64,000 nt of DNA from Phreatobacter sp. (GTDB lineage Bacteria > Pseudomonadota > Alphaproteobacteria > Rhizobiales > Phreatobacteraceae), in assembly GCF_030691135.1 (NCBI RefSeq), contig NZ_JAUYFA010000037.1, positions 62,001 through 126,000 on the forward strand. Reading direction: 5' to 3'. The notes beneath the pieces were generated by a model, which made no database searches, was not told the origin of the DNA, and saw nothing but the letters and a program-made list of their open reading frames with translations. Below are positions 1 through 64,000 of this stretch, in pieces; within the stretch, counting starts at the first letter, position 1, and each line of letters starts with the position of its first letter. A program made the position numbers and the translations under genes.

Positions 1-447
1 GTAGAGAGCCTCGGCAGCGAATACAGTTATGTGCTGATCGACTGCCCGCCGTCGCTCAACCTGCTGACGATCAATGCGATGACGGCCGCCGATGCCATCC
101 TCGTGCCGCTGCAGTGCGAGTTCTTCGCGCTCGAGGGGCTGTCGCAACTGATCAAGACGGTCGAGCAGGTGAAGACCACCCTCAATCCCGGCCTGACGAT
201 CCACGGCATCGTCCTGACCATGTATGACGCGCGCAACAACCTCTCGGCCCAGGTGGTCGACGACGTGCGCCAGTTCATGGGCGACAAGGTCTACCAGACC
301 ATCATTCCGCGAAATGTCCGGGTTTCCGAGGCGCCGAGCTACGGCAAGCCGGTCCTGCTCTACGATCTCAAATGCGTGGGGAGCCAGGCCTATCTGCGCC
401 TCGCCTCCGAGATCATCCAGCGTGAGCGCGTGCTGCGGGCGGCCTGA
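1..447 (+). CDS. parA: Chromosome partitioning ATPase ParA (3' part, truncated at window start)
   Basis: The last 148 residues of a ParA/Soj-type Walker ATPase, which with ParB segregates newly replicated origins. The frame is open from base 1, so the gene starts outside the window and the P-loop is missing. Visible family features are the hydrophobic strand ending in DCPPSLN (Walker B-like), the LVPLQCEFFALEG stretch, and the C-terminal IPRNVRVSEAPSYGKPV block, which is highly conserved in chromosomal ParA. The stop is followed three bases later by an ATG upstream of parB, so the two genes are one transcription unit. Position next to parB, holA, lptE and leuS marks this as the chromosomal, not plasmid, partition locus. 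Confidence 0.96.
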   Translation, partial: VESLGSEYSYVLIDCPPSLNLLTINAMTAADAILVPLQCEFFALEGLSQLIKTVEQVKTTLNPGLTIHGIVLTMYDARNNLSAQVVDDVRQFMGDKVYQTIIPRNVRVSEAPSYGKPVLLYDLKCVGSQAYLRLASEIIQRERVLRAA

Positions 448-521
448 CCATGGATTCGATTCGCCCGCGTTTCGATTTGCCTGCCGACGTCGTTACGCTG
501 GCGTCCCGAAGGAGACAAGAC

Positions 522-1397
522 ATGGCTGAGGATGCCAACCGGTCGCGGCTGGGACGGGGCCTTGCCGCCCTGATCGGCGATGTCGGCGAGGAGACCGCGG
601 CGGTCGACCGGATCCGCGCGACGCGCAAGGTGCCGATTTCCTTCATTCGCCCCAATCCGCGCAATCCGCGCCGGATGTTCCGAGAGGAGGATCTGCAGGA
701 GCTGGCCGACTCTATTCGCGAGCGCGGCATCATCCAGCCGATCGTCGTGCGGACAGTCGCGGGCGCCGTCGACGCCTATGAGATCGTCGCTGGCGAGCGG
801 CGCTGGCGGGCGGCGCAGCGTGCCGAACTGCACGAGGTGCCGATCCATCTTGTCGAGGTCGGCGACCGTGAGGCTCTTGAGCTCGCCATCATCGAGAACG
901 TGCAGCGCGCCGACCTCAATCCGCTGGAAGAGGCCCTCGGCTACAACGAGCTGATCGAGCAGTTCGGCTACAGCCAGACCGATCTGGCCAAGATCATCGG
1001 CAAGAGCCGCAGCCATGTCGCCAATACCCTGCGCCTGATGAAGCTGCCCGAGAACGTGCAGGGCATGCTGCGCGAGGGGCAACTGACTGCCGGCCACGCC
1101 CGGGCGCTGCTGGCCGTGGACGACCCCGGCAAGGTCGCCTCGCAGATCATCGACCAGGGGCTCAATGTCCGGCAGGTCGAGGCATTGACTCAGGAGCAGT
1201 CGGAGAAGGCCGGCCGGCCGCCCAAGCAGCGGGAGCGCCTCGAGAAGGACGCGGACACCAGGGCGCTGGAAAAGACGCTGTCCGACGCGCTGGGGATGAT
1301 CGTCAGCATCGACCACCGCGGATCGGGCGGCGAGTTGCGCGTCCGCTACCGCTCGCTCGAGCAGCTCGAGGACATCTGCCGGCGGCTGCAAGGCTGA
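522..1397 (+). CDS. parB: Chromosome partitioning protein ParB
   Basis: A 291-residue ParB/Spo0J family CTPase clamp that loads at parS sites near the replication origin and is the partner of ParA. The N-terminus has the SRLGRGLAALIGD ParA-interaction peptide. It is followed by the nuclease-like domain with GERRWRA (CTP-binding motif) and ENVQRADLNPLEEA, then the helix-turn-helix YSQTDLAKIIGKSRSHVAN, and a C-terminal dimerisation domain after a charged linker. An in-frame ATG lies 72 bases upstream at 450, but ATG 522 has an AAGGAG Shine-Dalgarno at 509-514 and gives the usual N-terminus, so I prefer it. No parS site was found in the window. The gene converges on holA with 18 bases between stops. 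Confidence 0.96.
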   Translation: MAEDANRSRLGRGLAALIGDVGEETAAVDRIRATRKVPISFIRPNPRNPRRMFREEDLQELADSIRERGIIQPIVVRTVAGAVDAYEIVAGERRWRAAQRAELHEVPIHLVEVGDREALELAIIENVQRADLNPLEEALGYNELIEQFGYSQTDLAKIIGKSRSHVANTLRLMKLPENVQGMLREGQLTAGHARALLAVDDPGKVASQIIDQGLNVRQVEALTQEQSEKAGRPPKQRERLEKDADTRALEKTLSDALGMIVSIDHRGSGGELRVRYRSLEQLEDICRRLQG

Positions 1398-1415
1398 TCG
1401 TCGGGTGGCTGCGCG

Positions 1416-2450
1416 TCAGCCGCGGGCACCCTGGCGCGCTGCCGTCGCGATGGACATCAGGAGGCGTCCGGCGAGTGTCGGGGCGATCGCGGCGCGGGCA
1501 CGCGTCTCGAAGCCGGCTTCAGCGAGCCTGACGACGATCCGGTGCAGCTTCTCGGCCGTCCACAGGCCGATCTGCCTTTCGACGGAGAGCTTGCGCCGGA
1601 AAAAGACCGGCGGCTCGAACCGTTCCACAGCGGTTCGGGCAGGCGTGCCGCTTTCCACCGCCAGACGAGCCTTGTGAAGGCTGAGCGCGTGTCGTGTCGT
1701 GGCCGAAATAATCTGCGCAACCGCTATGCCGGCGCCGTCGGCGCGCAGCAGCAGGCGATCGAGTTCGTCCGGCTGGCCACCGAGCGCCGCATCGACGATG
1801 GCGTCGACCCCCAGCGTGAGGCTTTCTCCGGCGACGGCCTCGATATCCGCGACCGTGATGGTGCCCTGGCCGTGGCAATAGAGGCAGATCTTGCGGATTT
1901 CGGCGCGTGAAGCGGCGCGGTCGCCGCCGATGATCTGGGTGAGGAGCGTCACCGCGGCCGTTTCGACCTGAAGGCCGGCCTGGCGTGCCTCCTCGACGAC
2001 CAGCCGCTTGAGATCGGCTTCGCCATCGGCATAGCAAGGAATGACAGCGGCGGCGCCGGAGCGTTCCGCATCGGTCCGCAGCGGCGCCGTCTTCTTGAGA
2101 TCGCCGGCCTCGACGAGAATGGTGGCGCCTTCCGGCGGGGACGCGAGCAACGGTGCCACGGCGGCGGCGATCGGCTTCTCGCCGGCCCTGACCCAGATGA
2201 GCCGCCGTCCGCCGAACATCGACAGCGTGCCGGCCTCGTCGGCGAGCCGCGCCGGGTCGCTGGCGAGGATGTCGCCGTCGAGCCGGGTGACGGAGAAGGG
2301 ATCGTCGAGGTCGGGCGCGATCTTGCCGGCGATGGCGCGGGCGCGCTCGGAAACGAGTCCGACGTCGGGGCCATAGACCAGGATAATGGGGCGCCGCGGG
2401 TCTGGTCCGGCGATGAACCGATCGATGTCGGTGCCCTTGAGGATCGTCAC
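1416..2450 (-). CDS. holA: DNA polymerase III delta subunit
   Basis: A 344-residue HolA, the delta subunit of the clamp loader that opens the beta sliding clamp during replication. The N-terminus (TILKGTDIDRFI) leads into the clamp-loader core with PIILVYGPDVGL and FSVTRLDGDILASDPARLADEA. The C-terminal collar region ends in TLAGRLLMSIATAARQG. The start is a GTG at 2450, four bases after the lptE stop. An ORF extending to 2777 is only frame read-through of lptE. Alphaproteobacterial HolA is divergent, but gene order (leuS-lptE-holA) supports the call. The three genes are almost certainly co-transcribed on the minus strand. Confidence 0.93.
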   Translation of the reverse strand: MTILKGTDIDRFIAGPDPRRPIILVYGPDVGLVSERARAIAGKIAPDLDDPFSVTRLDGDILASDPARLADEAGTLSMFGGRRLIWVRAGEKPIAAAVAPLLASPPEGATILVEAGDLKKTAPLRTDAERSGAAAVIPCYADGEADLKRLVVEEARQAGLQVETAAVTLLTQIIGGDRAASRAEIRKICLYCHGQGTITVADIEAVAGESLTLGVDAIVDAALGGQPDELDRLLLRADGAGIAVAQIISATTRHALSLHKARLAVESGTPARTAVERFEPPVFFRRKLSVERQIGLWTAEKLHRIVVRLAEAGFETRARAAIAPTLAGRLLMSIATAARQGARG

Positions 2451-2454
2451 GCCG

Positions 2455-2997
2455 TCATCTCGGGCGGGTCGCGTACCAGCCGGCGACCTGGGTGACGATG
2501 TTCTCGGCGAGCGCCTTGGTCGCGCGCTCCTGCGCCTCGATGACGGCACGGTCTGAGGCGAGACGCTGGGCGGTGCGATCGAAGGAGGCGGAGGCGAAGG
2601 CCGAGCCGCGATGGATGACCTGCGCGTCGCCGACCGCCGTGATCGTATAGAAGCCGAACATGGTGACGGACTGGGCTGACGGCCGTCCGGCGGCGGTGTT
2701 GAGCGCCAGAGGCACGGTGTCGACGCCGACGGCGACACGCAGCACATGGGTCGGCGAGGCGGCGCGGCCGCCGCCACCCTGCGTCAGATATATGAGCTCG
2801 TTGCGCAGGATGACGCCGCTGCGACCGGGAATCTCGGGAATGTCGAGATCGCGCAGCGCCGCCTGGGCGTTGCGGCCGCCGGTGACCACTGCCGGGTCGC
2901 CGTAGAGCGGCGCGAAGCATCCCGCCAGCGCGGCGGAACAGGCGCAGACCGCGACGAGGCGGCTCAGGCGAGCGAACGAGGTGTCAACCCACGACAT
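2455..2997 (-). CDS. lptE: LPS assembly lipoprotein LptE
   Basis: A 180-residue outer-membrane lipoprotein that plugs the LptD barrel and helps insert lipopolysaccharide into the outer leaflet. A short N-terminal signal sequence ends in the lipobox LAGC with the acylated cysteine at residue 27, followed by FAPLYGD, typical of LptE. The remainder is the small alpha/beta domain seen in the family. The start overlaps the end of leuS by 14 bases and the stop is five bases from the holA GTG, so the three genes are translationally packed. Overall sequence conservation in this family is low; the lipobox, size and neighbours carry the identification. Confidence 0.92.
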
Positions 2998-5611
2998 TCA
3001 CGATCCTCTGAGGCACGACGATGATCTTTTTCACGGGCCGACCTTCCAGCGCCTTGCGAACGGCGTCGAGAGCGATCGCAGCGGTCTCGATATCCTTTTG
3101 GGCCGCCTCGCGCGCGATCGTCAAGTCCGCTCGCTTCTTGCCGTTGACCTGAACCGGCAATGTGATCGTGTCCTCGACGAGAATGGCCCGGTCGACCACC
3201 GGCCAGGGCTCCTCGGCCACCAGACCCTGATGGCCGAGCGCCGACCAGCATTCTTCAGCCAGATGCGGCATCATCGGGGCGACCAGGCGCACGAGGATGC
3301 CACCCGCCTCGGCGAGGGCAGCCGCCATGTCCGGCGCCGGAACACCGCCACGCAGGGCGTCGAGCGTCTTCGCCAGGGCATTGGCGAGCGTGTAGACGTG
3401 GGCGACGCAGCGGTTGAAGGCGAGTCGCTCGACGTCGGCCTCGACCGCCGCCAGGGCCTGATGCGCAGCCCGCCGGACGGCGGTCGCTTCCTCGCCGTGC
3501 GAGGCCGTCGCCGTCGCCGCCGCCGAGGCCGTCTGCTCGGCGATTTCGCCGACGATCCGCCAGAGCCGCTGGACGAAGCGGCTGGCGCCCTCGACTCCGG
3601 CCTCGGTCCAGATCACGTCGCGCTCGGGGGGCGAATCCGACAGCATGAACCAGCGGGCGGTGTCGGCGCCGTAGGTGTCGATGATGTCGTCGGGATCGAC
3701 GACGTTCTTCTTCGACTTCGACATCTTCTCGATGGAGCCGATTTCCACCGGCTGGTTCGAGCCCTTGAGCACAGCCAGGCGCTGGTCGCCCTCGCCGGAG
3801 ATCGTGATCTCAGCCGGCGTCACATAGGTCCCGTCCGGGATGCGATAGGTTTCGTGGACCACCATCCCTTGGGTGAACAGGCCGCGGAACGGCTCGTCGA
3901 GGCCGGCATGGCCCGTCGCCTTCATGGCCCGGGTGAAGAAGCGCGAATAGAGCAGGTGCAGGATCGCGTGCTCGATGCCGCCGATATACTGGTCCACAGG
4001 CAGCCAGGCATCAACCACGGCCGGATCGGTCGGGCTTTCGGTGCGCCAGGGATCGGTGAAACGGGCGAAATACCAGGACGAATCGACGAAAGTATCCATC
4101 GTGTCCGTCTCGCGGCGGGCGGGCTTGCCGCAGGACGGGCAGGCGACGTGCTTCCAGGTCGGATGCCGGTCGAGCGGGTTGCCCGGCATGGAGAAGTCGG
4201 CATCGTCGGGCAGGATGACGGGCAGCTGGTCGTCCGGCACGGGCACCGCACCGCAATCGTCGCAATGGATGACCGGGATCGGGCAGCCCCAGTAGCGCTG
4301 GCGAGAAATCAGCCAGTCGCGCAGGCGGAAATTGACCTTGCGCGCTGCGGCGGGGGCATGGCCGAGAATGGTTTTCTCGAGGCGGGCTGCAACCTCCGCA
4401 AAGGCCGCCTCGGTCGTCAACCCGTCGAGGAAGCGCGAGTTGATCATGACGCCGTCGCCGTCATAAGCGGTGTCGGTGACGGTGAAATCGGAACCGGCAT
4501 CGGCCGGTTTCACCACCGTCTGGAAAGCCAGGCCGTATTTGTTGGCGAATTCGATGTCGCGCTGGTCGCCGGAGGGGCAGCCGAAGATGGCGCCCGTTCC
4601 ATAGTCCATCAGGATGAAGTTGGCGACGTAGACCGGCACTTCCCACGTGGGATCGAAGGGATGGATCGCCTTGATACCGGTGTCGAAGCCGAGTTTCTCC
4701 GCCGTCTCCAGCGTCGCCACCGAGGTCCCCATGCGGCGGCACTCGTCGGAGAAAGCCGCCAGATCCGGATTGGTTTCGGCGGCGGCCCGCGCCAGCGGGT
4801 GATCGGGCGCGATCGCCATGAAGGCGGCGCCGAACAGGGTGTCCGGCCGCGTCGTATAGATCTCGAGGTCGGCATGGCCGGCGGGCGCGGTACCGTTCGT
4901 CAGGGCCCAGCGGATCATCAGGCCCTCGGACCGGCCAATCCAGTTCTTCTGCATCAGCCGGACCTTTTCAGGCCAGCGGTCGAGGCCGTCCAGCGCCGTC
5001 AGCAGGTCGTCGGAATAGTCGGTGATCTTGAGGAACCACTGGGTCAGGTCGCGCTGCTCGACCAGTGCCCCGGAGCGCCAGCCGCGGCCATCAATGACCT
5101 GCTCGTTGGCCAGCACGGTCTGGTCGACGGGATCCCAGTTGACCTTGGCCGAGCGACGCTCGACGAGGCCGGCGCGCATGAAATCGGCGAAGAGCTTCTG
5201 CTGGTGGCGGTAGTAGGAAGGATCGCAGGTGGCGAGTTCGCGCGACCAGTCGAGCGACAGGCCCATGCTCTTCAGCTGCGCCTTCATGGTGGCAATATTG
5301 GCGTAGGTCCATTCCTTCGGGTGGACCTTGGAAGCCATTGCGGCGTTCTCGGCCGGCAGGCCGAAGGCGTCCCAGCCCATGGGATGGAGCACGTTGAAGC
5401 CGCGGGCGCGCTTGTAGCGGGCCACCACGTCCCCCATCGTGTAGTTGCGGACATGGCCCATATGGATGCGCCCGGACGGGTAGGGGAACATCTCGAGGAC
5501 GTAGTATTTCGGCCGCGGATCGTCGTTCTTCGTCTCGAAGATGGCCTTCTCGTCCCAGACCGCGCGCCATTTCGGCTCGGCGGTGCGGGCATTGTAGCGT
5601 TCGGTCGACAT
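2984..5611 (-). CDS. leuS: Leucyl-tRNA synthetase
   Basis: An 875-residue class Ia synthetase that charges tRNA-Leu in the cytoplasm. The HIGH signature appears as HMGH at residues 50-53 in [14 protein letters not shown]. The KMSKS loop is intact at about residues 629-633. Between them lie a zinc-type insertion with CDDCGAVP and CPSCGKPA and the CP1 editing domain, recognisable by [10 protein letters not shown] and [12 protein letters not shown]. The start is taken at ATG 5611 ([15 protein letters not shown]), the normal LeuS N-terminus; an ORF reaching 5695 adds 28 unlikely residues. Length is normal for the family. It heads the leuS-lptE-holA unit and is divergent from yggS. Confidence 0.98.
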
Positions 5612-5761
5612 GATGGGCGGCGGGTCCGGACAACGGGGCAAAAGCGAGCGCGGACAACACACGAAAGGGCCCGGCCGGTCAAGGATTTGGCGCATATGGG
5701 GGCCTTGCTGGTCGTCTGACGCGGCGCGTGGTAGCTCGAACGCCGCCCAAGGAGCCCAGCC

Positions 5762-6433
5762 ATGTCCGACGCCGTATCCCGTCTTGCCGAGGTGAAGGCC
5801 GCCATCGCCGCCGCGACGGCTGATGCGAAGCGCCCGGACGGATCGGTGACGCTCGTCGCGGTGTCAAAGACCTTCCCGGTCGAGGCGATCGAGCCGGTTC
5901 TGGCCGCTGGCCATCGCGTCTTCGGCGAGAACTATGTGCAGGACGCCAAGGGAAAGTGGCCGGAGCTGCGCGCGCGCTATCCCGACGCCCAAGTCCACAT
6001 GATCGGGCCGCTGCAGTCGAACAAGGCGAGGGAAGCTGTCGCCCTCTTCGACGTGATCGAGACCCTCGACCGTCCGTCTCTGGCGAAGGAACTGGCGAAG
6101 GAGATCGAGAAGGCAAGCGGCACGCGGCGTCCGCGCTTTCTCGTCCAGGTCAATACCGGGGCCGAGCCGCAGAAGGGCGGCGTGCTGCCGGACGAGGCCG
6201 ATGCCTTCATCGCGGCTTGCAGAAATCAGTATGGGCTCGATGTCGAAGGCGTCATGTGCATCCCCCCGGCAGACGAGCCCCCAGCGCCCCATTTCGCACT
6301 GCTGACGACCATCGCGCGCCGCAACGGGCTCTCCACCGTGTCCATGGGCATGAGCGCCGACTATCCCGTCGCCATCGCCATGGGCGCGACCCATGTGCGT
6401 GTCGGCAGCGCCATTTTCGGGGCGCGCGGCTGA
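5762..6433 (+). CDS. yggS: YggS family pyridoxal phosphate homeostasis protein
   Basis: A 223-residue PLP-binding protein of the YggS/PLPBP/PROSC family, a single alanine-racemase-like barrel that buffers free PLP and has no firmly established catalytic reaction. The PLP lysine lies in LVAVSKTFP, followed by the conserved VFGENYVQ motif. The phosphate-binding and C-terminal block [22 protein letters not shown] is intact. Length is typical. The gene is divergent from leuS with about 150 bases between starts, an arrangement common in this group of bacteria. A GC-rich stem-loop follows the stop. Confidence 0.95.
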
Positions 6434-6485
6434 TCGTCAGCCGGTGCCGATGGCAACGGCGCCCTTGCTCAGGAATGGAGGAAGG

Positions 6486-6503
6486 GCGGCCACGCATGGC
6501 CGC
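6486..6503. terminator. Stem-loop after yggS
   Basis: Inverted repeat GCGGCC-ACGCAT-GGCCGC downstream of the yggS stop. It has a six-base stem and a six-base loop, with no T-run after it, so termination is plausible but not certain. Confidence 0.4.
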
Positions 6504-6533
6504 TGCCCAGACGCCTCACGGCCCTTTGCATGT

Positions 6534-6550
6534 GTATCGGCGGTCGATAC
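6534..6550. promoter_or_regulatory. IclR-type operator, site 1 (GTATC-N7-GATAC)
   Basis: GTATC-GGCGGTC-GATAC, part of a longer palindrome (TGTATCG-N5-CGATACA, 6533-6551), 48 bases upstream of the IclR regulator gene at 6599. The same GTATY-N7-RATAC pattern recurs at 56565, 57672 and 60439, near a paralogous IclR gene. This is inferred to be the autoregulatory operator. Confidence 0.65.
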
Positions 6551-6598
6551 AACCGTTCCGAAAGAGCCCGTCGGCGGGCATTGTGAGGGTTCCGTATC

Positions 6599-7414
6599 GT
6601 GTCGACGCAGCAGGGTTTCGAGCGCCGCTATCAGGCGCCAGAGCGCGAACCGATCATCGAGGTCGACGAGCGCCTGTTCCTCAAATCCGCGGCGCGATCA
6701 TTCTATGTGCTGGAGGCCTTTGCGCGCAGCCCGCGCCCGCTGTCGCTGGCGGAGGTCGCCAAGGGTGCCAAGATTTCCAAAAGCGCCGCCCAGCGTGTCG
6801 TCCAGACGCTGCTCGTCCTCGGGTATCTTGAGCGCTCGCCGACCGGGACGGGTGTCATTCCGGGCCGGCGCATCCTCGACCGGTCCTTCGATTATCTCCG
6901 GTCGAATCCCCTGATCGAACGGGCGACGCCGATCCTCACCGAGTTGCGCAAGACCTGTGGCGAGCGCGTCGACCTGAGCCTCTTCGACGATGTGACGATC
7001 CTCTACGCGATCCGCCTGCAGAGCAAACGGGAGACCTTCTACGCGACCCTGTCGGGCCGCCGCATGCCGACCTTCGCCACCGCCGGCGGCCGGGCGATGC
7101 TGGCCTGCCTCGACGACCGCCATGCCGATGACATCGTCCGGCGGTCGAAGCTTGCGCCACTGACACCGAAGACCCTCGTCGATCCCGCGCTGATCCGCCA
7201 GCGCGTCGAGGAAGCCAGGCGGGACGGCTATGCCTATGTGCTGGAGGAAAGCCTGCTGGGCGAGATCGTCGTCGCCGCCGCGGTGATCAAGGAGCGTAAC
7301 ATGCCCGTCGGCGCCATCCACATTGCGGGATCGCTGGCCGACTGGTCCGCAGAGGATTTCCGCAAGCGCTTCGCGCCGCTTGCCATCGAGGCGGCCCGTG
7401 CCCTGTCGGGGTGA
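6599..7414 (+). CDS. IclR family transcriptional regulator (paralog 1)
   Basis: A 271-residue IclR-type regulator. The winged helix-turn-helix is at about residues 40-80 (LSLAEVAKGAKISKSAAQRV). The C-terminal GAF-like effector domain contains YAIRLQSKRETFYATLSGRR and ends in PVGAIHIAGSLADW. The start is GTG 6599. A second regulator at 56748-57524 is strikingly similar over its whole length (shared FDYLRSNPLIERATP, AIRLQSKRETFYATL, LAIEAARALS), so the two are paralogs, and both have the same operator pattern upstream. The reductase gene 122 bases downstream is the likely local target or operon partner. The effector is unknown. Confidence 0.92.
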   Translation: MSTQQGFERRYQAPEREPIIEVDERLFLKSAARSFYVLEAFARSPRPLSLAEVAKGAKISKSAAQRVVQTLLVLGYLERSPTGTGVIPGRRILDRSFDYLRSNPLIERATPILTELRKTCGERVDLSLFDDVTILYAIRLQSKRETFYATLSGRRMPTFATAGGRAMLACLDDRHADDIVRRSKLAPLTPKTLVDPALIRQRVEEARRDGYAYVLEESLLGEIVVAAAVIKERNMPVGAIHIAGSLADWSAEDFRKRFAPLAIEAARALSG

Positions 7415-7536
7415 AGACACCCCGAAGTGATCTCCGGGCCGGGCGGCCCGCCTTGCTGCAGTGCGGCAGAGCCCCCAAGTCGCTCAGACCCCTTTCCCGC
7501 GGATGCCAGAGCCGCCCCTTTCAGCAGGAGATGACC

Positions 7537-8634
7537 ATGAGCCAGGATTCCGGTCCGTTGTTCCAGCCCTTCACCCTCGGCGACCTGACGCTTCCCAACC
7601 GCATCGTCATGGCGCCGCTGACCCGCAACCGCGCCACGCCGGGAACCGACGCGGCCAATGCGATGACCGCGACCTATTACCGGCAGCGCGCCACGGCCGG
7701 CCTGATCATCTCCGAGGGCACCCAGGTCTCGCCGCAGGGCCAGGGCTATCTGCAGACCCCCGGCCTCTACAGCGATGCGCAGGTCGCCGGCTGGAAGACC
7801 GTCACCGACGCAGTCCACGCCGCCGGCGGGCGCATGTTCGCCCAGATCTGGCATGTCGGCCGCGTCTCGCACGAATCGCTGCTCAACGGCGGCGCGCCCG
7901 TGGCGCCCTCCGCCGTTGCGGCCAAGTCGAAGACCTATATCGCGGGCGGGTTCGCCGACGTCTCGGCCCCGCGCGCCCTGGCGCTCGCGGAGATCCCCGG
8001 CGTCGTCGCCGAGTATGCCGATGCCGCCGTCAATGCGCGCAAGGCCGGGTTCGACGGCGTCGAGATCCACGGCGCCAACGGCTATCTCATCGACCAGTTC
8101 CTGAAGGACGGCGCCAACCAGCGCCAGGACGCCTATGGCGGTTCGGCGGAGAACCGGGTGCGGTTCGGCCTCGAAGTGGTCGACGCCATCCTCAAGGTCT
8201 TCCCGAAGACCCGCCTCGGCATCCGGCTGTCGCCGGTCAGCCCGGCCAACGACACCGTCACCTCCGATCCGGCCGAGGTCTTCGGCCTCTTCGTGGCGGA
8301 GCTCTCGAAGCGCGGCATCGCCTTCATTCATGTCGTGGAGGGTGCGACGGGCGGTCCGCGCGACAACGTGCCCTTCGACTGGGTGGCGCTGCGCAAGTCC
8401 TTCTCGGGCGCCTATATCGCCAACAACGGCTATACGCGCGACATGGCCATCGACGCCGTCCGTGACGGGCGGGCCGACCTCGTCGCCTTCGGAAAGGCCT
8501 TCATCGCCAATCCGGACCTGGTGGAGCGTCTGCGCCTCGACGCACCGCTGAACGAACTCGACAAGACGACGCTCTATGGCGGCGACGCGAAGGGCTATAC
8601 CGACTATCCCGCGCTGGCCGAAGCTGCGGAGTGA
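7537..8634 (+). CDS. Old Yellow Enzyme family alkene reductase
   Basis: A 365-residue FMN-dependent ene-reductase of the OYE/NemA family, which reduces activated C=C bonds of enals, enones, maleimides or nitro compounds using NAD(P)H. The FMN-site strand reads NRIVMAPLTRNRA. The substrate-binding HxxN pair and proton-donor tyrosine are H178, N181 and Y183 in VEIHGANGYLIDQF, followed by DAYGGSAENR. The start is ATG 7537, six bases after AGGAG at 7526-7530; a GTG at 7411 is in frame but gives an atypical extension. It follows the IclR gene on the same strand. The physiological substrate cannot be told. Confidence 0.95.
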   Translation: MSQDSGPLFQPFTLGDLTLPNRIVMAPLTRNRATPGTDAANAMTATYYRQRATAGLIISEGTQVSPQGQGYLQTPGLYSDAQVAGWKTVTDAVHAAGGRMFAQIWHVGRVSHESLLNGGAPVAPSAVAAKSKTYIAGGFADVSAPRALALAEIPGVVAEYADAAVNARKAGFDGVEIHGANGYLIDQFLKDGANQRQDAYGGSAENRVRFGLEVVDAILKVFPKTRLGIRLSPVSPANDTVTSDPAEVFGLFVAELSKRGIAFIHVVEGATGGPRDNVPFDWVALRKSFSGAYIANNGYTRDMAIDAVRDGRADLVAFGKAFIANPDLVERLRLDAPLNELDKTTLYGGDAKGYTDYPALAEAAE

Positions 8635-8691
8635 CGACCCGGGACGGGGCGGCGCGAAGCCGCTCCGTCGCTGCAAAAGCCGAATGGGAGG

Positions 8692-8716
8692 TCTGGCGGT
8701 CCCGAAGCCCGCCAGA
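8692..8716. terminator. Hairpin after the OYE gene; its arm matches the tRNA-Arg 3' end
   Basis: TCTGGCGG and CCGCCAGA pair over eight bases around a nine-base loop, followed by TTAG; a likely weak terminator for the reductase gene. The 14 bases 8694-8707 (TGGCGGTCCCGAAG) are identical, in the same orientation, to the end of the tRNA-Arg gene at 31664-31677, which makes this a candidate attachment-site copy. The hairpin role alone could also explain part of the match. Confidence 0.5.
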
Positions 8717-8838
8717 TTAGCCGATCTAGTAATGTCCAGGTCGATCATCCAGATCGAAATTCGGCCTATTCCCCATAGACCTACCGAAACGACTCTCTCA
8801 GCCTGATCCTGTCGAAGTCCACCAATCGCGACTGCCAA

Positions 8839-8874
8839 TTGGGGCAGCCGTTAGGGCAGCGATTAGGACAGGTT
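8839..8874. repeat. Three imperfect 12-bp tandem units
   Basis: TTGGGGCAGCCG, TTAGGGCAGCGA and TTAGGACAGGTT follow one another without gaps in non-coding DNA beside the IS3 remnant. The units are degenerate and no function is apparent. Confidence 0.5.
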
Positions 8875-8978
8875 GGAGGAGGCGTAAGAGTCGAGCGCTT
8901 CATAAATTGAGTGACCGCTTTGTTGAGAAAGTGAGCGAGCCGAAGCACCACGGCGATGAAGGTGGCCTCTATCCATCT

Positions 8979-9419
8979 GTCCGGCTTGCGGGCATGCAGG
9001 GCCTGCTCCAGCGCGTCGAGCACGACACCCGCCGTCTGCGTACGGCTGACCCGCCAGCCAACGTTGCGCCTGGGCGAAATACGCGCTCGCCTTGCGCAGG
9101 ATCTCGTTCGCCTGGCGCAGCTCGTGGACCTCGCGCTCCAGCGCCTTCAGCTTCTCCGTGACATCAGAGGGAACGCCAGCGCGCTTCCCGCCATCAACCT
9201 CCGCCCGCTTGACCCATTCCAGCAGTGTGTGGGTCGAGCAGCCGATCTTTGCGGCAATCGAGGCGCAGGCAACCCAGCGCGAGGAATGCTCGCCCTCCTG
9301 GTCCAGCACCAGCCGAACCGCTCGCTCGCGCACCTCAGGTGAAAACTTGTTCGTCGTCTTGCTCATGATGGCTCATCCTTCTCAGGAGTTGAGCCCTCCG
9401 GCAAACCCAGTGCGGTTCA
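8979..9419 (-). mobile_element. IS3-family element, internally deleted remnant
   Basis: orfA reads from ATG 9366 to about 9067. It encodes an HTH protein ([20 protein letters not shown]) with the leucine-zipper-like [20 protein letters not shown] and the family ending ASAYFAQA. Immediately after, in another frame (9062-8979), comes a piece from the middle of the orfB integrase, [12 protein letters not shown] plus VLDALEQAL. The first part of orfB has therefore been deleted, and everything after the fragment (the rest of the DDE domain) is missing. A TGAACCGCACTGGG end, typical of an IS3 left terminus, starts at 9419. No matching right terminal repeat was found near 8780-8980, so the element cannot move on its own. 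Confidence 0.85.
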
Positions 9420-9441
9420 GTTCAGGGATCGGCCGCGTGCC

Positions 9442-10332
9442 TCAGCGACCGGCTGTGGGCCCTGTAGCGCAATGGCGCGCGACAGCAGCGTGGGTGGCGA
9501 ACCAGCAGCCGCCGCGGGCCTTCATGTGCCGGATCAGTTCCTCGACGATGAAGATGCGGGATCGGTAGCCGATGACGTGGGGATGCATGGTGAGGAGAAA
9601 CAGGCCGCCTTCCTCATGCGCGCGGTCGAATTCACGGATGAAGATGTCGAGAACAGCGGGCGGCGGCGTATGCGGCCGCAGGCCTTTGAACCGGTCCATG
9701 TTGAAATAGGGGGCGTCGTCCCGGATCCACTCGACAGGCAGTTCGACGATGCCCGTGGGCACGCCGTCCTCGACCAGTTCATAGGGATCGTCGTCGGCCA
9801 TCAGCGAGGAATCGTAGATCAGGCCGAGTTCGCGCTGGATCTTCAGGGTCGAGGGTGAAAAGTCCCAGGACGGCGTCCGCATCCCGACGGCACGGATGCC
9901 GGTGATTTTCTCGAGCTGGTCCGCGGCGCGAAAATGCAGGTCGCGCTCGACCGCCTCCGGCAGGACGGAGTTGAGCTCGTGGATCCATCCGTGGAGACCG
10001 ATCTCGTGACCCTCGGCAATGACCCGGCGCTGTTCGTCGGGATGAAGCAGGGCCGCGACCGCCGGCACGAAGAAGGTGGCGGGCACCGATTCGCGACCGA
10101 GCACGGAGAGGATGCGGGGGATGCCCCGGCGCGCACCATACTGCCCCCAGGACATCCGCCCGATGGAGTTGCCGCCGTCACGCAGTTCGTTGGTCTCGTG
10201 GTCGGAATCGAAAGAGAGTGCGACCGCGCAGCGGGCGCCGCCGGGCCAGCTGGCAGGCTTCAGCGACCGTCCGGCGCGCACATGTTCGACGCGACCGCGC
10301 CATTCCGCCTCGTCCCATTGCCACGGTTCCAT
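9442..10332 (-). CDS. NodB/PuuE-like polysaccharide deacetylase family protein (paralog 1)
   Basis: A 296-residue NodB-fold carbohydrate esterase/amidohydrolase homolog. The metal-site motifs are altered from classical chitin deacetylases: SFDSDHE with D42 and D44, and the histidine pair H114/H118 in LHGWIHE. This form resembles the PuuE allantoinase-like branch, whose members hydrolyse small amides rather than polysaccharides. No signal peptide is seen, which supports a cytoplasmic small-molecule role. The stop lies a few bases from the ABC-transporter ATPase start region, and the gene is the last of the minus-strand transporter operon. A second, related protein is encoded at 53993-54820. 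The substrate is unknown. Confidence 0.88.
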   Translation of the reverse strand: MEPWQWDEAEWRGRVEHVRAGRSLKPASWPGGARCAVALSFDSDHETNELRDGGNSIGRMSWGQYGARRGIPRILSVLGRESVPATFFVPAVAALLHPDEQRRVIAEGHEIGLHGWIHELNSVLPEAVERDLHFRAADQLEKITGIRAVGMRTPSWDFSPSTLKIQRELGLIYDSSLMADDDPYELVEDGVPTGIVELPVEWIRDDAPYFNMDRFKGLRPHTPPPAVLDIFIREFDRAHEEGGLFLLTMHPHVIGYRSRIFIVEELIRHMKARGGCWFATHAAVARHCATGPTAGR

Positions 10333-10335
10333 GGG

Positions 10336-11349
10336 TCACGTCCTGTCGTCGATCAGCGGGTGGTGGCAGGCCGCGCGCCGTCCATCGGCGAGGTCGCGGA
10401 GATCGGGGGCCTCGCTGCGGCATCGCGCGTCAGCGGCAGGGCATCGCAGGTGAAAGTGGCAGCCGGGCGGCGGCGCGAGCGGCGAGGGCAGTTCGCCGCT
10501 GATCGGCCGGAAGCTGACGAGGTCGTCGCCCGTCGTCACGAGCTTGGGCACGCTGTCGAGCAGGGCGCGGGTATAGTGATGGGCGGGGCGGGTGTAGATG
10601 TCCTCCGTCCGGCCGAGCTCGACGATGCGCCCGAGATACATGATCGCCACCCGGTCGCAGATGTGCCGGATCACCCCGAGGTCATGGCTGATGAACAGCA
10701 TGGTGAGGTTCAGTTCGCGCCGCAGCTTCAGGAACAGGTTGATGATCTGGGCCTGGATGGACACGTCGAGCGAGGCGACGGGCTCGTCGCAGACGAGAAT
10801 GTCGGGCTGCATGGCGAGGGCCCGCGCGATGGCGATCCGCTGGCGCTGGCCGCCGGAGAACTGATGCGGAAAGCGGTCCGCGGCATCGGCCGGCAGGCCG
10901 ACCGCCGAGAGCCAGCGGGCGACCTCGGCGCGGGCCTCGGCGCGTCGGATCAGGCCGTGGGCGATGGGCCCCTCGGCGATCGTCGCTCCGATGCGAAAGC
11001 GCGGGTCGAGCGAGCCGAACGGATCCTGGAAGATCATCTGCACGCGCGTCGTCGTCTTCACCCGGCGGCGTGAGCCCCCCATCACCGGCTCGCCGTGGAT
11101 GAAGGCCTCGCCGTCGCTCGGCGGGTGGATTCCCGCAATGACGCGGCCGAGGGTCGACTTGCCACAGCCGGATTCGCCGACAAGGCCGAGGACCTCGCCG
11201 GGGGCGATGTCGAGGCTGACACGGTCGACCGCGTGGACCGTGCGGTTCTCGACATAGGCCCCGAAAAGCCCGGCGATCCGCTCGCCGATGGAGGGGGTCG
11301 GCGCGAAGCGGCGGGAGACGTTGCGGACCTCGACAATCGCGGGGCTCAT
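10336..11349 (-). CDS. Dipeptide/oligopeptide-type ABC transporter ATPase (OppF/DppF-like)
   Basis: A 337-residue ABC ATPase energising the adjacent permease pair. The Walker A motif GESGCGKST, signature FSGGQRQRIAIARALA and Walker B ILVCDEPVASLD are intact. The C-terminal extension with a cysteine-bearing GCHFHLRCPAADARC motif is typical of OppD/OppF proteins and of their [4Fe-4S]-like cluster. The start is ATG 11349, overlapping the upstream ATPase stop by the ATGA arrangement. The cognate binding protein is on the opposite strand at 15557. Substrates of this family include peptides, nickel and various small amides; the creatininase-like neighbour suggests a cyclic amide or N-compound. Confidence 0.94.
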   Translation of the reverse strand: MSPAIVEVRNVSRRFAPTPSIGERIAGLFGAYVENRTVHAVDRVSLDIAPGEVLGLVGESGCGKSTLGRVIAGIHPPSDGEAFIHGEPVMGGSRRRVKTTTRVQMIFQDPFGSLDPRFRIGATIAEGPIAHGLIRRAEARAEVARWLSAVGLPADAADRFPHQFSGGQRQRIAIARALAMQPDILVCDEPVASLDVSIQAQIINLFLKLRRELNLTMLFISHDLGVIRHICDRVAIMYLGRIVELGRTEDIYTRPAHHYTRALLDSVPKLVTTGDDLVSFRPISGELPSPLAPPPGCHFHLRCPAADARCRSEAPDLRDLADGRRAACHHPLIDDRT

Positions 11350-12320
11350 GAGGTCGGCTCCGCATGCGGATGATGGCATCGCCAGCGGCGATCGCCCGCG
11401 ACCGTCGGCGCCGGCTCGGCGTCGCAGGCCCCGTCTGCCCGCAGGCAACGCGGCGCGAAAGCACAGCCCGGCGGCAGCGCCAGCATCGAGGGGGGCGCGC
11501 CGGGGATCTGCATCAGGTCCTTGCCGGCAACGGCCTTGGCCGGGAGCGAGTCGAGCAATCCCCGCGCATAGGGGTGACCCGGCGCCGACAGCACCTGGCG
11601 GATCGGTCCTTCCTCGATCACCCGGCCCGCATACATGACGATGATGCGGGAAGCGAGGGATGAGACCGTCGCAAGGTCATGGCTGATCCAGATCAGCGCC
11701 GTCCCGGTATCGCGTGCCAGAGCCCGCATTTCCGTGAGAATCTGTGCCTGGACGGAGACGTCGAGAGCGGTCGTCGGCTCGTCGCAGATGATCAGCTTCG
11801 GCCGGTTGAGCAGGGCCGTCGCAATGGCGACGCGCTGGCGCATGCCGCCGGAGAACTGATGGGGATAGGCGTCGAGCCGGCGCGCGGCATCGGGGATGCC
11901 GACCAGGGTCAGAACCTCCGCCACGCGGGCCCGTGCCGCCGCGGCGCTGACAGTCTCGTGGGCGTGGATGGCGAGGGCCATCTGGTCGCCGATGCGCAGG
12001 ACGGGGTTGAGCGTCGCCGCCGGGTCCTGGAAGACCATGGCGATCTCCCGGCCGCGCATGGCGCGCAGGTCGCGGGCGGGCAGGCCGACCAGCTCGCATC
12101 CCGCCAGCCTGACCGAGCCGCCGGTGATCCGCCCGGGCGGGTCGATCAGGCCGAGGATCGAAAAACCCGTGACGCTCTTGCCCGAGCCGGATTCGCCGAC
12201 GAGGCCGAGGATTTCGCCGGCCTCGACATGGAAGCTGACCTCGCGCACCGCCCGCACGATGCCGGCCCGCGTCGGAAACTCGGTGGTCAGGCCCTCGACG
12301 ACGAGTAGCGGCCCGCTCAT
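11346..12320 (-). CDS. Dipeptide/oligopeptide-type ABC transporter ATPase (OppD/DppD-like)
   Basis: A 324-residue second ATPase of the heterodimeric motor. The Walker A motif GESGSGKSV, signature FSGGMRQRVAIATALL and Walker B LIICDEPTTALD are all present, with the OppD-type C-terminal cysteine motif GCAFAPRCLRADGAC. ATGA overlaps join it to the permease gene before it and the ATPase gene after it, implying translational coupling of the whole operon. Together with the two permeases it forms one importer in the inner membrane. Confidence 0.94.
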   Translation of the reverse strand: MSGPLLVVEGLTTEFPTRAGIVRAVREVSFHVEAGEILGLVGESGSGKSVTGFSILGLIDPPGRITGGSVRLAGCELVGLPARDLRAMRGREIAMVFQDPAATLNPVLRIGDQMALAIHAHETVSAAAARARVAEVLTLVGIPDAARRLDAYPHQFSGGMRQRVAIATALLNRPKLIICDEPTTALDVSVQAQILTEMRALARDTGTALIWISHDLATVSSLASRIIVMYAGRVIEEGPIRQVLSAPGHPYARGLLDSLPAKAVAGKDLMQIPGAPPSMLALPPGCAFAPRCLRADGACDAEPAPTVAGDRRWRCHHPHAEPTS

Positions 12321-13195
12321 CGCCGGAGCCGCGGGTTGAGCTGGTCACGCACCTGGTCGCCGACGAGATTGATGGAGGCGATGAGCACGATCAGGGCGAT
12401 GCCGGGATAGATCGAGATCCAGTAGCGTCCCGACAAAAGGTACTGGAAGCCATTGGCTATCAGCATGCCGAGCGACGGCTCGCTGACGGGCAGGCCGAGA
12501 CCGAGGAAGGAGAGCGTGGCTTCCAGGGCGATCGAATTGGCCACCTGAACCGTGGCGACGACGATCAGCGGCGGCATGCAGTTCGGCAGGATATGCCGGA
12601 GCACGACGACGTGCGGCTTGAGCGGCGTGGACAGGGCCGCCTCGACATAGTCCTTCGAGCGCTCGGTCGCGGCGGCGCCATGGGCGGTCCGCGCGAAATA
12701 GGCATATTGGGCCGTCACCAGCGCGGCCACGAGCTGCCACTTGCCCTGGCCGAGCACGGCGGCGAGGACCAGGGCGAGAAGGATGGCGGGAAAGGACAGT
12801 TGCAGGTCGATGAAGCGCATGATGAGCGCCTCGATGCGGCCGCCGAGATAGGCGGCGAAAGTGCCTAGCGTGACGCCCAGCGAGAAGGCGATGATCCCGG
12901 CCGACAGACCGATCTCGATGGAGACGCGCAGCCCGTAGAGGATCGCCGAAAGGACATCACGCCCCTGGCCGTCGGTGCCGAGCCAGTGGGTGATGCCCGT
13001 GCGGGGGCTGACGAAGCCGGGCGGCCGACGGGCGTCGGCCAGGCGCAGGCCGGCCATGTCATAGGGGTTCTGCGGGGTGATCCACGGCGCCACCAGCGAC
13101 AGCACGACGATGGTGGCGACGATGGCGAGCGCGACCACCGCAACGCGGTTGACGCGAAACTCGCTCCAGAATTGTGCGACGGGGCCCGCGATCAT
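12317..13195 (-). CDS. ABC transporter permease (OppC/DppC-like)
   Basis: A 292-residue inner-membrane permease. An N-terminal membrane segment (VALAIVATIVVLSLVAPW) is followed by the periplasmic stretch with HWLGTDGQGRDVLS, a motif characteristic of DppC/OppC. Then come several membrane helices and the EAA coupling loop (YVEAALSTPLKPHVVVLRHI). The start is ATG 13195, overlapping the upstream permease stop as ATGA; longer frames to 13639 are read-through of the neighbour. It pairs with the DppB-like permease. Confidence 0.93.
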   Translation of the reverse strand: MIAGPVAQFWSEFRVNRVAVVALAIVATIVVLSLVAPWITPQNPYDMAGLRLADARRPPGFVSPRTGITHWLGTDGQGRDVLSAILYGLRVSIEIGLSAGIIAFSLGVTLGTFAAYLGGRIEALIMRFIDLQLSFPAILLALVLAAVLGQGKWQLVAALVTAQYAYFARTAHGAAATERSKDYVEAALSTPLKPHVVVLRHILPNCMPPLIVVATVQVANSIALEATLSFLGLGLPVSEPSLGMLIANGFQYLLSGRYWISIYPGIALIVLIASINLVGDQVRDQLNPRLRR

Positions 13196-14166
13196 GACGC
13201 GGCTCGCAGCCGGAGGCGCGGGTCGAGCGCCACATAGACGATGTCGATGGTGAGGTTGACGAGGATGAAGAAGAAGGCGACCAGCATGAGGTAGGCGACC
13301 ATGACCGGCCGGTCGAGCGTGTTGATGGAATCGATGATGAGTTTTCCGACCCCCGGCCAGGAGAAGATCGTCTCCGTGACCACGGCGAAGGCGAGCGTGG
13401 AGCCGAATTCCAGCCCGAAGACCGTGACGATTGGAATGGCGATCAGGCGCAGGACATGGCGGCGCAGGATCGTCGCCTCGCTCTCCCCGGCAGCGCGCGC
13501 GAATTTGACGGTATCGGTCAGCATGATCTCGCGGGTGCCGGCGCGGGCGAGCCGCACCATCATGGCGAACTTGAACAGGGCCAGATTGAGCGCCGGAAGG
13601 AACAAATGCTGCCAGCCATTGGCGGTCAAGACGCTCCACGAGATGCCGAAGAGTTCCCGCGTCTCGCCGCGGCTGCCGGCGGGCAGGATGCCGAACTGCA
13701 CCGCGAAAATGAAGATCAGGACGAGGCCGATCCAGAAGGTCGGCACCGAGAAGCCGAGGATGGAGATGCCCATGATGGCGCGGGCAGCCAGGCTGTCAGG
13801 CTTGTAGCCGGCATACATGCCGAGCGGCACGCCGACGAGCGTCGCACCGACGACGGCCACGAGGGTCAACTCCAGCGTCGCCGGGAGCCGCGACAGGATC
13901 AGCGGCAGGACCGGCGACCCGAAGACGAAGGACCTGCCGAAGTCGCCCTGGACGAGCCGGCCGACGAAGTCGAGATATTGTTTCCACAGCGGCTGGTCGA
14001 GACCGTAGGTGCGGATCGCCTCCTCGCGGATCTGCTGGGTGGCATCGGGTGAGATCAGGACGTCAATCGGGTTGCCCACCGCATAGACGCCGCAGAAGAC
14101 CAGCACCGAGATGATCATCATCACGACGACGGCCTGCAGCAGGCGCTGGATGATGAAGCCGAGCAT
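13192..14166 (-). CDS. ABC transporter permease (OppB/DppB-like)
   Basis: A 324-residue permease with the standard DppB layout. An N-terminal helix (FIIQRLLQAVVVMMIISVLVF) leads to a large periplasmic segment containing YGLDQPLWKQYL and GDFGRSF, then five membrane helices and a coupling loop with RAAGESEATILRRHVLR. The family ending VVTETIFSWPGVGKL is intact. It is the first transporter gene after the creatininase-like gene, from whose stop it is separated by three bases. Confidence 0.93.
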   Translation of the reverse strand: MLGFIIQRLLQAVVVMMIISVLVFCGVYAVGNPIDVLISPDATQQIREEAIRTYGLDQPLWKQYLDFVGRLVQGDFGRSFVFGSPVLPLILSRLPATLELTLVAVVGATLVGVPLGMYAGYKPDSLAARAIMGISILGFSVPTFWIGLVLIFIFAVQFGILPAGSRGETRELFGISWSVLTANGWQHLFLPALNLALFKFAMMVRLARAGTREIMLTDTVKFARAAGESEATILRRHVLRLIAIPIVTVFGLEFGSTLAFAVVTETIFSWPGVGKLIIDSINTLDRPVMVAYLMLVAFFFILVNLTIDIVYVALDPRLRLRAAS

Positions 14167-14169
14167 GGA

Positions 14170-14871
14170 TCAGGCCCAGCCTTCGGCGATGACGGCGCGC
14201 GTTTCGTCCACTGCAATGTCCCAGATGGCCAGCATCTCCGCGTCGGACCGCTGATAGAGGCCGCCGTAATTGCCGTCGCCGAGCATGGCCTTCTTGGCGC
14301 CGGGATCGAGCTGCTGGAACCGCCCGAGGTCGAGCATCGGCTTCTGATGGGACGGCGCCGCGACGTCCGGAAGCCGCGTCCAGGGGAAATTCTCCATCCA
14401 GGAGGCGTGGGAAGCGACGGGATCGATCGCTTGCACTTTGGCGAAGGTCTTCGGCGCGTTCCACCAATTGTGCCATTTCACCTGGCAGCCGCGGTTGCGG
14501 TCGAGCCATTCGAGGATGGCCCCGTGGGCGGGCGAGTTGCCGCCGTGCCCGTTGACGAGGGTGATGTGGCGGAAGCCGGACCGCACCATTCCGTCGAGCA
14601 CGTCGACGAGAATGGCGCAGAGCGTCGACAGGCGCAGCGTCACGGTCCCCGGATAGTCGACGAAGCTCGGCGTGAAGCCGTAGTTCACCACCGGAAAGAC
14701 CGGGATGGCGAGCGGTGCGGCAGCCTCCAGCGCGACGCGTTCCGCCAGGATCGAATCGACGCAGAGGCTCAGGCCGGCGTGCTGCTCGGTCGACCCGACC
14801 GGCAGCACCGCGCGCAGGTCGCGTTGCGCCTGCGCCTCCACCTGCATCCAGTTCGTCTCGGCGATCCGCAT
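14170..14871 (-). CDS. Creatininase family protein (amidohydrolase-like)
   Basis: A 233-residue member of the creatinine amidohydrolase/MftE family. Metal-site residues are visible as E29 and H31 in GSTEQHA, D39 in CVDS, and the NGHGGN block at residues 107-112. Relatives open cyclic amides such as creatinine or formamides in riboflavin-like metabolites. The usual EQHGPHLPL is changed to EQHAGLSL, so substrate choice may differ. The start is ATG 14871 (MRIAETNWMQ); the frame extends to 14901 but that ATG overlaps the marR end. It is co-directional with marR and the transporter operon, suggesting hydrolysis of the imported compound. Confidence 0.88.
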   Translation of the reverse strand: MRIAETNWMQVEAQAQRDLRAVLPVGSTEQHAGLSLCVDSILAERVALEAAAPLAIPVFPVVNYGFTPSFVDYPGTVTLRLSTLCAILVDVLDGMVRSGFRHITLVNGHGGNSPAHGAILEWLDRNRGCQVKWHNWWNAPKTFAKVQAIDPVASHASWMENFPWTRLPDVAAPSHQKPMLDLGRFQQLDPGAKKAMLGDGNYGGLYQRSDAEMLAIWDIAVDETRAVIAEGWA

Positions 14872-14878
14872 GGCGTCC

Positions 14879-15412
14879 TCACTCCCCCTTGTCGCCCGCA
14901 TGGAACATGCCGAGCACGACCTTCGCCATCAGCATGGACAGTTGCTCGCGCTCGATCAGCGAGAGCGGCTCGAGCATCTCCTCCTCGAGCGCGACGAAAC
15001 GCGGCATGGCCTCGGCCAGGAGGTCCTGGCCGGCCGGCGTGAGATGCAGCGGCTGGGCCCGGCGATCGGTGGCGTCGGCCCCGCGCCGGACCACGCCGCG
15101 CTTGGCGAGAACGCCGACGGCGCGGCTCAGCGTGTTTTTCGGGAAGGCGGTGGAGGAGGCGATCTCCGAGGCGGTGACGCCGTCCGTGATGCCGAGGCTG
15201 TAAAGGATGACGAATTCCGGCCGCGACAGGCCGAAGCGCTCCTCGACCCAGCCATAGAGCGGCTGGTTGTAGCGAAGAGCCAGGTAGTTGAACCGCGCCG
15301 CGAAACCGCAGGGATTCTTCCACAGGCGCGCATGGGTGAAGGCGTCGAGACGCCGCTGGGGGCTCGCGACTTCCGGCTCGGCAACGCGCGGGGAGGCAAT
15401 AGATGGTTCCAA
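14879..15412 (-). CDS. MarR family transcriptional regulator
   Basis: A 177-residue winged-helix regulator. The DNA-binding domain spans about residues 75-130, with TASEIASSTAFPKNTLSRAVG as the recognition region and GADATDRRAQPLHLTPAG as the wing, a clear MarR signature. It is the first gene of the minus-strand unit with the creatininase-like protein and transporter, and is divergent from the binding-protein gene at 15557. A good minus-strand promoter and two copies of ATGGTTCCA lie in the shared upstream region, one at its own start codon, pointing to autoregulation and control of the divergent gene. The ligand is unknown. Confidence 0.9.
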   Translation of the reverse strand: MEPSIASPRVAEPEVASPQRRLDAFTHARLWKNPCGFAARFNYLALRYNQPLYGWVEERFGLSRPEFVILYSLGITDGVTASEIASSTAFPKNTLSRAVGVLAKRGVVRRGADATDRRAQPLHLTPAGQDLLAEAMPRFVALEEEMLEPLSLIEREQLSMLMAKVVLGMFHAGDKGE

Positions 15413-15463
15413 AGAGAACTTCCTTGATCCGAAGCCTGATTATATCGGCCGGAAATGGTTCCA
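15403..15463. repeat. Direct repeat ATGGTTCCA in the marR divergent promoter
   Basis: ATGGTTCCA occurs at 15403-15411 (overlapping the marR start) and 15455-15463 (overlapping the -35 element of marR), 52 bases apart. Each sits in a weak inverted repeat (GTTC-N6-GAAC; GGAA-N4-TTCC). These are plausible MarR operators. Confidence 0.4.
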
Positions 15464-15466
15464 CAA
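15439..15466 (-). promoter_or_regulatory. Promoter of marR operon
   Basis: On the minus strand, TTGTGG (15466-15461), 16 bases, then a perfect TATAAT (15444-15439), 27 bases before the marR ATG. This is one of the few consensus-like promoters in the window. Confidence 0.55.
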
Positions 15467-15470
15467 GGGA

Positions 15471-15500
15471 TTGACTAGGAGGTGTGCACGCCATTTGAAT
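15471..15500 (+). promoter_or_regulatory. Promoter of the binding-protein gene
   Basis: TTGACT (15471-15476), 18 bases, then TTGAAT (15495-15500), 57 bases before the ATG at 15557. The -35 sits directly beside the second ATGGTTCCA repeat, so a regulator bound there could repress both directions. Confidence 0.4.
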
Positions 15501-15556
15501 GGGCGGTGACGGGTGGTGCCCGCCACCGGATCCGGTATCCCGACCAGGAGGTTCCC

Positions 15557-17152
15557 ATGCGTATTCTCAGACGTTCCCTGATGCTCGGCCTGCTGGGCGT
15601 CGCCACCATGCTGCCCGGCACGGCGCCGTCCGCCCATGCCCAGATCCTCACCATCGGTGTGCGCGGCGGCCCCGATTCGATCGATCCGCATTTCACGGCG
15701 ACCGGCACCCATGCGGAAGCCCTGAAACATGTCTTCGACACGCTGGTCTGGTCCGGCCGTGGGCTGGAACTGGAACCGCGCCTGGCCGAGAGCTGGCGCG
15801 TCGTCGACGCCACCACCTGGGAATTCAAGCTGCGCCGCGGCGTCAAGTTTCACGACGGGTCGGATTTCACCGCCGAAGACGTGAAGTTCTCCATCGAGCG
15901 GATTCCGGTGGTCTCCGGCCCCAATCCGACGACCATCTATGTCCGGCGCGTCAAGGAGACGCGCATCATCGATTCCCACACGATCCACGTCGTCACCGAC
16001 GGGCCGGCGCCGAACCTGCCGAACGACTTCATCCGGCTCTTCATCGTCTCGTCCAAGGCGGCGGCAGGTCTGACGCGCGAGACCGCGAACGAGGCCTTCA
16101 ATTCCGGCCGGGCGGCCATCGGTACAGGTCCTTATCGCTACGTCTCCTGGCAGCCGCGCGGCGAGCTCGTGCTCGCCCGGTTCGACGGCTACTGGGGCCC
16201 CAAGGAGCCGTGGGAGCGCCATGTCCGCCGCGAGATTCCGAATGATGCGGCGCGCGTCGCGCAGTTGCGTGCCGGCCAGCTCGATCTCATCACCCGTGTC
16301 CCGGCCTCCGACGTTGCCACCCTGCGCCGTGACAACCGCCTGACGGTTCAGACCGTCGACACGGTCTATGTCTTCAACGTCGAGCTGGACATGCGTGAGC
16401 GGGCAAACGGCATCACTGCCAAGGACGGCTCCGCACTGGCGGCCAATCCCTTCCGCGACCTGAGGGTTCGCCAGGCCATCGATCTGGCGATCGACCGCAC
16501 GGCGCTCGCCGAGGTTGCCATGGAAGGGCTGGGCAAGCCGGTCAACCAGATGGTGACGCCGACCATTTTCGGGTTCAACGCCGCCCTTCCGGCCTTGCGC
16601 CATGATCCGGCCGAGGCCAGGCGCCTGCTGACGGCGGCCGGCTTTCCCAACGGCTTCCGCATCCCCTTCGCCTTCACCAACGACCGCCTTCCGGGTGACC
16701 GCGATGTCGGTACGGCGATCGCCCAGATGCTCGCGGCCATCGGCATCGAAGCCCAGCCGAACGGCATGCCGGCGGCGGTCTTCTTCCCGGCGCGGACCCG
16801 TGGCGAACATTCCATGTCGATGTCCGGCTGGGGCACGCTGACCGGCGAGGCGCATTACACCCTGTCCTCCCTCGTCCATTCGAACGATCGCGAACGCCGC
16901 ATGGGTGCCTTCAACGTCCTCGGCTATGCCAATCCCCAGATGGACAAGCTGCTGCAGGACGCGGCCATCGAGATGGACGAGGCGAAGCGGCGCAAGCTCC
17001 TGGAAGATGCCAATGCGCTGGTTTCTGCCGACAAGCAGCGGTTGCCGATCGTCGCCGTCTCCTCGGCCTGGGCCATGAACAAGGCCAGGCTGACGCTGTC
17101 GCCGCGGGTCGACGAGGACACGCTCGCCATGGACATCCGCCCGGCGCGATGA
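15557..17152 (+). CDS. Periplasmic solute-binding protein of a dipeptide-type ABC transporter
   Basis: A 531-residue SBP family 5 protein (DppA/OppA/NikA type) that captures ligand in the periplasm. A cleavable signal peptide ends at AHA (residue 28). The family hallmarks RLAESWRVVDATTWEFKLRRG-like and KFHDGSDFTAEDVKFSIER-like blocks and a C-terminal domain follow. The start ATG 15557 has AGGAGG at 15546-15551. It is divergent from the marR-transporter operon and is the only binding protein near those permeases, so it should serve them. It is followed at 56 bases by a PanE-like reductase and an SDR that may process the imported compound. Confidence 0.94.
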   Translation: MRILRRSLMLGLLGVATMLPGTAPSAHAQILTIGVRGGPDSIDPHFTATGTHAEALKHVFDTLVWSGRGLELEPRLAESWRVVDATTWEFKLRRGVKFHDGSDFTAEDVKFSIERIPVVSGPNPTTIYVRRVKETRIIDSHTIHVVTDGPAPNLPNDFIRLFIVSSKAAAGLTRETANEAFNSGRAAIGTGPYRYVSWQPRGELVLARFDGYWGPKEPWERHVRREIPNDAARVAQLRAGQLDLITRVPASDVATLRRDNRLTVQTVDTVYVFNVELDMRERANGITAKDGSALAANPFRDLRVRQAIDLAIDRTALAEVAMEGLGKPVNQMVTPTIFGFNAALPALRHDPAEARRLLTAAGFPNGFRIPFAFTNDRLPGDRDVGTAIAQMLAAIGIEAQPNGMPAAVFFPARTRGEHSMSMSGWGTLTGEAHYTLSSLVHSNDRERRMGAFNVLGYANPQMDKLLQDAAIEMDEAKRRKLLEDANALVSADKQRLPIVAVSSAWAMNKARLTLSPRVDEDTLAMDIRPAR

Positions 17153-17208
17153 CGCCATGCGGCGGCGGCCCCCGGGTCGCCGCCGTCCCTCGCATGAAGG
17201 ACAGGCCG

Positions 17209-18237
17209 ATGGCCGAGAGACCCATCCTGATCTGGGGTGCCGGCGCGATCGGCGGGACGCTCGGCGCCTATTGGGCGCGTGCCGGTCTGCCGGTGGTGCT
17301 GGTCGATCAGGTCGCCGAGCATGTCGAGGCCTGCCGCACCCGCGGCCTGCATGTTTCCGGCCCCATCGAGGACTTCACTCAGGTGGTGCCGGCGCTGACG
17401 CCGGACGAGGTCACAGGCACCTATGACATCGTCGTTCTGGCCGTGAAGGCGCAGGCGACGGAGACGGCCCTGCACCAGCTTTCGCCTCATCTCGCCGCCG
17501 ACGGCTACGTGCTCTCCGCCCAGAACGGTCTCAATGAACTCGCCATCGCCGCTGCGGTGGGCGCCGATCGCACCATGGGCTGCTTCGTCAATTTCGGCGC
17601 CGACTGGCATGGTCCCGGCGAGATCCTCTTCGGCAACCGCGCCGCGGTGGTTGTCGGCGAGATCGACGGCACGGTGCGCGAGCGGACGCGGGCGATGCAT
17701 GCCAAGCTCGCCCTCTTCGAGCCGGGTGCGGTGCTGACCGATAATGTCTGGGGCTATCTGTGGGGCAAGCTCGCCTATGGCGCGATGCTCTTCGCCACCG
17801 CCCTGACCAACGATTCGATGACGGAGAACTTCGCCGATCCGCGCCGGACCACCGTCTTCGAACGCCTCGGCCGCGAGGTCATGGCGGTTGCGAAAGCGCG
17901 TGGCGTGGTGCCCATCGGCTTCAACGGCTTCGATCCCGCGGCTTTCGCTCCGGGAGCCTCGGCCGAGGGGGCAAGGGCCTCCATCGCGGCGCTTGCCGAA
18001 TTCAACCGGCATACCGCCAAGACCCATTCCGGCATCTGGCGGGACCTGGCAGTGCGCAAGCGCCGCACCGAAGTGGATCCGCAGATCGGGGTGATCGCCA
18101 GGCTCGGCGCGGAAGCTGGCGTCGAGACGCCGGCCATTGCCAAGCTGGTGGAACTCATCCACGCCATCGAGGACGGTGTCCGCCCTATGGACATGGCGAC
18201 CTTCCAGGACCTGATCGACACATGCACATCGACCTGA
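17209..18237 (+). CDS. Ketopantoate reductase (PanE/ApbA) family dehydrogenase
   Basis: A 342-residue NAD(P)-dependent 2-oxoacid reductase homolog. The Rossmann motif GAGAIG is at residues 10-15, followed by the ApbA N-domain (VVLAVKAQATE, LSAQNGLNE) and the helical C-domain with KLAYGAMLFATALTNDSM. The start is ATG 17209 with AAGG eight bases before; ATG 17194 lacks a ribosome site. Bona fide PanE makes pantoate, but proteins of this size in catabolic clusters usually reduce or oxidise other 2-oxo/2-hydroxy acids. Position between a binding protein and an SDR suggests a catabolic role here. Confidence 0.87.
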   Translation: MAERPILIWGAGAIGGTLGAYWARAGLPVVLVDQVAEHVEACRTRGLHVSGPIEDFTQVVPALTPDEVTGTYDIVVLAVKAQATETALHQLSPHLAADGYVLSAQNGLNELAIAAAVGADRTMGCFVNFGADWHGPGEILFGNRAAVVVGEIDGTVRERTRAMHAKLALFEPGAVLTDNVWGYLWGKLAYGAMLFATALTNDSMTENFADPRRTTVFERLGREVMAVAKARGVVPIGFNGFDPAAFAPGASAEGARASIAALAEFNRHTAKTHSGIWRDLAVRKRRTEVDPQIGVIARLGAEAGVETPAIAKLVELIHAIEDGVRPMDMATFQDLIDTCTST

Positions 18238-18977
18238 CCGGCCGCGTCGCCCTCGTTACCGGGGCCGCACAGGGCATCGGCAAGGCCATCGCCCTGGCAC
18301 TGCGCGCGTCGGGAGCCACCGTCGTGGTCGCCGATCTCGACGGCGATGGGCTCGGCAGCTTCGCCGCGGCCGAGGGCTTTGCCGCGCGCACGATCGACGT
18401 ATCCGACCGTGCCGCGGCCCATATGGCAGTGACGGACGTGGTTGCCGCCCAGGGGCGCATCGATATCCTCGTCAATGCCGCTGGCGGCGTGCGCGGACAG
18501 GTCGGCCGCCCGATCGCCGCGGTGTCAGAGGACGAGTGGCGGGTGCTGTTCGAGGCCAATGTCGACGGTGCCTTCTGGCTGGCGCAGGCCGTCAGCGGGC
18601 CGATGGGGAAGGCTGGCCATGGTCGCATCGTCAACATCGCATCGGGTGCGGGCCTGCGTCCAAGCCTGACCGGCATCCAGGCCTATACGGCGGCGAAACA
18701 TGCGCTGGTCGGCCTGACCAAGCAGCTCAGCCAGGACCTCGGGCCATCCGGCATCACCTGCAATGCGGTCGCGCCGGGCTTCGTGCTCTCCAATCCGGCG
18801 ACGGAACGGCAATGGAACGCCTATGGCCCCGACGGCCAGAAACGGCTGGTGGAATCCATCCATGTCCGTCGCCTCGGCACGGCCGCGGATATTGCCCATG
18901 CCGTGCTGTTCCTGGTCAGCGATCAGGCCGGCTGGATCAGCGGCCAGATCCTGTCAGTGGACGGTGGTCGCTCCTGA
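18222..18977 (+). CDS. SDR family oxidoreductase
   Basis: A 251-residue classical short-chain dehydrogenase. The cofactor motif is TGAAQGIG, the structural NAAG follows, and the catalytic residues are S141, Y155 and K159 (YTAAK). The C-terminus ILSVDGG is typical of classical SDRs. The ATG at 18222 lies 16 bases inside the end of the PanE-like gene, showing translational coupling; the longer frame from 17760 is shadow. D at the end of the second strand (VVVADLD) suggests preference for NAD(H). The substrate is probably a hydroxy/keto intermediate of the compound taken up by the adjacent ABC system. Confidence 0.92.
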   Translation: MHIDLTGRVALVTGAAQGIGKAIALALRASGATVVVADLDGDGLGSFAAAEGFAARTIDVSDRAAAHMAVTDVVAAQGRIDILVNAAGGVRGQVGRPIAAVSEDEWRVLFEANVDGAFWLAQAVSGPMGKAGHGRIVNIASGAGLRPSLTGIQAYTAAKHALVGLTKQLSQDLGPSGITCNAVAPGFVLSNPATERQWNAYGPDGQKRLVESIHVRRLGTAADIAHAVLFLVSDQAGWISGQILSVDGGRS

Positions 18978-19181
18978 AACGCGGGACCACCGTCATCGGG
19001 CGCCTTGCCGATGACCTGCCTCGGGCTGGCCATCCGCGATCCATGCCGGCGATCGCGTCGGCGCAGACAGCCGCGTGATGTCGATATCCTCCGGCTGATC
19101 GGGTGGAGGTGCCGCTGGAGCCGCCTGCCGCCTGCCATACTGGCGCGCGGGTCCGGAGGCCTTTGACAGAAAATCGCGCCC

Positions 19182-19199
19182 CTGTTCCGGCGGGAACAG
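19182..19199. terminator. Hairpin in the 298-base gap after the SDR gene
   Basis: CTGTTCC-GGCG-GGAACAG has seven perfect pairs. It may terminate the plus-strand operon or be an operator for the small gene at 19276. The rest of the 18978-19275 gap shows nothing recognisable. Confidence 0.35.
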
Positions 19200-19275
19200 T
19201 CCGGGCGGTGGGGCGGGGTTAGGGTCTGGACATCGGGGCAGCAGACGCCCCTGCCAAACCTGAGGGACCACCGCC

Positions 19276-19530
19276 ATGACCCGCTTCAAGACCTTCGCTC
19301 TCGCCGCCGTCGCCGCCGCCACCCTGTCGCTCGCCATGGCGCCGCCGGCCGAGGCCCGCTCGCGCAACGCCGCCCTTGGCATCGGCGCCCTGGCTTTCGG
19401 CCTCATCGTCGGCAGCGCCGTCGCCTCCAGCCGCGCCCGGGCCTATGAGGCCCGCGAGTGCTACACGATGCGCCGCTGGGTCGAGGGTCCCTACGGCATG
19501 GAGCGCCGCACCGTCCGCGTCTGCGAGTAA
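19276..19530 (+). CDS. Small exported protein of unknown function
   Basis: An 84-residue protein with a clear signal peptide (KTFALAAVAAATLSLAMA, predicted cut after AEA). A glycine/alanine-rich hydrophobic stretch (ALGIGALAFGLIVGSAVASS) and a short C-terminal segment with two cysteines (ARECYTMRRW and VRVCE) follow. Small proteins of this design, with a glycine-rich helix and a Cys-containing tail, are common and uncharacterised in Hyphomicrobiales. GAGGGA precedes the ATG by ten bases. It stands alone between the SDR gene and an IS6 remnant. I do not know its function; envelope location is inferred. Confidence 0.75.
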   Translation: MTRFKTFALAAVAAATLSLAMAPPAEARSRNAALGIGALAFGLIVGSAVASSRARAYEARECYTMRRWVEGPYGMERRTVRVCE

Positions 19531-19553
19531 GCCGCCGCACCCAACCGCCGTGG

Positions 19554-19906
19554 GGCATTGTCAGGGCAACATCGGGGTTGCCCTGTGAAGGGCATGGCGG
19601 CATCGCTCGGAGCCATGTCCCTTGCTCGCCGTTTCTGCGACTTCAACACGTCGCCCGAGGTGATCCGCCTGGCGGTCATGATGAGCGCGCGATGCTGCGG
19701 TTTCGACGGATGCACAGCCTCGAGAAATTCGCCGCTTTGCGCGGCTCCGTTCACAACCACTTCAACCAGGACCGACACCTTTCATGCCGCGGGCACTTCA
19801 AGGCCCGACGTGCTGCCGCTCTCGCGCAGTGGCGTCGGCTCTGCGCGGCCTGACGACGCGCGCGGGCAGGGGACTCTGAGACCAGTTTGGTTTGTCTGAC
19901 AGCAGA
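19554..19906 (+). mobile_element. IS6-family element, internally deleted (copy 1)
   Basis: The transposase N-terminus (FNTSPEVIRLAVMM) is joined near 19680, with a frameshift, to the C-terminus (MHSLEKFAALRGSVHNHFNQ and ARRAAALAQWRRLCAA, stop at 19851-19853), so the DDE core is lost. The left end begins GGCATTGTCAG at 19554. A degenerate right end TTTGTCTGACAG is at 19891-19902. A seven-base stem (GGGCAAC/GTTGCCC, 19564-19583) lies just inside the left end. About 130 bases from the left end are closely similar, in the same orientation, to copy 2 at 28758. The element fills most of the gap between the small exported protein gene and the DapA-family gene. Confidence 0.8.
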
Positions 19907-19975
19907 CACGGCGGCAAAGCCGGTCATCTCGCGCAGAATCCACACGCCGGAGAGTCGATCGATGTCTGGCTTCGG

Positions 19976-20923
19976 TCAGACGGCGAGCGATCCGGCGACC
20001 CGTGCGGCCTGGATCGCCGCCAGGACGGCCTGATGCTCAAGCGGGCTCGGAGCAGGTTGCGGCGGCCTAACGACGGCCGTGGGAATCCGGCCGCCGTCAG
20101 CAAGCGCCAGCTTCAGGCGGGCGGTAGCCCGGCCACCTGGCGCATCGCGGTAGATGGCGACGGCGAGGGGATAGATGCTGTCGTGCAGCTTTCGCGCCGT
20201 CGTCCAGTCGCCGCTGGCGGTGGCCGCGAAGAAGGCGACCAGCAGGTCGGGCACAAGGGCTGCGAGCGACACCTGCGCGCCGGCAGAGCCGATGATCGCG
20301 CTGGTCAGGAGATGCTCGTCGCCCGAGCCCATGACGACGAAATCCGGCCGCAGGCCTTCCAGAAGCCGCTTGTTCGCCTCATAGGCGGCGACCTCCCAGC
20401 TCCCCTCCTTGACCGCGATGATCCGCTCGTCGGCGGCGAGTCTGGTGAGGGTTTCAGCCGAATAGGCCATCCGGCCGGCCCCGACCGGGGCGGCATAGAG
20501 CATCAGTGGCAGGCTGGAGGCCGCCGCGACATGGTCATGGTGGATGTCGACCACCCGCTCGTCATGGCCAAGCGCCCAGGAATTTGGCGGGAAGACCAGC
20601 AGGATGTCGGCGCCGGCCTGCTCGGCGTCGGCGGCATCCCGGGCCGCCTGCAGGCTCGATTCCGCATTGATGCCCGAGCAGATGACACAATCGGCGGGTG
20701 CCACCTGCCGCGCGATCGCGATCACGCGGCGCTTTTCGGCGGAATCGAGGACGAAGTTTTCGCCGGCATGGCCGTTGATCAGGAGGCCGCGAATGCCGGG
20801 GCGGTTGGCGACCGCCGCGATATGGGTGGCTAGCGCATCCTCGTCGACGGAGAAGTCGGCACGCATTGGCACGATGGTCGCGGCATGGATGCCGGTGAGG
20901 CGGGATGCGAGCGGGTGGGTCAT
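19976..20923 (-). CDS. DapA-family (dihydrodipicolinate synthase-like) lyase/deaminase
   Basis: A 315-residue TIM-barrel aldolase of the DapA/NanA superfamily. The Schiff-base lysine is K172 in AVKEGSWE and the catalytic tyrosine Y143 in MLYAAP. Housekeeping DapA is unlikely, because the gene is the last of an operon with a three-part FAD/[2Fe-2S] dehydrogenase and an amino-acid ABC transporter. In hydroxyproline catabolism a DapA-family enzyme deaminates 1-pyrroline-4-hydroxy-2-carboxylate, the product of D-hydroxyproline dehydrogenase, and the same logic fits here. The ATG overlaps the preceding stop as ATGA. Other decarboxylating or aldol activities remain possible. Confidence 0.88.
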   Translation of the reverse strand: MTHPLASRLTGIHAATIVPMRADFSVDEDALATHIAAVANRPGIRGLLINGHAGENFVLDSAEKRRVIAIARQVAPADCVICSGINAESSLQAARDAADAEQAGADILLVFPPNSWALGHDERVVDIHHDHVAAASSLPLMLYAAPVGAGRMAYSAETLTRLAADERIIAVKEGSWEVAAYEANKRLLEGLRPDFVVMGSGDEHLLTSAIIGSAGAQVSLAALVPDLLVAFFAATASGDWTTARKLHDSIYPLAVAIYRDAPGGRATARLKLALADGGRIPTAVVRPPQPAPSPLEHQAVLAAIQAARVAGSLAV

Positions 20924-22038
20924 GGCGGAGCGGCCTTCATCAGGCGGTCGATGGGAAAGAGCGGCAGGTCGGGCTCGCGGCCGAGGATGACATCGGCGAG
21001 CGAGCGGGCAATGGAGGGACCGCTGGTATAGCCCGAATGGATGGAGCCGCAGACATAGGCATCGGGAATGCCGGGAATGGGTCCGGCGGCGGGCAGGGCG
21101 TCGGCGGTCTCCGCCTCGAGGCCCGCCCAGGCGCGGGCTAGCCTTGCGCCGGCCAGTTCCGGGATGGCGTGGCAGGCGAGCCGGATATTGCCGACGAGCC
21201 GTTCGGGGACGAGTTCGACGCCACCGCGCTCGCGGTCGCCGATACCCTGCCAGCCCCCGCCGATGACGACCGTGCCATGGGGATATTGCTTCAGTGACAG
21301 GAGCCCCGACGCGATTCCGACCACGGTGCGCATGACCGGCCGGATGCGTTCCGTCACCGACAGCTGGTTGACCAGCACCTTGATCGGCAGGTGAACGCCG
21401 AGCCAGGCCATCATCGGCTCGATCCAGACTCCACCGGCGAGTACGACGCGGCGGAAGGAAACGGGGCCTTGCGCCGTCCGGGCGACGAAGCCGTTGTCCG
21501 TGCGGTCGAGTCCGCTGACCCCGCGGTTCTCCATCACCGCCACGCCGGCATCCACCAGCGCTGCCCGGAAGGCCTGACCGGTCAGATAGGCATTGGCATA
21601 GCCGTCGACCACGCAATGGCCGGCCATCAGGGTCCTGTCGGAGATACCGGGCTCGACCCGCAGCGCCTCGTCGCGGCTGATGATGGTGATCGGCGCGCCA
21701 GCGGCCCGGCGCTTCCCCGCCCGCTCCTCCAGAAGCGCCGCTTCGCGTTCGGTGAAGGCGAGCGACAGGCCGTCGCAGACCACAACGCCGACATCATGGC
21801 CAAGCCAGTCGCGGGCGGAGGCCCACATGGCATGGGCCCGCATCGCGTGGGGGATGAGCGCGACACGGGTCATCTGCAGGGTCAGCGTGCCCGCATTGAC
21901 TCCGGAGGCCTCGCGGCAGAGCGGGCCGCGGTCGAGGAGCGCGGTAGACAGGCCGCCGCGCTGGGCCAGCAGCGCCAGCGTGGAACCGACCACGCCGCCG
22001 CCGATGACGCCGAGATCGTAGATGGGCGCTTGGCTCAT
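20920..22038 (-). CDS. FAD-dependent dehydrogenase, DAO-type subunit (LhpB-like beta subunit)
   Basis: A 372-residue DadA/glycine-oxidase-type flavoprotein. The dinucleotide motif GVIGGGVVGSTLA is at the N-terminus. A DAO-family substrate domain follows, with the C-terminal FAD motif GLEAETADALPAAGPIPG and GSIHSGYTSGPSIA. Size and the next two genes (475 and 96 residues) match the beta, alpha and gamma subunits of the D-hydroxyproline dehydrogenase described from Pseudomonas, and also opine/octopine oxidases. This subunit would carry the amine-oxidising site. It is ATGA-coupled on both sides. Confidence 0.87.
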   Translation of the reverse strand: MSQAPIYDLGVIGGGVVGSTLALLAQRGGLSTALLDRGPLCREASGVNAGTLTLQMTRVALIPHAMRAHAMWASARDWLGHDVGVVVCDGLSLAFTEREAALLEERAGKRRAAGAPITIISRDEALRVEPGISDRTLMAGHCVVDGYANAYLTGQAFRAALVDAGVAVMENRGVSGLDRTDNGFVARTAQGPVSFRRVVLAGGVWIEPMMAWLGVHLPIKVLVNQLSVTERIRPVMRTVVGIASGLLSLKQYPHGTVVIGGGWQGIGDRERGGVELVPERLVGNIRLACHAIPELAGARLARAWAGLEAETADALPAAGPIPGIPDAYVCGSIHSGYTSGPSIARSLADVILGREPDLPLFPIDRLMKAAPP

Positions 22039-23462
22039 AGCGGCGCCGGTGGCGGGATCGGGATGTCGGCATAGTCGAAACTGCCGATCATCGTGTCGAA
22101 GGGAACGGGTCTGAGCGGCACGCGCTGGGTCCAGTAGCCAACTGTCTCGCGCGTCACGCCGCGCCGCTGGGCGACAAGCTCGGCGGCGACATCGCCACAC
22201 ATCCGGCCCTGGCAGGGCCCCATGCCACAGCGGGTGAAATGCTTCATCTGGTTGATGTCGCCGGCGCCCGCATCGACGGCGGCATCGATCTCGGCGCGGC
22301 TGACGTCCTCGCAGCGGCAGACCACGGTGGCGGGGGTGATGGCGGCGACCTGCGCGGGTTTGAGTGCCATGGCGCCGGCGACGGTATCGGCGAAGGGGCG
22401 ATAATCCGCCAAAGCCTGGAGCGTGGGTTCTGCGAGCGCGGTGAAGGCCGTCGCATCGAGCCGGCCGGCGTCATGGGCCGCGGCGAGACCAGCCAATCGG
22501 CCCGCGACCGCCGACGGACGCGCGCCGCGGATGCCGGTGCCGTCGCCGCAGGCATAGAGGTTCTCGATCGTGGTGCGGCCATAGGGGTCGAGTTCCGGAA
22601 TGAAGCCGCCGCGCAATCTGTCATACAGATGGGCGGCACGCAGGATCTTCGGCACTTCACCGCCCGGAACGAGCCCGTGGCCGACGGCCAGCGCATCGCA
22701 TGCGAACCGCCGCTCCGGCCCTGCGATCGGTGCGCCGTCGGCATCGACCGGCCCGACGATGACGGCTTCGACTTCGGACCGGCCTGCCGCGCAGCGCACG
22801 CCATGGCCGGCGAGAAAGGGCACGCGGGCGCCGAGGATCGACCAGGTCCAGCCCAGCCCCTCCTTCAGCAGATCCAAGCGGCGGGCGAGGCCGGGCAGCC
22901 GTCTCGCCCAGGCGAGCCGGCCGTCCATGTCGACGATGGCCGCGACCTCACCACCCTTGGCGATGATGCCGGCGGCGACCGCGAATAGCAGCGGCCCTGC
23001 GCCCGCAACCACCACCCTGCGGCCGGGCAGGACCGCCTGCGCCTTCAAAAGGACGGTGGCGCCGGCAAGACCGATGACCCCCGGCAGGGTCCAGCCGGGA
23101 AAGGGCACGACGCGCTCATGGGCCCCGGTGGCAGCGACCAGGCGCGGGGCCTCGTAGGCTTCCGCGCCGTCCGGGCCCACGGCGTCGAGCCGGAAGGCAC
23201 CACCGACCGACCAGACCCGGCGACCAAGCCTGCGGTCGACGCCGGATGCGGCAAGCCTTGCCCTCAAGCCATCGCCCGCCTCGGCATCAGCGCCTTTTCG
23301 CGGCATGGTGAGGCCGGAAAGCGGCGCGCGCCAGCCCTGGCCGCCGGCATCGGCCTGTTCGTCGATCAGCACCACATCGAGGCCGGCCTCTGCTGCGGCC
23401 AGCGCCGCCTCGGTCCCGGCGGGGCCTGCTCCCAGCACCAGACAATCGGCGGGGCGGATCAC
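22035..23462 (-). CDS. FAD/NAD-binding dehydrogenase, alpha subunit (LhpE / opine oxidase A-like)
   Basis: A 475-residue flavoprotein of the HcnB/OoxA/SoxA-like group. Motif GAGPAGTEAAL starts the first Rossmann fold and VVAGAGPLLFAVA the second. The C-terminal bacterioferritin-associated-ferredoxin-like domain has cysteines in VVCRCEDVS and FTRCGMGPCQGRMC, expected to hold a [2Fe-2S] cluster. The start is GTG 23462, overlapping the [2Fe-2S] gene stop (GTGA). It should form a complex with the 372-residue and 96-residue neighbours and pass electrons out of the amine-oxidising subunit. Confidence 0.88.
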   Translation of the reverse strand: MIRPADCLVLGAGPAGTEAALAAAEAGLDVVLIDEQADAGGQGWRAPLSGLTMPRKGADAEAGDGLRARLAASGVDRRLGRRVWSVGGAFRLDAVGPDGAEAYEAPRLVAATGAHERVVPFPGWTLPGVIGLAGATVLLKAQAVLPGRRVVVAGAGPLLFAVAAGIIAKGGEVAAIVDMDGRLAWARRLPGLARRLDLLKEGLGWTWSILGARVPFLAGHGVRCAAGRSEVEAVIVGPVDADGAPIAGPERRFACDALAVGHGLVPGGEVPKILRAAHLYDRLRGGFIPELDPYGRTTIENLYACGDGTGIRGARPSAVAGRLAGLAAAHDAGRLDATAFTALAEPTLQALADYRPFADTVAGAMALKPAQVAAITPATVVCRCEDVSRAEIDAAVDAGAGDINQMKHFTRCGMGPCQGRMCGDVAAELVAQRRGVTRETVGYWTQRVPLRPVPFDTMIGSFDYADIPIPPPAPL

Positions 23463-23749
23463 CGGAGCGTGCCTCCGAGCCCGACCTGCATGCCGGCGCG
23501 GACGGGCGTCAGGCAGGCCTGGACGATGCGCCCGTCGACCGTGACGACGCATTCCTGGCAGAGTCCCATGTGACAGAAGGCGCCGCGCGGAGTTCCGCCG
23601 CGCGGACTGTCGCGCAAGCCGAGCAAGCCTGCGGCGGCGAGCGCGGTTGCTAGCGGTTCGCCGGCCGGCGCGCTGACTTCCATGCCATCCACCGCGAAGG
23701 TGGCCGCGGCCGGCCGCGTCACGCCGTTGGATACGCGCACCAGGCTCAT
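23459..23749 (-). CDS. Small [2Fe-2S] subunit (LhpF/HcnA-like gamma subunit)
   Basis: A 96-residue plant-ferredoxin-fold protein. The cluster ligands are C59, C64, C67 and C79 in GAFCHMGLCQECVVTVDG plus IVQAC. Such short subunits accompany the two flavoprotein subunits of hydrogen-cyanide synthase, opine oxidases and D-hydroxyproline dehydrogenase. The ATG overlaps the permease stop by ATGA and its stop overlaps the alpha-subunit GTG, so transporter and enzyme are made from one message. Confidence 0.9.
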   Translation of the reverse strand: MSLVRVSNGVTRPAAATFAVDGMEVSAPAGEPLATALAAAGLLGLRDSPRGGTPRGAFCHMGLCQECVVTVDGRIVQACLTPVRAGMQVGLGGTLR

Positions 23750-24465
23750 GCCGGCAGCACGGGCGTGCGCACCGTCCGGGCCTGATCGACGAGCTTGCGC
23801 TCGGCATAGCGTCCGGCAGCCGAGAAGGCGTAGGAAATGACGAAATAGAGCACCAGCACCGTGCCGAAACAGATCAGGGCCGAGAATCCGCGCTGGTTCA
23901 GCATGCGGGCCGAAAAGGTGAGCTCCAGAAAGCCGATCTGCGAGACCAGCGACGTCTCCTTGATCATGCTGACCGTGTGGATGGTGGAGGGCGGCAGGAT
24001 GACCCGCCAGGATTGCGGCAGCACGATGCGGAAGAGCGCCGTCAGCGGCGGGATGTTCATGGTCAGCGCCGCGTCCCACTGGCGCTCCTGGACAGCCTCG
24101 TAGCCGGCACGGACATTCTCGGCCGACAGTGCCGACATGCGCAGCGCGACCGACGTCACCGCGATCAGGAACAGGCTCGCCTGGACGCCGGAAAGCTGGA
24201 AGCCGAAGAACACGCACATCAGCAGGACAAGGAAGGGGATGCGCCGGATGGCCTCGACATAGAGGATCAATGCGCCGCGCACCGGCCCGACCGGGGTGAT
24301 TTGCGGCAGGCGGAAGGTGGCGATGGTGAAGCCGAGCGCATAGCCGGCGAGGCAGCCGATCAGCGAGACCAGCAGCGTGTTGAGCGCCGCATTGGCCAGG
24401 AACAGCATGTTCCAATAAGTGAAGAAACGCGGCGCCTCTTCCATCAGTCCGGCGATGATGCCCAT
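23746..24465 (-). CDS. Amino-acid ABC transporter permease (HisM/GlnP type) 2
   Basis: A 239-residue polar amino acid permease. It has an N-terminal membrane helix, the EAIRRIPFLVLLM segment, and the coupling loop AALTMNIPPLTALFRIVLPQ-S, corresponding to the EAA loop, followed by more helices. Its start codon overlaps the stop of permease 1 by one base (TGATG). With permease 1, the binding protein and the divergent ATPase it makes a complete importer for an amino acid or related amine, probably the substrate of the dehydrogenase downstream. Confidence 0.9.
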   Translation of the reverse strand: MGIIAGLMEEAPRFFTYWNMLFLANAALNTLLVSLIGCLAGYALGFTIATFRLPQITPVGPVRGALILYVEAIRRIPFLVLLMCVFFGFQLSGVQASLFLIAVTSVALRMSALSAENVRAGYEAVQERQWDAALTMNIPPLTALFRIVLPQSWRVILPPSTIHTVSMIKETSLVSQIGFLELTFSARMLNQRGFSALICFGTVLVLYFVISYAFSAAGRYAERKLVDQARTVRTPVLPA

Positions 24466-25133
24466 CAGAAGGCCCTCGCCTTGACGCGGAACAGCACCCG
24501 CCCGAGCGCATAGAGCATGGCGGAAGCGATGATGGTCAGCCCGATATAGATGAGCGCGGTCATCGAGAAGATCTCGATCGAGCGGAAGGTGACCGCATTG
24601 GCGTTGAGGGCGCGGGCGGTGAGTTCCTCGACCCCGAAGATCGCCGCCATCGAGGTGCCCAGCATCATGATGATGTACTGGTTGGAAAGGCCCGGATAGA
24701 GCGTGCGGATGATGTGTGGTGCCACCACGTAGCGGACCAGTTGGAACCTCGAAAAGCCCAGCGTCTCCGCCGCATCGATTTCGGCGCGCTGGATCGACTG
24801 GAATCCGGCGCGCTGGATCTCGGTGAGATAGGCGCCGGCATTCAGTGTCATGCCGATCAGCACGGCGGCATAGGGCGACAGGATGATGCCCATGTCAGGC
24901 AGGGCGAAGAACAGGAAGAAGATCTGCACCAGCTGCGGTGTGTTGGTGCAGAAGCTGACATAGGCGCGGATCGGCGCCCGGGCGAGCGTGCCGCCGTAGG
25001 TCAGCACGGCTGCGCCGAAAAGCCCGATCAGCAGACCCATGGCGAAGGCGAGCGAGGCGATCTGCAGCGAGAGCCAGGCGCCGGCCAGGAAGTCCGGCAG
25101 ATAGGAGATCACCTGGCCGTATTGGAGGCTCAT
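24465..25133 (-). CDS. Amino-acid ABC transporter permease (HisQ/GlnP type) 1
   Basis: A 222-residue permease with the family motif YVSFCTNTPQLVQIFFLFF, TLNAGAYLTEIQRAGF and an EAA coupling loop ETLGFSRFQLVRYVVAPH. The start is ATG 25133; longer frames upstream are out of context because the binding-protein gene ends at 25190. A strong hairpin lies in the 56-base gap before it. Confidence 0.9.
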   Translation of the reverse strand: MSLQYGQVISYLPDFLAGAWLSLQIASLAFAMGLLIGLFGAAVLTYGGTLARAPIRAYVSFCTNTPQLVQIFFLFFALPDMGIILSPYAAVLIGMTLNAGAYLTEIQRAGFQSIQRAEIDAAETLGFSRFQLVRYVVAPHIIRTLYPGLSNQYIIMMLGTSMAAIFGVEELTARALNANAVTFRSIEIFSMTALIYIGLTIIASAMLYALGRVLFRVKARAF

Positions 25134-25159
25134 CGTTGCATGCCTTGGCGGGGAGAAGG

Positions 25160-25182
25160 CGGCCGGGGAATGTCCCCGGCCG
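25160..25182 (-). promoter_or_regulatory. Intercistronic stem-loop between binding protein and permease
   Basis: CGGCCGGGGA and TCCCCGGCCG pair perfectly over ten bases around ATG, immediately after the binding-protein stop. Such hairpins in ABC operons commonly protect the binding-protein message and reduce read-through, giving more binding protein than permease. There is no T-run, so full termination is unlikely. Confidence 0.6.
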
Positions 25183-25189
25183 ATGGGCG

Positions 25190-26035
25190 TCAGAACATCG
25201 GGTTGAGCGGAACCGGCGTCTTCATCGGCACACCGAACCACTTTTCCCATGTCTTGCCGACGAAGCCGGAGCGATGCATCTCGAACAGGGTGACGTTCAG
25301 CACGTCGCGCAGCGTCGCATTGCCCTTCTGCACGCCGATGCCGACCCAGGTCGATCCCAGCACCTCGTCGAGGACCTTCCACTTCACGTTCTGGACGTTG
25401 CGCATCGGGATGACGATCGATTCGAGCACGTCGACCATGGCGTCGGCGCGGCCCTGCTGGAGCGCGCGGAACGTGTCCGGATAGTTGTCGAGCAGGGTAA
25501 CCTGCGCCTGTGGCGCATTGGCCTGGATCCACGGAATGCCGACCGTGCCGCGCACCTGGACGAGCTTGACCTGCGGATTGTTGAGGTCGGCGGGCTTGGC
25601 GATCGGCACCGTCGTGCCACCGTCCTTGGTCAGCACCACGACGCTCTGGGTGTGCAGCGGCACGGTGTAGTCGATGACCAGCGCGCGCTCGACCGTGCGC
25701 GTCATGGCGCCGAGCACGATGTCGATGCGGTCGGCCTGCAGGAACGGAATCCGGTCTGGCGAACCGACCTGGACGATTTCCAGTTCCACCCTCATCTGGC
25801 GCGCAAGTTCGCGCGCGATGTCGGCGTCGAAGCCGTCGATCTGATTCTGTGCGTTGAACACCCCGAACGGCGGCAGGGTCGGATTGATGCCGGCACGCAG
25901 CTTCTTGGCGGCGAGCACCTTGTCGAGCGGCAGCGCGCTGGTGCCGTCCGTTCCGATGGCAGCGAGCGTTGCGGCGCCTGCGGCGAGGCTCAACGCCGCG
26001 CGGCGGGAGATCGGACGCTTCGGCAGATCAGTCAT
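25190..26035 (-). CDS. Amino-acid ABC transporter substrate-binding protein
   Basis: A 281-residue family 3 binding protein. The N-terminus carries a twin-arginine type signal (ISRRAALSLAAGAATLAAIG), so export may use Tat. Then come the family blocks KLRAGINPTLPPFG, GFDADIARELARQM and DRIDIVLGAMTRTVER. It heads the minus-strand unit with permeases, [2Fe-2S]/FAD subunits and the DapA-like lyase, and is divergent from the ATPase at 26183. The ligand is inferred to be a proline-like, opine-like or other amino compound. Confidence 0.92.
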   Translation of the reverse strand: MTDLPKRPISRRAALSLAAGAATLAAIGTDGTSALPLDKVLAAKKLRAGINPTLPPFGVFNAQNQIDGFDADIARELARQMRVELEIVQVGSPDRIPFLQADRIDIVLGAMTRTVERALVIDYTVPLHTQSVVVLTKDGGTTVPIAKPADLNNPQVKLVQVRGTVGIPWIQANAPQAQVTLLDNYPDTFRALQQGRADAMVDVLESIVIPMRNVQNVKWKVLDEVLGSTWVGIGVQKGNATLRDVLNVTLFEMHRSGFVGKTWEKWFGVPMKTPVPLNPMF

Positions 26036-26106
26036 GTCGTCGTTCCCTTCAATCCGAGGTGGGCCTTGCCTTGCCGGGCCCTTGACCTTCGGGCAGGCTA
26101 GCGTGC

Positions 26107-26123
26107 TGCTCGAAACAGGAGCA
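26107..26123. promoter_or_regulatory. Palindrome in the divergent promoter region
   Basis: TGCTC-GAAACAG-GAGCA lies between the binding-protein and ATPase starts, an operator candidate for a regulator not encoded nearby. A strong AAGGAGG at 26132-26138 follows, but its ATG (26145) opens only a short out-of-frame ORF. Confidence 0.35.
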
Positions 26124-26182
26124 AGCCTGTTAAGGAGGCACGCCTATGCGGAATCCGGACCGGGCTTGCAGGAGACATTGGC

Positions 26183-26920
26183 TTGACTTTCTTGACGGTT
26201 CAGCGGCTCGCCGCCCGCTACGGTGCCATCGACGTGCTGTCCGGCATCGACCTCTCCATCGGCCGCGGTGAGATCCTCGCCCTGATCGGCCCTTCGGGCT
26301 CGGGCAAATCGACCCTTTTGCGCACACTCGTCGGGCTGATCCGGCCGCATGCCGGCCATGTCGTGCTGGACGAGGAGCGGATCGACTATGGGTCGAAGGC
26401 CTCGCTGAAGCGCGCGCGTGACCGGTTCGCCATCGTGTTCCAGCAGTACAATCTGTTCCAGAACATGACGGCCCTGCGCAACGTCACGATCGCACCGACC
26501 ATCGTGAAGGGCAGGGCGCGCCGCGATGTCGAGGCCGAGGCGCGCGAACTCCTCGCCAAGGTCGGGCTGTCCGCCAAGGTGGGGGCCTATCCCGACGAAC
26601 TGTCCGGGGGGCAGCAGCAGCGTGTGGCGATCGCCCGGGCGCTCGCGCTGAAGCCCGATGTGCTGCTGCTTGACGAGGTGACCTCCGCGCTCGACCCCGA
26701 ACTGGTCACGGAGGTGCTTGACACGATCCGTGCGCTCGGACGCGAGGGCATGACGATGATCATCGTCAGTCACGAGATGGGCTTCGTCCGGGAGGTGGCG
26801 AGCCGCGTCGCCTTCATGGACCAGGGCAGGATCGTCGAAATCGGCACTCCCGCACGTGTCTTCGACGCGCCTGAAACCGACCGTCTCAAGGATTTCACCG
26901 CCAAGATCCTGAGACATTGA
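26183..26920 (+). CDS. Amino-acid ABC transporter ATPase (GlnQ/HisP type)
   Basis: A 245-residue ABC ATPase. The Walker A motif GPSGSGKST, Q-loop FQQYNLFQNMT, signature LSGGQQQRVAIARALA, Walker B VLLLDEVTSALD and switch histidine in VSHEMGF are all present. The likely start is TTG 26183, seven bases after AGGAGA; no ATG or GTG gives a better N-terminus. It is split from its permeases onto the opposite strand, so the importer is built from a divergent pair of operons. A GTG two bases after its stop begins the next gene. Confidence 0.94.
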   Translation: MTFLTVQRLAARYGAIDVLSGIDLSIGRGEILALIGPSGSGKSTLLRTLVGLIRPHAGHVVLDEERIDYGSKASLKRARDRFAIVFQQYNLFQNMTALRNVTIAPTIVKGRARRDVEAEARELLAKVGLSAKVGAYPDELSGGQQQRVAIARALALKPDVLLLDEVTSALDPELVTEVLDTIRALGREGMTMIIVSHEMGFVREVASRVAFMDQGRIVEIGTPARVFDAPETDRLKDFTAKILRH

Positions 26921-26921
26921 G

Positions 26922-27830
26922 GTGGTTGCCGCGAGCGACGACGGCCTGATCGCCGGCGCCGTCGACTGCCATGTCCACGCCTGCCCCCACATCAATGCCC
27001 GCTCGCTCGACGTGGTCGAAGCTGCGCGCGAAGCGCTGGCCGCCGGCATGGCCGGCCTTGGCCTGATGGACAATTTCGCCAATTCCGCCGGCTACGCCGC
27101 GCTGGCCCGGCGGGTGCTGGGTTCCGTCGACCTCGAGATCTGGGGCGGGTTGATCATGGAGCCGCCGGCGGGCGGTGTTTCGGCCGAGGCGGTCGCGATC
27201 GCCCTCGCCTATGGCTACGGGCCGGGTACCGGCGCGCGTTTTATCTCTCTGCCGACACACCACACCCGCCATGTGGCGCGCGGGGAGGGCCGCTCACCGC
27301 TCTATGTGGAGGCCTGTTTCGAGGTGCCGGAGACGGGACCGCTGCCCGACCCGCTCCCGGCAATCCTCGATCGCATCGCCGCTGCGGATGTCGTTTTCAA
27401 TACCGGCCATGTCGCGGCCCATGAGGCGGTGCGGCTGGTCGAGTGCGCCCGTGCCCGCGGCGTTGGTCGCATCCTCGTGCCCGCCTCGCATTACGACGAC
27501 GCGGCGATCACGGCGGTGATCGGCGGCGGGGCCGTTGCCGAACTCTCCTATTTCTTCGCGTCGCCGGCCGCCGATGTCCCGCTCACCCATGTCGATGCCG
27601 AGGCCCATGTCATCGCCGGCGTCAGCATAGCGCGCATGGCCGCGATCATCCGGCAGCACGGTGCCGGCCACATCATTGTCTCGAGCGATTGCGGTGTCGG
27701 CATCCTGCCCCGGCCGGTCGAGGGATTGCGCCTGTTCCTGCGCCTGCTGGGCGCGGCTGGCGTCGCACGGGACGAGCTCGCGCGGATGGTTCGCGACAAT
27801 CCTGCCCGCCTGTTCAGGGTCGGCGCGTGA
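26922..27830 (+). CDS. DUF6282 / amidohydrolase-like protein
   Basis: A 302-residue TIM-barrel metal-dependent hydrolase-like protein. The N-terminal DCHVHACPH supplies the H-x-H metal pair expected of amidohydrolases. Further histidines occur in LPTHHTRH, NTGHVAAHE and PASHYDD, and a terminal aspartate in VSSDCGVG. Proteins of this kind are annotated DUF6282 and have no settled substrate. It starts with GTG 26922, directly after the ATPase stop, and its own stop overlaps the next GTG, so it belongs to the transporter operon. It may hydrolyse an amide or lactam form of the imported substrate (inference). Confidence 0.8.
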   Translation: MVAASDDGLIAGAVDCHVHACPHINARSLDVVEAAREALAAGMAGLGLMDNFANSAGYAALARRVLGSVDLEIWGGLIMEPPAGGVSAEAVAIALAYGYGPGTGARFISLPTHHTRHVARGEGRSPLYVEACFEVPETGPLPDPLPAILDRIAAADVVFNTGHVAAHEAVRLVECARARGVGRILVPASHYDDAAITAVIGGGAVAELSYFFASPAADVPLTHVDAEAHVIAGVSIARMAAIIRQHGAGHIIVSSDCGVGILPRPVEGLRLFLRLLGAAGVARDELARMVRDNPARLFRVGA

Positions 27831-28726
27831 CAACTGTCCGCTCCGAACGCAGGACCGTCGTCCTCGCGGCGCTGGCCATGACCAGCGCGGTGTTCCTGTT
27901 CGTCGTGATGGATTCGCTGATGCGAGTGGTGGCGCGTGAGGCCTCGGTGGCGGTCGTCGTATTCCTGCGCAATGCGGTGCAACTCGCGGCGCTGGGCGTC
28001 TGGGCGCTGGCGACCGACTGGACACGCTTCGTCGTCACCCGCCATCCGCTGCTGCAGATCGTCCGCGGCCTCTGCCTCGCCGGCACGACGCTCTTCGTGG
28101 TGCTGTCGCTGACGCATCTCACGCTGTCGCAGACCTATGCCATCGCGCTCTCCGCGCCGCTGCTCGCCACCGCCCTGGCCGGACCGGCGCTCGGCGAGCC
28201 GACGCGACCTTTGCAATGGCTGCTCATCGCGATGGGCTTTGCCGGCGTGCTGATCGCGCTCGATCCCGGCGCGCCCTTTCTCTCGCTGGCGCTGCTGTTT
28301 CCCCTGGCGCTCGCCGGTCTCAATGCCGTCTATCAGGTGCTGACGCGCCATACCGGACGGACCGATCCGATGACGGCGCTGCTCTTCCATGCGAGTTTCT
28401 GGGCGCTTGTCGTGTCGGGTATCGGCGCGCTGGTCTTTCCCGGAATGCCCGACCTCGAAGGCGTGGGCCTGCTGGTCATTTCGGGGCTCTGCGGCGTCGT
28501 CTCCCATATCCTGCTGGTCTGGGCCTTTACCAACGCTCCGGCGGCCGTGGTCTCGCCGATGACCTACAGCCAGATCATCTGGGCTTCAGGCATCGGGCTC
28601 ATCGTGTTCGGGGAAGTGCCGACGCCGACGACGCTTGTCGGCGGCGCCATCGTCGCGGTTTCCGGTGTCCTGCTGATCGTCTTCTCCGCACGAGGGGTCA
28701 AGAAGGGCGTCGACGCGTCGACTTAG
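27827..28726 (+). CDS. DMT superfamily (EamA) transporter
   Basis: A 299-residue membrane protein with about ten predicted helices in two EamA repeats (for example AMTSAVFLFVVMDSLMRVV and LLFPLALAGLNAVYQVL). Such proteins usually export metabolites or amino acids. Start GTG 27827 overlaps the preceding stop (GTGA). It is the last gene of the plus-strand unit and could expel an inhibitory intermediate of the pathway. An IS6 remnant begins 32 bases after its stop. Confidence 0.88.
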   Translation: MTTVRSERRTVVLAALAMTSAVFLFVVMDSLMRVVAREASVAVVVFLRNAVQLAALGVWALATDWTRFVVTRHPLLQIVRGLCLAGTTLFVVLSLTHLTLSQTYAIALSAPLLATALAGPALGEPTRPLQWLLIAMGFAGVLIALDPGAPFLSLALLFPLALAGLNAVYQVLTRHTGRTDPMTALLFHASFWALVVSGIGALVFPGMPDLEGVGLLVISGLCGVVSHILLVWAFTNAPAAVVSPMTYSQIIWASGIGLIVFGEVPTPTTLVGGAIVAVSGVLLIVFSARGVKKGVDAST

Positions 28727-28757
28727 ATCGCCACCGCGTTTGCCGGCGGGGTCCCGC

Positions 28758-28927
28758 GCACTGTCAGCGGAACATCGGGGTTGCCCTGTGAAGGGCATGG
28801 CGGCTAGCGCGGAGCCACGTCCCATGCTCGCCTGTTTCGCTACGTCAAGACGTCGCCCGAGGTGATCCGCCTGGCGGTGACGATGTATGTTCGCTACCCG
28901 TTGTCGTTGAGGAACGTCGAGGACTGA
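28758..28927 (+). mobile_element. IS6-family element, 5' fragment (copy 2)
   Basis: It begins GCACTGTCAG at 28758 and encodes only the transposase N-terminus (FRYVKTSPEVIRLAV, then MYVRYPLSLRNVED) before a stop at 28925-28927. The sequence is closely similar to the first ~130 bases of copy 1 at 19554 and lies in the same orientation. Everything after RNVED is gone; the next DNA is broken gene pieces. Confidence 0.8.
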
Positions 28928-28984
28928 TCTGATCTGATCGGTTCCCAAGAAACTCCACCTTCCGGCGTTCCAAAGGATGGGACC

Positions 28985-29500
28985 GGATCACGTCGATCAT
29001 GCGCCCGATGCGGTAGCCGAAGGTCAATGCCGGTCCCAGGGTGATGCCTGCGCCAGGGTAGTGGCCGCCCATGATCGAGGCCATGTCGCTTCCGCAACAG
29101 TACAGTCCGGCGATGGGCTCACCATTGCCGTCGAGGACGCGGCCGTCAGGGTCGGTCAGCAGCCCCGACGCCGTGCCGATATCGCCGGGATAGACGCGGA
29201 CGGCATAGAACGGCTGTTCGGCAATCGCGCCGAGGCATGGATTTCCCGCGATGGCGGGGTCGCCATAGTAGCGGTTGTATTCCGACGAGCCCTTGCCGAA
29301 ACCGGCATCGATCCCGTCCGCCGCCGCTTGGTTCATCTCCGCGATGGAGGCACCGAGCGCGTCTGCTGGGACATCGAGCTTTCTCGCCAGTTCGGCGATC
29401 GACGCAGCCTCAATCAGATAGCCGTCGCGGATCAGGTGAGTGCGGGGGCGTCCGCCGGGAAGGGCGAGCCCCAGGCCCCAGCGGTCGACGAACGGGCGGT
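28985..29500 (-). pseudogene. 3' fragment of a 3-ketosteroid dehydrogenase/fumarate reductase-type flavoprotein
   Basis: About 170 residues from the C-terminal part of an FAD-binding dehydrogenase. Recognisable pieces are SSEYNRYYGDPAIAGNPCLG, AEQPFYAVRVYPGDIGT, GLYCCGSDMASIMGGHYPG and GITLGPALTFGYRIG, the conserved FAD-domain ending. The N-terminal FAD-binding domain is absent: upstream of about 29500 the frame merges into an SDR fragment. The frame also runs past the normal end of the protein into antisense IS6 sequence. No start codon or ribosome site serves it. Confidence 0.75.
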
Positions 29501-29580
29501 CGGCGAGACGAAATAGGAACAGGCCTCGGCGACATCCTCGGTGGTCCCGATTCTGCCGAGCGGAATGCTCGACGACATCT
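29465..29580 (-). pseudogene. 3' fragment of an SDR dehydrogenase gene
   Basis: IPLGRIGTTEDVAEACSYFV followed by SPTAR is the typical C-terminal block of short-chain dehydrogenases, here without the Rossmann fold, active site or terminal strand. It lies in a different frame from the flavoprotein fragment and abuts it near 29500, indicating a deletion junction. Confidence 0.65.
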
Positions 29581-29589
29581 CGGCGTCGC

Positions 29590-29725
29590 GGCCGGCGTGT
29601 CGCTCGGCTATCTCGACTTCCGCTTCCCCGACATCGGCTGGCGCAACGGCCATGCGCGGCTCGCCGCCTGGTATGCCGGCTTCGCCGAGCGGCCTTCCAT
29701 GAAGGCGACGGCGCCGTTGGGATAG
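29590..29725 (+). pseudogene. 3' fragment of a glutathione S-transferase gene
   Basis: LGYLDFRFPDIGWRN and LAAWYAGFAERPSMKATAP followed by TAG at 29723-29725 correspond to the end of the alpha-helical domain of a bacterial GST. The thioredoxin-like domain is absent. It is opposite in strand to the neighbouring fragments. Confidence 0.7.
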
Positions 29726-30246
29726 GCCTATTGGCTTGGTCGGTTCGGCGAATGTGGCGGCCGCTCGGCGCGAGATTTCGTGTACCGTGGATTTTGGCGG
29801 CCGCCATCCAGGCCTATCCTCGCCGAATGGGCGGGATGATTTTCGAGGGCATCCGACCCCCTCAGTTTGAAGCGATGACGACGGGCGGCGGGCAGATGTC
29901 CGTCAAGCGTCAAATGACCCGAGCTTACGTCGGCGCGTCCGAGCCCGGAACGTCGGCCCGAGAAGGGACCGATCGCGCAGGTTCTGCTCTGCGCCTCAAT
30001 AGCAGACTTTGGCTCTGTGGTCTGAAGCCGACCTTGGACTGCGGATCCGCCGATGCCTGGTCAAACCCGGCTTTGGCCGTTGCTCGACGCTACCGCACGT
30101 GGCGAGCCTCTGTTGGAACAATGGTCGCGCCCGCCACGGGTTGCGGCGCATACGTCGCAGGGACCGGCATTGCAGCTGGAGGCGGAATGGCCTATGGGGC
30201 GATTTCAACGCGCTCGTTGGACAATTCCAGTCTCTTGTGAGCGACC
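29726..30246. other. 520-base stretch without a recognisable gene
   Basis: No ORF here shows family features; those present are short and low complexity. A GGCGGCCGCC palindrome lies near 29798. Base composition appears less GC-rich than the flanks. It holds the upstream region of the antiporter gene. Confidence 0.5.
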
Positions 30247-31332
30247 ATGAACATGCTCATGTTTCTCGGCGGCCTGGTCCTGCTGGTCGTCGGCGCGAAT
30301 GTGCTGGTGCGAGGCGCATCGAAACTCGCGCTATCGTTCGGCATCAGCCCGCTCGTTGTCGGCCTGACGATTGTTGCCTTCGGGACCAGTGCGCCCGAAG
30401 TCGCCGTAAGCGTCGGAGCGGTGCTCGATGGCAAGACCGACATTGCCATTGGCAACGTCGTGGGCAGCAACATCTTCAACGTGCTGTTCATCCTGGGCGT
30501 CAGTGCGCTGATCACGCCGCTTGTGGTCAACATTCAGCTGATCCGGCAGGAGGTGCCCATCATGCTGGGCGCCAGCCTGTTGCTGCTGGCATTCACCTTC
30601 GATGGCAAGCTTTCCTTCCTGGAGGGCGGCGCGCTGTTTGCCCTGCTCGCAGCCTACACCATCTTCCTGATCGTGCAGTCGCGCCACGAAACCCAAGCGG
30701 CCCAGGACGAGTTTGCCGAAGCGGTTCAACCCGCCGAGGCTGGCGGCTGGGACAGTCACTGGGTCGCACAGGTGGGCCTGATCGCCGCGGGTCTCGTGGC
30801 CCTCGTTTTCGGATCTGACTTTTTGGTCAAGGCCTCGGTCAGTTTTGCGAAGGCGATTGGCGTGAGCGACCTCGTCATAGGACTGACCATTGTGGCGGCG
30901 GGCACGAGCATGCCAGAGGTTGCAACGAGCATCGCGGCGGCGTTGAAAGGCGAACGTGACATTGCGGTCGGCAACGTCGTCGGCAGCAACACCTTCAACA
31001 TCTTGGGTTGCCTTGGCGTATCGGGGCTTGTCTCGGGCGATGTGGGGCTGGTCATGGCACCGTCACTGCTGGCCTTCGACATCTGGGTGATGCTGGCTGT
31101 AGCGCTGGCATGCTTGCCTGTTTTCATGACCGGAGGAGAGATCGCCCGTTGGGAGGGCGGCGTTTTCCTCGGTTACTACGCCGCCTATGTGTCCTATCTG
31201 ATCCTTGCCGCCCAACAGCACGATGCTTTGCAAGCCTTCTCGGGATTGATGTTGAGTTTCGTGGTCCCTCTGACCGTTTTGACGCTGGTGGTGATGATGA
31301 TCCGCCGTCCATCCGCGTCGGGCAAATCTTGA
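30247..31332 (+). CDS. Calcium/sodium antiporter (CaxA/YrbG family)
   Basis: A 361-residue inner-membrane cation/Ca2+ exchanger built from two inverted repeats. The alpha motifs are GTSAPE (46-51) followed by GNVVGSNIFN, and GTSMPE (219-224) followed by GNVVGSNTFN; their glutamates bind the cation. About ten membrane segments are predicted. Codon use seems more AT-tolerant than that of the hem or leuS genes, and it stands alone between gene debris and tRNA-Arg, compatible with acquisition. The start may be ATG 30247 or 30253. A small stem-loop (GGGAG-AAGTG-CTCCC, 31362-31376) follows the stop. Confidence 0.92.
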   Translation: MNMLMFLGGLVLLVVGANVLVRGASKLALSFGISPLVVGLTIVAFGTSAPEVAVSVGAVLDGKTDIAIGNVVGSNIFNVLFILGVSALITPLVVNIQLIRQEVPIMLGASLLLLAFTFDGKLSFLEGGALFALLAAYTIFLIVQSRHETQAAQDEFAEAVQPAEAGGWDSHWVAQVGLIAAGLVALVFGSDFLVKASVSFAKAIGVSDLVIGLTIVAAGTSMPEVATSIAAALKGERDIAVGNVVGSNTFNILGCLGVSGLVSGDVGLVMAPSLLAFDIWVMLAVALACLPVFMTGGEIARWEGGVFLGYYAAYVSYLILAAQQHDALQAFSGLMLSFVVPLTVLTLVVMMIRRPSASGKS

Positions 31333-31663
31333 ATCCATTTTTTCGCCACTGAAGAATTCCAGGGAGAAGTGCTCCCGGGAGTTCCGGGGTGAAATGAGCC
31401 GGGTTGAAGATGTTTCCCGCGGGGTGAACCACCCCGGGTCTGCCGGAGGCCGGTGGTCTTGATTTCTGACGAGGCCGCCTGAGCCTAGAGCGGACTTACA
31501 TGGCTTGGTCTTTTACGCGAGGGCCCGCTGAGGCAGCTCCTCCAACGCAGCCTGTTCGACTTTGGCGGTGGCGAGCCTGAGCCCATGCCGAAACGCCACT
31601 AGGGCGTTAGCGTTGAGGTGAGTTGCGATACAGGCGATTTTTCCCAGCAAAATCGATGTGCAT
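31333..31663. other. 330-base stretch between antiporter and tRNA-Arg
   Basis: Apart from the stem-loop at 31362-31376 I see no supported gene. On the minus strand a roughly 45-codon open frame ends around 31523 (HLNANALVAFRHGLRLAT appears in it), but it has no convincing start or homolog that I recognise and may be a gene-end fragment. This is the DNA directly 3' of the tRNA, where an integrated element would end. Confidence 0.45.
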
Positions 31664-31740
31664 TGGCGGTCCCGAAGGGATTCGAACCCCTGACCTTCGG
31701 TTTAGGAAACCGCTGCTCTATCCTGCTGAGCTACGGGACC
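31664..31740 (-). tRNA. tRNA-Arg (anticodon CCT)
   Basis: A 77-base tRNA including an encoded CCA. The acceptor stem is GGTCCCG/CGGGACC with discriminator G. The D-arm is GCTCAGCAGGATAGAGC, the anticodon loop TTCCTAA with anticodon CCT, and the T-arm GGGGTTCGAATCCC. It reads the rare codon AGG. It lies co-directionally downstream of hemY. tRNA-Arg(CCT) genes are frequent integration targets, and the 3' 14 bases recur at 8694. Confidence 0.97.
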
Positions 31741-31805
31741 GGTGCGCCCTCTATCTCACGCCGGCCGCCCGGGCGGCAAGACGGGAAAGCAGCCGAAACC
31801 GCCGA

Positions 31806-33488
31806 TCACGTACCGAAGAAGGAACTCCGCTTCGCCGCGGCGGGCGCCGGCTGCTCGGGGCCCGGATCGTCCGGCGGGCGGGCCATCGGGAAGACGGTTT
31901 CGGTCGGTACGATCTTCGGACGGTTCGGGGCCGCAGGTGAAGGGTCGTTGGCAGGCTCGGCCGCGGGCTGGGCCACCGCCTCGACGATCTTCGGGGCGGG
32001 CGCGGCCGGCATCTCCTCTGCAACCACAACCGGCTCCAGCTGGGCTGCGGCCGGTGCCGGCTGCATCTCGGGCGGGGAGGCCACCGGCGGCTCGACCGCC
32101 GCAGGGACCAGTTCGATGATAGGGGCCGGGGCTGGCGGCGCCGGCTGTTCCGCCTCGTGATGATCGGCGAGGACATCGTCAACCTGCAATACCGGACCGC
32201 CGATCTCGGCGACGGGCACTTTCCACTCGAAGGCGTCGAGGCGGCCGGTCACCAGCGATGCCGGCAGCCAGACATCGCTCGCCTGGCCGTCGGCGGTCCA
32301 GACCGGATCGCGGGCGGCGCGCAGGGCGCGGGCCATCCATTCGCGTGCGCGGCCGTGATCACCATGTTCCTTGGCGCTGATCTCGGCCTGCAGCAGGCAG
32401 GCCCGCTGGGTCGGTGTCGCCGTGGCGGCGATGTCGTCGAGGGCGCGCCGGGCGACGGCGAATTCGCCGGCATCGATGGCAGACCGCGCGATGGCCATCA
32501 GGCCCTCGGGATGCGAGGGGACGAGGCGGGCGAGATATTCGACGCGCTTGAGTTCGTCGAGGCGCGAATCGCCCCGGCGGGCATGGGAATAGACCTCTGC
32601 GAGATCCGGGTGGGGCGTCGCTTTCCAGGCGGCCTCGATCACCCGCGAGGCCTTGCGGGCATCGCCATCGGTGGTGAGAAGACGGCCAGCGATCACGGCT
32701 GCCGGGACCAGGGTCGGGGCGAGCCCGTGCGCCTCGATCGCCAGCGCCTTGGCGGCGACGGGATCGCGATCCTCGAGGGCGATGGCCTTGGCGGTGAGCA
32801 GCACGGCGCGGCGGCGCCTGGCCTGGTCCTTGTCGATGATGCGTGCGGCATACTGCTTCTCGATGCTGGTCAGCGCATCGTCCCACTCGCCGCTCAGTGT
32901 CTGGCTCTCCAGAACGGCCTGGGCGGCCCATCCGGCCGAGGCCGATTCCTTGATAGCCTCGTCGGCGATGGCGCGGGCGACGACCGTGTCGGAACGGCGC
33001 TGCGCCTCCACATAGAGCCCGCGCAGGCCGAGGAGCTTGGTTTCCGGCGACCCCAGCATGGCGCGGAAGGCCTGTTCGGCGCCACCGCGATCGCCGGCGA
33101 GCTGCGCCGTCTGCGCCTTGAGCAGCAGGGTCAGCGGCTGGTCGGCTGCATATTTCGCGGCATCGGAGGCATGGCGTTCGGCGCTGCGCCGATCTCCCGC
33201 GCCGATGGCGATAATGCCCCGGCTGATGGCCTCGGTGCCCTTGCGGCGACGCCTGCGGCGCAGGGCGCGGGCAGCGAGCGCCGGGCTGGCGATGAGCCAG
33301 CGGGCGAGGCCGATCACCACCATCACCAGTGCGGCACCGACAACCAGGGCGATGAGGCCGGTGACGACCTCGAATTCGATCTGGCGGCCGAGCCAGACGA
33401 TCGAGACGGTGCCGGGCTGGTCGGCCATCCAGGCGGCGCCGAAGGCGAGGGCGGCGAGAAGGACGAGGAAGAGGACAACGCGGATCAT
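31806..33488 (-). CDS. hemY: Heme biosynthesis-associated protein HemY (TPR membrane protein)
   Basis: A 560-residue HemY_N family protein. Two N-terminal membrane segments (VVLFLVLLAALAFGAAWMA; VTGLIALVVGAALVMVVIGL) are followed by a cytoplasmic tetratricopeptide-like region. The Ala/Pro-rich C-terminal tail is longer than in enterobacterial HemY. The biochemical role is not settled; it is always near heme genes but is not the protoporphyrinogen oxidase of the same name in Bacillus. It is the last gene of the hemC-hemD-mitofilin-hemY series on the minus strand. Confidence 0.92.
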   Translation of the reverse strand: MIRVVLFLVLLAALAFGAAWMADQPGTVSIVWLGRQIEFEVVTGLIALVVGAALVMVVIGLARWLIASPALAARALRRRRRRKGTEAISRGIIAIGAGDRRSAERHASDAAKYAADQPLTLLLKAQTAQLAGDRGGAEQAFRAMLGSPETKLLGLRGLYVEAQRRSDTVVARAIADEAIKESASAGWAAQAVLESQTLSGEWDDALTSIEKQYAARIIDKDQARRRRAVLLTAKAIALEDRDPVAAKALAIEAHGLAPTLVPAAVIAGRLLTTDGDARKASRVIEAAWKATPHPDLAEVYSHARRGDSRLDELKRVEYLARLVPSHPEGLMAIARSAIDAGEFAVARRALDDIAATATPTQRACLLQAEISAKEHGDHGRAREWMARALRAARDPVWTADGQASDVWLPASLVTGRLDAFEWKVPVAEIGGPVLQVDDVLADHHEAEQPAPPAPAPIIELVPAAVEPPVASPPEMQPAPAAAQLEPVVVAEEMPAAPAPKIVEAVAQPAAEPANDPSPAAPNRPKIVPTETVFPMARPPDDPGPEQPAPAAAKRSSFFGT

Positions 33489-33497
33489 GATCTCTCC

Positions 33498-35138
33498 TCA
33501 ACCTCCGCTCAGGGCGCTGGCGGCATCGGTCGACAGGCGGCGCAGGGCGGATTCGGCTGCGGCGCGGGCACGCGCCTCGGCGGCCCAGTCGGCTCCCAGC
33601 GCCCGGACGGGCTCCGGCAGCCGGTCGAAGTCGGCGAGCGCTCCGGCCAGGTCGGCGCGGCGCAGCTTGGCCTCGATGCGGGCAATCGCGGTCGGCACGT
33701 CGTCACCGGCCGCCTCGCCCACCGGGCGGATACGGACGAGGTTCTGCGCGCTCGCCGTCAGACGTTCGAGCATCGTGCCGTCGGCCGCAGGGCCGGGTGC
33801 GGCGCGCAGGAGCGCCGGGGCCAGGGCTGCGAAGCGTTGGGCGAGGGCACCCGTCGCGGGCAGGCCGCGTTCGGCGTGGGACTGGAGTGCACTCGCCGCC
33901 TCGGCGGGCAGGCCGAGGGCGCTCGCCATCCGCAGCTCTTCGGCAAACGGCTGTCCGCGGTCGACGGCGGCACGCAGCGCGCCGAGCCCGATGACGAGGG
34001 CGGCGCGCCGGCTGGAATCGCCGGCCTGCGCCCTGGCCGCTTCGAGCGCCGTGACCTTTTCCGTGAGGGTGGCGCCGGTGGCCGCCGTCGCCTTCATCTC
34101 CGCCTCGAGCAGCTGAAGCGTGCTGCCGATCTCGGCGATGCGACCGGACTGTGGCGCCGTGAGCGCCGCCACCCGCGCCTCGACGCTCGCCATGTCGATG
34201 GAAGGGGCGGGCGGGGCCGGCGGCGGCGCGGGGGGCGTGGCGCGCTGGGCCGTGGCGACAGCCTCGACGGCGGTCTTCAGGGCGTCGATCTCGGTCCTGA
34301 GCGGCGCCAGATCGACGGCGGGCACCGGAGTGGCGGCTGCGGCCGAACCGCCGGCCGCGGGGGCCGGCCGCTGTTCGAGGGCGGCGAGACGGGTCTCCAG
34401 GCCGGAGCGGGCCGCGTCCAGCGCCTCGATGCGCCGGGTGACGGGCGCCAGATCGACCGCCGGTGCACCCGTCGCAGCCGGACGGCTGGCCATCTGGCGA
34501 ACCTGGCTGTCGAGGGCGGCGAGGCGCTGTTCCAGCGCGCCGTTGTCCTGAAGGGCGGCGGTCGGCCAGTACCCGGCCATCTGTGCGCCCGCGGCGAGAC
34601 CCCCGGTGAGCAGGGCTCCGACGAGACCGGCCGCAACGAGACGGCCGAAGCCCGTTCCAGACGGTGTGGCGGCCTCGGAGGTCGCAGGCGGCGGCGGAAC
34701 ATCCCGGGACGGTGTCGGAGGGGGCGTGTCAGGGGGCGTCTCTCGTGCTGCGCTGGTCACGGGGTCCTGGTCCGAACCTTCTCCGACCCTGGAACCGGGG
34801 GCCTCGACGGGCACGGCGTCCGGCGTGGGCGCATCGGCCTTCATGGAACTGGTCGCCGGCGCGGCCGCCGCATCTATGGCCGACGGCGCGTCGGAGGAGT
34901 GCCGATCGCCCAAACCGATGCCGACATCGGGTGATCCATCGGTCGCGGCCGCCACGGTTTCCGTCGCAGGCTCCGGCGCAGGCGCGCTCTCGGGACCCCC
35001 ATTTGCGGCGATCCCGGCGGTATCGGACGCGGCGGTATCAGCGGCCGGCACCACTTCCTGCGCCTCGAGAGTGATCGTCGGGGCCTTGCCGCGACGCTTG
35101 AGCTTCGGATCGTCGCTCGGGCGGTCGTTACTGGCCAT
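33498..35138 (-). CDS. Mitofilin (Mic60)-like membrane protein
   Basis: A 546-residue protein with a low-complexity, acidic and proline-rich N-terminus (about 1-160) and one membrane helix at about 164-188. A long coiled-coil-prone segment (repeated ALDSQVR/ALEQRPA heptads) and a conserved C-terminal mitofilin domain (ARIEAKLRRADLAGALADFD) follow. This is the alphaproteobacterial counterpart of mitochondrial Mic60, which shapes cristae; its place beside hem genes is conserved in the class. It probably bridges inner membrane and outer-membrane partners. The hemY start is nine bases after its stop. Confidence 0.9.
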   Translation of the reverse strand: MASNDRPSDDPKLKRRGKAPTITLEAQEVVPAADTAASDTAGIAANGGPESAPAPEPATETVAAATDGSPDVGIGLGDRHSSDAPSAIDAAAAPATSSMKADAPTPDAVPVEAPGSRVGEGSDQDPVTSAARETPPDTPPPTPSRDVPPPPATSEAATPSGTGFGRLVAAGLVGALLTGGLAAGAQMAGYWPTAALQDNGALEQRLAALDSQVRQMASRPAATGAPAVDLAPVTRRIEALDAARSGLETRLAALEQRPAPAAGGSAAAATPVPAVDLAPLRTEIDALKTAVEAVATAQRATPPAPPPAPPAPSIDMASVEARVAALTAPQSGRIAEIGSTLQLLEAEMKATAATGATLTEKVTALEAARAQAGDSSRRAALVIGLGALRAAVDRGQPFAEELRMASALGLPAEAASALQSHAERGLPATGALAQRFAALAPALLRAAPGPAADGTMLERLTASAQNLVRIRPVGEAAGDDVPTAIARIEAKLRRADLAGALADFDRLPEPVRALGADWAAEARARAAAESALRRLSTDAASALSGG

Positions 35139-35207
35139 CAGCTGTCTCCCGCTTGCCCCTCGGCATGATCTAGCGCGCTGGTGGACCCCGCCGCAACCCG
35201 AGTCAGG

Positions 35208-35906
35208 TCAAAGGGCGGCGAGGAGGGCGGCCTCGTCGGGGCGCTGAGCGGTAATGACGCATGAGGGCCCGAGAGGTTCCAGCATCGCTGCCACCGCCGG
35301 CGACAGGCAGACATGCCGGAGGCGGCGGGCCACGGCCGCCCCTCCCAGGGTCAGGCACAAATGGCAGAAGACCTCCGCGGCACGCGGAGAATAGTGCAGG
35401 ACGGCGCCGAGGGTTCCATCGGCCAGGGTCCTCGCAGCAGCTTCCGGCCACTCGGTCACCGGCGCCATCCGATAGACGACGGCGGAGACGACAGCGAGCC
35501 CGGACGGGGCGAGGGCCTCGGCGAGGTCGCCGGCCCGGTCCTCGCCGCCGGGATGGAGAATACGGGCGCCGCGGGGAAGCCCGGCAGCCGCGATCAGCGC
35601 CGAAAGGGCGCGCAGGTTGCCCGCCGCGGAGCGGATGTCGGTGAAGCCGGCGTCGGCGAGCGCCCCGGCCGTGCGGTCACCGACGGCAAAGGCAGGGAGC
35701 GCGACAAGCGCGGCAAGCCGGCCTGCGGGCATCATGGCGATCGTGCGGGGACTGGTTACGGCCAGAGCGGCAAACGGGCCGCCGATCTCCGCCGCGACCG
35801 GCACGGCGGCGAAGAGCGGTGCCACCACCGCCTCGTGGCCGCGCGCCGCGAGAGCCTCCGCCGTGCGGGAGGCCTCCGGCTCGGGCCGCGTCACGAGGAC
35901 GCGCAT
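35208..35906 (-). CDS. hemD: Uroporphyrinogen-III synthase
   Basis: A 232-residue HemD that cyclises hydroxymethylbilane with inversion of ring D. The N-terminal VLVTRPEPEASRTAEAL and the loop AVTSPRTIAMM are typical; the family is weakly conserved, but position directly after hemC makes the call firm. The ATG overlaps the hemC stop by one base (TGATG-like), so translation is coupled. The 69-base gap to the mitofilin gene has no terminator. Confidence 0.93.
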   Translation of the reverse strand: MRVLVTRPEPEASRTAEALAARGHEAVVAPLFAAVPVAAEIGGPFAALAVTSPRTIAMMPAGRLAALVALPAFAVGDRTAGALADAGFTDIRSAAGNLRALSALIAAAGLPRGARILHPGGEDRAGDLAEALAPSGLAVVSAVVYRMAPVTEWPEAAARTLADGTLGAVLHYSPRAAEVFCHLCLTLGGAAVARRLRHVCLSPAVAAMLEPLGPSCVITAQRPDEAALLAAL

Positions 35907-36835
35907 CAGGACGGTCCGAAGAAACCGGCTCCGGCACGGCCCTTGAGTTCGGCCCCGGCGTCCCGGCCGAGGGCAACCGCCTCGGCGGACCTGCCGCTGC
36001 GCGCCGCCACATGGCTCTCACTGCCATCGGGTCGCAGGATCTCTCCGGTAAAGGACAGGGTGTCGCCGACGAGGGTGGCGAGGCCGGCGATGGGCGTGCG
36101 GCAGGACCCGTCGAGCACGGCGAGGAAGGCTCGCTCGGCGGCGAGCGCCAGTGCGGTCGGCGGATGGTCGAGGGGAACGAGGAGGTCACGGGTGCGGATG
36201 TCGTCGAGCCGGGTCTCGATGCCGATGGCGCCCTGGCCGACGGCGGGCAGGAACCGGTCCGCCGCGACGATCTCGGTGACCTCGTGGGCGATCCCGAGGC
36301 GGTTCAGCCCGGCCATGGCGAGCATGGTGCCCGCGACCTCGCCGGCATTGAGCTTGGCCATGCGTGTCTGGACGTTGCCGCGGAAGGTGACGACGTCGAG
36401 GTCCGGCCGCTCCCGCCGGATCTGCGCCTGGCGGCGCAGCGAGGAGGAGCCGACCACGGCGCCCTGCGGCAGGCCGGCGAGGGTGGTCGCGGCGCGACCG
36501 ATGAAGCCGTCGCGCACGTCCTCGCGCGCGAGGAAGCAGACGAGACCGAGCCCCTCGGGCAGGGCGGTCGGCATGTCCTTGGAGGAATGGACGGCGAGAT
36601 CGATGCGGCCGTCGAGAAGCTGCTCCTCGATCTCCTTGGTGAAGAGCCCCTTGCCGCCGGCTTCCGACAGCGGCCGGTCGAGGATCGCGTCACCGGTGGT
36701 CTTGATGATCTTGACCGCGATGTCGTCTTCCGGGACGCCATGGGCTTGAGACAGAAGGCGTCGCACCAGATGGGCCTGGGCGAGCGCCAGGGCCGAGCCA
36801 CGGGTGCCGATGCGGAGGAAGGGCGATTGCGCCAT
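35906..36835 (-). CDS. hemC: Porphobilinogen deaminase (hydroxymethylbilane synthase)
   Basis: A 309-residue HemC that polymerises four porphobilinogens. The N-terminus [15 protein letters not shown], the KDMPT loop ([14 protein letters not shown]) and the dipyrromethane cofactor cysteine C245 in [11 protein letters not shown] are intact. It begins the minus-strand heme unit and is divergent from tsaD, with about 90 bases between starts. Confidence 0.97.
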
Positions 36836-36928
36836 GGGAAGGTCCGGTGATACGCGGGGCTCAGATCATAGCGAGGGATCGGCGGACAGGAAGGCCCGTC
36901 GAACTGCCTGTGGCGAGGGATGAGGCCG

Positions 36929-38011
36929 ATGCTGGTTCTCGGGATCGAGACCACCTGCGACGAGACGGCGGCGGCGGTCGTGCGCATGGGCGCCGACGGG
37001 CGCGGCACGATCCTGTCCAACATCGTGCGGACCCAGATCGAGGAGCACGCGCCCTATGGCGGGGTGGTGCCGGAGATCGCCGCCCGCGCCCATGTCGAGA
37101 TCGCCGACCGGGTGACGGCCGAGGCGCTGCGGGCGGCGGGGGTGAGCGCCGGTGACCTCGACGCCGTGGCGGCGGCCGGGGGGCCCGGCCTCGTCGGCGG
37201 CGTCCTCGTCGGGCTCACCACCGCCAAGGCGATGGCCCTGGTGCTTGGCAAGCCGCTGGTGGCGGTCAACCACCTCGAGGCCCATGCCCTGACGGCGCGT
37301 CTCACCGACGACGTCGCCTTCCCCTTCCTGCTGCTGCTCGTCTCCGGCGGCCATACCCAGCTTCTCGCGGTCAAGGGCGTCGGCGACTATGCCAAGCTCG
37401 GCACCACGATCGACGACGCCATCGGCGAGGCCTTCGACAAGGTCGCCAAGCTCCTCGGCCTTCCCTATCCGGGGGGGCCGGAGGTGGAGCGTCGGGCTAT
37501 GACCGGCAATCCCCGCCGCTTCGCCTTCCCGCGACCGCTCCAGGGCCGCCCCGAACCGGATTTTTCGCTGTCCGGGCTGAAGACCGCCGTCCGGCTGGCA
37601 GCGGAGGATCTCCGTGCGGCATCGGGGACGCTCTCCTTGCAGGATGTCGCCGACCTCTGCGCCTCCTTCCAGGCGGCTGTGGCCGACATGGTGGCCGACC
37701 GCTGCAAGCAAGCGATCCGGATTTTCCGGGCGCGCTACGGTGAACCCGCGGCGCTGGTCGTCGCCGGCGGCGTCGGCGCCAATCAGACCCTCAAGGCCGT
37801 CCTGCAGAAGACGGCCGATGCGGCCCGCTTGCAGCTGGTGGTCCCGCCGCCGAAACTGTGCACGGACAATGGCGCGATGATCGCCTGGGCCGGCGCCGAA
37901 AGGCTGAGGCTCGGCCTCAGCGATCCGCTCGACGTGGCGCCGCGGGCGCGCTGGCCGCTCGATGCCGGCGCGGCCACCATCGGTTCGGGCCGGCTGGGAG
38001 CGAAAGCATGA
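36929..38011 (+). CDS. tsaD: tRNA N6-adenosine threonylcarbamoyltransferase TsaD
   Basis: A 360-residue Kae1/TsaD ATPase-fold enzyme that, with TsaB and TsaE, transfers threonylcarbamoyl to A37 of ANN-decoding tRNAs. It shows [14 protein letters not shown], the metal-binding histidines in NHLEAHAL, the SGGHTQLL motif and the C-terminal [14 protein letters not shown]. The start is ATG 36929, with GAGGGA eight bases before; ATG 36920 is also in frame but too close to that site. gpsA follows within 22 bases. Confidence 0.97.
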
Positions 38012-38033
38012 GCGTTGGAACGGGGGCGTTGAG

Positions 38034-39026
38034 ATGACTGACAGGACGCGGGTGGCGGTACTCGGCGCCGGGGCCTTCGGAACGGCGCTGGCCAATGTGG
38101 CGGCGCGGGCCGGCTGCCGGGTCTCGCTCTGGGCCCGCGAAGCGGCGACCGTGGCCGAGATCAACGGCCGCCGCACCAATCTCTCCCGGTTGCCCGGCGC
38201 GCAGATCCACGACCAGGTGACCGCGACGGCCTCTCTGGAGCAAGCGCTGGCCGCCGATATCGTGCTGGTGGTCGTCCCGGCCCAGGCGCTGCGACAGGTT
38301 CTCGCAGCCTGCGCGCCGCATGTCCTGCCCGGCACGCCGCTGGTCGTCTGCGCCAAGGGCATCGAGCGCTCCACCGGGCGCTTCCTGTCGGACGTCGTCG
38401 GGGAGGTTGCCCCGGTCGGCCTGCCCGCCGTGCTGTCGGGACCGAGTTTTGCCGCCGACATCGACCGCGGCCTGCCGACGGCCGTGACGGTCGCAGCCGC
38501 CGAGGAGACGGTGGCACGCCGCCTCGCCGCCGCGCTCGGTTCGCCGGCCTTCCGCCTCTATCACTCCACCGATGTGCGCGGCGTCGAGATCGGCGGCGCG
38601 ACGAAGAATGTCCTCGCCATCGCCGCCGGCATCGTCGCCGGACGCCGTCTCGGCGCCAGCGCGACGGCGGCGATCACCGCCCGGGGCTTTGCCGAAATGA
38701 CGCGGTTCGGTACGCATTTCGGCGCCAAGGCCCAGACGATGATGGGCCTTTCCGGCCTCGGCGACCTGATCCTCAGCTGTGCCAGCGTCCAGTCGCGCAA
38801 CTTCGCCCTCGGCCATGCGCTGGGGGAGGGCAAGGGGCTCGATCTCCTTTCCGGCAAGGGGGCGCTTGCGGAAGGCGCGCTCACCGCAGAGATATTGGTG
38901 GAGAAGGCCCGCGAGGCCGGCATCGACATGCCGATCGCCGAAGCCGTCGATGCCGTGCTCGGCGGGATCATCGACGTCGACGAGGCGATCGTGCAGCTGA
39001 TGGCGCGTCCGCAGCGGGCCGAATGA
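38034..39026 (+). CDS. gpsA: Glycerol-3-phosphate dehydrogenase [NAD(P)+]
   Basis: A 330-residue GpsA making sn-glycerol-3-phosphate for phospholipid synthesis. The Rossmann motif GAGAFGTAL is near the N-terminus. The catalytic lysines lie in CAKGIE and GGATKNVLAIAAG, with the FAEMTRFG and GLSGLGDLILS helices following. The start is ATG 38034 after GAG; the 24-codon upstream extension lacks conserved residues. The tsaD-gpsA pairing is common in alphaproteobacteria. Confidence 0.96.
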   Translation: MTDRTRVAVLGAGAFGTALANVAARAGCRVSLWAREAATVAEINGRRTNLSRLPGAQIHDQVTATASLEQALAADIVLVVVPAQALRQVLAACAPHVLPGTPLVVCAKGIERSTGRFLSDVVGEVAPVGLPAVLSGPSFAADIDRGLPTAVTVAAAEETVARRLAAALGSPAFRLYHSTDVRGVEIGGATKNVLAIAAGIVAGRRLGASATAAITARGFAEMTRFGTHFGAKAQTMMGLSGLGDLILSCASVQSRNFALGHALGEGKGLDLLSGKGALAEGALTAEILVEKAREAGIDMPIAEAVDAVLGGIIDVDEAIVQLMARPQRAE

Positions 39027-39063
39027 ACGTCCTGGTGACCAACGAGAGGCGATGGAGCAGCCG

Positions 39064-39354
39064 ATGACCAATTTCTTCGACAAGCTGGCCCGTGGGGTCG
39101 AGGCCGCCACCAAGGCCATGGGCTCCGACCTGGTGGCCGAGACCCACCCCTTCGACCTCACCCATTCGGTGGTCTTCCCCGTCGCCAAGCTGATGAAGCG
39201 GCGCACCGGCGGCGAGCCGATCGTCGTGATCGAGCTCTCCGACGGCAAGACGACCATGACCCTCGCTGAATTCGACCGGTTTGTCACCGAGCTCGACGCC
39301 TTCCGCAAGCTCATCCCCACCGCCTCCGCCGCGCCGAAGATCGAGGGGGAGTGA
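39064..39354 (+). CDS. Conserved small protein of unknown function
   Basis: A 96-residue soluble protein. ATG 39064 has GGAG six bases upstream and yields MTNFFDKLARGVEAAT; ATG 39052 is an alternative. The N-terminal helix looks amphipathic (FFDKLARGVEAATKAMG), then an alpha/beta segment with PIVVIELSDGKTTMTLAEFD, and a charged tail. I do not recognise a family. It sits between gpsA and the EVE gene, whose ATG follows its stop directly, so the three are likely co-transcribed. Confidence 0.75.
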   Translation: MTNFFDKLARGVEAATKAMGSDLVAETHPFDLTHSVVFPVAKLMKRRTGGEPIVVIELSDGKTTMTLAEFDRFVTELDAFRKLIPTASAAPKIEGE

Positions 39355-39777
39355 ATGGCGCACTGGCTCTACAAGTCCGAGCCCTTCAAATGGTCGTGGG
39401 ACCAGCAGGTCGCGGCGGCCGCCGAGGGAACCTTCTGGGACGGCGTGCGCAACCATGCCGCCAAGCTCAACCTGATGCGCATGAAGGTCGGTGACCGCGG
39501 CTTCTTCTACCATTCCAACGAGGGCAAGGAGATCGTCGGCGTCGTCGAGGTGATCCGCGAGGCCTATCCGGACCCGACCGCAGAGGCGGGCGAACCCTGG
39601 GTGGTCGTCGACATCAAGGCGGTGAAACCGCTGCAGGTTCCGGTGAGCCTCGAAGCGGTGAAACATGCGCCCGACCTCGCCGAGATGGCGCTCCTCAGGC
39701 TGTCGCGCCTCTCGGTCCAGCCGGTGACGGATAGGGAATGGTCGATCGTCTGCGCGATGGGCGGGATCGAGCCCTGA
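39355..39777 (+). CDS. EVE domain-containing protein
   Basis: A 140-residue PUA-like EVE domain, family of human THYN1. Typical blocks are HWLYKSEPFKWSWDQQ, WDGVRNHAAKLNLM-RMK and GDRGFFYHSNEGKEIVG. EVE domains bind modified bases in DNA or RNA; housekeeping copies like this one have no assigned reaction. ATG follows the preceding stop without a gap. Confidence 0.93.
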   Translation: MAHWLYKSEPFKWSWDQQVAAAAEGTFWDGVRNHAAKLNLMRMKVGDRGFFYHSNEGKEIVGVVEVIREAYPDPTAEAGEPWVVVDIKAVKPLQVPVSLEAVKHAPDLAEMALLRLSRLSVQPVTDREWSIVCAMGGIEP

Positions 39778-39786
39778 AGCTCCGAA

Positions 39787-40419
39787 ATGGGGAACGCCGC
39801 CATGGACGGGGACCGCAGCGGCCACTGGGAGGCCGTTTATTCGACCAAGCGCGAGTCTGACGTCAGCTGGTTCCAGCAGGATCCGGCCACGTCGCTCGCC
39901 TTGATGGCATCGGCCGGCGCGACAGCGGCCTCGTCGGTCATCGACATCGGCGGCGGTGCCTCGCGGTTGGTCGATGCGCTGCTGGCGCGGGGCTATGACG
40001 ACGTGACGGTTCTCGACCTCTCGGCCGCCGCCCTGGCGACCGTGCGCCGCCGCCTCGGACCGGACGGTGACAGTTTCCAAGGGATCGTGGCGGATATAAC
40101 GACCTGGCGGCCGCGCCGTCGCTACGATGTCTGGCACGACCGCGCGGCCTTTCATTTCCTGACCGATGCCGCGGAACGGGCCGCCTATGTCGCGGCGCTG
40201 AGGGCGGCGCTACCGCCGGACGGCCACGCCGTCATCGCCACCTTCGCTCTCGACGGGCCGGAGCGCTGCAGCGGCCTCCCGGTCACGCGCTATGACGGCG
40301 AGAGCCTCGCCGCGGTCCTTGGGGATGATTTCGAGCGATTGGAAACGGTGGCTCACAGCCATGTCACACCCTGGGGCGCGCCGCAGTCGTTCCAGTTCAG
40401 TCTGTTCCGCCGCGTCTGA
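39787..40419 (+). CDS. Class I SAM-dependent methyltransferase
   Basis: A 210-residue Rossmann methyltransferase. Motif I is VIDIGGGASRLVDALL, motif II VTVLDLSAAAL and the motif IV region DVWHDRAAFHFL. The N-terminal HWEAVYSTKRESDVSWFQQ is characteristic of a widespread bacterial group related to thiopurine and tellurite methyltransferase-like proteins. The substrate is unknown. It starts nine bases after the EVE gene stop and probably shares its transcript. Confidence 0.88.
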   Translation: MGNAAMDGDRSGHWEAVYSTKRESDVSWFQQDPATSLALMASAGATAASSVIDIGGGASRLVDALLARGYDDVTVLDLSAAALATVRRRLGPDGDSFQGIVADITTWRPRRRYDVWHDRAAFHFLTDAAERAAYVAALRAALPPDGHAVIATFALDGPERCSGLPVTRYDGESLAAVLGDDFERLETVAHSHVTPWGAPQSFQFSLFRRV

Positions 40420-40492
40420 GGCCTGCTGCCGACGCCGTTCACCGCGTCCGCCGCACCGGCTTCGCAAGACAGGCCTTGCCAGCTATCATGTG

Positions 40493-40507
40493 CGAAACGC
40501 CGTTTCG
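40493..40507. promoter_or_regulatory. Perfect palindrome before the CoA-transferase gene
   Basis: CGAAACG-C-CGTTTCG has seven-base arms around one base. It is just after a TATCAT (40484-40489) that could be a -10 element and 30 bases before the ATG at 40537, a good position for a repressor operator. No local regulator gene is adjacent. Confidence 0.45.
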
Positions 40508-40536
40508 TTGAAGGCTTTTTCCTGAAGGCTTTGTCC

Positions 40537-41748
40537 ATGCCCCAATCCCCCGCGCCGCGCGGACCGCTCGCCGGCATCCGTATCCTCGATCTCACGTCGG
40601 TGATCCTCGGCCCTTACGCGACCATGCTGCTCGGCGACATGGGTGCCGAGATCATCAAGGTCGAGAGCCCCGGCGAGGGCGGCGGCGACATCATGCGCTG
40701 GCCGGGCTCCGGGCCGGAGGAGGCAGGCCCCGGCATGGGCCCGCTCTTCATGATGTACAACAAGAACAAGAAGTCGGTGGCGCTCGACCTGAAGCGCCGC
40801 GAGGATCAGGAGGCCTGCATCGCGCTGGCGAGGACCTGCGACGTCGTCTGTTCCAACATGCGGATGGACACCGCCGCCCGCCTGACCATGGACTACGACA
40901 GCCTCAGGGCGCACATGCCCAACATGATCTACATCCATGCTGCGGGTTTCGGCGCGGAGGGGCCCTATGCCGGCCGGCCGGCCTATGACGACCTTATCCA
41001 GGGCATTTCAGGCGGGGCCGACATTCTCCCCCGCGTCGACGGCAATCCGGCGCCGCGTTACCTGCCGACGCTGGCCGCCGACAAGACGGTCGGGTTGTTC
41101 ATGGTGCAGGCGGTGCTGGCCGCCCTGTTCCACAAGCAACGGACCGGCGAAGGGCAGTTCGTCGAGGTGCCGATGTTCGAGTGCTACACGCATTACGTCA
41201 TGCACGAGAACCTCTACGGCCATGTCTACGACCCGCCGCCGCCGGGAACCGGGTTCGGCTACGGGCGCATCCACAATCCCGACCGGCGGCCCTACAAGTC
41301 GCAGGATGGCTGGATCGGCATCTTGCCCTACACCGACCGCAACTGGACCGATTTCTTCGTCCTGGCGGGCCGGCCCGAACTGAACGCCGACCCGAAATTC
41401 TCGACCTACCGGGCGCGGATGGTGAACATCAAGGAGCTCTATTCCATGATGGATGCCATGGTCTCGACGCGGACCAATGCCGACTGGGCCAAGGTCCTGA
41501 CCGAGAAGGCGATCCCCTTCGCGCCCATCAACCGGTTCGGTGATCTGATGGAGGACCCGCATCTGAAGGCGGTGGGCTTCTTCCGCAAGCACGCCCATCC
41601 GGACGGCTACACCTGGGTCGACATGAAGCACCCGGTGAACTACGCGGCGACCCCGGCCTCGACGCGGATGGCGCCGCCCAAGCTCGGGCAGGATACGGCC
41701 GATGTGCTGCGCGAGGCGGGTGTGGCGCTGCCGAAGGCGGCGGAATAG
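40537..41748 (+). CDS. CaiB/BaiF family CoA-transferase
   Basis: A 403-residue class III CoA-transferase that moves CoA between carboxylic acids. The N-terminus GIRILDLTSVILGPYATMLLGDMGAE, interrupted here only by normal family variation, and the nucleophilic aspartate in RPAYDDLIQG (about D151) define the family. The start is ATG 40537, nine bases after GAAGG. Candidate substrates range from carnitine and formate/oxalate to bile or succinyl derivatives; nothing nearby decides this. A palindromic hairpin overlaps the stop. Confidence 0.92.
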   Translation: MPQSPAPRGPLAGIRILDLTSVILGPYATMLLGDMGAEIIKVESPGEGGGDIMRWPGSGPEEAGPGMGPLFMMYNKNKKSVALDLKRREDQEACIALARTCDVVCSNMRMDTAARLTMDYDSLRAHMPNMIYIHAAGFGAEGPYAGRPAYDDLIQGISGGADILPRVDGNPAPRYLPTLAADKTVGLFMVQAVLAALFHKQRTGEGQFVEVPMFECYTHYVMHENLYGHVYDPPPPGTGFGYGRIHNPDRRPYKSQDGWIGILPYTDRNWTDFFVLAGRPELNADPKFSTYRARMVNIKELYSMMDAMVSTRTNADWAKVLTEKAIPFAPINRFGDLMEDPHLKAVGFFRKHAHPDGYTWVDMKHPVNYAATPASTRMAPPKLGQDTADVLREAGVALPKAAE

Positions 41749-41767
41749 GCGCCGGAGCTCCGGCGCC
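41748..41767. terminator. Perfect 20-bp palindrome between convergent genes
   Basis: GGCGCCGGAG and CTCCGGCGCC form a hairpin starting at the last base of the CoA-transferase stop codon and ending nine bases before the cheZ stop. It probably terminates transcription from both sides, although no T-run follows. Confidence 0.55.
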
Positions 41768-41776
41768 CCGTCGGGC

Positions 41777-42496
41777 TCAGTTGAAGAGCGCGTCGATATC
41801 GTCCTGGCTGGCGTGGCCGGCATCCTCGGAGAGCTTGGGACCATTGAGCAGGGCGGCGTCGCCGGTCGCCTCGCTGATGCCCTCCACCGCGATGTCCTTG
41901 AAGCTGTCGAGACCGCCCCAGATCTCCATCATCCGCATGATCCGGTCCTCGATGAACTTCAGCGTATTGACCACCTTGGTGATGCGCTGTCCTGTGAGGT
42001 CCTGGAAGTTGCAGTGCTCGAAGACGGTGATGATCTTCTGCTGGATGTCGTCGATCGCCGCCTGATCCTGCGTGCTCTTGAGCTTGGCTGCGAGCTGGCT
42101 GGCGATCTGGTCGATGCCCTCGGCGGCGGTGAGGATGCCCTCGGTCGCCTCCTGCGTGCCGGTGACGATGGCGTCGAGCTCATGCGTCACGCGCGTCATC
42201 TGCTTGCCCTTGAAGCCGGTGACATGCAGCGTCGCGATCTCGTGCTTGGTCTGGTCGATGGCCTGCCAGATCTGGTCGAGCTCGGCCTTCAGTTTCATCG
42301 CCTCCTGCATCTCCGCCCGGTAGGCGTCGATCATCTGCTTCGAGACCTCCTCCGGCGGACGGATCAGTGCGCGCAGCTGCTTGATCTCGGAGAGGATCTC
42401 CTGATGGCTGCCGCTGGCGGACGCTCCCTTGGAATGCGGTGAAGTCTCCGGCTGGGAGATCACTTCGATGCGAAAGGCTCTTTTCTGGGCGCGCAT
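41777..42496 (-). CDS. cheZ: Chemotaxis protein phosphatase CheZ
   Basis: A 239-residue CheZ that dephosphorylates CheY-P. The long helical hairpin carries the catalytic block FQDLTGQRI with D166 and Q170 (equivalents of E. coli D143 and Q147). The extreme C-terminus SQDDIDALF is the CheY-binding peptide. The start is ATG 42496 (MRAQKRAFRIEV); the frame to 42586 adds atypical residues. No other chemotaxis gene is nearby. It converges on the CoA-transferase gene. Confidence 0.94.
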   Translation of the reverse strand: MRAQKRAFRIEVISQPETSPHSKGASASGSHQEILSEIKQLRALIRPPEEVSKQMIDAYRAEMQEAMKLKAELDQIWQAIDQTKHEIATLHVTGFKGKQMTRVTHELDAIVTGTQEATEGILTAAEGIDQIASQLAAKLKSTQDQAAIDDIQQKIITVFEHCNFQDLTGQRITKVVNTLKFIEDRIMRMMEIWGGLDSFKDIAVEGISEATGDAALLNGPKLSEDAGHASQDDIDALFN

Positions 42497-42849
42497 GGAC
42501 GATCCGGGCAAGACGTAGCCTCCGGCCGAAAGCGACCGGTTTGCATAAAAGTACCGGCAGGGAGTTAAGAGGCGGTTCCGCCGCATTCACCCAAAAAATC
42601 AAGGTACGCTGCAAAAAAAATTAGGGTTAATCATATCTTTCTCCAGCGATTGAGTGGTCCTGGCCAGTATCCAGCGCTTGTTTACGTGGGCTTAACCGTA
42701 ATGAAACGCGATGGCTGTTGACGCTTCGAAAAGGATGTTTCCGGCCGCGGCGTTTACCATTCACTGGCGGCTTTGGGCGCTTTTCTGAAGCCTCCTGAGA
42801 CGATCGGCTGTTCCACCCCTCGCCCTGTGTTGTGTATCAGAGTTCGGCG
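42497..42849. other. AT-richer intergenic region between cheZ and the L,D-transpeptidase
   Basis: A 350-base divergent promoter region without a gene. It holds GGCGGTTCCGCC (a short palindrome near 42570), runs of A on the plus strand near 42590-42625, and two TTAACC half-sites resembling CtrA recognition: one on the minus strand at about 42625-42631, one on the plus strand at about 42691. Neither has a complete TTAA-N7-TTAA. Confidence 0.4.
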
Positions 42850-43623
42850 ATGCCCCTTTCCCGTCTGACGGCCGCCGTCGCGGCCCTTTGCCTCTTCGGC
42901 ACGACCTTCCAGGCCTCCGCGCAGATCGCGGGGGCCCGCCGCGACCTCGGCGGCGGCTTCATCGAGTTCCTCTACAACGGCGGCCAGCCGGCCGGGCCGA
43001 TCGCCGGCGCCCACCGCGCCGGGGTGCAGCATCGCGCTGCCCCGACCTCGCCTGCCCATCTCAGGGCCTCCCACACGGTCGCTCCCGATCTCGAGCCGGT
43101 GCGCCCGCTCGTGCCGCGGTCGGCAGAGTCGAGGTTGCAGCGCGAGGCGGCGCCACGTTCTGCCCCAGCCCGGGGCATCGACCCGCGTTTCCTGCCGCAG
43201 CAGGTGACATTCCAGAGCAGCCATCGCCCCGGCACGATCGTCATCAACACCGCCGAGCGGCACCTCTATCTCGTCCAGGCCGGCGGCACCGCCATGCGTT
43301 ACGGCATCGGCATCGGGCGCCCCGGTTTCGGCTGGAGCGGCACCAAGACCGTCACCCGCAAGGCCGAGTGGCCGGACTGGCGACCGCCGGCACAGATGCT
43401 GCGCCGCCGCCCGGATCTGCCGCGTTTCATGGCCGGTGGGCCCGCCAACCCGCTCGGCGCCCGGGCCCTCTATCTTGGCTCGTCGCTCTACCGCATCCAC
43501 GGCTCGAACGAGCCCTGGACCATCGGTCAGGCGGTCTCCTCCGGCTGTTTCCGCATGCGCAACGAGGACGTCATCGACCTCTACAACCGCGTGCGCGTCG
43601 GAACCCGGGTGGTGGTGATGTGA
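42850..43623 (+). CDS. L,D-transpeptidase (YkuD/ErfK family)
   Basis: A 257-residue periplasmic enzyme that cross-links peptidoglycan stem peptides or anchors proteins. The signal peptide is cut after ASA (residue 24). A proline-rich spacer leads to the YkuD domain starting at TIVINTAERHLYLVQ. The catalytic block is H217 in RIHGSNEPW and C233 in SSGCFRMRNEDV. ATG 42850 is preferred; a GTG at 42832 is in frame. Length and spacer are usual for Hyphomicrobiales, which rely heavily on 3-3 cross-links. Confidence 0.94.
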   Translation: MPLSRLTAAVAALCLFGTTFQASAQIAGARRDLGGGFIEFLYNGGQPAGPIAGAHRAGVQHRAAPTSPAHLRASHTVAPDLEPVRPLVPRSAESRLQREAAPRSAPARGIDPRFLPQQVTFQSSHRPGTIVINTAERHLYLVQAGGTAMRYGIGIGRPGFGWSGTKTVTRKAEWPDWRPPAQMLRRRPDLPRFMAGGPANPLGARALYLGSSLYRIHGSNEPWTIGQAVSSGCFRMRNEDVIDLYNRVRVGTRVVVM

Positions 43624-43718
43624 GCTTCGCCGCCGGGCCTTCGGGCCCTGCGGCTGTCCTTGCGGCGGGAAAGCGTAACAGCGCCCCGCCGCGGCGCTCG
43701 ACATGAGCGGACAGGAGG

Positions 43719-43750
43719 GGCCGCTCCGTCTCAGGACGGGGCGGCCTTTC
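43719..43750. terminator. Bidirectional terminator between L,D-transpeptidase and mbfA
   Basis: GGCCGCTCCGTC, loop TCAG, GACGGGGCGGCC (one U-G pair in twelve) followed by TTTC. It lies between convergent genes and would stop plus-strand transcription. Confidence 0.75.
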
Positions 43751-43763
43751 TGCTGTGCGGGCG

Positions 43764-44756
43764 TCAGGCGCCGCCGATGAGGATGCCGGCGGCCAGAACC
43801 AGGGCGCCGCCGAGCACGATCTGGAAGGTTGCCCGGAGGAAGGGCGTCTCCATGTAGCGGTTCTGGATCCAGACGATGGCCCAGAGCTCGACGAAGACCA
43901 CAGCGAAGGCGATGGCGGTCGCCGTCCAGAAATCGGGGATGAGATAGGGCAGGGCGTGGCCGAGCCCGCCGATCGTCGTCATCACGCCCGAGGCGATGCC
44001 ACGCTTCAACGGCGAGCCGCGCCCCGACACCTTGCCGTCGTCATGGGCCGCTTCGGTGAAACCCATGGAAATGCCGGCGCCGATGGAGGCCGAGAGCCCC
44101 ACCAGGAAGGTCGTCCAGGGGTTCTGGGTGGCGAAAGCGGTGGCGAAGATCGGCGCCAGCGTCGAGACCGAGCCGTCCATCAGGCCCGCCAGGCCAGGCT
44201 GCACCCAGGTCAGCACGAACTGGCGATGGGCGGCGGCATCCTCGGTGGCGCGCCCCTCCTCGGTCAGATGGGTCTCGCCGAGGGCATTGGCCTCGCGCTG
44301 ATGGGCCGCTTCCGCGGCGGCGAGATCGCCGAGCAGCCTGCGGGTATCGGCATCCGTCGTCCGCGCCGCTGCCGCGACGTAGAAGGCGTGGGCCTGCCGC
44401 TCCATGTCGGCCGCCTCCTCGCGGATGCGGTCGAGGGCGAGGTTCTCCACCAGCCAGACGGGGCTGCGGGCGTAGTAGCCGGACACATGCTCGCGGCGGA
44501 TCGGTACGATGAAGTCGCCGAAACGGCGCTTATAGGTGTCGACCAGCCGGCGGCGGTGCTCGTCCTCGGTCGCGGCCATGCCCTCGAACACCGCGGCTGA
44601 ATGCGGGTAGCTCTGGGCGAGCTTGGCGGCATAGGCCCGGTAGATCTGGCCGTCCTCCTCCTCCGAGGAGATGGCGAGTGCCAGGACCTCCTGTTCGCTG
44701 AGGTCGTCGAAGCGGCGCTTGCTGCCGAAGCCCGGCAGGGGAAGGCGGCTGAGCAT
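43764..44756 (-). CDS. mbfA: Membrane-bound ferritin-like iron exporter MbfA
   Basis: A 330-residue fusion of an N-terminal erythrin/ferritin-like di-iron domain and a C-terminal VIT1/CCC1-type membrane domain. The Glu/His ligands appear in SEEEDGQIYRAYA, ATEDEHRRR, ADMERQAHAFY and AAEAAHQREAN. The membrane part begins at WVQPGLAGLMDGSVSTLAP and has about five helices. Homologs in Agrobacterium and Bradyrhizobium export iron and protect against iron and peroxide stress, and are repressed by Irr when iron is low. A matching Irr element lies just upstream. Confidence 0.93.
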   Translation of the reverse strand: MLSRLPLPGFGSKRRFDDLSEQEVLALAISSEEEDGQIYRAYAAKLAQSYPHSAAVFEGMAATEDEHRRRLVDTYKRRFGDFIVPIRREHVSGYYARSPVWLVENLALDRIREEAADMERQAHAFYVAAAARTTDADTRRLLGDLAAAEAAHQREANALGETHLTEEGRATEDAAAHRQFVLTWVQPGLAGLMDGSVSTLAPIFATAFATQNPWTTFLVGLSASIGAGISMGFTEAAHDDGKVSGRGSPLKRGIASGVMTTIGGLGHALPYLIPDFWTATAIAFAVVFVELWAIVWIQNRYMETPFLRATFQIVLGGALVLAAGILIGGA

Positions 44757-44770
44757 GGCGGGCGCCTTTA

Positions 44771-44787
44771 TTAGAATTATTCTAGAA
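44771..44787. promoter_or_regulatory. Irr box / iron control element upstream of mbfA
   Basis: TTAGAA-TTA-TTCTAGAA, with the perfect inverted core TAGAAT-T-ATTCTA, 15-31 bases before the mbfA start. It matches the ICE consensus TTTAGAA-YNR-TTCTAAA except at the outer bases. This predicts repression by Irr under iron limitation. Confidence 0.8.
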
Positions 44788-44966
44788 AAGAACTAATCTC
44801 TGCGCCACCGGGGCGCAAGGCCACGTTCGCGCGTCTCCCCTGCGCTCGGCAAAGGCTGCCCGCTCGGGCGTCAACCGCATTCCTCCCCTTCGCTGCGCCG
44901 GCTTGCTCCCTGTCCGCTGCTTGGTATGCTCATTCGAGATCAGGGCCCTTTCGGAGATTTTTTTCC

Positions 44967-46343
44967 ATGTCCAAGACGAGCGCGCTGCGTGTGGTGGGCG
45001 ACGACGCCACCAACACCGCCATTCCGAACGACCTCCAGGCCTTCTGGATGCCGTTCACGGCCAACCGCTCGTTCAAGGCCCGCCCGCGCATGATCGCCCG
45101 CGCCAAGGGGCTCTATTACTACACGCCCGAGGGCAAGCAGATCCTCGACGGCACGGCGGGGCTGTGGTGCTCCAGCGCCGGCCATTCCCGCGACCCGATC
45201 GTCGAGGCGATCCAGAAGCAGGCGGCCGAGCTCGACTTCGCTCCGTCCTTCCAGTTCGGCCACCCCAAGGCCTTTGAACTGGCGAACCGCATCGCAGCGC
45301 TGGCGCCGAACGATCTCGACCACGTCTTCTTCTGCAATTCCGGCTCGGAAGCCGCCGACACCGCGCTGAAGATGGCGATCGCCTACTGGCATGCCCGCGG
45401 CAAGGCCTCCAAGACCCGCCTGATCGGCCGCGAGCGCGGTTATCACGGCGTCGGCTTCGGCGGCATCACGGTCGGCGGCATCGTCGCCAACCGCAAGGTC
45501 TTCGGCTCGCTGCTGGCCGGCGCCGACCACCTTCCGCACACCTACAACCGCGAGAAGCAGGCCTTCTCGAAGGGTGAGCCGGAATGGGGCGCCCATCTCG
45601 CCGACGAGCTCGAGCGCATCGTCGCGCTGCATGACGCCTCCACCATCGCCGCCGTCATGGTCGAGCCGATGGCCGGCTCGACCGGCGTGCTGCCGGCGCC
45701 GCAGGGCTATCTGAAGCGCCTGCGCGAGCTCTGCGACAAGCACGACATCCTGCTGATCTTCGACGAGGTCATCACCGGTTTTGGCCGCCTCGGTGCGGCT
45801 TTCGCCGCCGAGCGCTATGGCGTCACGCCGGACCTGATGACGTTTGCCAAGGGCGTCACCAATGCCGCGGCGCCGATGGGCGGCGTCATCGCCCGCAAGC
45901 ACGTCCACGACGCCTTCATGACCGGGCCGGAGCATCTCGTCGAGCTGTTCCACGGCTACACCTATTCGGCCCATCCGCTGGCCTGCGCCGCTGGCCTGGC
46001 GACGCTCGACCTCTATCGCGACGAGGGTCTGTTCGAGCGCGTCAAGATGCTGGAGCCGATCTGGGCCGACGCCATCTTCGGCAAACTCCAGGGCAAGGCC
46101 GGCGTCCTCGACATCCGTCAGGTCGGCCTCACCGCCGCCATTGACATCGAGGGCTGGAAGGACCTGCCCGGCAAGCGCGGTTTCACCGCCATGGACAAGG
46201 CCTTCCACGAGGAGGGCATCATGATCCGCATGGCCGGCGACTGCCTCGTCGTCACGCCGCCCTTCATCGTCACCGAGAGCGATATCGGCATGATCGCCGA
46301 CAAGCTGTCGAACGTCATCGACTCGACGGTCAATCCGTCCTGA
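44967..46343 (+). CDS. Omega-amino acid:pyruvate aminotransferase (class III)
   Basis: A 458-residue PLP aminotransferase of the beta-alanine/omega-amine:pyruvate type. The PLP lysine is K295 in MTFAKGVTNAAAPMGG, the phosphate-site block CNSGSEAADTALKMA, and the cofactor aspartate lies in LIFDEVITGFGR. The N-terminal FWMPFTANRSFKARPR is typical of the subgroup acting on beta-alanine and aromatic or aliphatic amines. The start ATG 44967 follows GGAG. It shares the upstream region with mbfA but has no obvious functional link. A strong terminator follows. Confidence 0.93.
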   Translation: MSKTSALRVVGDDATNTAIPNDLQAFWMPFTANRSFKARPRMIARAKGLYYYTPEGKQILDGTAGLWCSSAGHSRDPIVEAIQKQAAELDFAPSFQFGHPKAFELANRIAALAPNDLDHVFFCNSGSEAADTALKMAIAYWHARGKASKTRLIGRERGYHGVGFGGITVGGIVANRKVFGSLLAGADHLPHTYNREKQAFSKGEPEWGAHLADELERIVALHDASTIAAVMVEPMAGSTGVLPAPQGYLKRLRELCDKHDILLIFDEVITGFGRLGAAFAAERYGVTPDLMTFAKGVTNAAAPMGGVIARKHVHDAFMTGPEHLVELFHGYTYSAHPLACAAGLATLDLYRDEGLFERVKMLEPIWADAIFGKLQGKAGVLDIRQVGLTAAIDIEGWKDLPGKRGFTAMDKAFHEEGIMIRMAGDCLVVTPPFIVTESDIGMIADKLSNVIDSTVNPS

Positions 46344-46366
46344 GGCGCACCGCGCCCGCAGGCGAC

Positions 46367-46398
46367 AAGGCCCGGCCCAGTGCCGGGCCTTTTGCTTT
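46367..46398 (+). terminator. Rho-independent terminator after the aminotransferase
   Basis: AAGGCCCGGC, loop CCAGT, GCCGGGCCTT, then TTGCTTT: ten perfect pairs plus a T-rich tail. Confidence 0.9.
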
Positions 46399-46451
46399 GG
46401 TGCGTCATGCACCGGGGAGAGGTGAAGCAGCGGCGTCGGCAGCGACCCCCT

Positions 46452-47486
46452 TCACCCGAAAGCGATCTGCACCTTCATCGCCTTCGACCGGTCCGAGGCC
46501 AGATGAAACGCCTCGACCGCCCGTTCCATCGGCAGGGTGGCGGTGAGCAGAGGACGCACGTCGATGCGCCGCTCGCCGATCATCGACACGGCGGTGGCGA
46601 ACTCGTGATGGAAGCGGAACGTGCCGCGGATCTCGAATTCCTTCGCCACGAGCACGGAGATGGGCAGCGTGAAATCGCCGCCCGTGCCGACCTGCACGAT
46701 CACTGCGCCCGGCTTCAAGGCGGCGAAGGCCCCGGTCAGCGCCTTCATGTTACCGGAGGCTTCGAACAGCACGTCGAAGCTGCCCTTGTCCGTCTCGTAG
46801 GGCCGCAAGGCCTCCGGATCGGTGGCGGTGTTCAGCGTCGTGGCGATGCCCATAGCCCCGACGACGGCCAGCGTCGCCTCGGCTACGTCGGTGGCGACGA
46901 TCTCGGCCGCGCCCGCCGCCCTCGCCGCGAGGATGCAGAGCGCGCCGATCGGTCCGCAGCCGGTGACGAGCACGCGTTTGCCGAGCAGCGGTCCGGCCCG
47001 CCGCGCCGCGTGGAGACAGACCGCCAGCGGCTCACAGAACGCGGCTTCCCCCAGGCTGACACCGTCGGCCACCTTGTGGGCCTGCACCGCGTCGCAGACG
47101 AGCACCTCGCGGAAGGCCCCCTGTATATGCGGAAAAGGCATGGCCGAGCCATAGAAGCGCATGTGGAGGCAATGGTTGGGCATGCCGTCGAGACAGTAGC
47201 GGCACTGGCCGCAGGGCCTGGACGGGCTCACCGCCACCCGGTCACCGGGGACGAGCGATGCGACGTCGGCACCGACCTGCTCGACCGTTCCGGCGATCTC
47301 GTGGCCGAGGATCATCGGTTCCCTCAGCCTGACGGCGCCGAAGCCGCCGTTGTGGAAATAGTGCAGGTCCGAGCCGCAGATGCCTCCCGCCCCGATCCTG
47401 ACCGCGACCTCTCGCGGCGCGAGCGGCGCGAGCGCGCGCTCCTCCAGCCGGAGGTCGTGGGGAGCGTGGATGACGAGCGCCTTCAT
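46452..47486 (-). CDS. Zinc-dependent alcohol dehydrogenase, L-idonate 5-dehydrogenase-like
   Basis: A 344-residue medium-chain dehydrogenase. The catalytic zinc ligands lie in GGICGSDLHYF and LGHEIAG; the structural zinc cysteines are in CGQCRYCLDGMPNHC. The NAD site is VTGCGPIGALC. The pattern SDLHYFHNGGFG is characteristic of L-idonate 5-dehydrogenases, which oxidise L-idonate to 5-ketogluconate. The start is ATG 47486, with GGAGGA before it. No other gluconate or idonate gene is adjacent, so the substrate is assigned by resemblance only. Confidence 0.88.
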   Translation of the reverse strand: MKALVIHAPHDLRLEERALAPLAPREVAVRIGAGGICGSDLHYFHNGGFGAVRLREPMILGHEIAGTVEQVGADVASLVPGDRVAVSPSRPCGQCRYCLDGMPNHCLHMRFYGSAMPFPHIQGAFREVLVCDAVQAHKVADGVSLGEAAFCEPLAVCLHAARRAGPLLGKRVLVTGCGPIGALCILAARAAGAAEIVATDVAEATLAVVGAMGIATTLNTATDPEALRPYETDKGSFDVLFEASGNMKALTGAFAALKPGAVIVQVGTGGDFTLPISVLVAKEFEIRGTFRFHHEFATAVSMIGERRIDVRPLLTATLPMERAVEAFHLASDRSKAMKVQIAFG

Positions 47487-47613
47487 GGGATCCTCCGGGT
47501 CGCCCGATCTTGGACCGCCCTCCCTTCGGACAGCGGCGGCAGGCCTCACCACAGCCTAGCAGGCCGGCGTGCCCGTGGAAGGCCCGGGTACTGCGTCGCA
47601 GACCAGCCGCGTC

Positions 47614-48414
47614 TCAGAACAGCCGTGGCAGGGGGCGGCCGGCGAGCGCCTGCTGGTAGCTGGCCAGGACGATGCCGGTCCAGCCGATGGCCGCGATCCA
47701 GACCGCCGCCATGGCGGCCGCCGGCGGCAGGCTGCGGGCGGCGACCAGGCCGAAGAGAGGCAGCGCCTGGATCATGTGGGTGGCGAGGAAATGCGAGACG
47801 CGCAGGTCTCCGACCATCAGCGACCAGCCGGTGAAGGCCATCCGTGCGCCGCCGGGCGGGTGGACGCCGACATGCGGGCTGAGACGGCTGCCGATGGTGA
47901 AGGCGGTGACGAGCGTCAGCACCGCCCCGCCGACGAGCCCGAGCAGGAGGGCGAGCCGCAGGGCCGGGGCGATCCTGGCATCCGCGTCGGCATAGGCGAC
48001 GATGCCCACCACCGCGGCGCTGAGCGTGATGACGACGGCGCCGGACGCCATGGCGGTGTACATCGCGCGGGTGAAGGGCGTCGCGAGGTTGAAATGCGAA
48101 GCCTGCTGCCGTGCCGCCTGGATGATGATGTAGATCATCTCGCCGAGCGAGGCGAAGGCGCAGGCGGCGGCGACAACGGCCAGCAGCGTTCCCGTCCGCC
48201 AGCCCTCGCCGAGCAGCGCGACGACGAGCGCCAGCGTCGCCATGTGGACGGCGAGGGAAATGGCGAACTTCATCGGCTTTGCCCAGACACTGACCTCGTT
48301 GATCAGTCGCTTGTCGATGGTCCAGAACACCAGGGCGAGCGCCAGCATGAGGACCATGACCAGCGTGGCAGTCCAGAAGATGGCCTCGGCAAGGCCCAGG
48401 CGGCCGGCGGTCAT
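47614..48414 (-). CDS. Multi-pass membrane protein of unknown function
   Basis: A 266-residue integral membrane protein with about seven predicted helices, such as IFWTATLVMVLMLALALVFW and MIQALPLFGLVAARSLPPA. Conserved-looking polar residues include KPMKFAISLAVHMATLALV, a double histidine region (HFLATHMIQ) and FTGWSLMVGDLRVSHF. Histidines in membrane helices could bind heme or metal, but I do not recognise the family. The start is ATG 48414. It is divergent from frmA across a 400-base region that contains a perfect palindrome. Confidence 0.8.
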   Translation of the reverse strand: MTAGRLGLAEAIFWTATLVMVLMLALALVFWTIDKRLINEVSVWAKPMKFAISLAVHMATLALVVALLGEGWRTGTLLAVVAAACAFASLGEMIYIIIQAARQQASHFNLATPFTRAMYTAMASGAVVITLSAAVVGIVAYADADARIAPALRLALLLGLVGGAVLTLVTAFTIGSRLSPHVGVHPPGGARMAFTGWSLMVGDLRVSHFLATHMIQALPLFGLVAARSLPPAAAMAAVWIAAIGWTGIVLASYQQALAGRPLPRLF

Positions 48415-48815
48415 GGCAGATCCTTCAGCAAGAACGCGGCGGTCATCGCCGCGTGGAGGCGCCCGTCGCACGGGGCTTCGAGGGGGCGCGGACGAAACCG
48501 ACGCGACGACATCGGCGCTTTCCCCTGGAGCGTCACCAGAGAGTTCCTCAGGACCATAATCCCCGGCCCGCGGCCGGCAAGTCGGCCCGGGTGCCATAGG
48601 AAGCGGGACGGCCGAGACGTGTCTGCGATAGCGGCTGACCTGAGGCGGACATCAGGGAAATCCCGGCGCGAGTGAGCGATGGCGGTGCCTATCAAGGCGC
48701 GTTGACACTGTCAACATCGAGGCATTTCCGTGATTGCGAGGCGTGACGCGGCGTGGTTCATTCCGCGCCGTCACATCAGCGGCCGCGCGCCGCCACCGAT
48801 CGTCCGGAGCCTTTC
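48415..48815. other. Divergent promoter region of the membrane protein and frmA
   Basis: No gene is supported in these 400 bases. The most notable element is the palindrome at 48701-48715, listed separately. Confidence 0.5.
48701..48715. promoter_or_regulatory. Palindromic operator candidate upstream of frmA
   Basis: GTTGAC-ACT-GTCAAC, six-base perfect arms, 100 bases before the frmA ATG. It contains TTGACA on both strands, so it could overlap -35 elements in both directions. Confidence 0.5.
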
Positions 48816-49946
<1,131 letters not shown>

Positions 49947-49961
49947 CGCGCGGTTCCGGCC

Positions 49962-49974
49962 TGTCACAATGACA
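49962..49974. promoter_or_regulatory. Short palindrome TGTCA-CAA-TGACA after frmA
   Basis: A small inverted repeat in the 93-base gap before the oxygenase-like gene, flanked by two copies of CCGGCCTGTC. A weak operator candidate. Confidence 0.3.
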
Positions 49975-50039
49975 TGACCGGCCTGTCGACACTCTGCAAC
50001 ATTCTGCCTTCACCGTGAGTTCATCGGGGTGATGCTGCC

Positions 50040-50810
50040 ATGACGACGGGTGGCGATCCTTCATGGCCATGGCTGGAGCAGAATACGATGGACGACCGCG
50101 ACTATATCAAGCTGAAGCCTGCACTGATGGGCTTCCGCTACGTAGGGACCGTGCCGGATGAAGCACGCCCCTTGCTGAGGCGCGCCTATGACGATCTCAA
50201 GCGCACGATGGGCGACGCCTGGGACGAGCAGATCGCTGCCAAGGAGATCTGCTGGATGAACATCTGGCAGGACGACGAGGAGGGCGACGCGATGGAGCTC
50301 TCCGACAAGACGCTGGCCGCCGAATTCCATGCCTGGTGCGCGACGGCTTCGGGTCAGTTTGCCGAGCAGGGCGCCATCATGGACGGGTACGGTTTCGTGG
50401 TGAACCCGATCGGCTCCAAGCCGCAGGTCTGGCACGTCGACTACACCACCGATGCTGCGGCGATCTGGATTCCGCTCACCCAGTTCACCGACAAGAACGC
50501 CACCCAGTTCATCACCCTGCCGGAGGGAACGCCCGACGAGGCCCTGGAGAAGGTCGCCTCCCATGTCGACGAGGTCGATGTGGAGGCCCTCGCCCGCAGC
50601 GTCGACCATTTTCAGGTCCACCAGATCGTCGCCAAGCCCATGTCGGTGCTCTACATGGGCCGCGGCACCATTCACCGCGGCATTTCCAACAGCGGCGAGG
50701 AGAACCGCATCTCCTTCTACATCTCGCTGCACTTCATCCGCGATTATTCGGTCTATCCCTATGCTGCCGACGAGCGCTCCGAGCAGGCCGTGGTGAACTT
50801 CAACGACTGA
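50040..50810 (+). CDS. Fe(II)/2-oxoglutarate dioxygenase-like protein
   Basis: A 256-residue protein with the double-stranded beta-helix metal pattern of PhyH-like oxygenases: H132 and D134 in QVWHVDYTTDAAAIWIPLT, H212 in GRGTIHRGISNSG, and R223 in NRISFYISLH as the likely 2-oxoglutarate ligand. The N-terminal half is unlike families I know. The start is either ATG 50040 or ATG 50088 (MDDRDYIKL), the latter with GGAG upstream. It follows frmA on the same strand; a role in releasing formaldehyde or modifying a small molecule is possible but unproven. Confidence 0.72.
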   Translation: MTTGGDPSWPWLEQNTMDDRDYIKLKPALMGFRYVGTVPDEARPLLRRAYDDLKRTMGDAWDEQIAAKEICWMNIWQDDEEGDAMELSDKTLAAEFHAWCATASGQFAEQGAIMDGYGFVVNPIGSKPQVWHVDYTTDAAAIWIPLTQFTDKNATQFITLPEGTPDEALEKVASHVDEVDVEALARSVDHFQVHQIVAKPMSVLYMGRGTIHRGISNSGEENRISFYISLHFIRDYSVYPYAADERSEQAVVNFND

Positions 50811-50814
50811 CGCG

Positions 50815-50841
50815 TGCGGGGGCGGCTCAGCCGCCCCCGCA
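50815..50841. terminator. 13-bp perfect hairpin between convergent genes
   Basis: TGCGGGGGCGGCT, one C, AGCCGCCCCCGCA. It lies between the oxygenase-like gene stop and the DUF808 gene stop, a strong bidirectional stop without a T-run. Confidence 0.65.
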
Positions 50842-50872
50842 GCATCCGGAGTTGACAGCGACAGCGCCTCTA

Positions 50873-51934
50873 TCAGTGGCCCTTGGCGGCGGCGCCCCGG
50901 TGCAGCAGCGGCTCGACGCCATAGTGCATGGCGAGGAACACGGCACCGCCCAGCGCCAGGCCGACCGCTCCCGAGGCGAGGGCGGTCGCCAGCCATTCGA
51001 CAGCGGTCTTGATCGCCGGAACCAGGGCGGCGATCGCGACGGCGGCGGCGTGGATCGCATGCTCGATCCCGGTCAGGCCGTAGCCGGCGAGGCCGTGGAT
51101 GACGATGCCGCCGCCGACCCAGAGCATGGCGAGGGTGCCGACGAGGCTGAGGGTCTTCAGGAAATAGGGCATGCCGAAGACGAGGCCCCGCCCGACGGGC
51201 TGGGTCAGCCGGCTGACGGCACGGTCGACGGCGGCGGGTTCACGCGGTTCCAGCTCCGTCGGTCGGCCGCGCAATACGTGCCCCAGACCGGTGATCGGCC
51301 TGCTGCTCTGTGCGAGGGCGAGACCGACATCATCCCCCTTCACGATCAGGGCCACCGCACCATAGACCAGGACCGTGATGCCGATCCCGACAACGGCGAG
51401 GATCAGGGCCTGCGTCCAGAAGCTCGGTGACGTGATCGTCGACAGGGCAATCGCCATGATTTCGGCGGAGAGGATGAAGTCGGTGCGGATGGCACCGGCG
51501 ACACGCTGGTCCTCCAGCGCCGCTGCTTCGTCGGGGGCGGCGGCTACAGGGTCGGGCGCCGGTGCGTCGTCGTCATGGGGCACGACCATTTCGAGTACCT
51601 TCTCGAACCCCTCGTAGCAGAGATAGGCGCCGCCGATCATCAGCAGCGGCGTGATCGCCCAGGGAGCGAGGGCGCTCAGCAGCAGGGCGCCCGGCAGCAG
51701 AAAGAGCATCTTGTTCTTGAGCGACCCCCAGGCGATCTTCGCCACAATGGGCAATTCGCGCGATGCGGCGAAGCCGACGGCATAGCGTGGGGTTACTGCC
51801 GCATCGTCGATGATGATTCCGGCCGCCTTGGCTCCCGCCTTGGTCGCCTGGGCCGCGACGTCGTCAAGGGTGACCGCCGCCACCTTGGCGAGGGCGGCGA
51901 TGTCGTCGAGGAGTGCGATCAGGCCTAGGCTCAC
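50873..51934 (-). CDS. DUF808 family inner-membrane protein
   Basis: A 353-residue YedI/DUF808 protein. The hallmark N-terminus is GLIALLDDIAALAKVAAVTL followed by DDVAAQATKAGAKAAGIIID. Later come the membrane-embedded TPLLMIGGAYLCYEGFEKV and TDFILSAEIMAIALSTI. About eight membrane segments are predicted. The function is unknown. GTG 51934 follows GGAGGG and gives the family N-terminus, so the ATG-initiated frame from 52000 is rejected. Confidence 0.92.
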   Translation of the reverse strand: MSLGLIALLDDIAALAKVAAVTLDDVAAQATKAGAKAAGIIIDDAAVTPRYAVGFAASRELPIVAKIAWGSLKNKMLFLLPGALLLSALAPWAITPLLMIGGAYLCYEGFEKVLEMVVPHDDDAPAPDPVAAAPDEAAALEDQRVAGAIRTDFILSAEIMAIALSTITSPSFWTQALILAVVGIGITVLVYGAVALIVKGDDVGLALAQSSRPITGLGHVLRGRPTELEPREPAAVDRAVSRLTQPVGRGLVFGMPYFLKTLSLVGTLAMLWVGGGIVIHGLAGYGLTGIEHAIHAAAVAIAALVPAIKTAVEWLATALASGAVGLALGGAVFLAMHYGVEPLLHRGAAAKGH

Positions 51935-52019
51935 GGGAACCCTCCATTCGTGCCACGATCGGATAGCGGGGCATCGCTGCCGCAAGATGACAAGCGCCAA
52001 TTGATGGAGGCCTTGCTCG

Positions 52020-53750
52020 TCAGGCCGGACGGTCGCCCTTCTTCAGCTTGGCGGCGGCGCGGTTGTCGACGCCCGGCAGCATCTTGGCGGGATCGCGGGT
52101 GACGACGACGTCGACCACCGACGGCCCTTTCGTCGCCAGCGCCTCTTGGAGCGCGGCCCTGAGGGTGGAGGGATGTTCGACCCGGATGCCGTGGCACCCC
52201 AGCGCCTTCGCCGCATCGGCGTAGTTGGTCTCGGCGAGGTCCGAGGCGTGATAGGCGCCGGGGCCGTAGACGAGGTGCTGCAGCGCCTTCACGTAGCCGG
52301 ATGCGGCATTGTTGACGACGACGATGGTGAGGTCGAGGCCCATGCGGCGGGCGGTCTCGATCTCGCCCAGCATCATGTTGAAACCGCCGTCGCCGGTCAG
52401 CCCGATCACCGCCTTGCCCGGCGCGCCCATAGCGCAGCCCATGGCCCCCGGCAGGCCGTAGCCGATGGAGGCGAAGCCGCGGTCCGGGACGAAGCAACGG
52501 CCCGGCTTCTTGGTGTCGAACAGCAGGCCGCCCCAATGGGCGGCAAAGCCGCCGTCGGCGACGAGGTAGCCGTCGGCGGGCAGCACGTGATTGATCTCGG
52601 TCATCAGGCGACCCATGCTGACGGGCACCTCGTCGGAGGTCAGCTTTTCGTTGACGTCGGCGCGCCAGGCCGCCATCCGCTTCGGCACGTCGGCCGCATA
52701 GGCGGACTGCCGGGCGCGGATCGCCTCCGCCTTCGGAGCGAGGGCGGTCGCGAGGTCCTCGATGCCGAGTTTCGCGTCGCCCCAGAGCGTCACTTCGGGC
52801 TGCACGGTGCGGCCGAACTCCTCGGCGACGATGTCGAGATGGATGATGCGCTTGCCGCGCGGCGGCACGGTGAAGCGCTTGGTGGCGATCTCGCCGAGCT
52901 TGCAGCCGATGACGAGAATGAGGTCGCTCTCCTCGATCAGCGTGTTGGCGATCCGGTCGTAGCGACCGAAGAGGCCTGCCGAGAGCGGGCTTGTGCAGGC
53001 AATGGCGCCCTTGCCGGTCATCGTGTGGGCGACGGGGATCGCGAAGGTCTCGGCGAAGCGCTGCAGCGTGTCGGCCGCGCCGGACAGGTGCACGCCGCCG
53101 CCGGCGAGCACGATCGGACGGCTTGCGCCGGCGAGGAGGTCGGCGGCCTTCGCCAGGGCCGCGCCGTCGGGGCGGCAGCGCAGGGCCGGTGCGCCGCCAT
53201 GGGCGGGATCGACCTTGAAGTCGTCGTCGGAGAAACCGTAGCTGCCGTGGCAGATATCCTCCGGCACGTCGACGATGACGGGGCCGGGGCGTCCGGTGGT
53301 GGCGACGGCGAAAGCGCGACGCATCAGTTCGGGGATGCGATGGATGGCCTCGATCCGGATCACCTCCTTGGCGCAGGGCCTGAGGATGTCGAGCTGGCGG
53401 CTCTCCTGGGTCATGTTCTTCCAGGAATGGTCGCGGTGGGTGTCACCAACGATGGCGACCATCGGCGTGCCGGCGTTCAGGGCCTCGACCAGGCCGGTGA
53501 CGAGGTTGGTGGCGCCGGGTCCGAGCGTCGCATCGACGAGGCCGACGCGACCGGTGATCTTGGCATAGGCGTCGGCGGCGAAGACACCGGCGCGCTCGTC
53601 GTTGATCAGGTGGTGCTTGAGGCCGAGGCGGCGGGCGGCGTCGTAGAAGGGCAGCAGCTGGAAGCCGCCCATGCCGAACATCGGGCCGCCGTCGAAGGCG
53701 AGGATCATCCGCGCCAGGGCTTCGCCACCCGTCATTTCATTGTCGCTCAT
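52020..53750 (-). CDS. Thiamine diphosphate-dependent enzyme (acetolactate synthase-like family)
   Basis: A 576-residue ThDP enzyme. The activating glutamate is E52 in NDERAGVFAADAYAK. The central FAD/nucleotide-like domain follows (PIVLAGGGVHLSGA). The ThDP-Mg motif runs from GDGGFNMMLGEIE to VVVNN, 30 residues apart as expected. The overall type matches acetolactate synthase, oxalyl-CoA decarboxylase, benzoylformate decarboxylase and sulfoacetaldehyde acetyltransferase relatives; no small regulatory subunit is near, so a catabolic lyase is more likely than IlvB. The start is ATG 53750. It is downstream of a deacetylase and two SDRs, probably under IclR control. Confidence 0.88.
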   Translation of the reverse strand: MSDNEMTGGEALARMILAFDGGPMFGMGGFQLLPFYDAARRLGLKHHLINDERAGVFAADAYAKITGRVGLVDATLGPGATNLVTGLVEALNAGTPMVAIVGDTHRDHSWKNMTQESRQLDILRPCAKEVIRIEAIHRIPELMRRAFAVATTGRPGPVIVDVPEDICHGSYGFSDDDFKVDPAHGGAPALRCRPDGAALAKAADLLAGASRPIVLAGGGVHLSGAADTLQRFAETFAIPVAHTMTGKGAIACTSPLSAGLFGRYDRIANTLIEESDLILVIGCKLGEIATKRFTVPPRGKRIIHLDIVAEEFGRTVQPEVTLWGDAKLGIEDLATALAPKAEAIRARQSAYAADVPKRMAAWRADVNEKLTSDEVPVSMGRLMTEINHVLPADGYLVADGGFAAHWGGLLFDTKKPGRCFVPDRGFASIGYGLPGAMGCAMGAPGKAVIGLTGDGGFNMMLGEIETARRMGLDLTIVVVNNAASGYVKALQHLVYGPGAYHASDLAETNYADAAKALGCHGIRVEHPSTLRAALQEALATKGPSVVDVVVTRDPAKMLPGVDNRAAAKLKKGDRPA

Positions 53751-53992
53751 CGACCTGTCTCCACCCGCGGCGTCGGCCGCATCGATCGGGTCGGCGAAGG
53801 TCGGAAACCGACGCTGCGCGCCGCGGCGGATTGCGCCTGCGCTCAGGTCCTGCCTTCCGGGCACCCTCCCCGCCCTGTCCCGCGCCGTTGACCGGCGCCT
53901 TGCAACTTGGCCGCAACGGTTAGGGAGGCCCCCGGGACCTGTCAACGCAGGCGACGGGCAGGCCAGCAATGTCGCCGGTCCGCCTTTTGGGG

Positions 53993-54820
53993 TCAGGCCG
54001 TCTCGTGGGCCTGCGACCAGGCCTCGGCCACCTCTGCGCCGGTGGCGAACCAGACGCCAGGGAAGGTACGGATGAAGGCGATCAGCTCGCGGATCAGGGC
54101 GATGCGGCTCGGGCGTCCGCCGACCTGCGGATGGAAGATCATGTCGAACAGCCCGCCCCACTTGTAGATCTCGCGGAACTCCTCCTTGTAGACGGAGAGC
54201 ATATGCTCGTTGGTGAAGATCGGCCGCGGCGTCTTGACCGAGAACAGGGCAAAGGGCGCATCGTCCAGCGACCAGTGCCAGGGCAGTTCGATGACGCCCT
54301 TGGAGCCGTCCGGCATGACGTGGCGATAGGGGTTGATGTCGTCCATCAGCGAGGAATCGTAGAGGAAATTGTGCTGCTTCAGCAGCTTGAACAGGCCCTC
54401 GGAGACCTCTCCGGCCGGTGAGCGGTAGCCCTTCGGCACGACGCCGACCGTGCGCTTGAGCGCCTCGAGACCCTTCTCCATCTCCTCGACCTCGGCCTGC
54501 GGATCGTCGCTCACCCATTTGTGGGAATAGGAGTGATGGGCGACCTCGTGGCCGTCCTTGAGGATCATCTCGACGCGGTCGGTATGGTTCTCCGCCGTCC
54601 AGCCGGGGACGAAGAAGGTCGACTTTATGCCCTCGTCGCGCAGCGTGTCGAGGATCTTCGGCACGCCGACCTTGGCACCATATCGACCCTGGCTGAGCAC
54701 GCCGGGGCGACGGACATTGTCCGGGTCGCGCGACGTCCACAGCGTCTCGGCATCGAAGTCGAAGGTCAGCATCACGGCGCAGCGGGCGCCGTTCGGCCAT
54801 TTGACGCTCATGTCGTGCAT
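53993..54820 (-). CDS. NodB/PuuE-like polysaccharide deacetylase family protein (paralog 2)
   Basis: A 275-residue NodB-fold amidohydrolase without a signal peptide. Metal-site motifs are TFDFDAE (D21, D23) and HHSYSH (H96, H100); YRSPAGEVSEGLFKLL is the third family block. It resembles the protein at 9442-10332 in layout and motifs (GARCAV, GRYGAK/GQYGAR, RIALIRELI), so the window carries two divergent copies in separate catabolic loci. A small-molecule amide or imide is a likelier substrate than polysaccharide. It lies between the SDR pair and the ThDP gene; the 242-base gap to the latter may hold a separate promoter. Confidence 0.9.
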   Translation of the reverse strand: MHDMSVKWPNGARCAVMLTFDFDAETLWTSRDPDNVRRPGVLSQGRYGAKVGVPKILDTLRDEGIKSTFFVPGWTAENHTDRVEMILKDGHEVAHHSYSHKWVSDDPQAEVEEMEKGLEALKRTVGVVPKGYRSPAGEVSEGLFKLLKQHNFLYDSSLMDDINPYRHVMPDGSKGVIELPWHWSLDDAPFALFSVKTPRPIFTNEHMLSVYKEEFREIYKWGGLFDMIFHPQVGGRPSRIALIRELIAFIRTFPGVWFATGAEVAEAWSQAHETA

Positions 54821-54844
54821 CGTCTCGTCTCCCGTGGTCTGGTT

Positions 54845-55600
54845 TCAGATTCTTCCATGCCGCGCGGCGAGGAAGCCGCCGTCGACCGGCAAGACCGCGC
54901 CGGTGACGAAGGCGGCGTCCTCTGAACAGAGGAAGGCCACAGGCCCGGCGACGTCGGCCGGTGTTCCCATCCGTTCGACCGGCGTGCCTTCGACGATGAG
55001 CCGGGTGTAAAGCGCGTTCTGCCGGTGGCCTGTGGTCATCGGCGTCGCGATGAGGCCCGGGGCGACGGCGTTGACGAGAATGCCTTCCGGCGCCAGTTCC
55101 CCGGCGAGCTGGCGGGTGAACTGCGCGACGCCGGCCTTCGCCACCGCATAGGCCGTGGTGCCGGGATAGCCGGTGATGCCGAAGATCGAGGAGATGTTGA
55201 CGATGCGCCCGCCGGGCCGCGGCAGGTGCGGCACGACGGCCCGCGTGACGCGCAGGACGGCGGCGAGATTGGTGTCGAGGAAGCGGTCGATGAGCGCGTC
55301 TTCGCTTTCCATCAGCCGCTTCGAACCGCCGATGCCGGCATTGTTGACGAGAATGTCGATGTGCCCGAAGGCGGCGAGCGAAGCCTTCGCCATGGCCTCG
55401 CCGGCGCCGCGGTCGGTGACGTCCTGGATGAGCGCGCTCTGGCCGAGGCGGGCGGCGGTCTCGGTGACCTCCGGGATCACATCGACGAGCAGGACCTGCG
55501 CGCCCTCTGCCGCAAACCGCCCGGCGATCCCCTCGCCGATGCCGCGGGCGGCGCCGGTGACGATGACGACCTTGCCGGCGAAGCGCTTGGGATCAGGCAA
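54845..55600 (-). CDS. SDR family oxidoreductase (second of pair)
   Basis: A 251-residue classical SDR: TGAARGIG cofactor motif, NNAG, catalytic S137/S138, Y151 and K155 (YAVAK), and a VLPVDGG ending. The best start is TTG 55600, four bases after GGAGGG and just past the stop of the preceding SDR; ATG candidates at 55648 and 55627 sit inside that gene and add non-conserved residues. It shares the operon with the SDR upstream and the deacetylase downstream. D40 at the end of strand 2 suggests NAD(H). Confidence 0.88.
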   Translation of the reverse strand: MPDPKRFAGKVVIVTGAARGIGEGIAGRFAAEGAQVLLVDVIPEVTETAARLGQSALIQDVTDRGAGEAMAKASLAAFGHIDILVNNAGIGGSKRLMESEDALIDRFLDTNLAAVLRVTRAVVPHLPRPGGRIVNISSIFGITGYPGTTAYAVAKAGVAQFTRQLAGELAPEGILVNAVAPGLIATPMTTGHRQNALYTRLIVEGTPVERMGTPADVAGPVAFLCSEDAAFVTGAVLPVDGGFLAARHGRI

Positions 55601-56369
55601 GGCGCCCTCCGTCGATAGGCAACGCATGGCCGGTGACGTAGGAGGCATCGTCGCTCAGTAGGTAGAGCACGCCGGCCGCCACCTCCTCCGGCTGGCCGAA
55701 GCGGTTCATCGGATGTTTCGTCTTCTGGAAGGCCTCGCGCTCGGCGCGCTGCACGGGATCGGCGATCGCCGCCATGCCCTGACGGTGCATGGGACTGTCG
55801 ATCGTGCCGGGGCAGACGCAGTTGACGCGAATGTTCTCGGTGGCGTGGTTGAGGGCGAGGCTCTTGGTCAGCAGCGTCACCGCGCCCTTCGAAGCCGAAT
55901 AGATCGAATAGACCGGCGAGCCCTGCAGCCCTGCGGTGGATGAGAACAGCACGACCGCGCCGCGGCCGAGGGTGCGCATGTGCGGGATGATGTGTTTCGC
56001 CGCGAGCCATGAGCCCTTCACGTTGATGGCGAAGACGCGGTCGAACTCGTCCTCCTCCACGTCAATGGCGATCCTGGACGGGCCGATGACGCCCGCTGCA
56101 GCGACCAGCAGCTCCACCGGTCCCAGCTGCGCCCGCGCCGTATCGGCAAAACGCTTGACGTCGGCGGATGAACTCGCGTCCCCCGTCACGGTGACGGCGC
56201 CGGGGCAGAGCGCTGCAGTCTCGGCGAGCGCCGCGGGATCGCGGTCGAACAGGGCGAGCCTCGCGCCCTCTGCGGCGAGGGCGACGGCCGAGGCACGGCC
56301 CAGTGCCCCACCGGCCCCGGTGATGGCCGCAACGCGGCCCTCGAAACGTGCTGCCCTCGGTTCGCTCAT
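55593..56369 (-). CDS. SDR family oxidoreductase (first of pair)
   Basis: A 258-residue classical SDR with TGAGGALG, catalytic S133/S134, Y147 and K151 (YSASKGAV), and the ending GHALPIDGG. It is related to, but clearly distinct from, its neighbour at 54845. Its ATG overlaps the stop of a short open frame (56366-56542) as ATGA, implying that the leader is translated or that the overlap is chance. The IclR-type operator at 56565 is about 195 bases upstream. Confidence 0.92.
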   Translation of the reverse strand: MSEPRAARFEGRVAAITGAGGALGRASAVALAAEGARLALFDRDPAALAETAALCPGAVTVTGDASSSADVKRFADTARAQLGPVELLVAAAGVIGPSRIAIDVEEDEFDRVFAINVKGSWLAAKHIIPHMRTLGRGAVVLFSSTAGLQGSPVYSIYSASKGAVTLLTKSLALNHATENIRVNCVCPGTIDSPMHRQGMAAIADPVQRAEREAFQKTKHPMNRFGQPEEVAAGVLYLLSDDASYVTGHALPIDGGRLA

Positions 56370-56542
56370 GTTCGACCTCCCATACGCAGTTCTTCGAGCC
56401 GCCGATGATCGGCGGCAGGCTGCCCCGGTCCGATCGGGCCGGGATAGAGGTGCGTCAGGTTCTCACGGGCGTTCACGATGCACGAAGCGGTCACGGTCGC
56501 ACCCATGAGGGCCGGCATGCGACGGCGGAAGAGCTGCGTCAT
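56366..56542 (-). CDS. Possible 58-residue leader protein before the SDR operon
   Basis: ATG 56542 opens MTQLFRRRMPALMGATVTAS and ends in an ATGA overlap with the SDR start. No family is recognised and no clear Shine-Dalgarno precedes it, so the only support is the coupling overlap and the position just after the operator at 56565. It could be an untranslated leader instead. Confidence 0.35.
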   Translation of the reverse strand: MTQLFRRRMPALMGATVTASCIVNARENLTHLYPGPIGPGQPAADHRRLEELRMGGRT

Positions 56543-56564
56543 GACGAGAACCCATTGCCTTGTC

Positions 56565-56581
56565 GTATCGTTAGTCAATAC
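56565..56581. promoter_or_regulatory. IclR-type operator, site 2 (GTATC-N7-AATAC)
   Basis: GTATC-GTTAGTC-AATAC in the region between the SDR operon and the IclR gene, 22 bases before ATG 56542 on the minus strand. A further GATACG (56599-56604) mirrors CGTATC (56564-56569), suggesting a second half-site. Confidence 0.65.
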
Positions 56582-56747
56582 GGATATATTGATAGCTTGA
56601 TACGCTGGGTTGCGCGCTGTCAAACCCATGCAAGGGCCGGAGCGGGGCAAATCGCCGGCATGGGTGGCCTGTCCGAAACGCAGGACGTCGCCTCCGGCAG
56701 CACGCCGGTCGCCGTCAGGATCGCAGGGCCGAACGGAGAATTGCGGA

Positions 56748-57524
56748 TCAGACGCTGAGAGCGCGCGCCGCCTCGATGGCCAGGGGCGAGAACCGGCGGC
56801 GGAAATCGGGAATCGACCACTCGCTGAGCGAGCCCGCGATATGAACCGCACCGATCGGCTGACGGTCGCTGTCGAGCACGGCCGCCGCGAGAACCACCTC
56901 GCCGATCAGCGCCTCCTCGGCCGCCCACGAGTAACCCTCAGCGCGGGCCTCTCTGACCTTTTCCCAGATCTGCGGGAGCTCCGTCCGCGACTTCGGCGTC
57001 AGCGCGCGGCGGTTTGATCGCATGAGCAGATCGTCGACCGCTTCATCGGCCATGTGCGCCATGCAGGAACGGCCGCCGGACGACAGGAACGAGGGGATCC
57101 GTCGCCCGGGCAAGGTCGCGTAAAAGGTCTCCCGCTTGCTCTGCAGGCGGATGGCATAGATCGTCGACGTGTCGTCGAAGAGGCTGAGATCGATGCGCTC
57201 GCCGGCGAGCTTGCGCAGTTCCATCAGCACCGGCGTCGCCCGCTCGATCAGGGGATTGGACCGAAGGTAGTCGAAGGAGCGGTCGAGCAGCTTGCGTCCG
57301 AGCGTCAGCCCGCCGCTGTCGGCCCGCTCCAGATAGCCGCGGGCCAGCAGCGTCTGCCCGATCCGCTGCGCGGCACTCTTGTTGATGCCGGTGGCGGCGG
57401 CGATCTCGCCGAGCGATTTCGGCCGCGGGCTCTGCGCGAAGGCCTCGAGCACGTCGAGGGCGCGGGCGACCGATTGCAGGAACAGGCGCTCGTCGACGGC
57501 GTTGGCGCCGGCAGTCTTGGTCAT
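56748..57524 (-). CDS. IclR family transcriptional regulator (paralog 2)
   Basis: A 258-residue IclR regulator: N-terminal winged helix (KSLGEIAAATGINKSAAQRI), linker helix, and effector domain with YAIRLQSKRETFYATLPGRR and PIGAVHIAGSLSEW. It is a close paralog of the regulator at 6599-7414. It lies between the SDR/deacetylase/ThDP operon and the P450/reductase genes, all on the minus strand. Operator-like sites stand on both sides (56565 and 57672). It is likely the pathway regulator for this region; the effector is unknown. Confidence 0.92.
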   Translation of the reverse strand: MTKTAGANAVDERLFLQSVARALDVLEAFAQSPRPKSLGEIAAATGINKSAAQRIGQTLLARGYLERADSGGLTLGRKLLDRSFDYLRSNPLIERATPVLMELRKLAGERIDLSLFDDTSTIYAIRLQSKRETFYATLPGRRIPSFLSSGGRSCMAHMADEAVDDLLMRSNRRALTPKSRTELPQIWEKVREARAEGYSWAAEEALIGEVVLAAAVLDSDRQPIGAVHIAGSLSEWSIPDFRRRFSPLAIEAARALSV

Positions 57525-57664
57525 CGAAACCCGTCGGACGAGCGCTCGGCCCCATCCTCCCTGACGCAGGCCATCCTCGCTGGTCCGTGCAATTGGCCCG
57601 GTCCGACAGGGGCTGCGTGTTCAACCTTGGCGATTGCTATGCCGTCGGAGACGCGGAAATGCAA

Positions 57665-57688
57665 CACGATCGTATCGTGCGCCAATAC
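57665..57688. promoter_or_regulatory. IclR-type operator, site 3, within an overlapping palindrome
   Basis: GTATC-GTGCGCC-AATAC at 57672-57688 overlaps a perfect palindrome CACGAT-CGT-ATCGTG at 57665-57679. The site is 148 bases before the IclR start and just after the ferredoxin-reductase stop. This is probably where the regulator controls its own gene. Confidence 0.65.
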
Positions 57689-57718
57689 CTGCTCGGCGGA
57701 GGTCTTGTGCGGTCGGCG

Positions 57719-58975
57719 TCATGCCTTCGCGGCCCCGCCCGCCGCCAGCGCCTTCAGGTCATAGCCGACAGCCTCCGCCTCCGCCAGGGTGACAGGCGAC
57801 GGAATGGCCAGGATCCTACGGGCCAGGATGTTGTCGCCGGGCCGGTTGACCGATTCGACGCCGATCAGGATGCCGGCGCGGAACGCGATCAGGGAGAAGC
57901 GCGCCTCGGCCGGATCCCCGATGGTCACCTGCCTGTCGAAACCGGTCGTCAGACCGGCCATCTGCAGCTTGAGATCGCCCTGGTCGGACCAGAACCAGGG
58001 CACGGCGCGATAGGGCTGCGGCGTGCCGGTCAGACGGCCAGCGACGAGGCGGCCCTGGTCGATGGCATTCTGCACCGATTCCAGGCGAATCGGCCCTCCG
58101 GCGAAAGGATTGGGGTGGCTGCAGCAATCGCCGATGGCCGAGATGGCGGGATCGGCGGTCCGTAACAGGTCGTCGACGAGGATGCCGTTCTGGACCGCGA
58201 GGCCGGCCTCGGCCGCGATCTCGGCATTGGCGATGCCGCCGATACCGACCAGAACAAGGTCAGCGGCGAGTATCTCTCCGCCGGTCAGCCTGACACCCGT
58301 GACCTTGCCGGCCACGCCGAGGATCGCCTCGACACCGGCGCCGAAGCGGAACTGCACGCCGGCGATCTCGTGCCGCTCGCGAAAAAAGGCGGATACGGCC
58401 GGCGTCACCGCTCGCGCCATGGCCCGGTCGGCGGCTTCCACCACATGGACCTTCCTGCCGCGCTTGGCTGCGACCGCCGCGAATTCCAGCCCGATGAAGC
58501 CGGCCCCGATCACCACCACGTCGGCGGCAGCTTCCAGCCTGGCCCCGAGAGCCCGGGCATCGGCGAGGGTGCGCAGACAGGCGACGCCGTCGAGATCGGC
58601 GCCTTCGCCGCTCCAGTGCCGGACGCGCGAGCCGGTGGCGATCACCAGATGGCCGTAAGTGCAGGACCCGCCGTCGGCGAGGTCGAGCCTGTGCGCAGGG
58701 CGATCGATCCGAGTCGCCCGTGTGCCGGTTAAAATGCGGATGTCGAGCTTGTCGAGCATGGCCTGGGGCCGCAGCACCAGCGCATCCTCGGCGACCGTGC
58801 CAAGAAGAAAGCCCTTGGACAGCGGCGGCCGCTGGTAGGGCAGGACGGGCTCGTCGCCGATCATCTGGATGGTTCCGGCGAAGCCATCCTCGCGCAGCGA
58901 CAAGGCGGCCTGGAGGCCGGCCTGTCCCGCGCCGAGGATGACGACGTCGGCATGGGTCGCGAAAGGCTGCGTCAT
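57719..58975 (-). CDS. Ferredoxin--NAD(P)+ reductase (putidaredoxin reductase type)
   Basis: A 418-residue flavoprotein of the PdR/ThcD/RhodR family that passes electrons from NAD(P)H to a [2Fe-2S] ferredoxin serving a P450. The FAD motif is GAGQAGLQAALSL, with YQRPPLSKGFLLG, and the NAD motif VVVIGAGFIGLEFA. ISAIGDCC binds the flavin. ATG 58975 is chosen; GTG 58984 is in frame. It follows the P450 gene, but the ferredoxin gene expected between them is a wreck (59014-59169), so its present partner is uncertain. Confidence 0.93.
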   Translation of the reverse strand: MTQPFATHADVVILGAGQAGLQAALSLREDGFAGTIQMIGDEPVLPYQRPPLSKGFLLGTVAEDALVLRPQAMLDKLDIRILTGTRATRIDRPAHRLDLADGGSCTYGHLVIATGSRVRHWSGEGADLDGVACLRTLADARALGARLEAAADVVVIGAGFIGLEFAAVAAKRGRKVHVVEAADRAMARAVTPAVSAFFRERHEIAGVQFRFGAGVEAILGVAGKVTGVRLTGGEILAADLVLVGIGGIANAEIAAEAGLAVQNGILVDDLLRTADPAISAIGDCCSHPNPFAGGPIRLESVQNAIDQGRLVAGRLTGTPQPYRAVPWFWSDQGDLKLQMAGLTTGFDRQVTIGDPAEARFSLIAFRAGILIGVESVNRPGDNILARRILAIPSPVTLAEAEAVGYDLKALAAGGAAKA

Positions 58976-59013
58976 CGAGGTCACAAGGTCTTCACGCGGA
59001 CGCCCCAGCGGCG

Positions 59014-59169
59014 TCAGATCGGCGCGCCCGGCACCGATACCACGATGCCATCCAGCGCGTCAGGCAGGAGAATCCGGCGGGCAGCCGCGCCCTGTCATCA
59101 GGCTCGTCCCCGCCGCCGTATCGATCGTCACCGGGCCCGCCCCGGGACGCGGCAGGGTATGCGCGGCAT
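59014..59169 (-). pseudogene. [2Fe-2S] ferredoxin gene, internally deleted and frameshifted
   Basis: ATG 59169, one base after the P450 stop, opens MPRI. In the next frame VTIDTAAGTSLM appears, the usual N-terminal strand and helix of adrenodoxin-type ferredoxins. Back in the first frame the DNA ends with ALDGIVVSVPGAPI and TGA at 59016-59014, the usual C-terminus. The middle, with all four cluster cysteines, is missing, leaving about 156 of roughly 320 expected bases. Position between P450 and its reductase is exactly that of the dedicated ferredoxin. Confidence 0.72.
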
Positions 59170-59170
59170 G

Positions 59171-60394
59171 TCAGGCCGCCGTCACGCGCAGCGGCAGCGT
59201 CTTCAGGCTGCGCAGGTTGTTGTTGAGGGTGCGGGTCGGCGCGCCGTCAAGTTCGAGGCTCCTCACCTGCCCGACCATGGCTTTCAGCACCGCCTCGCCC
59301 TCGAGCCTTGCGATCATCTGGCCGATGCACATGTGGACGCCGGTGCCGAGGGCGAGATGGCCCATGGTCTGGCGCGTGACGTCGAAGGCGTCGGGACGCT
59401 CCCACTGGTCGGGATCCCGGTTGGCGGCGCCGAGCATGACGAGGATCTTGGTGTCGTTCGGCACCGTGACGCCATCGATCACCACCTCCCGCATGGTCTG
59501 CCGGCAGACGTTCTGGATCGGCGTCTCCAGCCGCATAGCTTCGTCAAGGGCCGGGCGGATGCGGGCGGGATCCTCGCGCAGCAGCGCCCATTGCGCCGGA
59601 TCCATCGCCAGATACCAGAGCGCCGCCGAGATCATGCTCGACGTGGTGTCGAGCCCCCCGCGCAGGAAGGAACGCACCAGAAGCGGTGCCGTCGCGTGAT
59701 CGATCTCGCCGCGGTCGGCGGCCTCGAAGATCGCCTCGCCGAACCCTCCGGGCACCATGGCCTCGCGCTTCATGCTGTCGAGGAACCAGTCCCAGATGAC
59801 GTCGGCCTTGCGCTGGGTCTCCTCGTAACGCGCGTTCTTCGGCCCCTGACCATCGAAATTGAGGGCGCCGAGGAGGAAGAGGTTGTCGCGCCGCTGCGGT
59901 GAGTCGCGCAGGCCGAGCGCTTCCGGAAAGGTGTTGGAGACATAGGTCTCGGCCAGGTCGTGGACGCCGCAGAAGGCACCCTTGTCCACGAGTTCGGCGA
60001 CGAGCCGCCCGGCTGCCGCCTCGAAATCCGCGCGCCAGCGGCGGATGACGGCCGGCGAGAGAATCCGCTGAAGCACCGTCCGCACATGGGTGTGCTGCGG
60101 CGGATCCACCTCGACGATGGGGCTCGCCGGCCGCCATGCCCCGGGCTTGCGGATGTCGCCGAGCCCCGAACCGCCGGTGGAGGAGAAGGTCTCCCAGTCC
60201 TTCAGCAAAGGCAGGACGTCGCGGTGCCGGCCCATCGCATGAACGCCGTAGCGTTGCAGGAACACCACCGGACCTGCATCCCGCACGGCGGCATGCATGG
60301 CCCGCGGCTCGTTCAGCACGTCGTCGGCATAGGGGTCGACATCGAGAACGGGCGCAGCCACGCCATGGGTCGCATTCAGAGCGGTGTCGCGCAT
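59171..60394 (-). CDS. Cytochrome P450
   Basis: A 407-residue bacterial class I P450. The I-helix oxygen groove is GGLDTT (246-251), the ExxR pair is E285/R288, and the heme-ligand cysteine is C356 in LGTGVHMCIGQ. The usual phenylalanine seven residues before the cysteine is leucine, an uncommon change. There is no membrane anchor. It is followed by ferredoxin debris and a ferredoxin reductase and is divergent from soxB. ATG 60394 is chosen; upstream frame to 60499 runs through the operator region. The substrate cannot be predicted. Confidence 0.94.
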   Translation of the reverse strand: MRDTALNATHGVAAPVLDVDPYADDVLNEPRAMHAAVRDAGPVVFLQRYGVHAMGRHRDVLPLLKDWETFSSTGGSGLGDIRKPGAWRPASPIVEVDPPQHTHVRTVLQRILSPAVIRRWRADFEAAAGRLVAELVDKGAFCGVHDLAETYVSNTFPEALGLRDSPQRRDNLFLLGALNFDGQGPKNARYEETQRKADVIWDWFLDSMKREAMVPGGFGEAIFEAADRGEIDHATAPLLVRSFLRGGLDTTSSMISAALWYLAMDPAQWALLREDPARIRPALDEAMRLETPIQNVCRQTMREVVIDGVTVPNDTKILVMLGAANRDPDQWERPDAFDVTRQTMGHLALGTGVHMCIGQMIARLEGEAVLKAMVGQVRSLELDGAPTRTLNNNLRSLKTLPLRVTAA

Positions 60395-60438
60395 GGCAGA
60401 GCTCCGTCGGCCGGCTGGGTGGGGAGCGGGCCCGATGC

Positions 60439-60455
60439 GTATTGCCAGAAAATAC
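60439..60455. promoter_or_regulatory. IclR-type operator, site 4 (GTATT-N7-AATAC)
   Basis: GTATT-GCCAGAA-AATAC between the divergent P450 (45 bases) and soxB (175 bases) starts. This is the weakest of the four sites but has the same spacing. Confidence 0.55.
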
Positions 60456-60629
60456 GGCGGTATCGTCTGAGTTTGGAGAGGCGATGTGCCGCCTGTCAAT
60501 CGCCTCGCCCTTCCCGGTGCGCATGGCTCTTTCCCGGCGATGGGTGCGCGATCCTCGCGCGCAAGACTGGCGCGACCGCTTCATAGCGGCGACAATGGCT
60601 AAGGTTTCCCGCCGGATCGCCCGCCGCCC

Positions 60630-61880
60630 ATGCGCTATTCCCTGCTTTCGCTCGTCAGCCACGCCCTGGGCGGCAACAGGGACTGGAAGCCCGCCTGGCG
60701 GGACGCGACGCCGCAGCCCAGCTACGATGTCATCGTCATCGGCGGCGGCGGCCACGGGCTGTCGACGGCCTACTACCTGGCGCGCGATTACGGCATCGCC
60801 AATGTCGCAGTGCTGGAGCGCGGCTGGATCGGCGGCGGCAATGTCGGCCGCAACACCACCATCGTGCGCTCGAACTACCTGCTGCCGGGCAATATCCCGC
60901 TCTATGAGCTCTCCATGCAGCTCTGGGAGGGCCTCGAGCAGGACATCAACTACAACGCCATGGTGAGCCAGCGCGGCGTCCTCAACCTCTACCATTCCGA
61001 CGGCCAGCGCGACGCCTATGCGCGCCGCGGCAACGCCATGCGCCTGCACGGGATCGATGCCGAACTGCTCGACAAGGAGGGCGTGCGCCGGCTCTACCCG
61101 TTCCTCAATTTCGACCAGGCGCGCTTTCCCATCCAGGGCGGCCTGCTGCAGCGTCGCGGTGGCACGGTACGCCACGACGCCGTCGCCTGGGGCTATGCCC
61201 GCGCGGCGAGCGACCGCGGCGTCGACATCGTCCAGAACTGCGCCGTGACCGGATTCCTGCGCGAGGGCGGCCGCATCACCGGCGTGGAGACGAACCGCGG
61301 CGCCATCCGGGCGAAGAAGGTCGCGATGGCCGTGGCCGGCAGTTCCTCCGAGGTGGCCGCCATGGCGGGCCTGCGCCTGCCGATCGAGAGCCACGTCCTG
61401 CAGGCCTTCGTCTCGGAAGGGCTGAAGCCGATCATTCCCGGGGTCATCACCTTCGGCGCCGGCCATTTCTACATCAGCCAGTCCGACAAGGGCGGCCTGG
61501 TCTTCGGCGGCGATATCGACGGCTACAATTCCTATGCCCAGCGCGGCAATCTCCCGGTCGTCGAGGATGTGTGCGAGGGCGGGATGGCGCTGATGCCGGC
61601 CATCGGCCGGGCCCGGCTGCTGCGCAGCTGGGGCGGCGTCGTCGACATGTCGATGGACGGCTCGCCGATCATCGACCGCACGCCAATGGACGGTCTCTAT
61701 CTCAACGCCGGCTGGTGTTATGGCGGCTTCAAGGCGACGCCGGGCTCGGGCACCGTCTTTGCTCATCTCATCGCCCGCGACGAACCGCACCCGGCCGCGA
61801 CGGCCCTCACGCTGGACCGTTTCGCCCAGGGCCGTGTGATCGACGAGAAGGGCCAGGGCGCCCAACCGAACCTGCACTGA
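60630..61880 (+). CDS. soxB: Sarcosine oxidase beta subunit
   Basis: A 416-residue SoxB, the FAD/FMN-bearing catalytic subunit of heterotetrameric sarcosine oxidase, which demethylates N-methylglycine to glycine with transfer of the methyl carbon to THF or release as formaldehyde. The flavin motif is VIVIGGGGHGLSTAYYLA. The histidine in GGTVRHDAVAWGYARAA corresponds to the covalent FMN site, and NAGWCYGGFKATPGSG is the C-terminal signature. It starts the soxB-soxD-soxA order, six bases before soxD. The divergent region upstream contains operator site 4. Confidence 0.95.
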   Translation: MRYSLLSLVSHALGGNRDWKPAWRDATPQPSYDVIVIGGGGHGLSTAYYLARDYGIANVAVLERGWIGGGNVGRNTTIVRSNYLLPGNIPLYELSMQLWEGLEQDINYNAMVSQRGVLNLYHSDGQRDAYARRGNAMRLHGIDAELLDKEGVRRLYPFLNFDQARFPIQGGLLQRRGGTVRHDAVAWGYARAASDRGVDIVQNCAVTGFLREGGRITGVETNRGAIRAKKVAMAVAGSSSEVAAMAGLRLPIESHVLQAFVSEGLKPIIPGVITFGAGHFYISQSDKGGLVFGGDIDGYNSYAQRGNLPVVEDVCEGGMALMPAIGRARLLRSWGGVVDMSMDGSPIIDRTPMDGLYLNAGWCYGGFKATPGSGTVFAHLIARDEPHPAATALTLDRFAQGRVIDEKGQGAQPNLH

Positions 61881-61886
61881 GGACCG

Positions 61887-62150
61887 ATGCGCATTCCCTG
61901 CCCCTATTGCGGCCCGCGCGACAGTTCGGAATTCGCCTATCACGGCGACGCCGCCCCGCGCCGCCCGGCCGATGGCGATGCCGCCGCCATGGCGACCTAT
62001 GTCTATCTCCGCGACAATCCGGCCGGCCCCATGGAAGAACTCTGGTACCACGCCTATGGCTGCCGCTCCTGGCTGGTGGTCTGCCGCGACACCCGCGACC
62101 ACACCATCACCGGCGCGAAGCCCGTCGCTACGCACGGGGCCACGGCATGA
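61887..62150 (+). CDS. soxD: Sarcosine oxidase delta subunit
   Basis: An 87-residue zinc-binding subunit. The N-terminal CPYCGPRDSSEFAYHGDA and the terminal GCRSWLVVCRDTRDH provide the zinc ligands and contacts with the alpha subunit. The stop overlaps the soxA ATG as ATGA. Confidence 0.95.
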   Translation: MRIPCPYCGPRDSSEFAYHGDAAPRRPADGDAAAMATYVYLRDNPAGPMEELWYHAYGCRSWLVVCRDTRDHTITGAKPVATHGATA

Positions 62151-64000
62151 GCGTCAACCGCCTCGCCACCGGCGGCCTCGTCGACCGGCAGACGCCCATC
62201 GGTTTCAGTTTCGACGGCCGTCCCCTGACGGGGCTCGCCGGCGATACGCTGGCCTCGGCGCTCGTCGCCAACGGCATCGGTCTCGTCGGCCGCTCGTTCA
62301 AGTATCACCGCCCCCGCGGCATCGTCTCGGCCGGTCCCGAGGAGCCCAATGCCCTGGTGGAGAAGGGCCGAGGCGCCTATCGCGAGCCCAACACACGTGC
62401 GACCACGATCGAGCTCTATCCCGGTCTCGACGTCGCCAGCCAGAACCGCTGGCCCTCCCTGCGTTTCGACGTCCAGGCGATCGGCCAGCTGGCGTCGCCG
62501 CTGCTTGGTGCCGGCTTCTACTACAAGACCTTCATGTGGCCGGCCGCCCTCTGGGAGCGCCTCTACGAGCCGGCCATCCGCCATGCCGCCGGTCTCGGCC
62601 GGCTGTCGGGCGCGCCTGACCCGGACACTTACGAGAAAGCCTATGCTTTCTGCGACCTTCTGGTGATCGGCGCCGGTCCCGCCGGCCTCGCCGCGGCCCT
62701 CACCGCCGGACGGACCGGGGCGCGCGTCATCCTGCTCGAGCAGGACTTCGCCCTCGGCGGCCGCCTGCTTTCCGACACCGTCGAGATCGACGGCATGCCG
62801 GGACCGGTCTGGGTCCGCGAGGCGGAAGCCGAATTGGCGACGTTCGACAATGTCCGCATCCTCACGCGCACCGCCGCCTTCGGCCTCTATGACGGCGAGA
62901 TCGGTGCGGTCGAGCGTCTCACCGACCATCTCGCGGTGACCCCGGCGGGAATGCCGCGCCAGCGTCTCTGGACCCTCGTCGCGGTGCAGACCGTGCTCGC
63001 CGCCGGTGCCATCGAAAGGCCGATCGTCTTCGGCGGCAATGACCGACCCGGCATCATGCTGGCCGCGGCCATGCGGACCTATCTCCAGCGCTTCGCCGCC
63101 CTGCCGGGGCGCCGGGTCGCGGTGTTCACCGCCACCGACGACGGCTGGCGGACGGCCGAAGCCTTCGCCAGCGCCGGCGTTCCGGTCGCGGCGGTGATCG
63201 ATGCGCGGCGCGACATCGCCGCATCCGTCAGGGCGCTCGCCGGCGACGTGCCGGTCTTCCTCGGCGCCCGCGTGCTCGATGCCATCGGTGGGCAATCCCT
63301 CTCGGCGATCGAGGTGATCGGCGATCACGGCCGCCGCCGCATCGCCGTCGACGGCCTCGCCGTATCAGGCGGCTTCAACCCCGATATCGCGATGACGACC
63401 CATCTCGGCCACAAGCCGCGCTGGTCGGATGCCAGCCTCGCCTTCGTGCCCGATGCCATGCCGGCCAATCTCGCCGTGGCGGGCGCGGCGGCCGGCCGCT
63501 TCACCCTCGCCGAGGCGCTGGCAGACGGGGCAAGGCTCGGCGCTGCGGCGGCCGGCGCTGCCGGCAAGCCCGTCGTCGCGGCTCCGGCGTGGCGTGCCAG
63601 CGACGAGACCTTCGCCGTCGGGCCGCTCTTCCACGTCGAGGGCGGACGCGGCAAGGCCTTCGTCGACCTGCAGAACGACGTCACCGACAAGGACGTCGCC
63701 CAGTCGGTGCGCGAGGGCTTCGTCTCGGTCGAGCATCTGAAGCGCTACACCACGCTCGGCATGGCCACCGACCAGGGTCGCACCTCCAGCGTCAACGGCC
63801 TCGCCATCCTGGCGAGACTGACCGGCCGGACCATTCCCGAAACCGGCTCGACGCGGGCCCGCCCGCCGCATGGCCCGGTCGCCATCGGCGCCTTCGCCGG
63901 TCTCCATACCGGCACGCATTTCAAGCCGACGCGTCTCACCGCCTCGCATGGCTGGGCGAAGGAGCAGGGCGCCGTCTTCGTCGAGACGGGGCAATGGCTG
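62147..64000 (+). CDS. soxA: Sarcosine oxidase alpha subunit (5' part, runs off the window)
   Basis: 618 of about 1000 residues are visible; the frame is open to the last base. The N-terminal domain (DGRPLTGLAGDTLASALVAN; RSFKYHRPRGIVSAGPEEP) resembles the small [2Fe-2S]/HcnA-like domain without its cysteines. The NAD-binding Rossmann fold begins at LLVIGAGPAGLAAAL (about residue 171). Then follow the AVREGFVSVEHLKRYTTLGMA-type region of the THF-binding, T-protein-like part, here beginning REGFVSVEHLKRYT, and the GTRARPP-like entry to it. The missing part should hold the folate site. soxG is expected beyond the window. Confidence 0.95.
   Translation, partial: MSVNRLATGGLVDRQTPIGFSFDGRPLTGLAGDTLASALVANGIGLVGRSFKYHRPRGIVSAGPEEPNALVEKGRGAYREPNTRATTIELYPGLDVASQNRWPSLRFDVQAIGQLASPLLGAGFYYKTFMWPAALWERLYEPAIRHAAGLGRLSGAPDPDTYEKAYAFCDLLVIGAGPAGLAAALTAGRTGARVILLEQDFALGGRLLSDTVEIDGMPGPVWVREAEAELATFDNVRILTRTAAFGLYDGEIGAVERLTDHLAVTPAGMPRQRLWTLVAVQTVLAAGAIERPIVFGGNDRPGIMLAAAMRTYLQRFAALPGRRVAVFTATDDGWRTAEAFASAGVPVAAVIDARRDIAASVRALAGDVPVFLGARVLDAIGGQSLSAIEVIGDHGRRRIAVDGLAVSGGFNPDIAMTTHLGHKPRWSDASLAFVPDAMPANLAVAGAAAGRFTLAEALADGARLGAAAAGAAGKPVVAAPAWRASDETFAVGPLFHVEGGRGKAFVDLQNDVTDKDVAQSVREGFVSVEHLKRYTTLGMATDQGRTSSVNGLAILARLTGRTIPETGSTRARPPHGPVAIGAFAGLHTGTHFKPTRLTASHGWAKEQGAVFVETGQWL

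Follow-up and report, generated by a model that had tools for sequence, protein, structure and literature searches.

The E. coli iaaA-gsiABCD stretch encodes a beta-aspartyl peptidase and a glutathione importer, the latter consisting of a family-5 binding protein and a Gsi/Dpp-type ABC transporter. In fungal nicotinate breakdown, the SDR dehydrogenase HxnW, the NodB-like imidase HxnM and the amide hydrolase HxnN attack a hydroxylated cyclic amide one after another, according to the excerpted part of PMC9304392. The creatininase family is represented by P. putida creatininase, MftE, IolN and BrbF, a riboflavin formamidase whose gene adjoins a CobW gene in the excerpt of PMC9478397.

Protein families of these systems meet in a ten-gene locus of Phreatobacter sp., arranged as two back-to-back operons within a 64-kb stretch of DNA that was analysed as a whole and is termed the window. 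The minus operon begins with a MarR-family regulator (14879–15412, TTG start; MarR_2, 46.6 bits) and continues with the creatininase-family hydrolase CRN (14170–14871), DppB- and DppC-type permeases (13192–14166 and 12317–13192), DppD- and DppF-type ATPases (11346–12320 and 10336–11361) and PDA, a NodB/PuuE-like hydrolase (9442–10332; Polysacc_deac_1, 59.3 bits). The permeases match BPD_transp_1 together with BPD_transp_1_N (DppB) or OppC_N (DppC), both ATPases match ABC_tran and oligo_HPY, and the four genes span 10336–14166. The CRN reading frame opens at 14901, with a candidate ATG start at 14871 downstream of the MarR stop and a GGGGGAG motif; the DppF-type frame opens at 11448 as listed, but its overlap with dppD places the probable start near 11361. 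On the plus strand, a family-5, DppA-like binding protein (15557–17152; SBP_bac_5, 284 bits) is followed by a PanE/ApbA-like dehydrogenase (17149–18237; ApbA and ApbA_C) and an SDR dehydrogenase (18234–18977; adh_short_C2, 179 bits), each of the latter two overlapping its upstream gene by 4 bp. A first-pass annotation had listed this gene set and read it as an import system; all of the genes that it named exceed their Pfam gathering scores, and two permeases, two oligo_HPY ATPases and a family-5 binding protein constitute a Dpp/Opp-type importer.

Gene content was compared across 86 CRN loci, comprising the window, 80 loci that ranked best among 568 confirmed ones and 5 plasmid records taken from 33 with 80% coverage of CRN; L001–L012 were excluded as too short. 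Genes were scored as present at a tblastn E-value of 1e-15, with at least 45% identity additionally required for the SDR. CRN loci share the binding protein and ABC type of iaaA-gsiABCD, and 35 of the 86 also carry a beta-aspartyl peptidase, whereas the E. coli stretch lacks CRN, the PanE-like gene and the SDR. The window differs from E. coli in carrying PDA, and its genome yields no Asparaginase_2 match. In the excerpt describing the fungal steps, no CRN or PanE-like step appears. It is proposed that the Phreatobacter locus represents a catabolic module that is widespread and acts on small peptide-like amides, a reading to which we assign a probability of roughly 0.6. The first-pass annotation did not recognise the gene combination from any named pathway, and searches of openly licensed PMC papers likewise found none describing it among the papers listed.

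The creatininase-family hydrolase

CRN is a member of PF02633 (126 bits; cut-off 31.3). Its fold matches 3no4_C (Z 27.0, rmsd 2.1, 230 aligned residues) and creatininase (Z 23.5–23.9); VIA-align rows below the creatininase family, at Z 7.0 and less, were treated as common folds. Residues Glu29, His31, Asp39 and His109 are invariant in 27/27 sequences and align with the creatininase metal ligands, which we take to be Glu34, His36, Asp45 and His120; the Glu-x-His, Asp and NGH motifs are common to CRN and the family. Creatininase residue Glu122 is presumably also a metal ligand. At this position all 27 sequences, the window included, carry glycine (Gly111); the window protein reads NGHGGN where creatininase reads NGHYEN. 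The 27 proteins, whose identity to the window CRN is 53% or higher, share 58 invariant columns.

CRN falls short of the NCBIfam cut-offs for creatininase, MftE and IolN, scoring 70.6 bits against 235 for creatininase (TIGR04448) and 46 against 245 for IolN. By these curated cut-offs CRN is not a creatininase, and it is further set apart by its own HASWMENFPWTR-like stretch and by other gene partners. The Pfam family name nevertheless raises the use of creatinine, hydantoin or allantoin, as do a gene common to L076 and L090, of hydantoinase/oxoprolinase A type in L076, and a sarcosine-oxidase A3 domain protein near the locus in the window (22035–23570). Such a substrate is highly improbable given the low creatininase score, a score for PDA of 69 bits against a PuuE allantoinase (TIGR03212) cut-off of 424.6, the invariant glycine at the Glu122 position, and five annotated plasmid loci that name no creatinase. 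Creatinine in particular is unlikely because of the TIGR04448 score and this glycine, and a PuuE-type allantoinase is not supported by the comparison.

Dehydrogenases, second hydrolase and binding protein

The PanE-like protein scores just over the TIGR00745 cut-off (143.8 against 141.35) and shares with ketopantoate reductase PanE a common family and the catalytic residues Lys176, Glu256 and Asn98; Lys72, Asn98, Lys176 and Glu256 are retained in 12/12 sequences, including that of the window. In E. coli PanE, ketopantoate is presumably held by Asn180, Asn184, Asn194, Asn241 and Ser244. The positions of Asn180, Asn184 and Ser244 are occupied by Gly, Phe and Gly in the same 12 sequences. As judged by alignment, the PanE-like protein keeps the catalytic residues but, unlike PanE, not the ketopantoate pocket. 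An Asp at the end of beta-2, adjoining the NADPH-arginine position of PanE, suggests that its cofactor may be NAD. In the SDR, Tyr151 and Lys155 are invariant in 59/59 sequences.

One alternative is degradation of pantothenate or of a different pantoyl amide, in which a hydrolase would split pantoate from beta-alanine and the PanE-like protein and SDR would oxidise pantoate. It is favoured by the grouping of amide hydrolases with an SDR and a member of the PanE family and by the TIGR00745 score. This initial idea was abandoned on the residue comparison, in which the presumed ketopantoate-holding residues are replaced throughout, and is very unlikely; the five annotated plasmid loci name no pantothenate gene other than through the annotation given to the PanE-like gene. 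The genome of the window contains other PanE-family genes, which could serve pantothenate synthesis.

PDA matches 3rxz, HpPgdA (3qbu; E = 1.3e-26) and PuuE (3cl6; E = 3.6e-22) by phmmer, placing it by homology in the HpPgdA/PuuE (imidase) group. The metal-type residues Asp42, Asp44, His114 and His118 are invariant in 15/15 sequences; the structure model is poor (mean pLDDT 71.7). This assignment bears on a cyclic imide or hydroxy-lactam pathway, in which the SDR would turn a ring carbinol into an imide by oxidation, PDA (as an imidase) and CRN would open rings or amides, in the manner of HxnW and HxnM on the fungal nicotinate route, and the PanE-like protein would then oxidise a 2-hydroxy acid. 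In the excerpted part of PMC9304392, HpPgdA is related to cyclic imidases, HxnM is 64.2% identical to a P. putida cyclic imide hydrolase homologue, and the SDR HxnW acts just before HxnM. The grouping of PDA, its invariant metal-type residues and the lack of an Asparaginase_2 match in the genome also favour the pathway, and PDA is the only one of the tested kinds of second hydrolase at the window locus. We nonetheless regard it as unlikely, though not negligibly so: PDA is present in just 30 of the 86 CRN loci, being replaced by peptidases elsewhere, and so is not a constant step.

Among proteins with structures, the best sequence relatives of the binding protein are 5u4o and the GsiB-type 1uqw. 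Residue Asp408 of E. coli DppA is, we assume, the site for the free alpha-amino group of a ligand. This position is Asp in 6/6 compared proteins of other types but Leu in the window protein and in 7/7 like homologues, and for this reason the window protein, from its sequence, is not an ordinary dipeptide binder, a point that counts against the proposed module.

Gene linkage and the proposed module

In the 86 sampled loci, many of them on MAG contigs that sometimes end near the cluster and so lower the counts, the PanE-like gene was found in 67, the SDR in 67, the DppB-type permease in 72 and the binding protein in 74. CRN, PanE-like and SDR genes occur together in 65, from Alpha- and Betaproteobacteria to Deinococcus. 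Linkage was also assessed in 289 genomes of the class, a sample not picked by neighbourhood, of which 15 contain CRN. In the 14 of these besides the window's own, each of the 17 PanE-like matches has a CRN match no more than 5 kb away on its contig, and a PanE-like match is equally close to 17 of the 18 CRN matches. The redox partners named in the first-pass annotation are nearly always linked to CRN. Correlations between the pairwise identities of CRN, PanE-like, SDR and binding proteins range from r 0.61 to 0.87 over 59 loci (L021, with a one-residue CRN, was dropped), and the largest permuted value was 0.16. Counting against the module, CRN can also occur without the trio, as eight loci (seven Verrucomicrobia/Spartobacteria and one Anaerolineae) carry it but lack every other gene that was scored.

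Around the constant trio, the importer, the regulator and the second amide hydrolase are swapped. A second amide hydrolase (M20 dipeptidase, beta-aspartyl peptidase, PDA, prolidase-like amidohydrolase or amidase) accompanies 62 of the 65 trio loci: 26 have M20 without PDA or beta-aspartyl peptidase, 31 have PDA and/or beta-aspartyl peptidase without M20, and one has both kinds. Four of the five annotated plasmid loci hold CRN, PanE-like and SDR genes with peptidases, and the fifth lacks the PanE-like gene and SDR. This exchange around the trio points to dipeptide-like amides, and such compounds fit the neighbouring genes of relatives better than creatinine, hydantoins or allantoin do. The amide-hydrolase theme of the first-pass annotation accords with the creatininase family of CRN, with the relationship of the NodB-like family to cyclic imidases (excerpt of PMC9304392) and with the peptidases that take the same place in relatives. 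Its further suggestion, opening of a cyclic amide ahead of the redox steps, describes a possible substrate and a possible order.

The same neighbours would suit a plain peptide scavenging operon with the PanE-like protein and SDR as bystanders: the Dpp-type transporter of relatives is accompanied by a dipeptidase, M32 carboxypeptidase or beta-aspartyl peptidase, and 63/86 loci contain one or more genes of M20, M32, S58 or beta-aspartyl peptidase type. This is a rather improbable account of the trio, in view of the 17/17 linkage of PanE-like gene and CRN while transporter, regulator and peptidases vary, and of the correlated identities. L052 (Chloroflexi) raises a different possibility. There, CRN and SDR genes adjoin what reads, without family search, as an ABC set of ribose type plus a gene for a xylulokinase-like kinase, and these neighbours suggest a sugar-like substrate at that locus. 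A keto-sugar or keto-polyol module, in which SDR and PanE-like protein would oxidise a sugar-like part and CRN would cleave it as the creatininase-like hydrolase IolN does with an inosose, draws also on the 46-bit IolN match of CRN. It is improbable as a general explanation, since L052 is one locus only, a Dpp-type permease is found in 72/86 loci and the IolN cut-off of 245 is not reached.

For the module acting on peptide-like amides, hydrolysis and oxidation are the likely chemistry, and we infer the redox direction, step order, substrate and repression. The Dpp-type importer would bring the compound into the cell, where two amide-cleaving enzymes would act, the constant CRN and, here, PDA, whose place is taken elsewhere by a beta-aspartyl peptidase, M20 dipeptidase or others. 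The PanE-like protein and SDR would be two constant nicotinamide-dependent dehydrogenases of the breakdown. In the preferred route, the second hydrolase would release the amino-acid part of a pseudo-dipeptide, hydroxyl groups on the remainder would be oxidised by the SDR and PanE-like protein, and CRN would hydrolyse an amide, perhaps cyclic, in that remainder. We consider it about an even chance that the trio is the fixed core of an undescribed pseudo-dipeptide catabolism, with CRN as a new amide-hydrolase activity, the PanE-like protein as a new NAD-dependent dehydrogenase, and importer and second hydrolase swapped to fit the amino-acid partners. If so, families annotated as creatininase, 2-dehydropantoate 2-reductase and polysaccharide deacetylase would belong to a single hidden pathway, present in soil, water and plant-associated bacteria as well as on plasmids, and its substrate would be sufficiently common for several phyla to retain the module.

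Downstream of the plus operon, DapA-like, FAD-oxidase-like and SoxA-like genes lie at 19976–23807. They raised hydroxyproline peptides as a substrate, an idea that was dropped because genes like two of them adjoin CRN in one other locus (L022). As further candidate substrates, microcystin, nylon oligomers, cyanophycin and plant-hormone conjugates found no support at this locus.

The divergent promoter region

The intergenic region was aligned for the window and 23 relatives (18 sequences at an 85% identity cut), drawn from 30 MarR-bearing loci after leaving out those with a non-divergent MarR/binding protein pair or at most 60% identity. Of 20 intergenic columns that are invariant, 17 cluster in one 23-bp stretch (15453–15475), which contains the -35 elements of both arms. 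As this conserved site over both divergent promoters lies beside the MarR gene in 24/24 loci, shared MarR control of both arms is well supported by the alignment, in agreement with the single MarR-controlled divergon proposed at first pass. The stretch, termed Box 2, is the proposed main MarR operator; MarR would repress both arms by binding over both -35 elements, and the imported compound or an intermediate would release it. Box 2 holds GTTCCANAAGGNATTGAC (15458–15475), a conserved site that extends beyond the first-pass repeat and has one perfect copy in the window and one more at 3 mismatches.

A strict sigma-70 consensus scan of the region detected neither promoter, and both assignments therefore rest on conservation. 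The putative minus promoter (15439–15466) pairs a -35 TTGTGG (15466–15461) with a -10 TATAAT (15444–15439) at a 16-bp spacing; columns 15442–15444 are kept in 23/24 loci, and a promoter-like regex matches 17/24. The putative plus promoter (15471–15500) combines TTGACT (15471–15476) with a TTNAAT-type -10 at about 15494–15500, and its regex matches 23/24 loci. The TATAAT promoter and two repeats of the first-pass annotation all exist, but TATAAT belongs to the minus-strand MarR arm and reads ATTATA (15439–15444) on the plus strand.

Box 1 (GTTCCAAAGAGAAC, 15406–15419) lies over the MarR ribosome-binding/start region and is a possible second MarR operator. Its pattern, TTCCA-N3/4-GAAC, occurs in 18/24 loci, although the box regexes were written after viewing the alignment and so describe it, the invariant-column count being the better measure. 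Box 1 and Box 2 are 52–53 bp apart in 12 loci, 83 in 1 and 152–159 in 5. The repeat ATGGTTCCA has exactly two copies in the 64-kb window (15403–15411 and 15455–15463), 52 bp apart and in differing context, the first belonging to a GTTCCA-N4-GAAC motif that covers the ribosome-binding/start region of MarR; at least two copies anywhere were carried by 6/100 shuffled sequences.

A fixed enzyme trio with exchangeable partners

The gene combination of the window locus is not peculiar to its genome; it represents a widespread module, in which a fixed trio, namely a creatininase-family hydrolase (CRN), a PanE/ApbA-like dehydrogenase (PanE-like) and an SDR dehydrogenase (SDR), is combined with an exchangeable importer, regulator and second hydrolase. 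We compared 86 CRN loci, comprising 80 genome contigs (the best 80 of 568 loci), five plasmids and the window, with gene-type domains checked on representatives. PanE-like and SDR genes each occurred at 67 loci, and the whole trio at 65. DppB-type permeases were found at 72 and binding proteins at 74, while the regulators included GntR (35) and MarR (30). Second hydrolases and peptidases comprised beta-aspartyl peptidase (35), a NodB/PuuE-like hydrolase (PDA; 30), M32 carboxypeptidase (29), M20 dipeptidase (28) and S58/P1 peptidase (9). Term searches of openly licensed PMC papers, covering only part of the literature, found no paper on the module.

As these 86 loci had been found through CRN, a genome sample independent of neighbourhood was added. 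CRN was present (E 1e-80) in 15 of 289 tool-drawn genomes of the Alphaproteobacteria. In the 14 CRN genomes besides the window genome, all 17 PanE-like matches (E 1e-40) lay within 5 kb of CRN, and a single CRN match of 18, a partial one, lacked a PanE-like neighbour. CRN and this PanE subfamily are thus near-obligate neighbours in the class. Three sampled genomes (G218, G314 and G317) each carry two CRN and PanE-like pairs, which suggests modules for different substrates. One in-frame stop each was flagged in the PanE-like genes of G208 and G127 and in CRN of G017, reflecting decay or assembly error.

Outside the class, CRN stands without other module genes at eight loci (L047, L064, L071, L078, L079, L081, L088 and L089; 60–62% identity), hosted by Verrucomicrobia/Spartobacteria and one Anaerolineae. 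This may be due to gene loss, to another use of the enzyme or to neighbourhoods that are incomplete. Read by eye, CRN comes after a putative BtuF-like gene at L064, L078, L079 and L088, and at L052 (Chloroflexi) CRN and SDR adjoin putative genes for ribose-type ABC transport and for a xylulokinase-like kinase. On a Klebsiella pneumoniae plasmid (L093; NZ_CP069863.1), the module comprises CRN together with beta-aspartyl peptidase, an ABC set and GntR; an IS903B copy comes next, and the plasmid annotation lists neither PanE-like nor SDR. In a record titled Mycobacterium sp. KBS0706 (L083), CRN, PanE-like and SDR are 63%, 55% and 58% identical to those of the window; these values resemble alphaproteobacterial loci, and the record name looks doubtful.

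Organisation and shared control region of the window locus

The first-pass annotation had described two divergent arms, and their content was seen correctly: ORFs and domain matches confirmed the order MarR, CRN, DppB, DppC, DppD, DppF and PDA on the minus strand, and binding protein (15557–17152), PanE-like and SDR on the plus strand. Neighbouring genes in both arms nearly touch or overlap (e.g. 4-bp overlaps at 17149–17152 and 18234–18237), an operon-like spacing. The CRN start is more likely at 14871 than at 14901, since the ATG there lies behind the stop codon of MarR and a stretch rich in purines. GC per kilobase (0.637–0.711) revealed no composition break at the locus in this 4.2 Mb genome. 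The nearest named relative among the matches listed, a Phreatobacter MAG (L013), has the same cluster, with proteins 95–100% identical.

Directly beyond the minus operon end lies an HTH_Tnp_1 transposase orfA-like gene or remnant (8863–9366, minus strand). An IclR-type regulator and then an old yellow enzyme-type flavin oxidoreductase lie nearby (6599–8634); in a 12-gene tblastn comparison, neither was among the genes listed next to CRN in relatives. On the other side (19976–23807, minus strand), DapA-like, FAD-oxidase (ThiO-like, below cut-off) and SoxA-like genes adjoin a permease, a group that looks like an amino-acid catabolic cluster.

The shared control region, also proposed in the first-pass annotation, is real and conserved. 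The window was aligned with 23 relatives having divergent MarR and binding protein genes; 20 of 144 intergenic window columns were invariant in all 24 loci, and 17 of these fall within 15453–15475 (box 2), the proposed main MarR operator. The other three comprise one base near the plus −10 element and two in the ribosome-binding site. Box 2 holds the −35 elements of both the plus arm (TTGAC) and the minus arm (TTGTGG); as a strict scan of the region found no promoter, both promoters rest on conservation. In 18 of 24 loci, a regex matched a second box, GTTCCA-N4-GAAC, over the region where MarR starts, at 52 or 53 bp (n = 12), 83 bp (n = 1) or 152–159 bp (n = 5) from box 2, most spacings being near whole turns of DNA. 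The natural reading is that MarR would repress both arms.

Enzymes, binding proteins and probable substrate class

The predicted CRN model (pLDDT 93.3) folds like creatininase (Z 23.5–23.9) and matches 3no4 with Z 27.0. Four of five creatininase metal ligands are kept, with Gly at Glu122, and 10 of 12 positions in a HASWMENFPWTR-like stretch are invariant across 27 sequences; CRN scores far under the creatininase, MftE and IolN cut-offs. In 12 of 12 PanE-like sequences, Lys72, Asn98, Lys176 and Glu256 are kept and Asn180, Asn184 and Ser244 are missing. PanE-like exceeds the TIGR00745 cut-off by only about 2.4 bits, and the window genome has further PanE-family genes, one scoring 193.6 bits (two pieces summed). 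SDR retains Tyr151 and Lys155 at 59 of 59 loci.

The binding proteins accompanying the trio fall into three kinds among 14 loci compared: the window type, with Leu at the place of DppA Asp408; another type that has Asp at this place; and a third, DppA-like kind at L043. In DppA, Asp408 serves to bind the free alpha-amino group; judged by this one residue, the window type may prefer ligands without such a group.

The 65 trio loci divide into 26 with M20 and neither PDA nor beta-aspartyl peptidase, 31 with PDA and/or beta-aspartyl peptidase and no M20, one with both and seven with neither, a split given no probability because related loci are not independent. Among those seven, a prolidase-like amidohydrolase is found at three and an amidase at one. 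As no Asparaginase_2 match occurs in the window genome, PDA is the only such second hydrolase seen at the window locus.

The nearest solved structures to PDA are 3rxz, HpPgdA and PuuE. HpPgdA is reported to have cyclic imidases among its relatives, and in fungi a hydroxylated cyclic amide is reportedly acted on by an SDR and subsequently by the imidase HxnM (PMC9304392). These steps, as described there, closely parallel in chemistry the cyclic-amide opening suggested by the first-pass annotation; PDA, however, lies outside the constant core of the module. The alternative second hydrolases all come from families acting on small amides or peptides, which provides the best clue to the substrate, and the module in general likely serves to import and degrade a peptide-like amide.

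Follow-up and report, generated by a model that had tools for sequence, protein, structure and literature searches.

A class I bacterial P450 receives its electrons through a ferredoxin, and a dedicated ferredoxin gene may lie in the same operon. In the window analysed here, a 64,000-nucleotide stretch of a Phreatobacter sp. contig (the term denotes the whole stretch), a P450 gene and a ferredoxin reductase gene are separated by what appears to be the wreck of such a ferredoxin gene. This raises the question of what, if anything, now carries electrons between the two flanking proteins. A preliminary description, made from the sequence of the window, left two answers side by side: the pathway was recently disabled, or another ferredoxin links the two proteins. 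Its premise, the need of a class I P450 for a ferredoxin of this type, holds, with the qualification that the dedicated operon gene need not be the one that supplies it. Here we explore the damaged gene, its counterparts in related genomes, the constraint on its neighbours and the ferredoxins that could have taken its place.

Gene content of the locus

The source assembly is a draft of 4.2 Mb in 116 contigs and is 99.9% complete. Between 52.0 and 60.4 kb the minus strand of the window carries, in order, a P450, the damaged gene, a ferredoxin reductase, an IclR-family regulator, two SDRs, a deacetylase-fold hydrolase and a ThDP-dependent enzyme. From 60.6 kb onward, sarcosine-oxidase-like genes run in the opposite direction to the P450 cluster. 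The features are:

59171..60394, minus strand: cytochrome P450, 407 aa, CYP199A2-like, intact (PF00067; best solved relative 2FR7; motifs)
59014..59169, minus strand: pseudogene of the ferredoxin, 156 nt, bounded by an ATG and the original TGA (alignment to intact 324-nt orthologues)
59096..59169, minus strand: 5' remnant of the ferredoxin, codons 1-25 (79 columns aligned with G007, 72% identical)
59090..59095, minus strand: internal-deletion junction of the relic, about codons 26-82 missing (alignment)
59014..59089, minus strand: 3' remnant of the ferredoxin, about codons 83-107 and the original stop (aligned with the G001 and G007 genes)
58999..59015, minus strand: inverted repeat GACGCC/GGCGTC, just past the ferredoxin stop and before the reductase (sequence; folding)
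57719..58984, minus strand: ferredoxin reductase, NADH-type, FAD, intact (PF07992, PF14759 Reductase_C; best solved relative 3FG2)
56748..57524, minus strand: IclR-family regulator, conserved cluster (PF09339, PF01614; syntenic in most relatives)
55593..56369, minus strand: SDR dehydrogenase 1, conserved cluster (domain search; synteny)
54845..55612, minus strand: SDR dehydrogenase 2, conserved cluster (domain search; synteny)
53993..54820, minus strand: polysaccharide-deacetylase-fold hydrolase, weakly PuuE-like, conserved cluster (PF01522; synteny)
52020..53750, minus strand: ThDP-dependent enzyme, downstream end of the minus-strand genes (PF02775, PF00205, PF02776)

The P450 starts at the ATG at 60394; the TTG start at 60499 chosen by the ORF caller is probably too long. 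Its best solved relative is 2FR7 (E 8.5e-104). Members of a P450 family by convention share at least about 40% identity, and with 171 of 398 aligned residues identical to CYP199A2 (43%) the protein passes this threshold, which makes it CYP199-like by identity, without formal CYP naming. The acid-alcohol pair (GGLDTT), the ExxR motif (EAMRLE) and the cysteine-bearing heme loop (GTGVHMCIG) are all present and identify it as a P450. The reductase, with 3FG2 as best solved relative (E 2.1e-111), contains the Pyr_redox_2 and Reductase_C domains as well as motifs for FAD and NAD (GxGxxG, GAGFIGLEFA, IGDC) and is of the PuR/putidaredoxin-reductase type. The intact type of the operon ferredoxin, as found in related genomes, is closest to 4LTU among solved structures. 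We take 2FR7, 3FG2 and 4LTU to be CYP199A2, PuR and HaPux, respectively, of the Rhodopseudomonas palustris CYP199A system.

The GACGCC/GGCGTC repeat is present in five genomes, G000 (the window genome), G001, G002, G007 and G009, and for three of them the predicted fold forms this stem. It is retained in these genomes regardless of whether the ferredoxin gene is intact or dead.

Structure and descent of the relic

The relic extends on the minus strand from an ATG at 59169 to a TGA at 59014, beginning directly past the P450 stop (59171) and ending before the reductase start (58984). It measures 156 nt, compared with 324 nt for the intact gene, which encodes 107 aa in the same operon slot of G001 and G007. 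The start and end sequences that the preliminary description had recognized as those of a ferredoxin, VTIDTAAGTSLM and LPDALDGIVVSVPGAPI with its stop, are indeed both encoded, in two different frames, and match the intact G001 and G007 ferredoxins over codons 1-25 and about codons 83-107. Local DNA alignment of the spacer to the intact gene scores 97 (G001) and 83 (G007), against about 23 +/- 3 and a maximum of 35 for 300 dinucleotide shuffles. Taken singly, the fragments reach 6.6 and 2.2 bits in a protein-profile search, each being too short to score strongly, so the proof rests on DNA homology and synteny. Alignment scores above those of the shuffles and the operon slot place the descent of the relic in an adrenodoxin/putidaredoxin-type [2Fe-2S] ferredoxin gene.

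The damage consists of at least two small frameshifting indels and a large internal deletion. A 1-nt deletion lies in the 5' remnant near codon 4-5 (~59158/59159) and is common to two other species; a further one lies in the 3' remnant (~59081/59082). In the alignment with the intact gene, the large deletion takes the columns of the cluster ligands C40, C46 and C49, and Arg stands in place of C87. The relic thus lacks the C-x5-C-x2-C ... C arrangement and its product could not hold a [2Fe-2S] cluster, which bears out the earlier reading that the gene is frameshifted and has lost its cysteine-bearing middle. Judged by alignment and operon position, 59014-59169 is what remains of the dedicated ferredoxin gene of the operon: a genuine pseudogene of long standing, and not a ferredoxin.

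Age of the relic

G002 and G009 contain relics of 135 nt at the same operon position. The distance from the ATG position to an ATCGA is 50 nt in the window, G002 and G009 and 51 nt in the intact genes of G001 and G007, which points to one deletion common to all three relic carriers. The internal deletions are non-nested: the window retains codons up to 25 that are gone from G002 and G009, and these retain a few codons ahead of 83 that are gone from the window. Since neither state can be derived from the other, a single ancestral internal deletion behind all relics was rejected; in the common ancestor of the three species the gene most likely had its frameshift already while keeping most of its length, and it probably eroded independently thereafter. 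The G002 relic has lost its start codon as well; that of G009 still has an open reading frame of 44 codons, without cluster ligands. The comparison with homologous operons suggested in the preliminary description hence matched the relic to intact genes and dated its first lesion as old and common to other species.

Ferredoxin loss in Phreatobacter and beyond

The comparison covered 12 Phreatobacter genomes, G000 included. All 12 keep the P450, and four have an intact operon ferredoxin (G001, G007, G008, G003). Seven have P450 and reductase without an intact ferredoxin, either with a relic (G000, G002, G009) or with no ferredoxin trace (G005, G010, G004, G011). The remaining genome, G006, retains the P450 in a cluster that has neither the ferredoxin nor this reductase. 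Parsimony on a FastTree phylogeny of concatenated operon proteins gives at least three independent losses, a count that may be four because G006 sits on the tree with low support (0.19). The SDR1 and SDR2 trees conflict in places with the P450 tree, and SDR1 of the window (SDRs at 54845-56369) is unusually near that of G010. This suggests recombination inside the cluster, and the tree is to be read as the history of the operon, not as a species tree. One loss followed by regain in G001 and G007 is unlikely, since the relic matches the gene that G001 and G007 carry in this very position.

In G005 (locus L018, spacer ~1139-1500) a long REP/MITE-like inverted repeat (CCTCACCCTTCCCTCTCCCCGC...) occupies the place of the lost ferredoxin; its sister G010 is without a long inverted repeat at this site.

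Relatives of the P450 beyond the genus are accompanied by ferredoxin and reductase in Bosea, Microvirga and Ochrobactrum, and by a ferredoxin only in Bordetella; in other cases, such as Pinisolibacter and Albimonas, neither was found within the fetched P450 locus. Three Bordetella loci (L040, L041, L042) have two P450 genes and a ferredoxin with no reductase alongside.

The cluster also varies in a branched-chain-type ABC transporter cassette. In G001, G007, G004 and G011 it lies between IclR and SDR1 (2902-7381 in L056, 3825-8299 in L063), whereas G006 has it between P450 and SDR1. The window counterpart, the IclR-SDR1 gap at 56370-56747, is empty of it. G002, G005, G009 and G010 are without the cassette too, and neither these four genomes nor G000 contain a close match to the ABC binding protein. 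The missing cassette possibly leaves room for pathway remodelling in the window lineage.

Selection on the P450 and the reductase

Codon models give the P450 an omega of 0.060 in the seven ferredoxin-less genomes with reductase versus 0.047 in seven intact ones; the four no-trace genomes have 0.024 and the three relic carriers 0.111. The corresponding values for the reductase are 0.060, 0.084, 0.042 and 0.081. Pairwise omega inside the ferredoxin-free pairs G004/G011 and G005/G010 (0.03-0.09) agrees with the codon models; the lowest pairwise value for the P450 (0.03) is that of G004/G011, which have no ferredoxin and retain the ABC transporter. Both genes are under purifying selection, with omega about 0.02-0.11. 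Relaxation to neutrality was rejected, as omega is far below 1; the value of 0.111 in the relic carriers, above that of the other sets, is the sole hint of what may be some relaxation of the P450. With open reading frames, motifs and purifying selection all in place, the P450 and the reductase are as intact as had been described. The suggestion of a recent disabling finds no such backing, because the frameshift is common to three species and both reading frames have stayed open and constrained since.

Candidate replacement ferredoxins

A genome search for other adrenodoxin-type ferredoxins, proposed along with the original observation, yielded two, on contigs C53 and C78. The housekeeping ferredoxin on C53 (G000:C53:5984-6304, 106 aa) has an orthologue in all 12 Phreatobacter genomes (80-97% identical) and is the only adrenodoxin-type ferredoxin common to them. 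Its closest solved relative is 3HUI, presumably PuxB of R. palustris. We looked in the 12 genomes for a shift of this protein toward the operon type where the dedicated ferredoxin is missing, and saw no such convergence. The cluster loop GGACACATC and the C-terminal glycine are identical in 12/12, so any adaptation would lie on the P450 side.

The ferredoxin on C78 belongs to a cluster (L064, ~2870-11957) of two SDRs, two deacetylase-fold hydrolases, a reductase, a P450 and the intact ferredoxin itself, which shares 49% identity with the intact operon type and has a hydrophobic C-terminus. Reductase and P450 are 48% and 39% identical to their counterparts in the window. Among the 12 genomes this P450-reductase cluster occurs in the window genome only, and a search of the 11 other Phreatobacter genomes found no ferredoxin of the C78 type. 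As a general replacement it was therefore rejected, being absent from the other ferredoxin-less genomes.

Discussion

We consider it probable, from gene content and conservation, that the conserved housekeeping PuxB-like ferredoxin links reductase and P450. The P450 would still be a class I monooxygenase, with electrons passing from NADH to the PuR-like reductase, on to the housekeeping [2Fe-2S] ferredoxin and then to the P450. Under such an arrangement the dedicated ferredoxin would have become redundant and would then have been lost repeatedly. Most likely a 1-nt frameshift near its start arose in the ancestor of three Phreatobacter species, and separate deletions later removed the middle of the dead gene in each lineage; two other Phreatobacter pairs lost it completely, and P450 and reductase stayed intact and constrained. 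The proposed electron chain is plausible and accords with every reductase-keeping genome. An unlinked carrier gains support from G006, which keeps the P450 though both ferredoxin and reductase are gone from the cluster. As to published partners, a comparison of seven redox pairs with the unrelated P450 OxyE found PuR together with the C-terminal PuxB variant A105V to work best (PMC5067714). That altered C-terminus counts against a takeover, given the invariant cluster loop and C-terminal glycine of the housekeeping protein. Further points against it are that P450-ferredoxin pairing can be selective (PMC6208970) and that CYP199A2 accepts foreign partners and works best with its native ones (PMC7011507). 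Carriers of other ferredoxin classes, or flavodoxins, may also be the partner. Of the two answers left by the preliminary description, the linking of both proteins by another ferredoxin is thus the better supported, with a PuxB-like candidate in every genome; the link itself is one that we infer.

Several other readings of the locus were weighed. A stepwise dismantling of the pathway, in which the ferredoxin went first and P450 and reductase are now slowly declining, is rather unlikely: the transporter cassette is absent from the window locus and the P450 omega is 0.111 in the relic carriers, but the reading frames and catalytic motifs of both genes are all intact, omega is far below 1, the state of a reductase without ferredoxin is maintained in seven genomes, and the ferredoxin is gone entirely from G004 and G011, which kept the transporter and show the lowest P450 omega. 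The window strain could instead draw on the second P450 operon, where a complete ferredoxin sits beside a related reductase and P450. We regard this as unlikely even there, as G002, G009 and four other ferredoxin-less, reductase-keeping genomes do without a C78-type ferredoxin, and G002 and G009 share the dead gene; being absent elsewhere, the C78 ferredoxin could not account for the loss generally and would at most serve the window strain.

A P450 that no longer needs a ferredoxin, taking electrons directly from the reductase or from hydrogen peroxide, would agree with the adjacency of P450 and reductase in seven genomes. This is very unlikely, however, as the P450 retains the acid-alcohol pair typical of normal oxygen activation (GGLDTT or GGLDST), no fusion or new domain was seen, and G006 keeps the P450 without the cluster reductase. 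Its specific form, a two-component monooxygenase in which the PuR-type reductase reduces the P450 directly, is highly improbable; we know of no member of this reductase family that passes electrons straight to a P450. Finally, a ferredoxin gene that is whole in the real genome and broken by assembly or sequencing error is scarcely conceivable. The window assembly is a 116-contig draft, but related relics with the common frameshift and other internal breakpoints occur in two independently assembled genomes, on which ground this explanation was rejected, and four more genomes are without any ferredoxin gene at the site.

The arrangement favoured here, with the housekeeping ferredoxin as carrier, can be set beside known systems. 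For each of the three components the closest solved relative belongs to the CYP199A2/CYP199A4 - Pux/HaPux - PuR system of R. palustris, and the window genome likewise has a PuxB-like second ferredoxin (3HUI); the differences are the modest identity of the P450 (only 43%), another gene cluster and a dead dedicated ferredoxin. In the rhizobial gibberellin operon, where cyp115 is truncated and a frameshifted ggps is compensated by ggps2 (PMC7273348), one operon gene has similarly decayed in an otherwise preserved operon, and its function is restored by a second gene. There, a biosynthetic enzyme was lost and its replacement was shown, whereas in Phreatobacter the lost component is an electron carrier and the replacement is inferred. 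Mycobacterium tuberculosis, with 20 P450s, a handful of ferredoxins and shared, unlinked redox partners (PMC6208970), also has P450s without a ferredoxin of their own that are served by a shared one; the Phreatobacter case differs in that the loss is seen under way, has occurred at least three times inside a single genus, and leaves the reductase beside the P450. The loss of a redundant operon gene is ordinary and has its precedent in the gibberellin operon (PMC7273348). What is unusual is that at least three losses fall within one genus, with several stages visible and the reductase kept.

Matching ferredoxins to bacterial P450s is a persistent practical problem. A single genus here offers closely related P450s whose dedicated ferredoxin is alive, dead or gone against a constant housekeeping ferredoxin. 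Genomes with the partner (G001, G007) and without it (G000, G002, G009, G004, G005) would form a natural series for the switch of a P450 to a general carrier.
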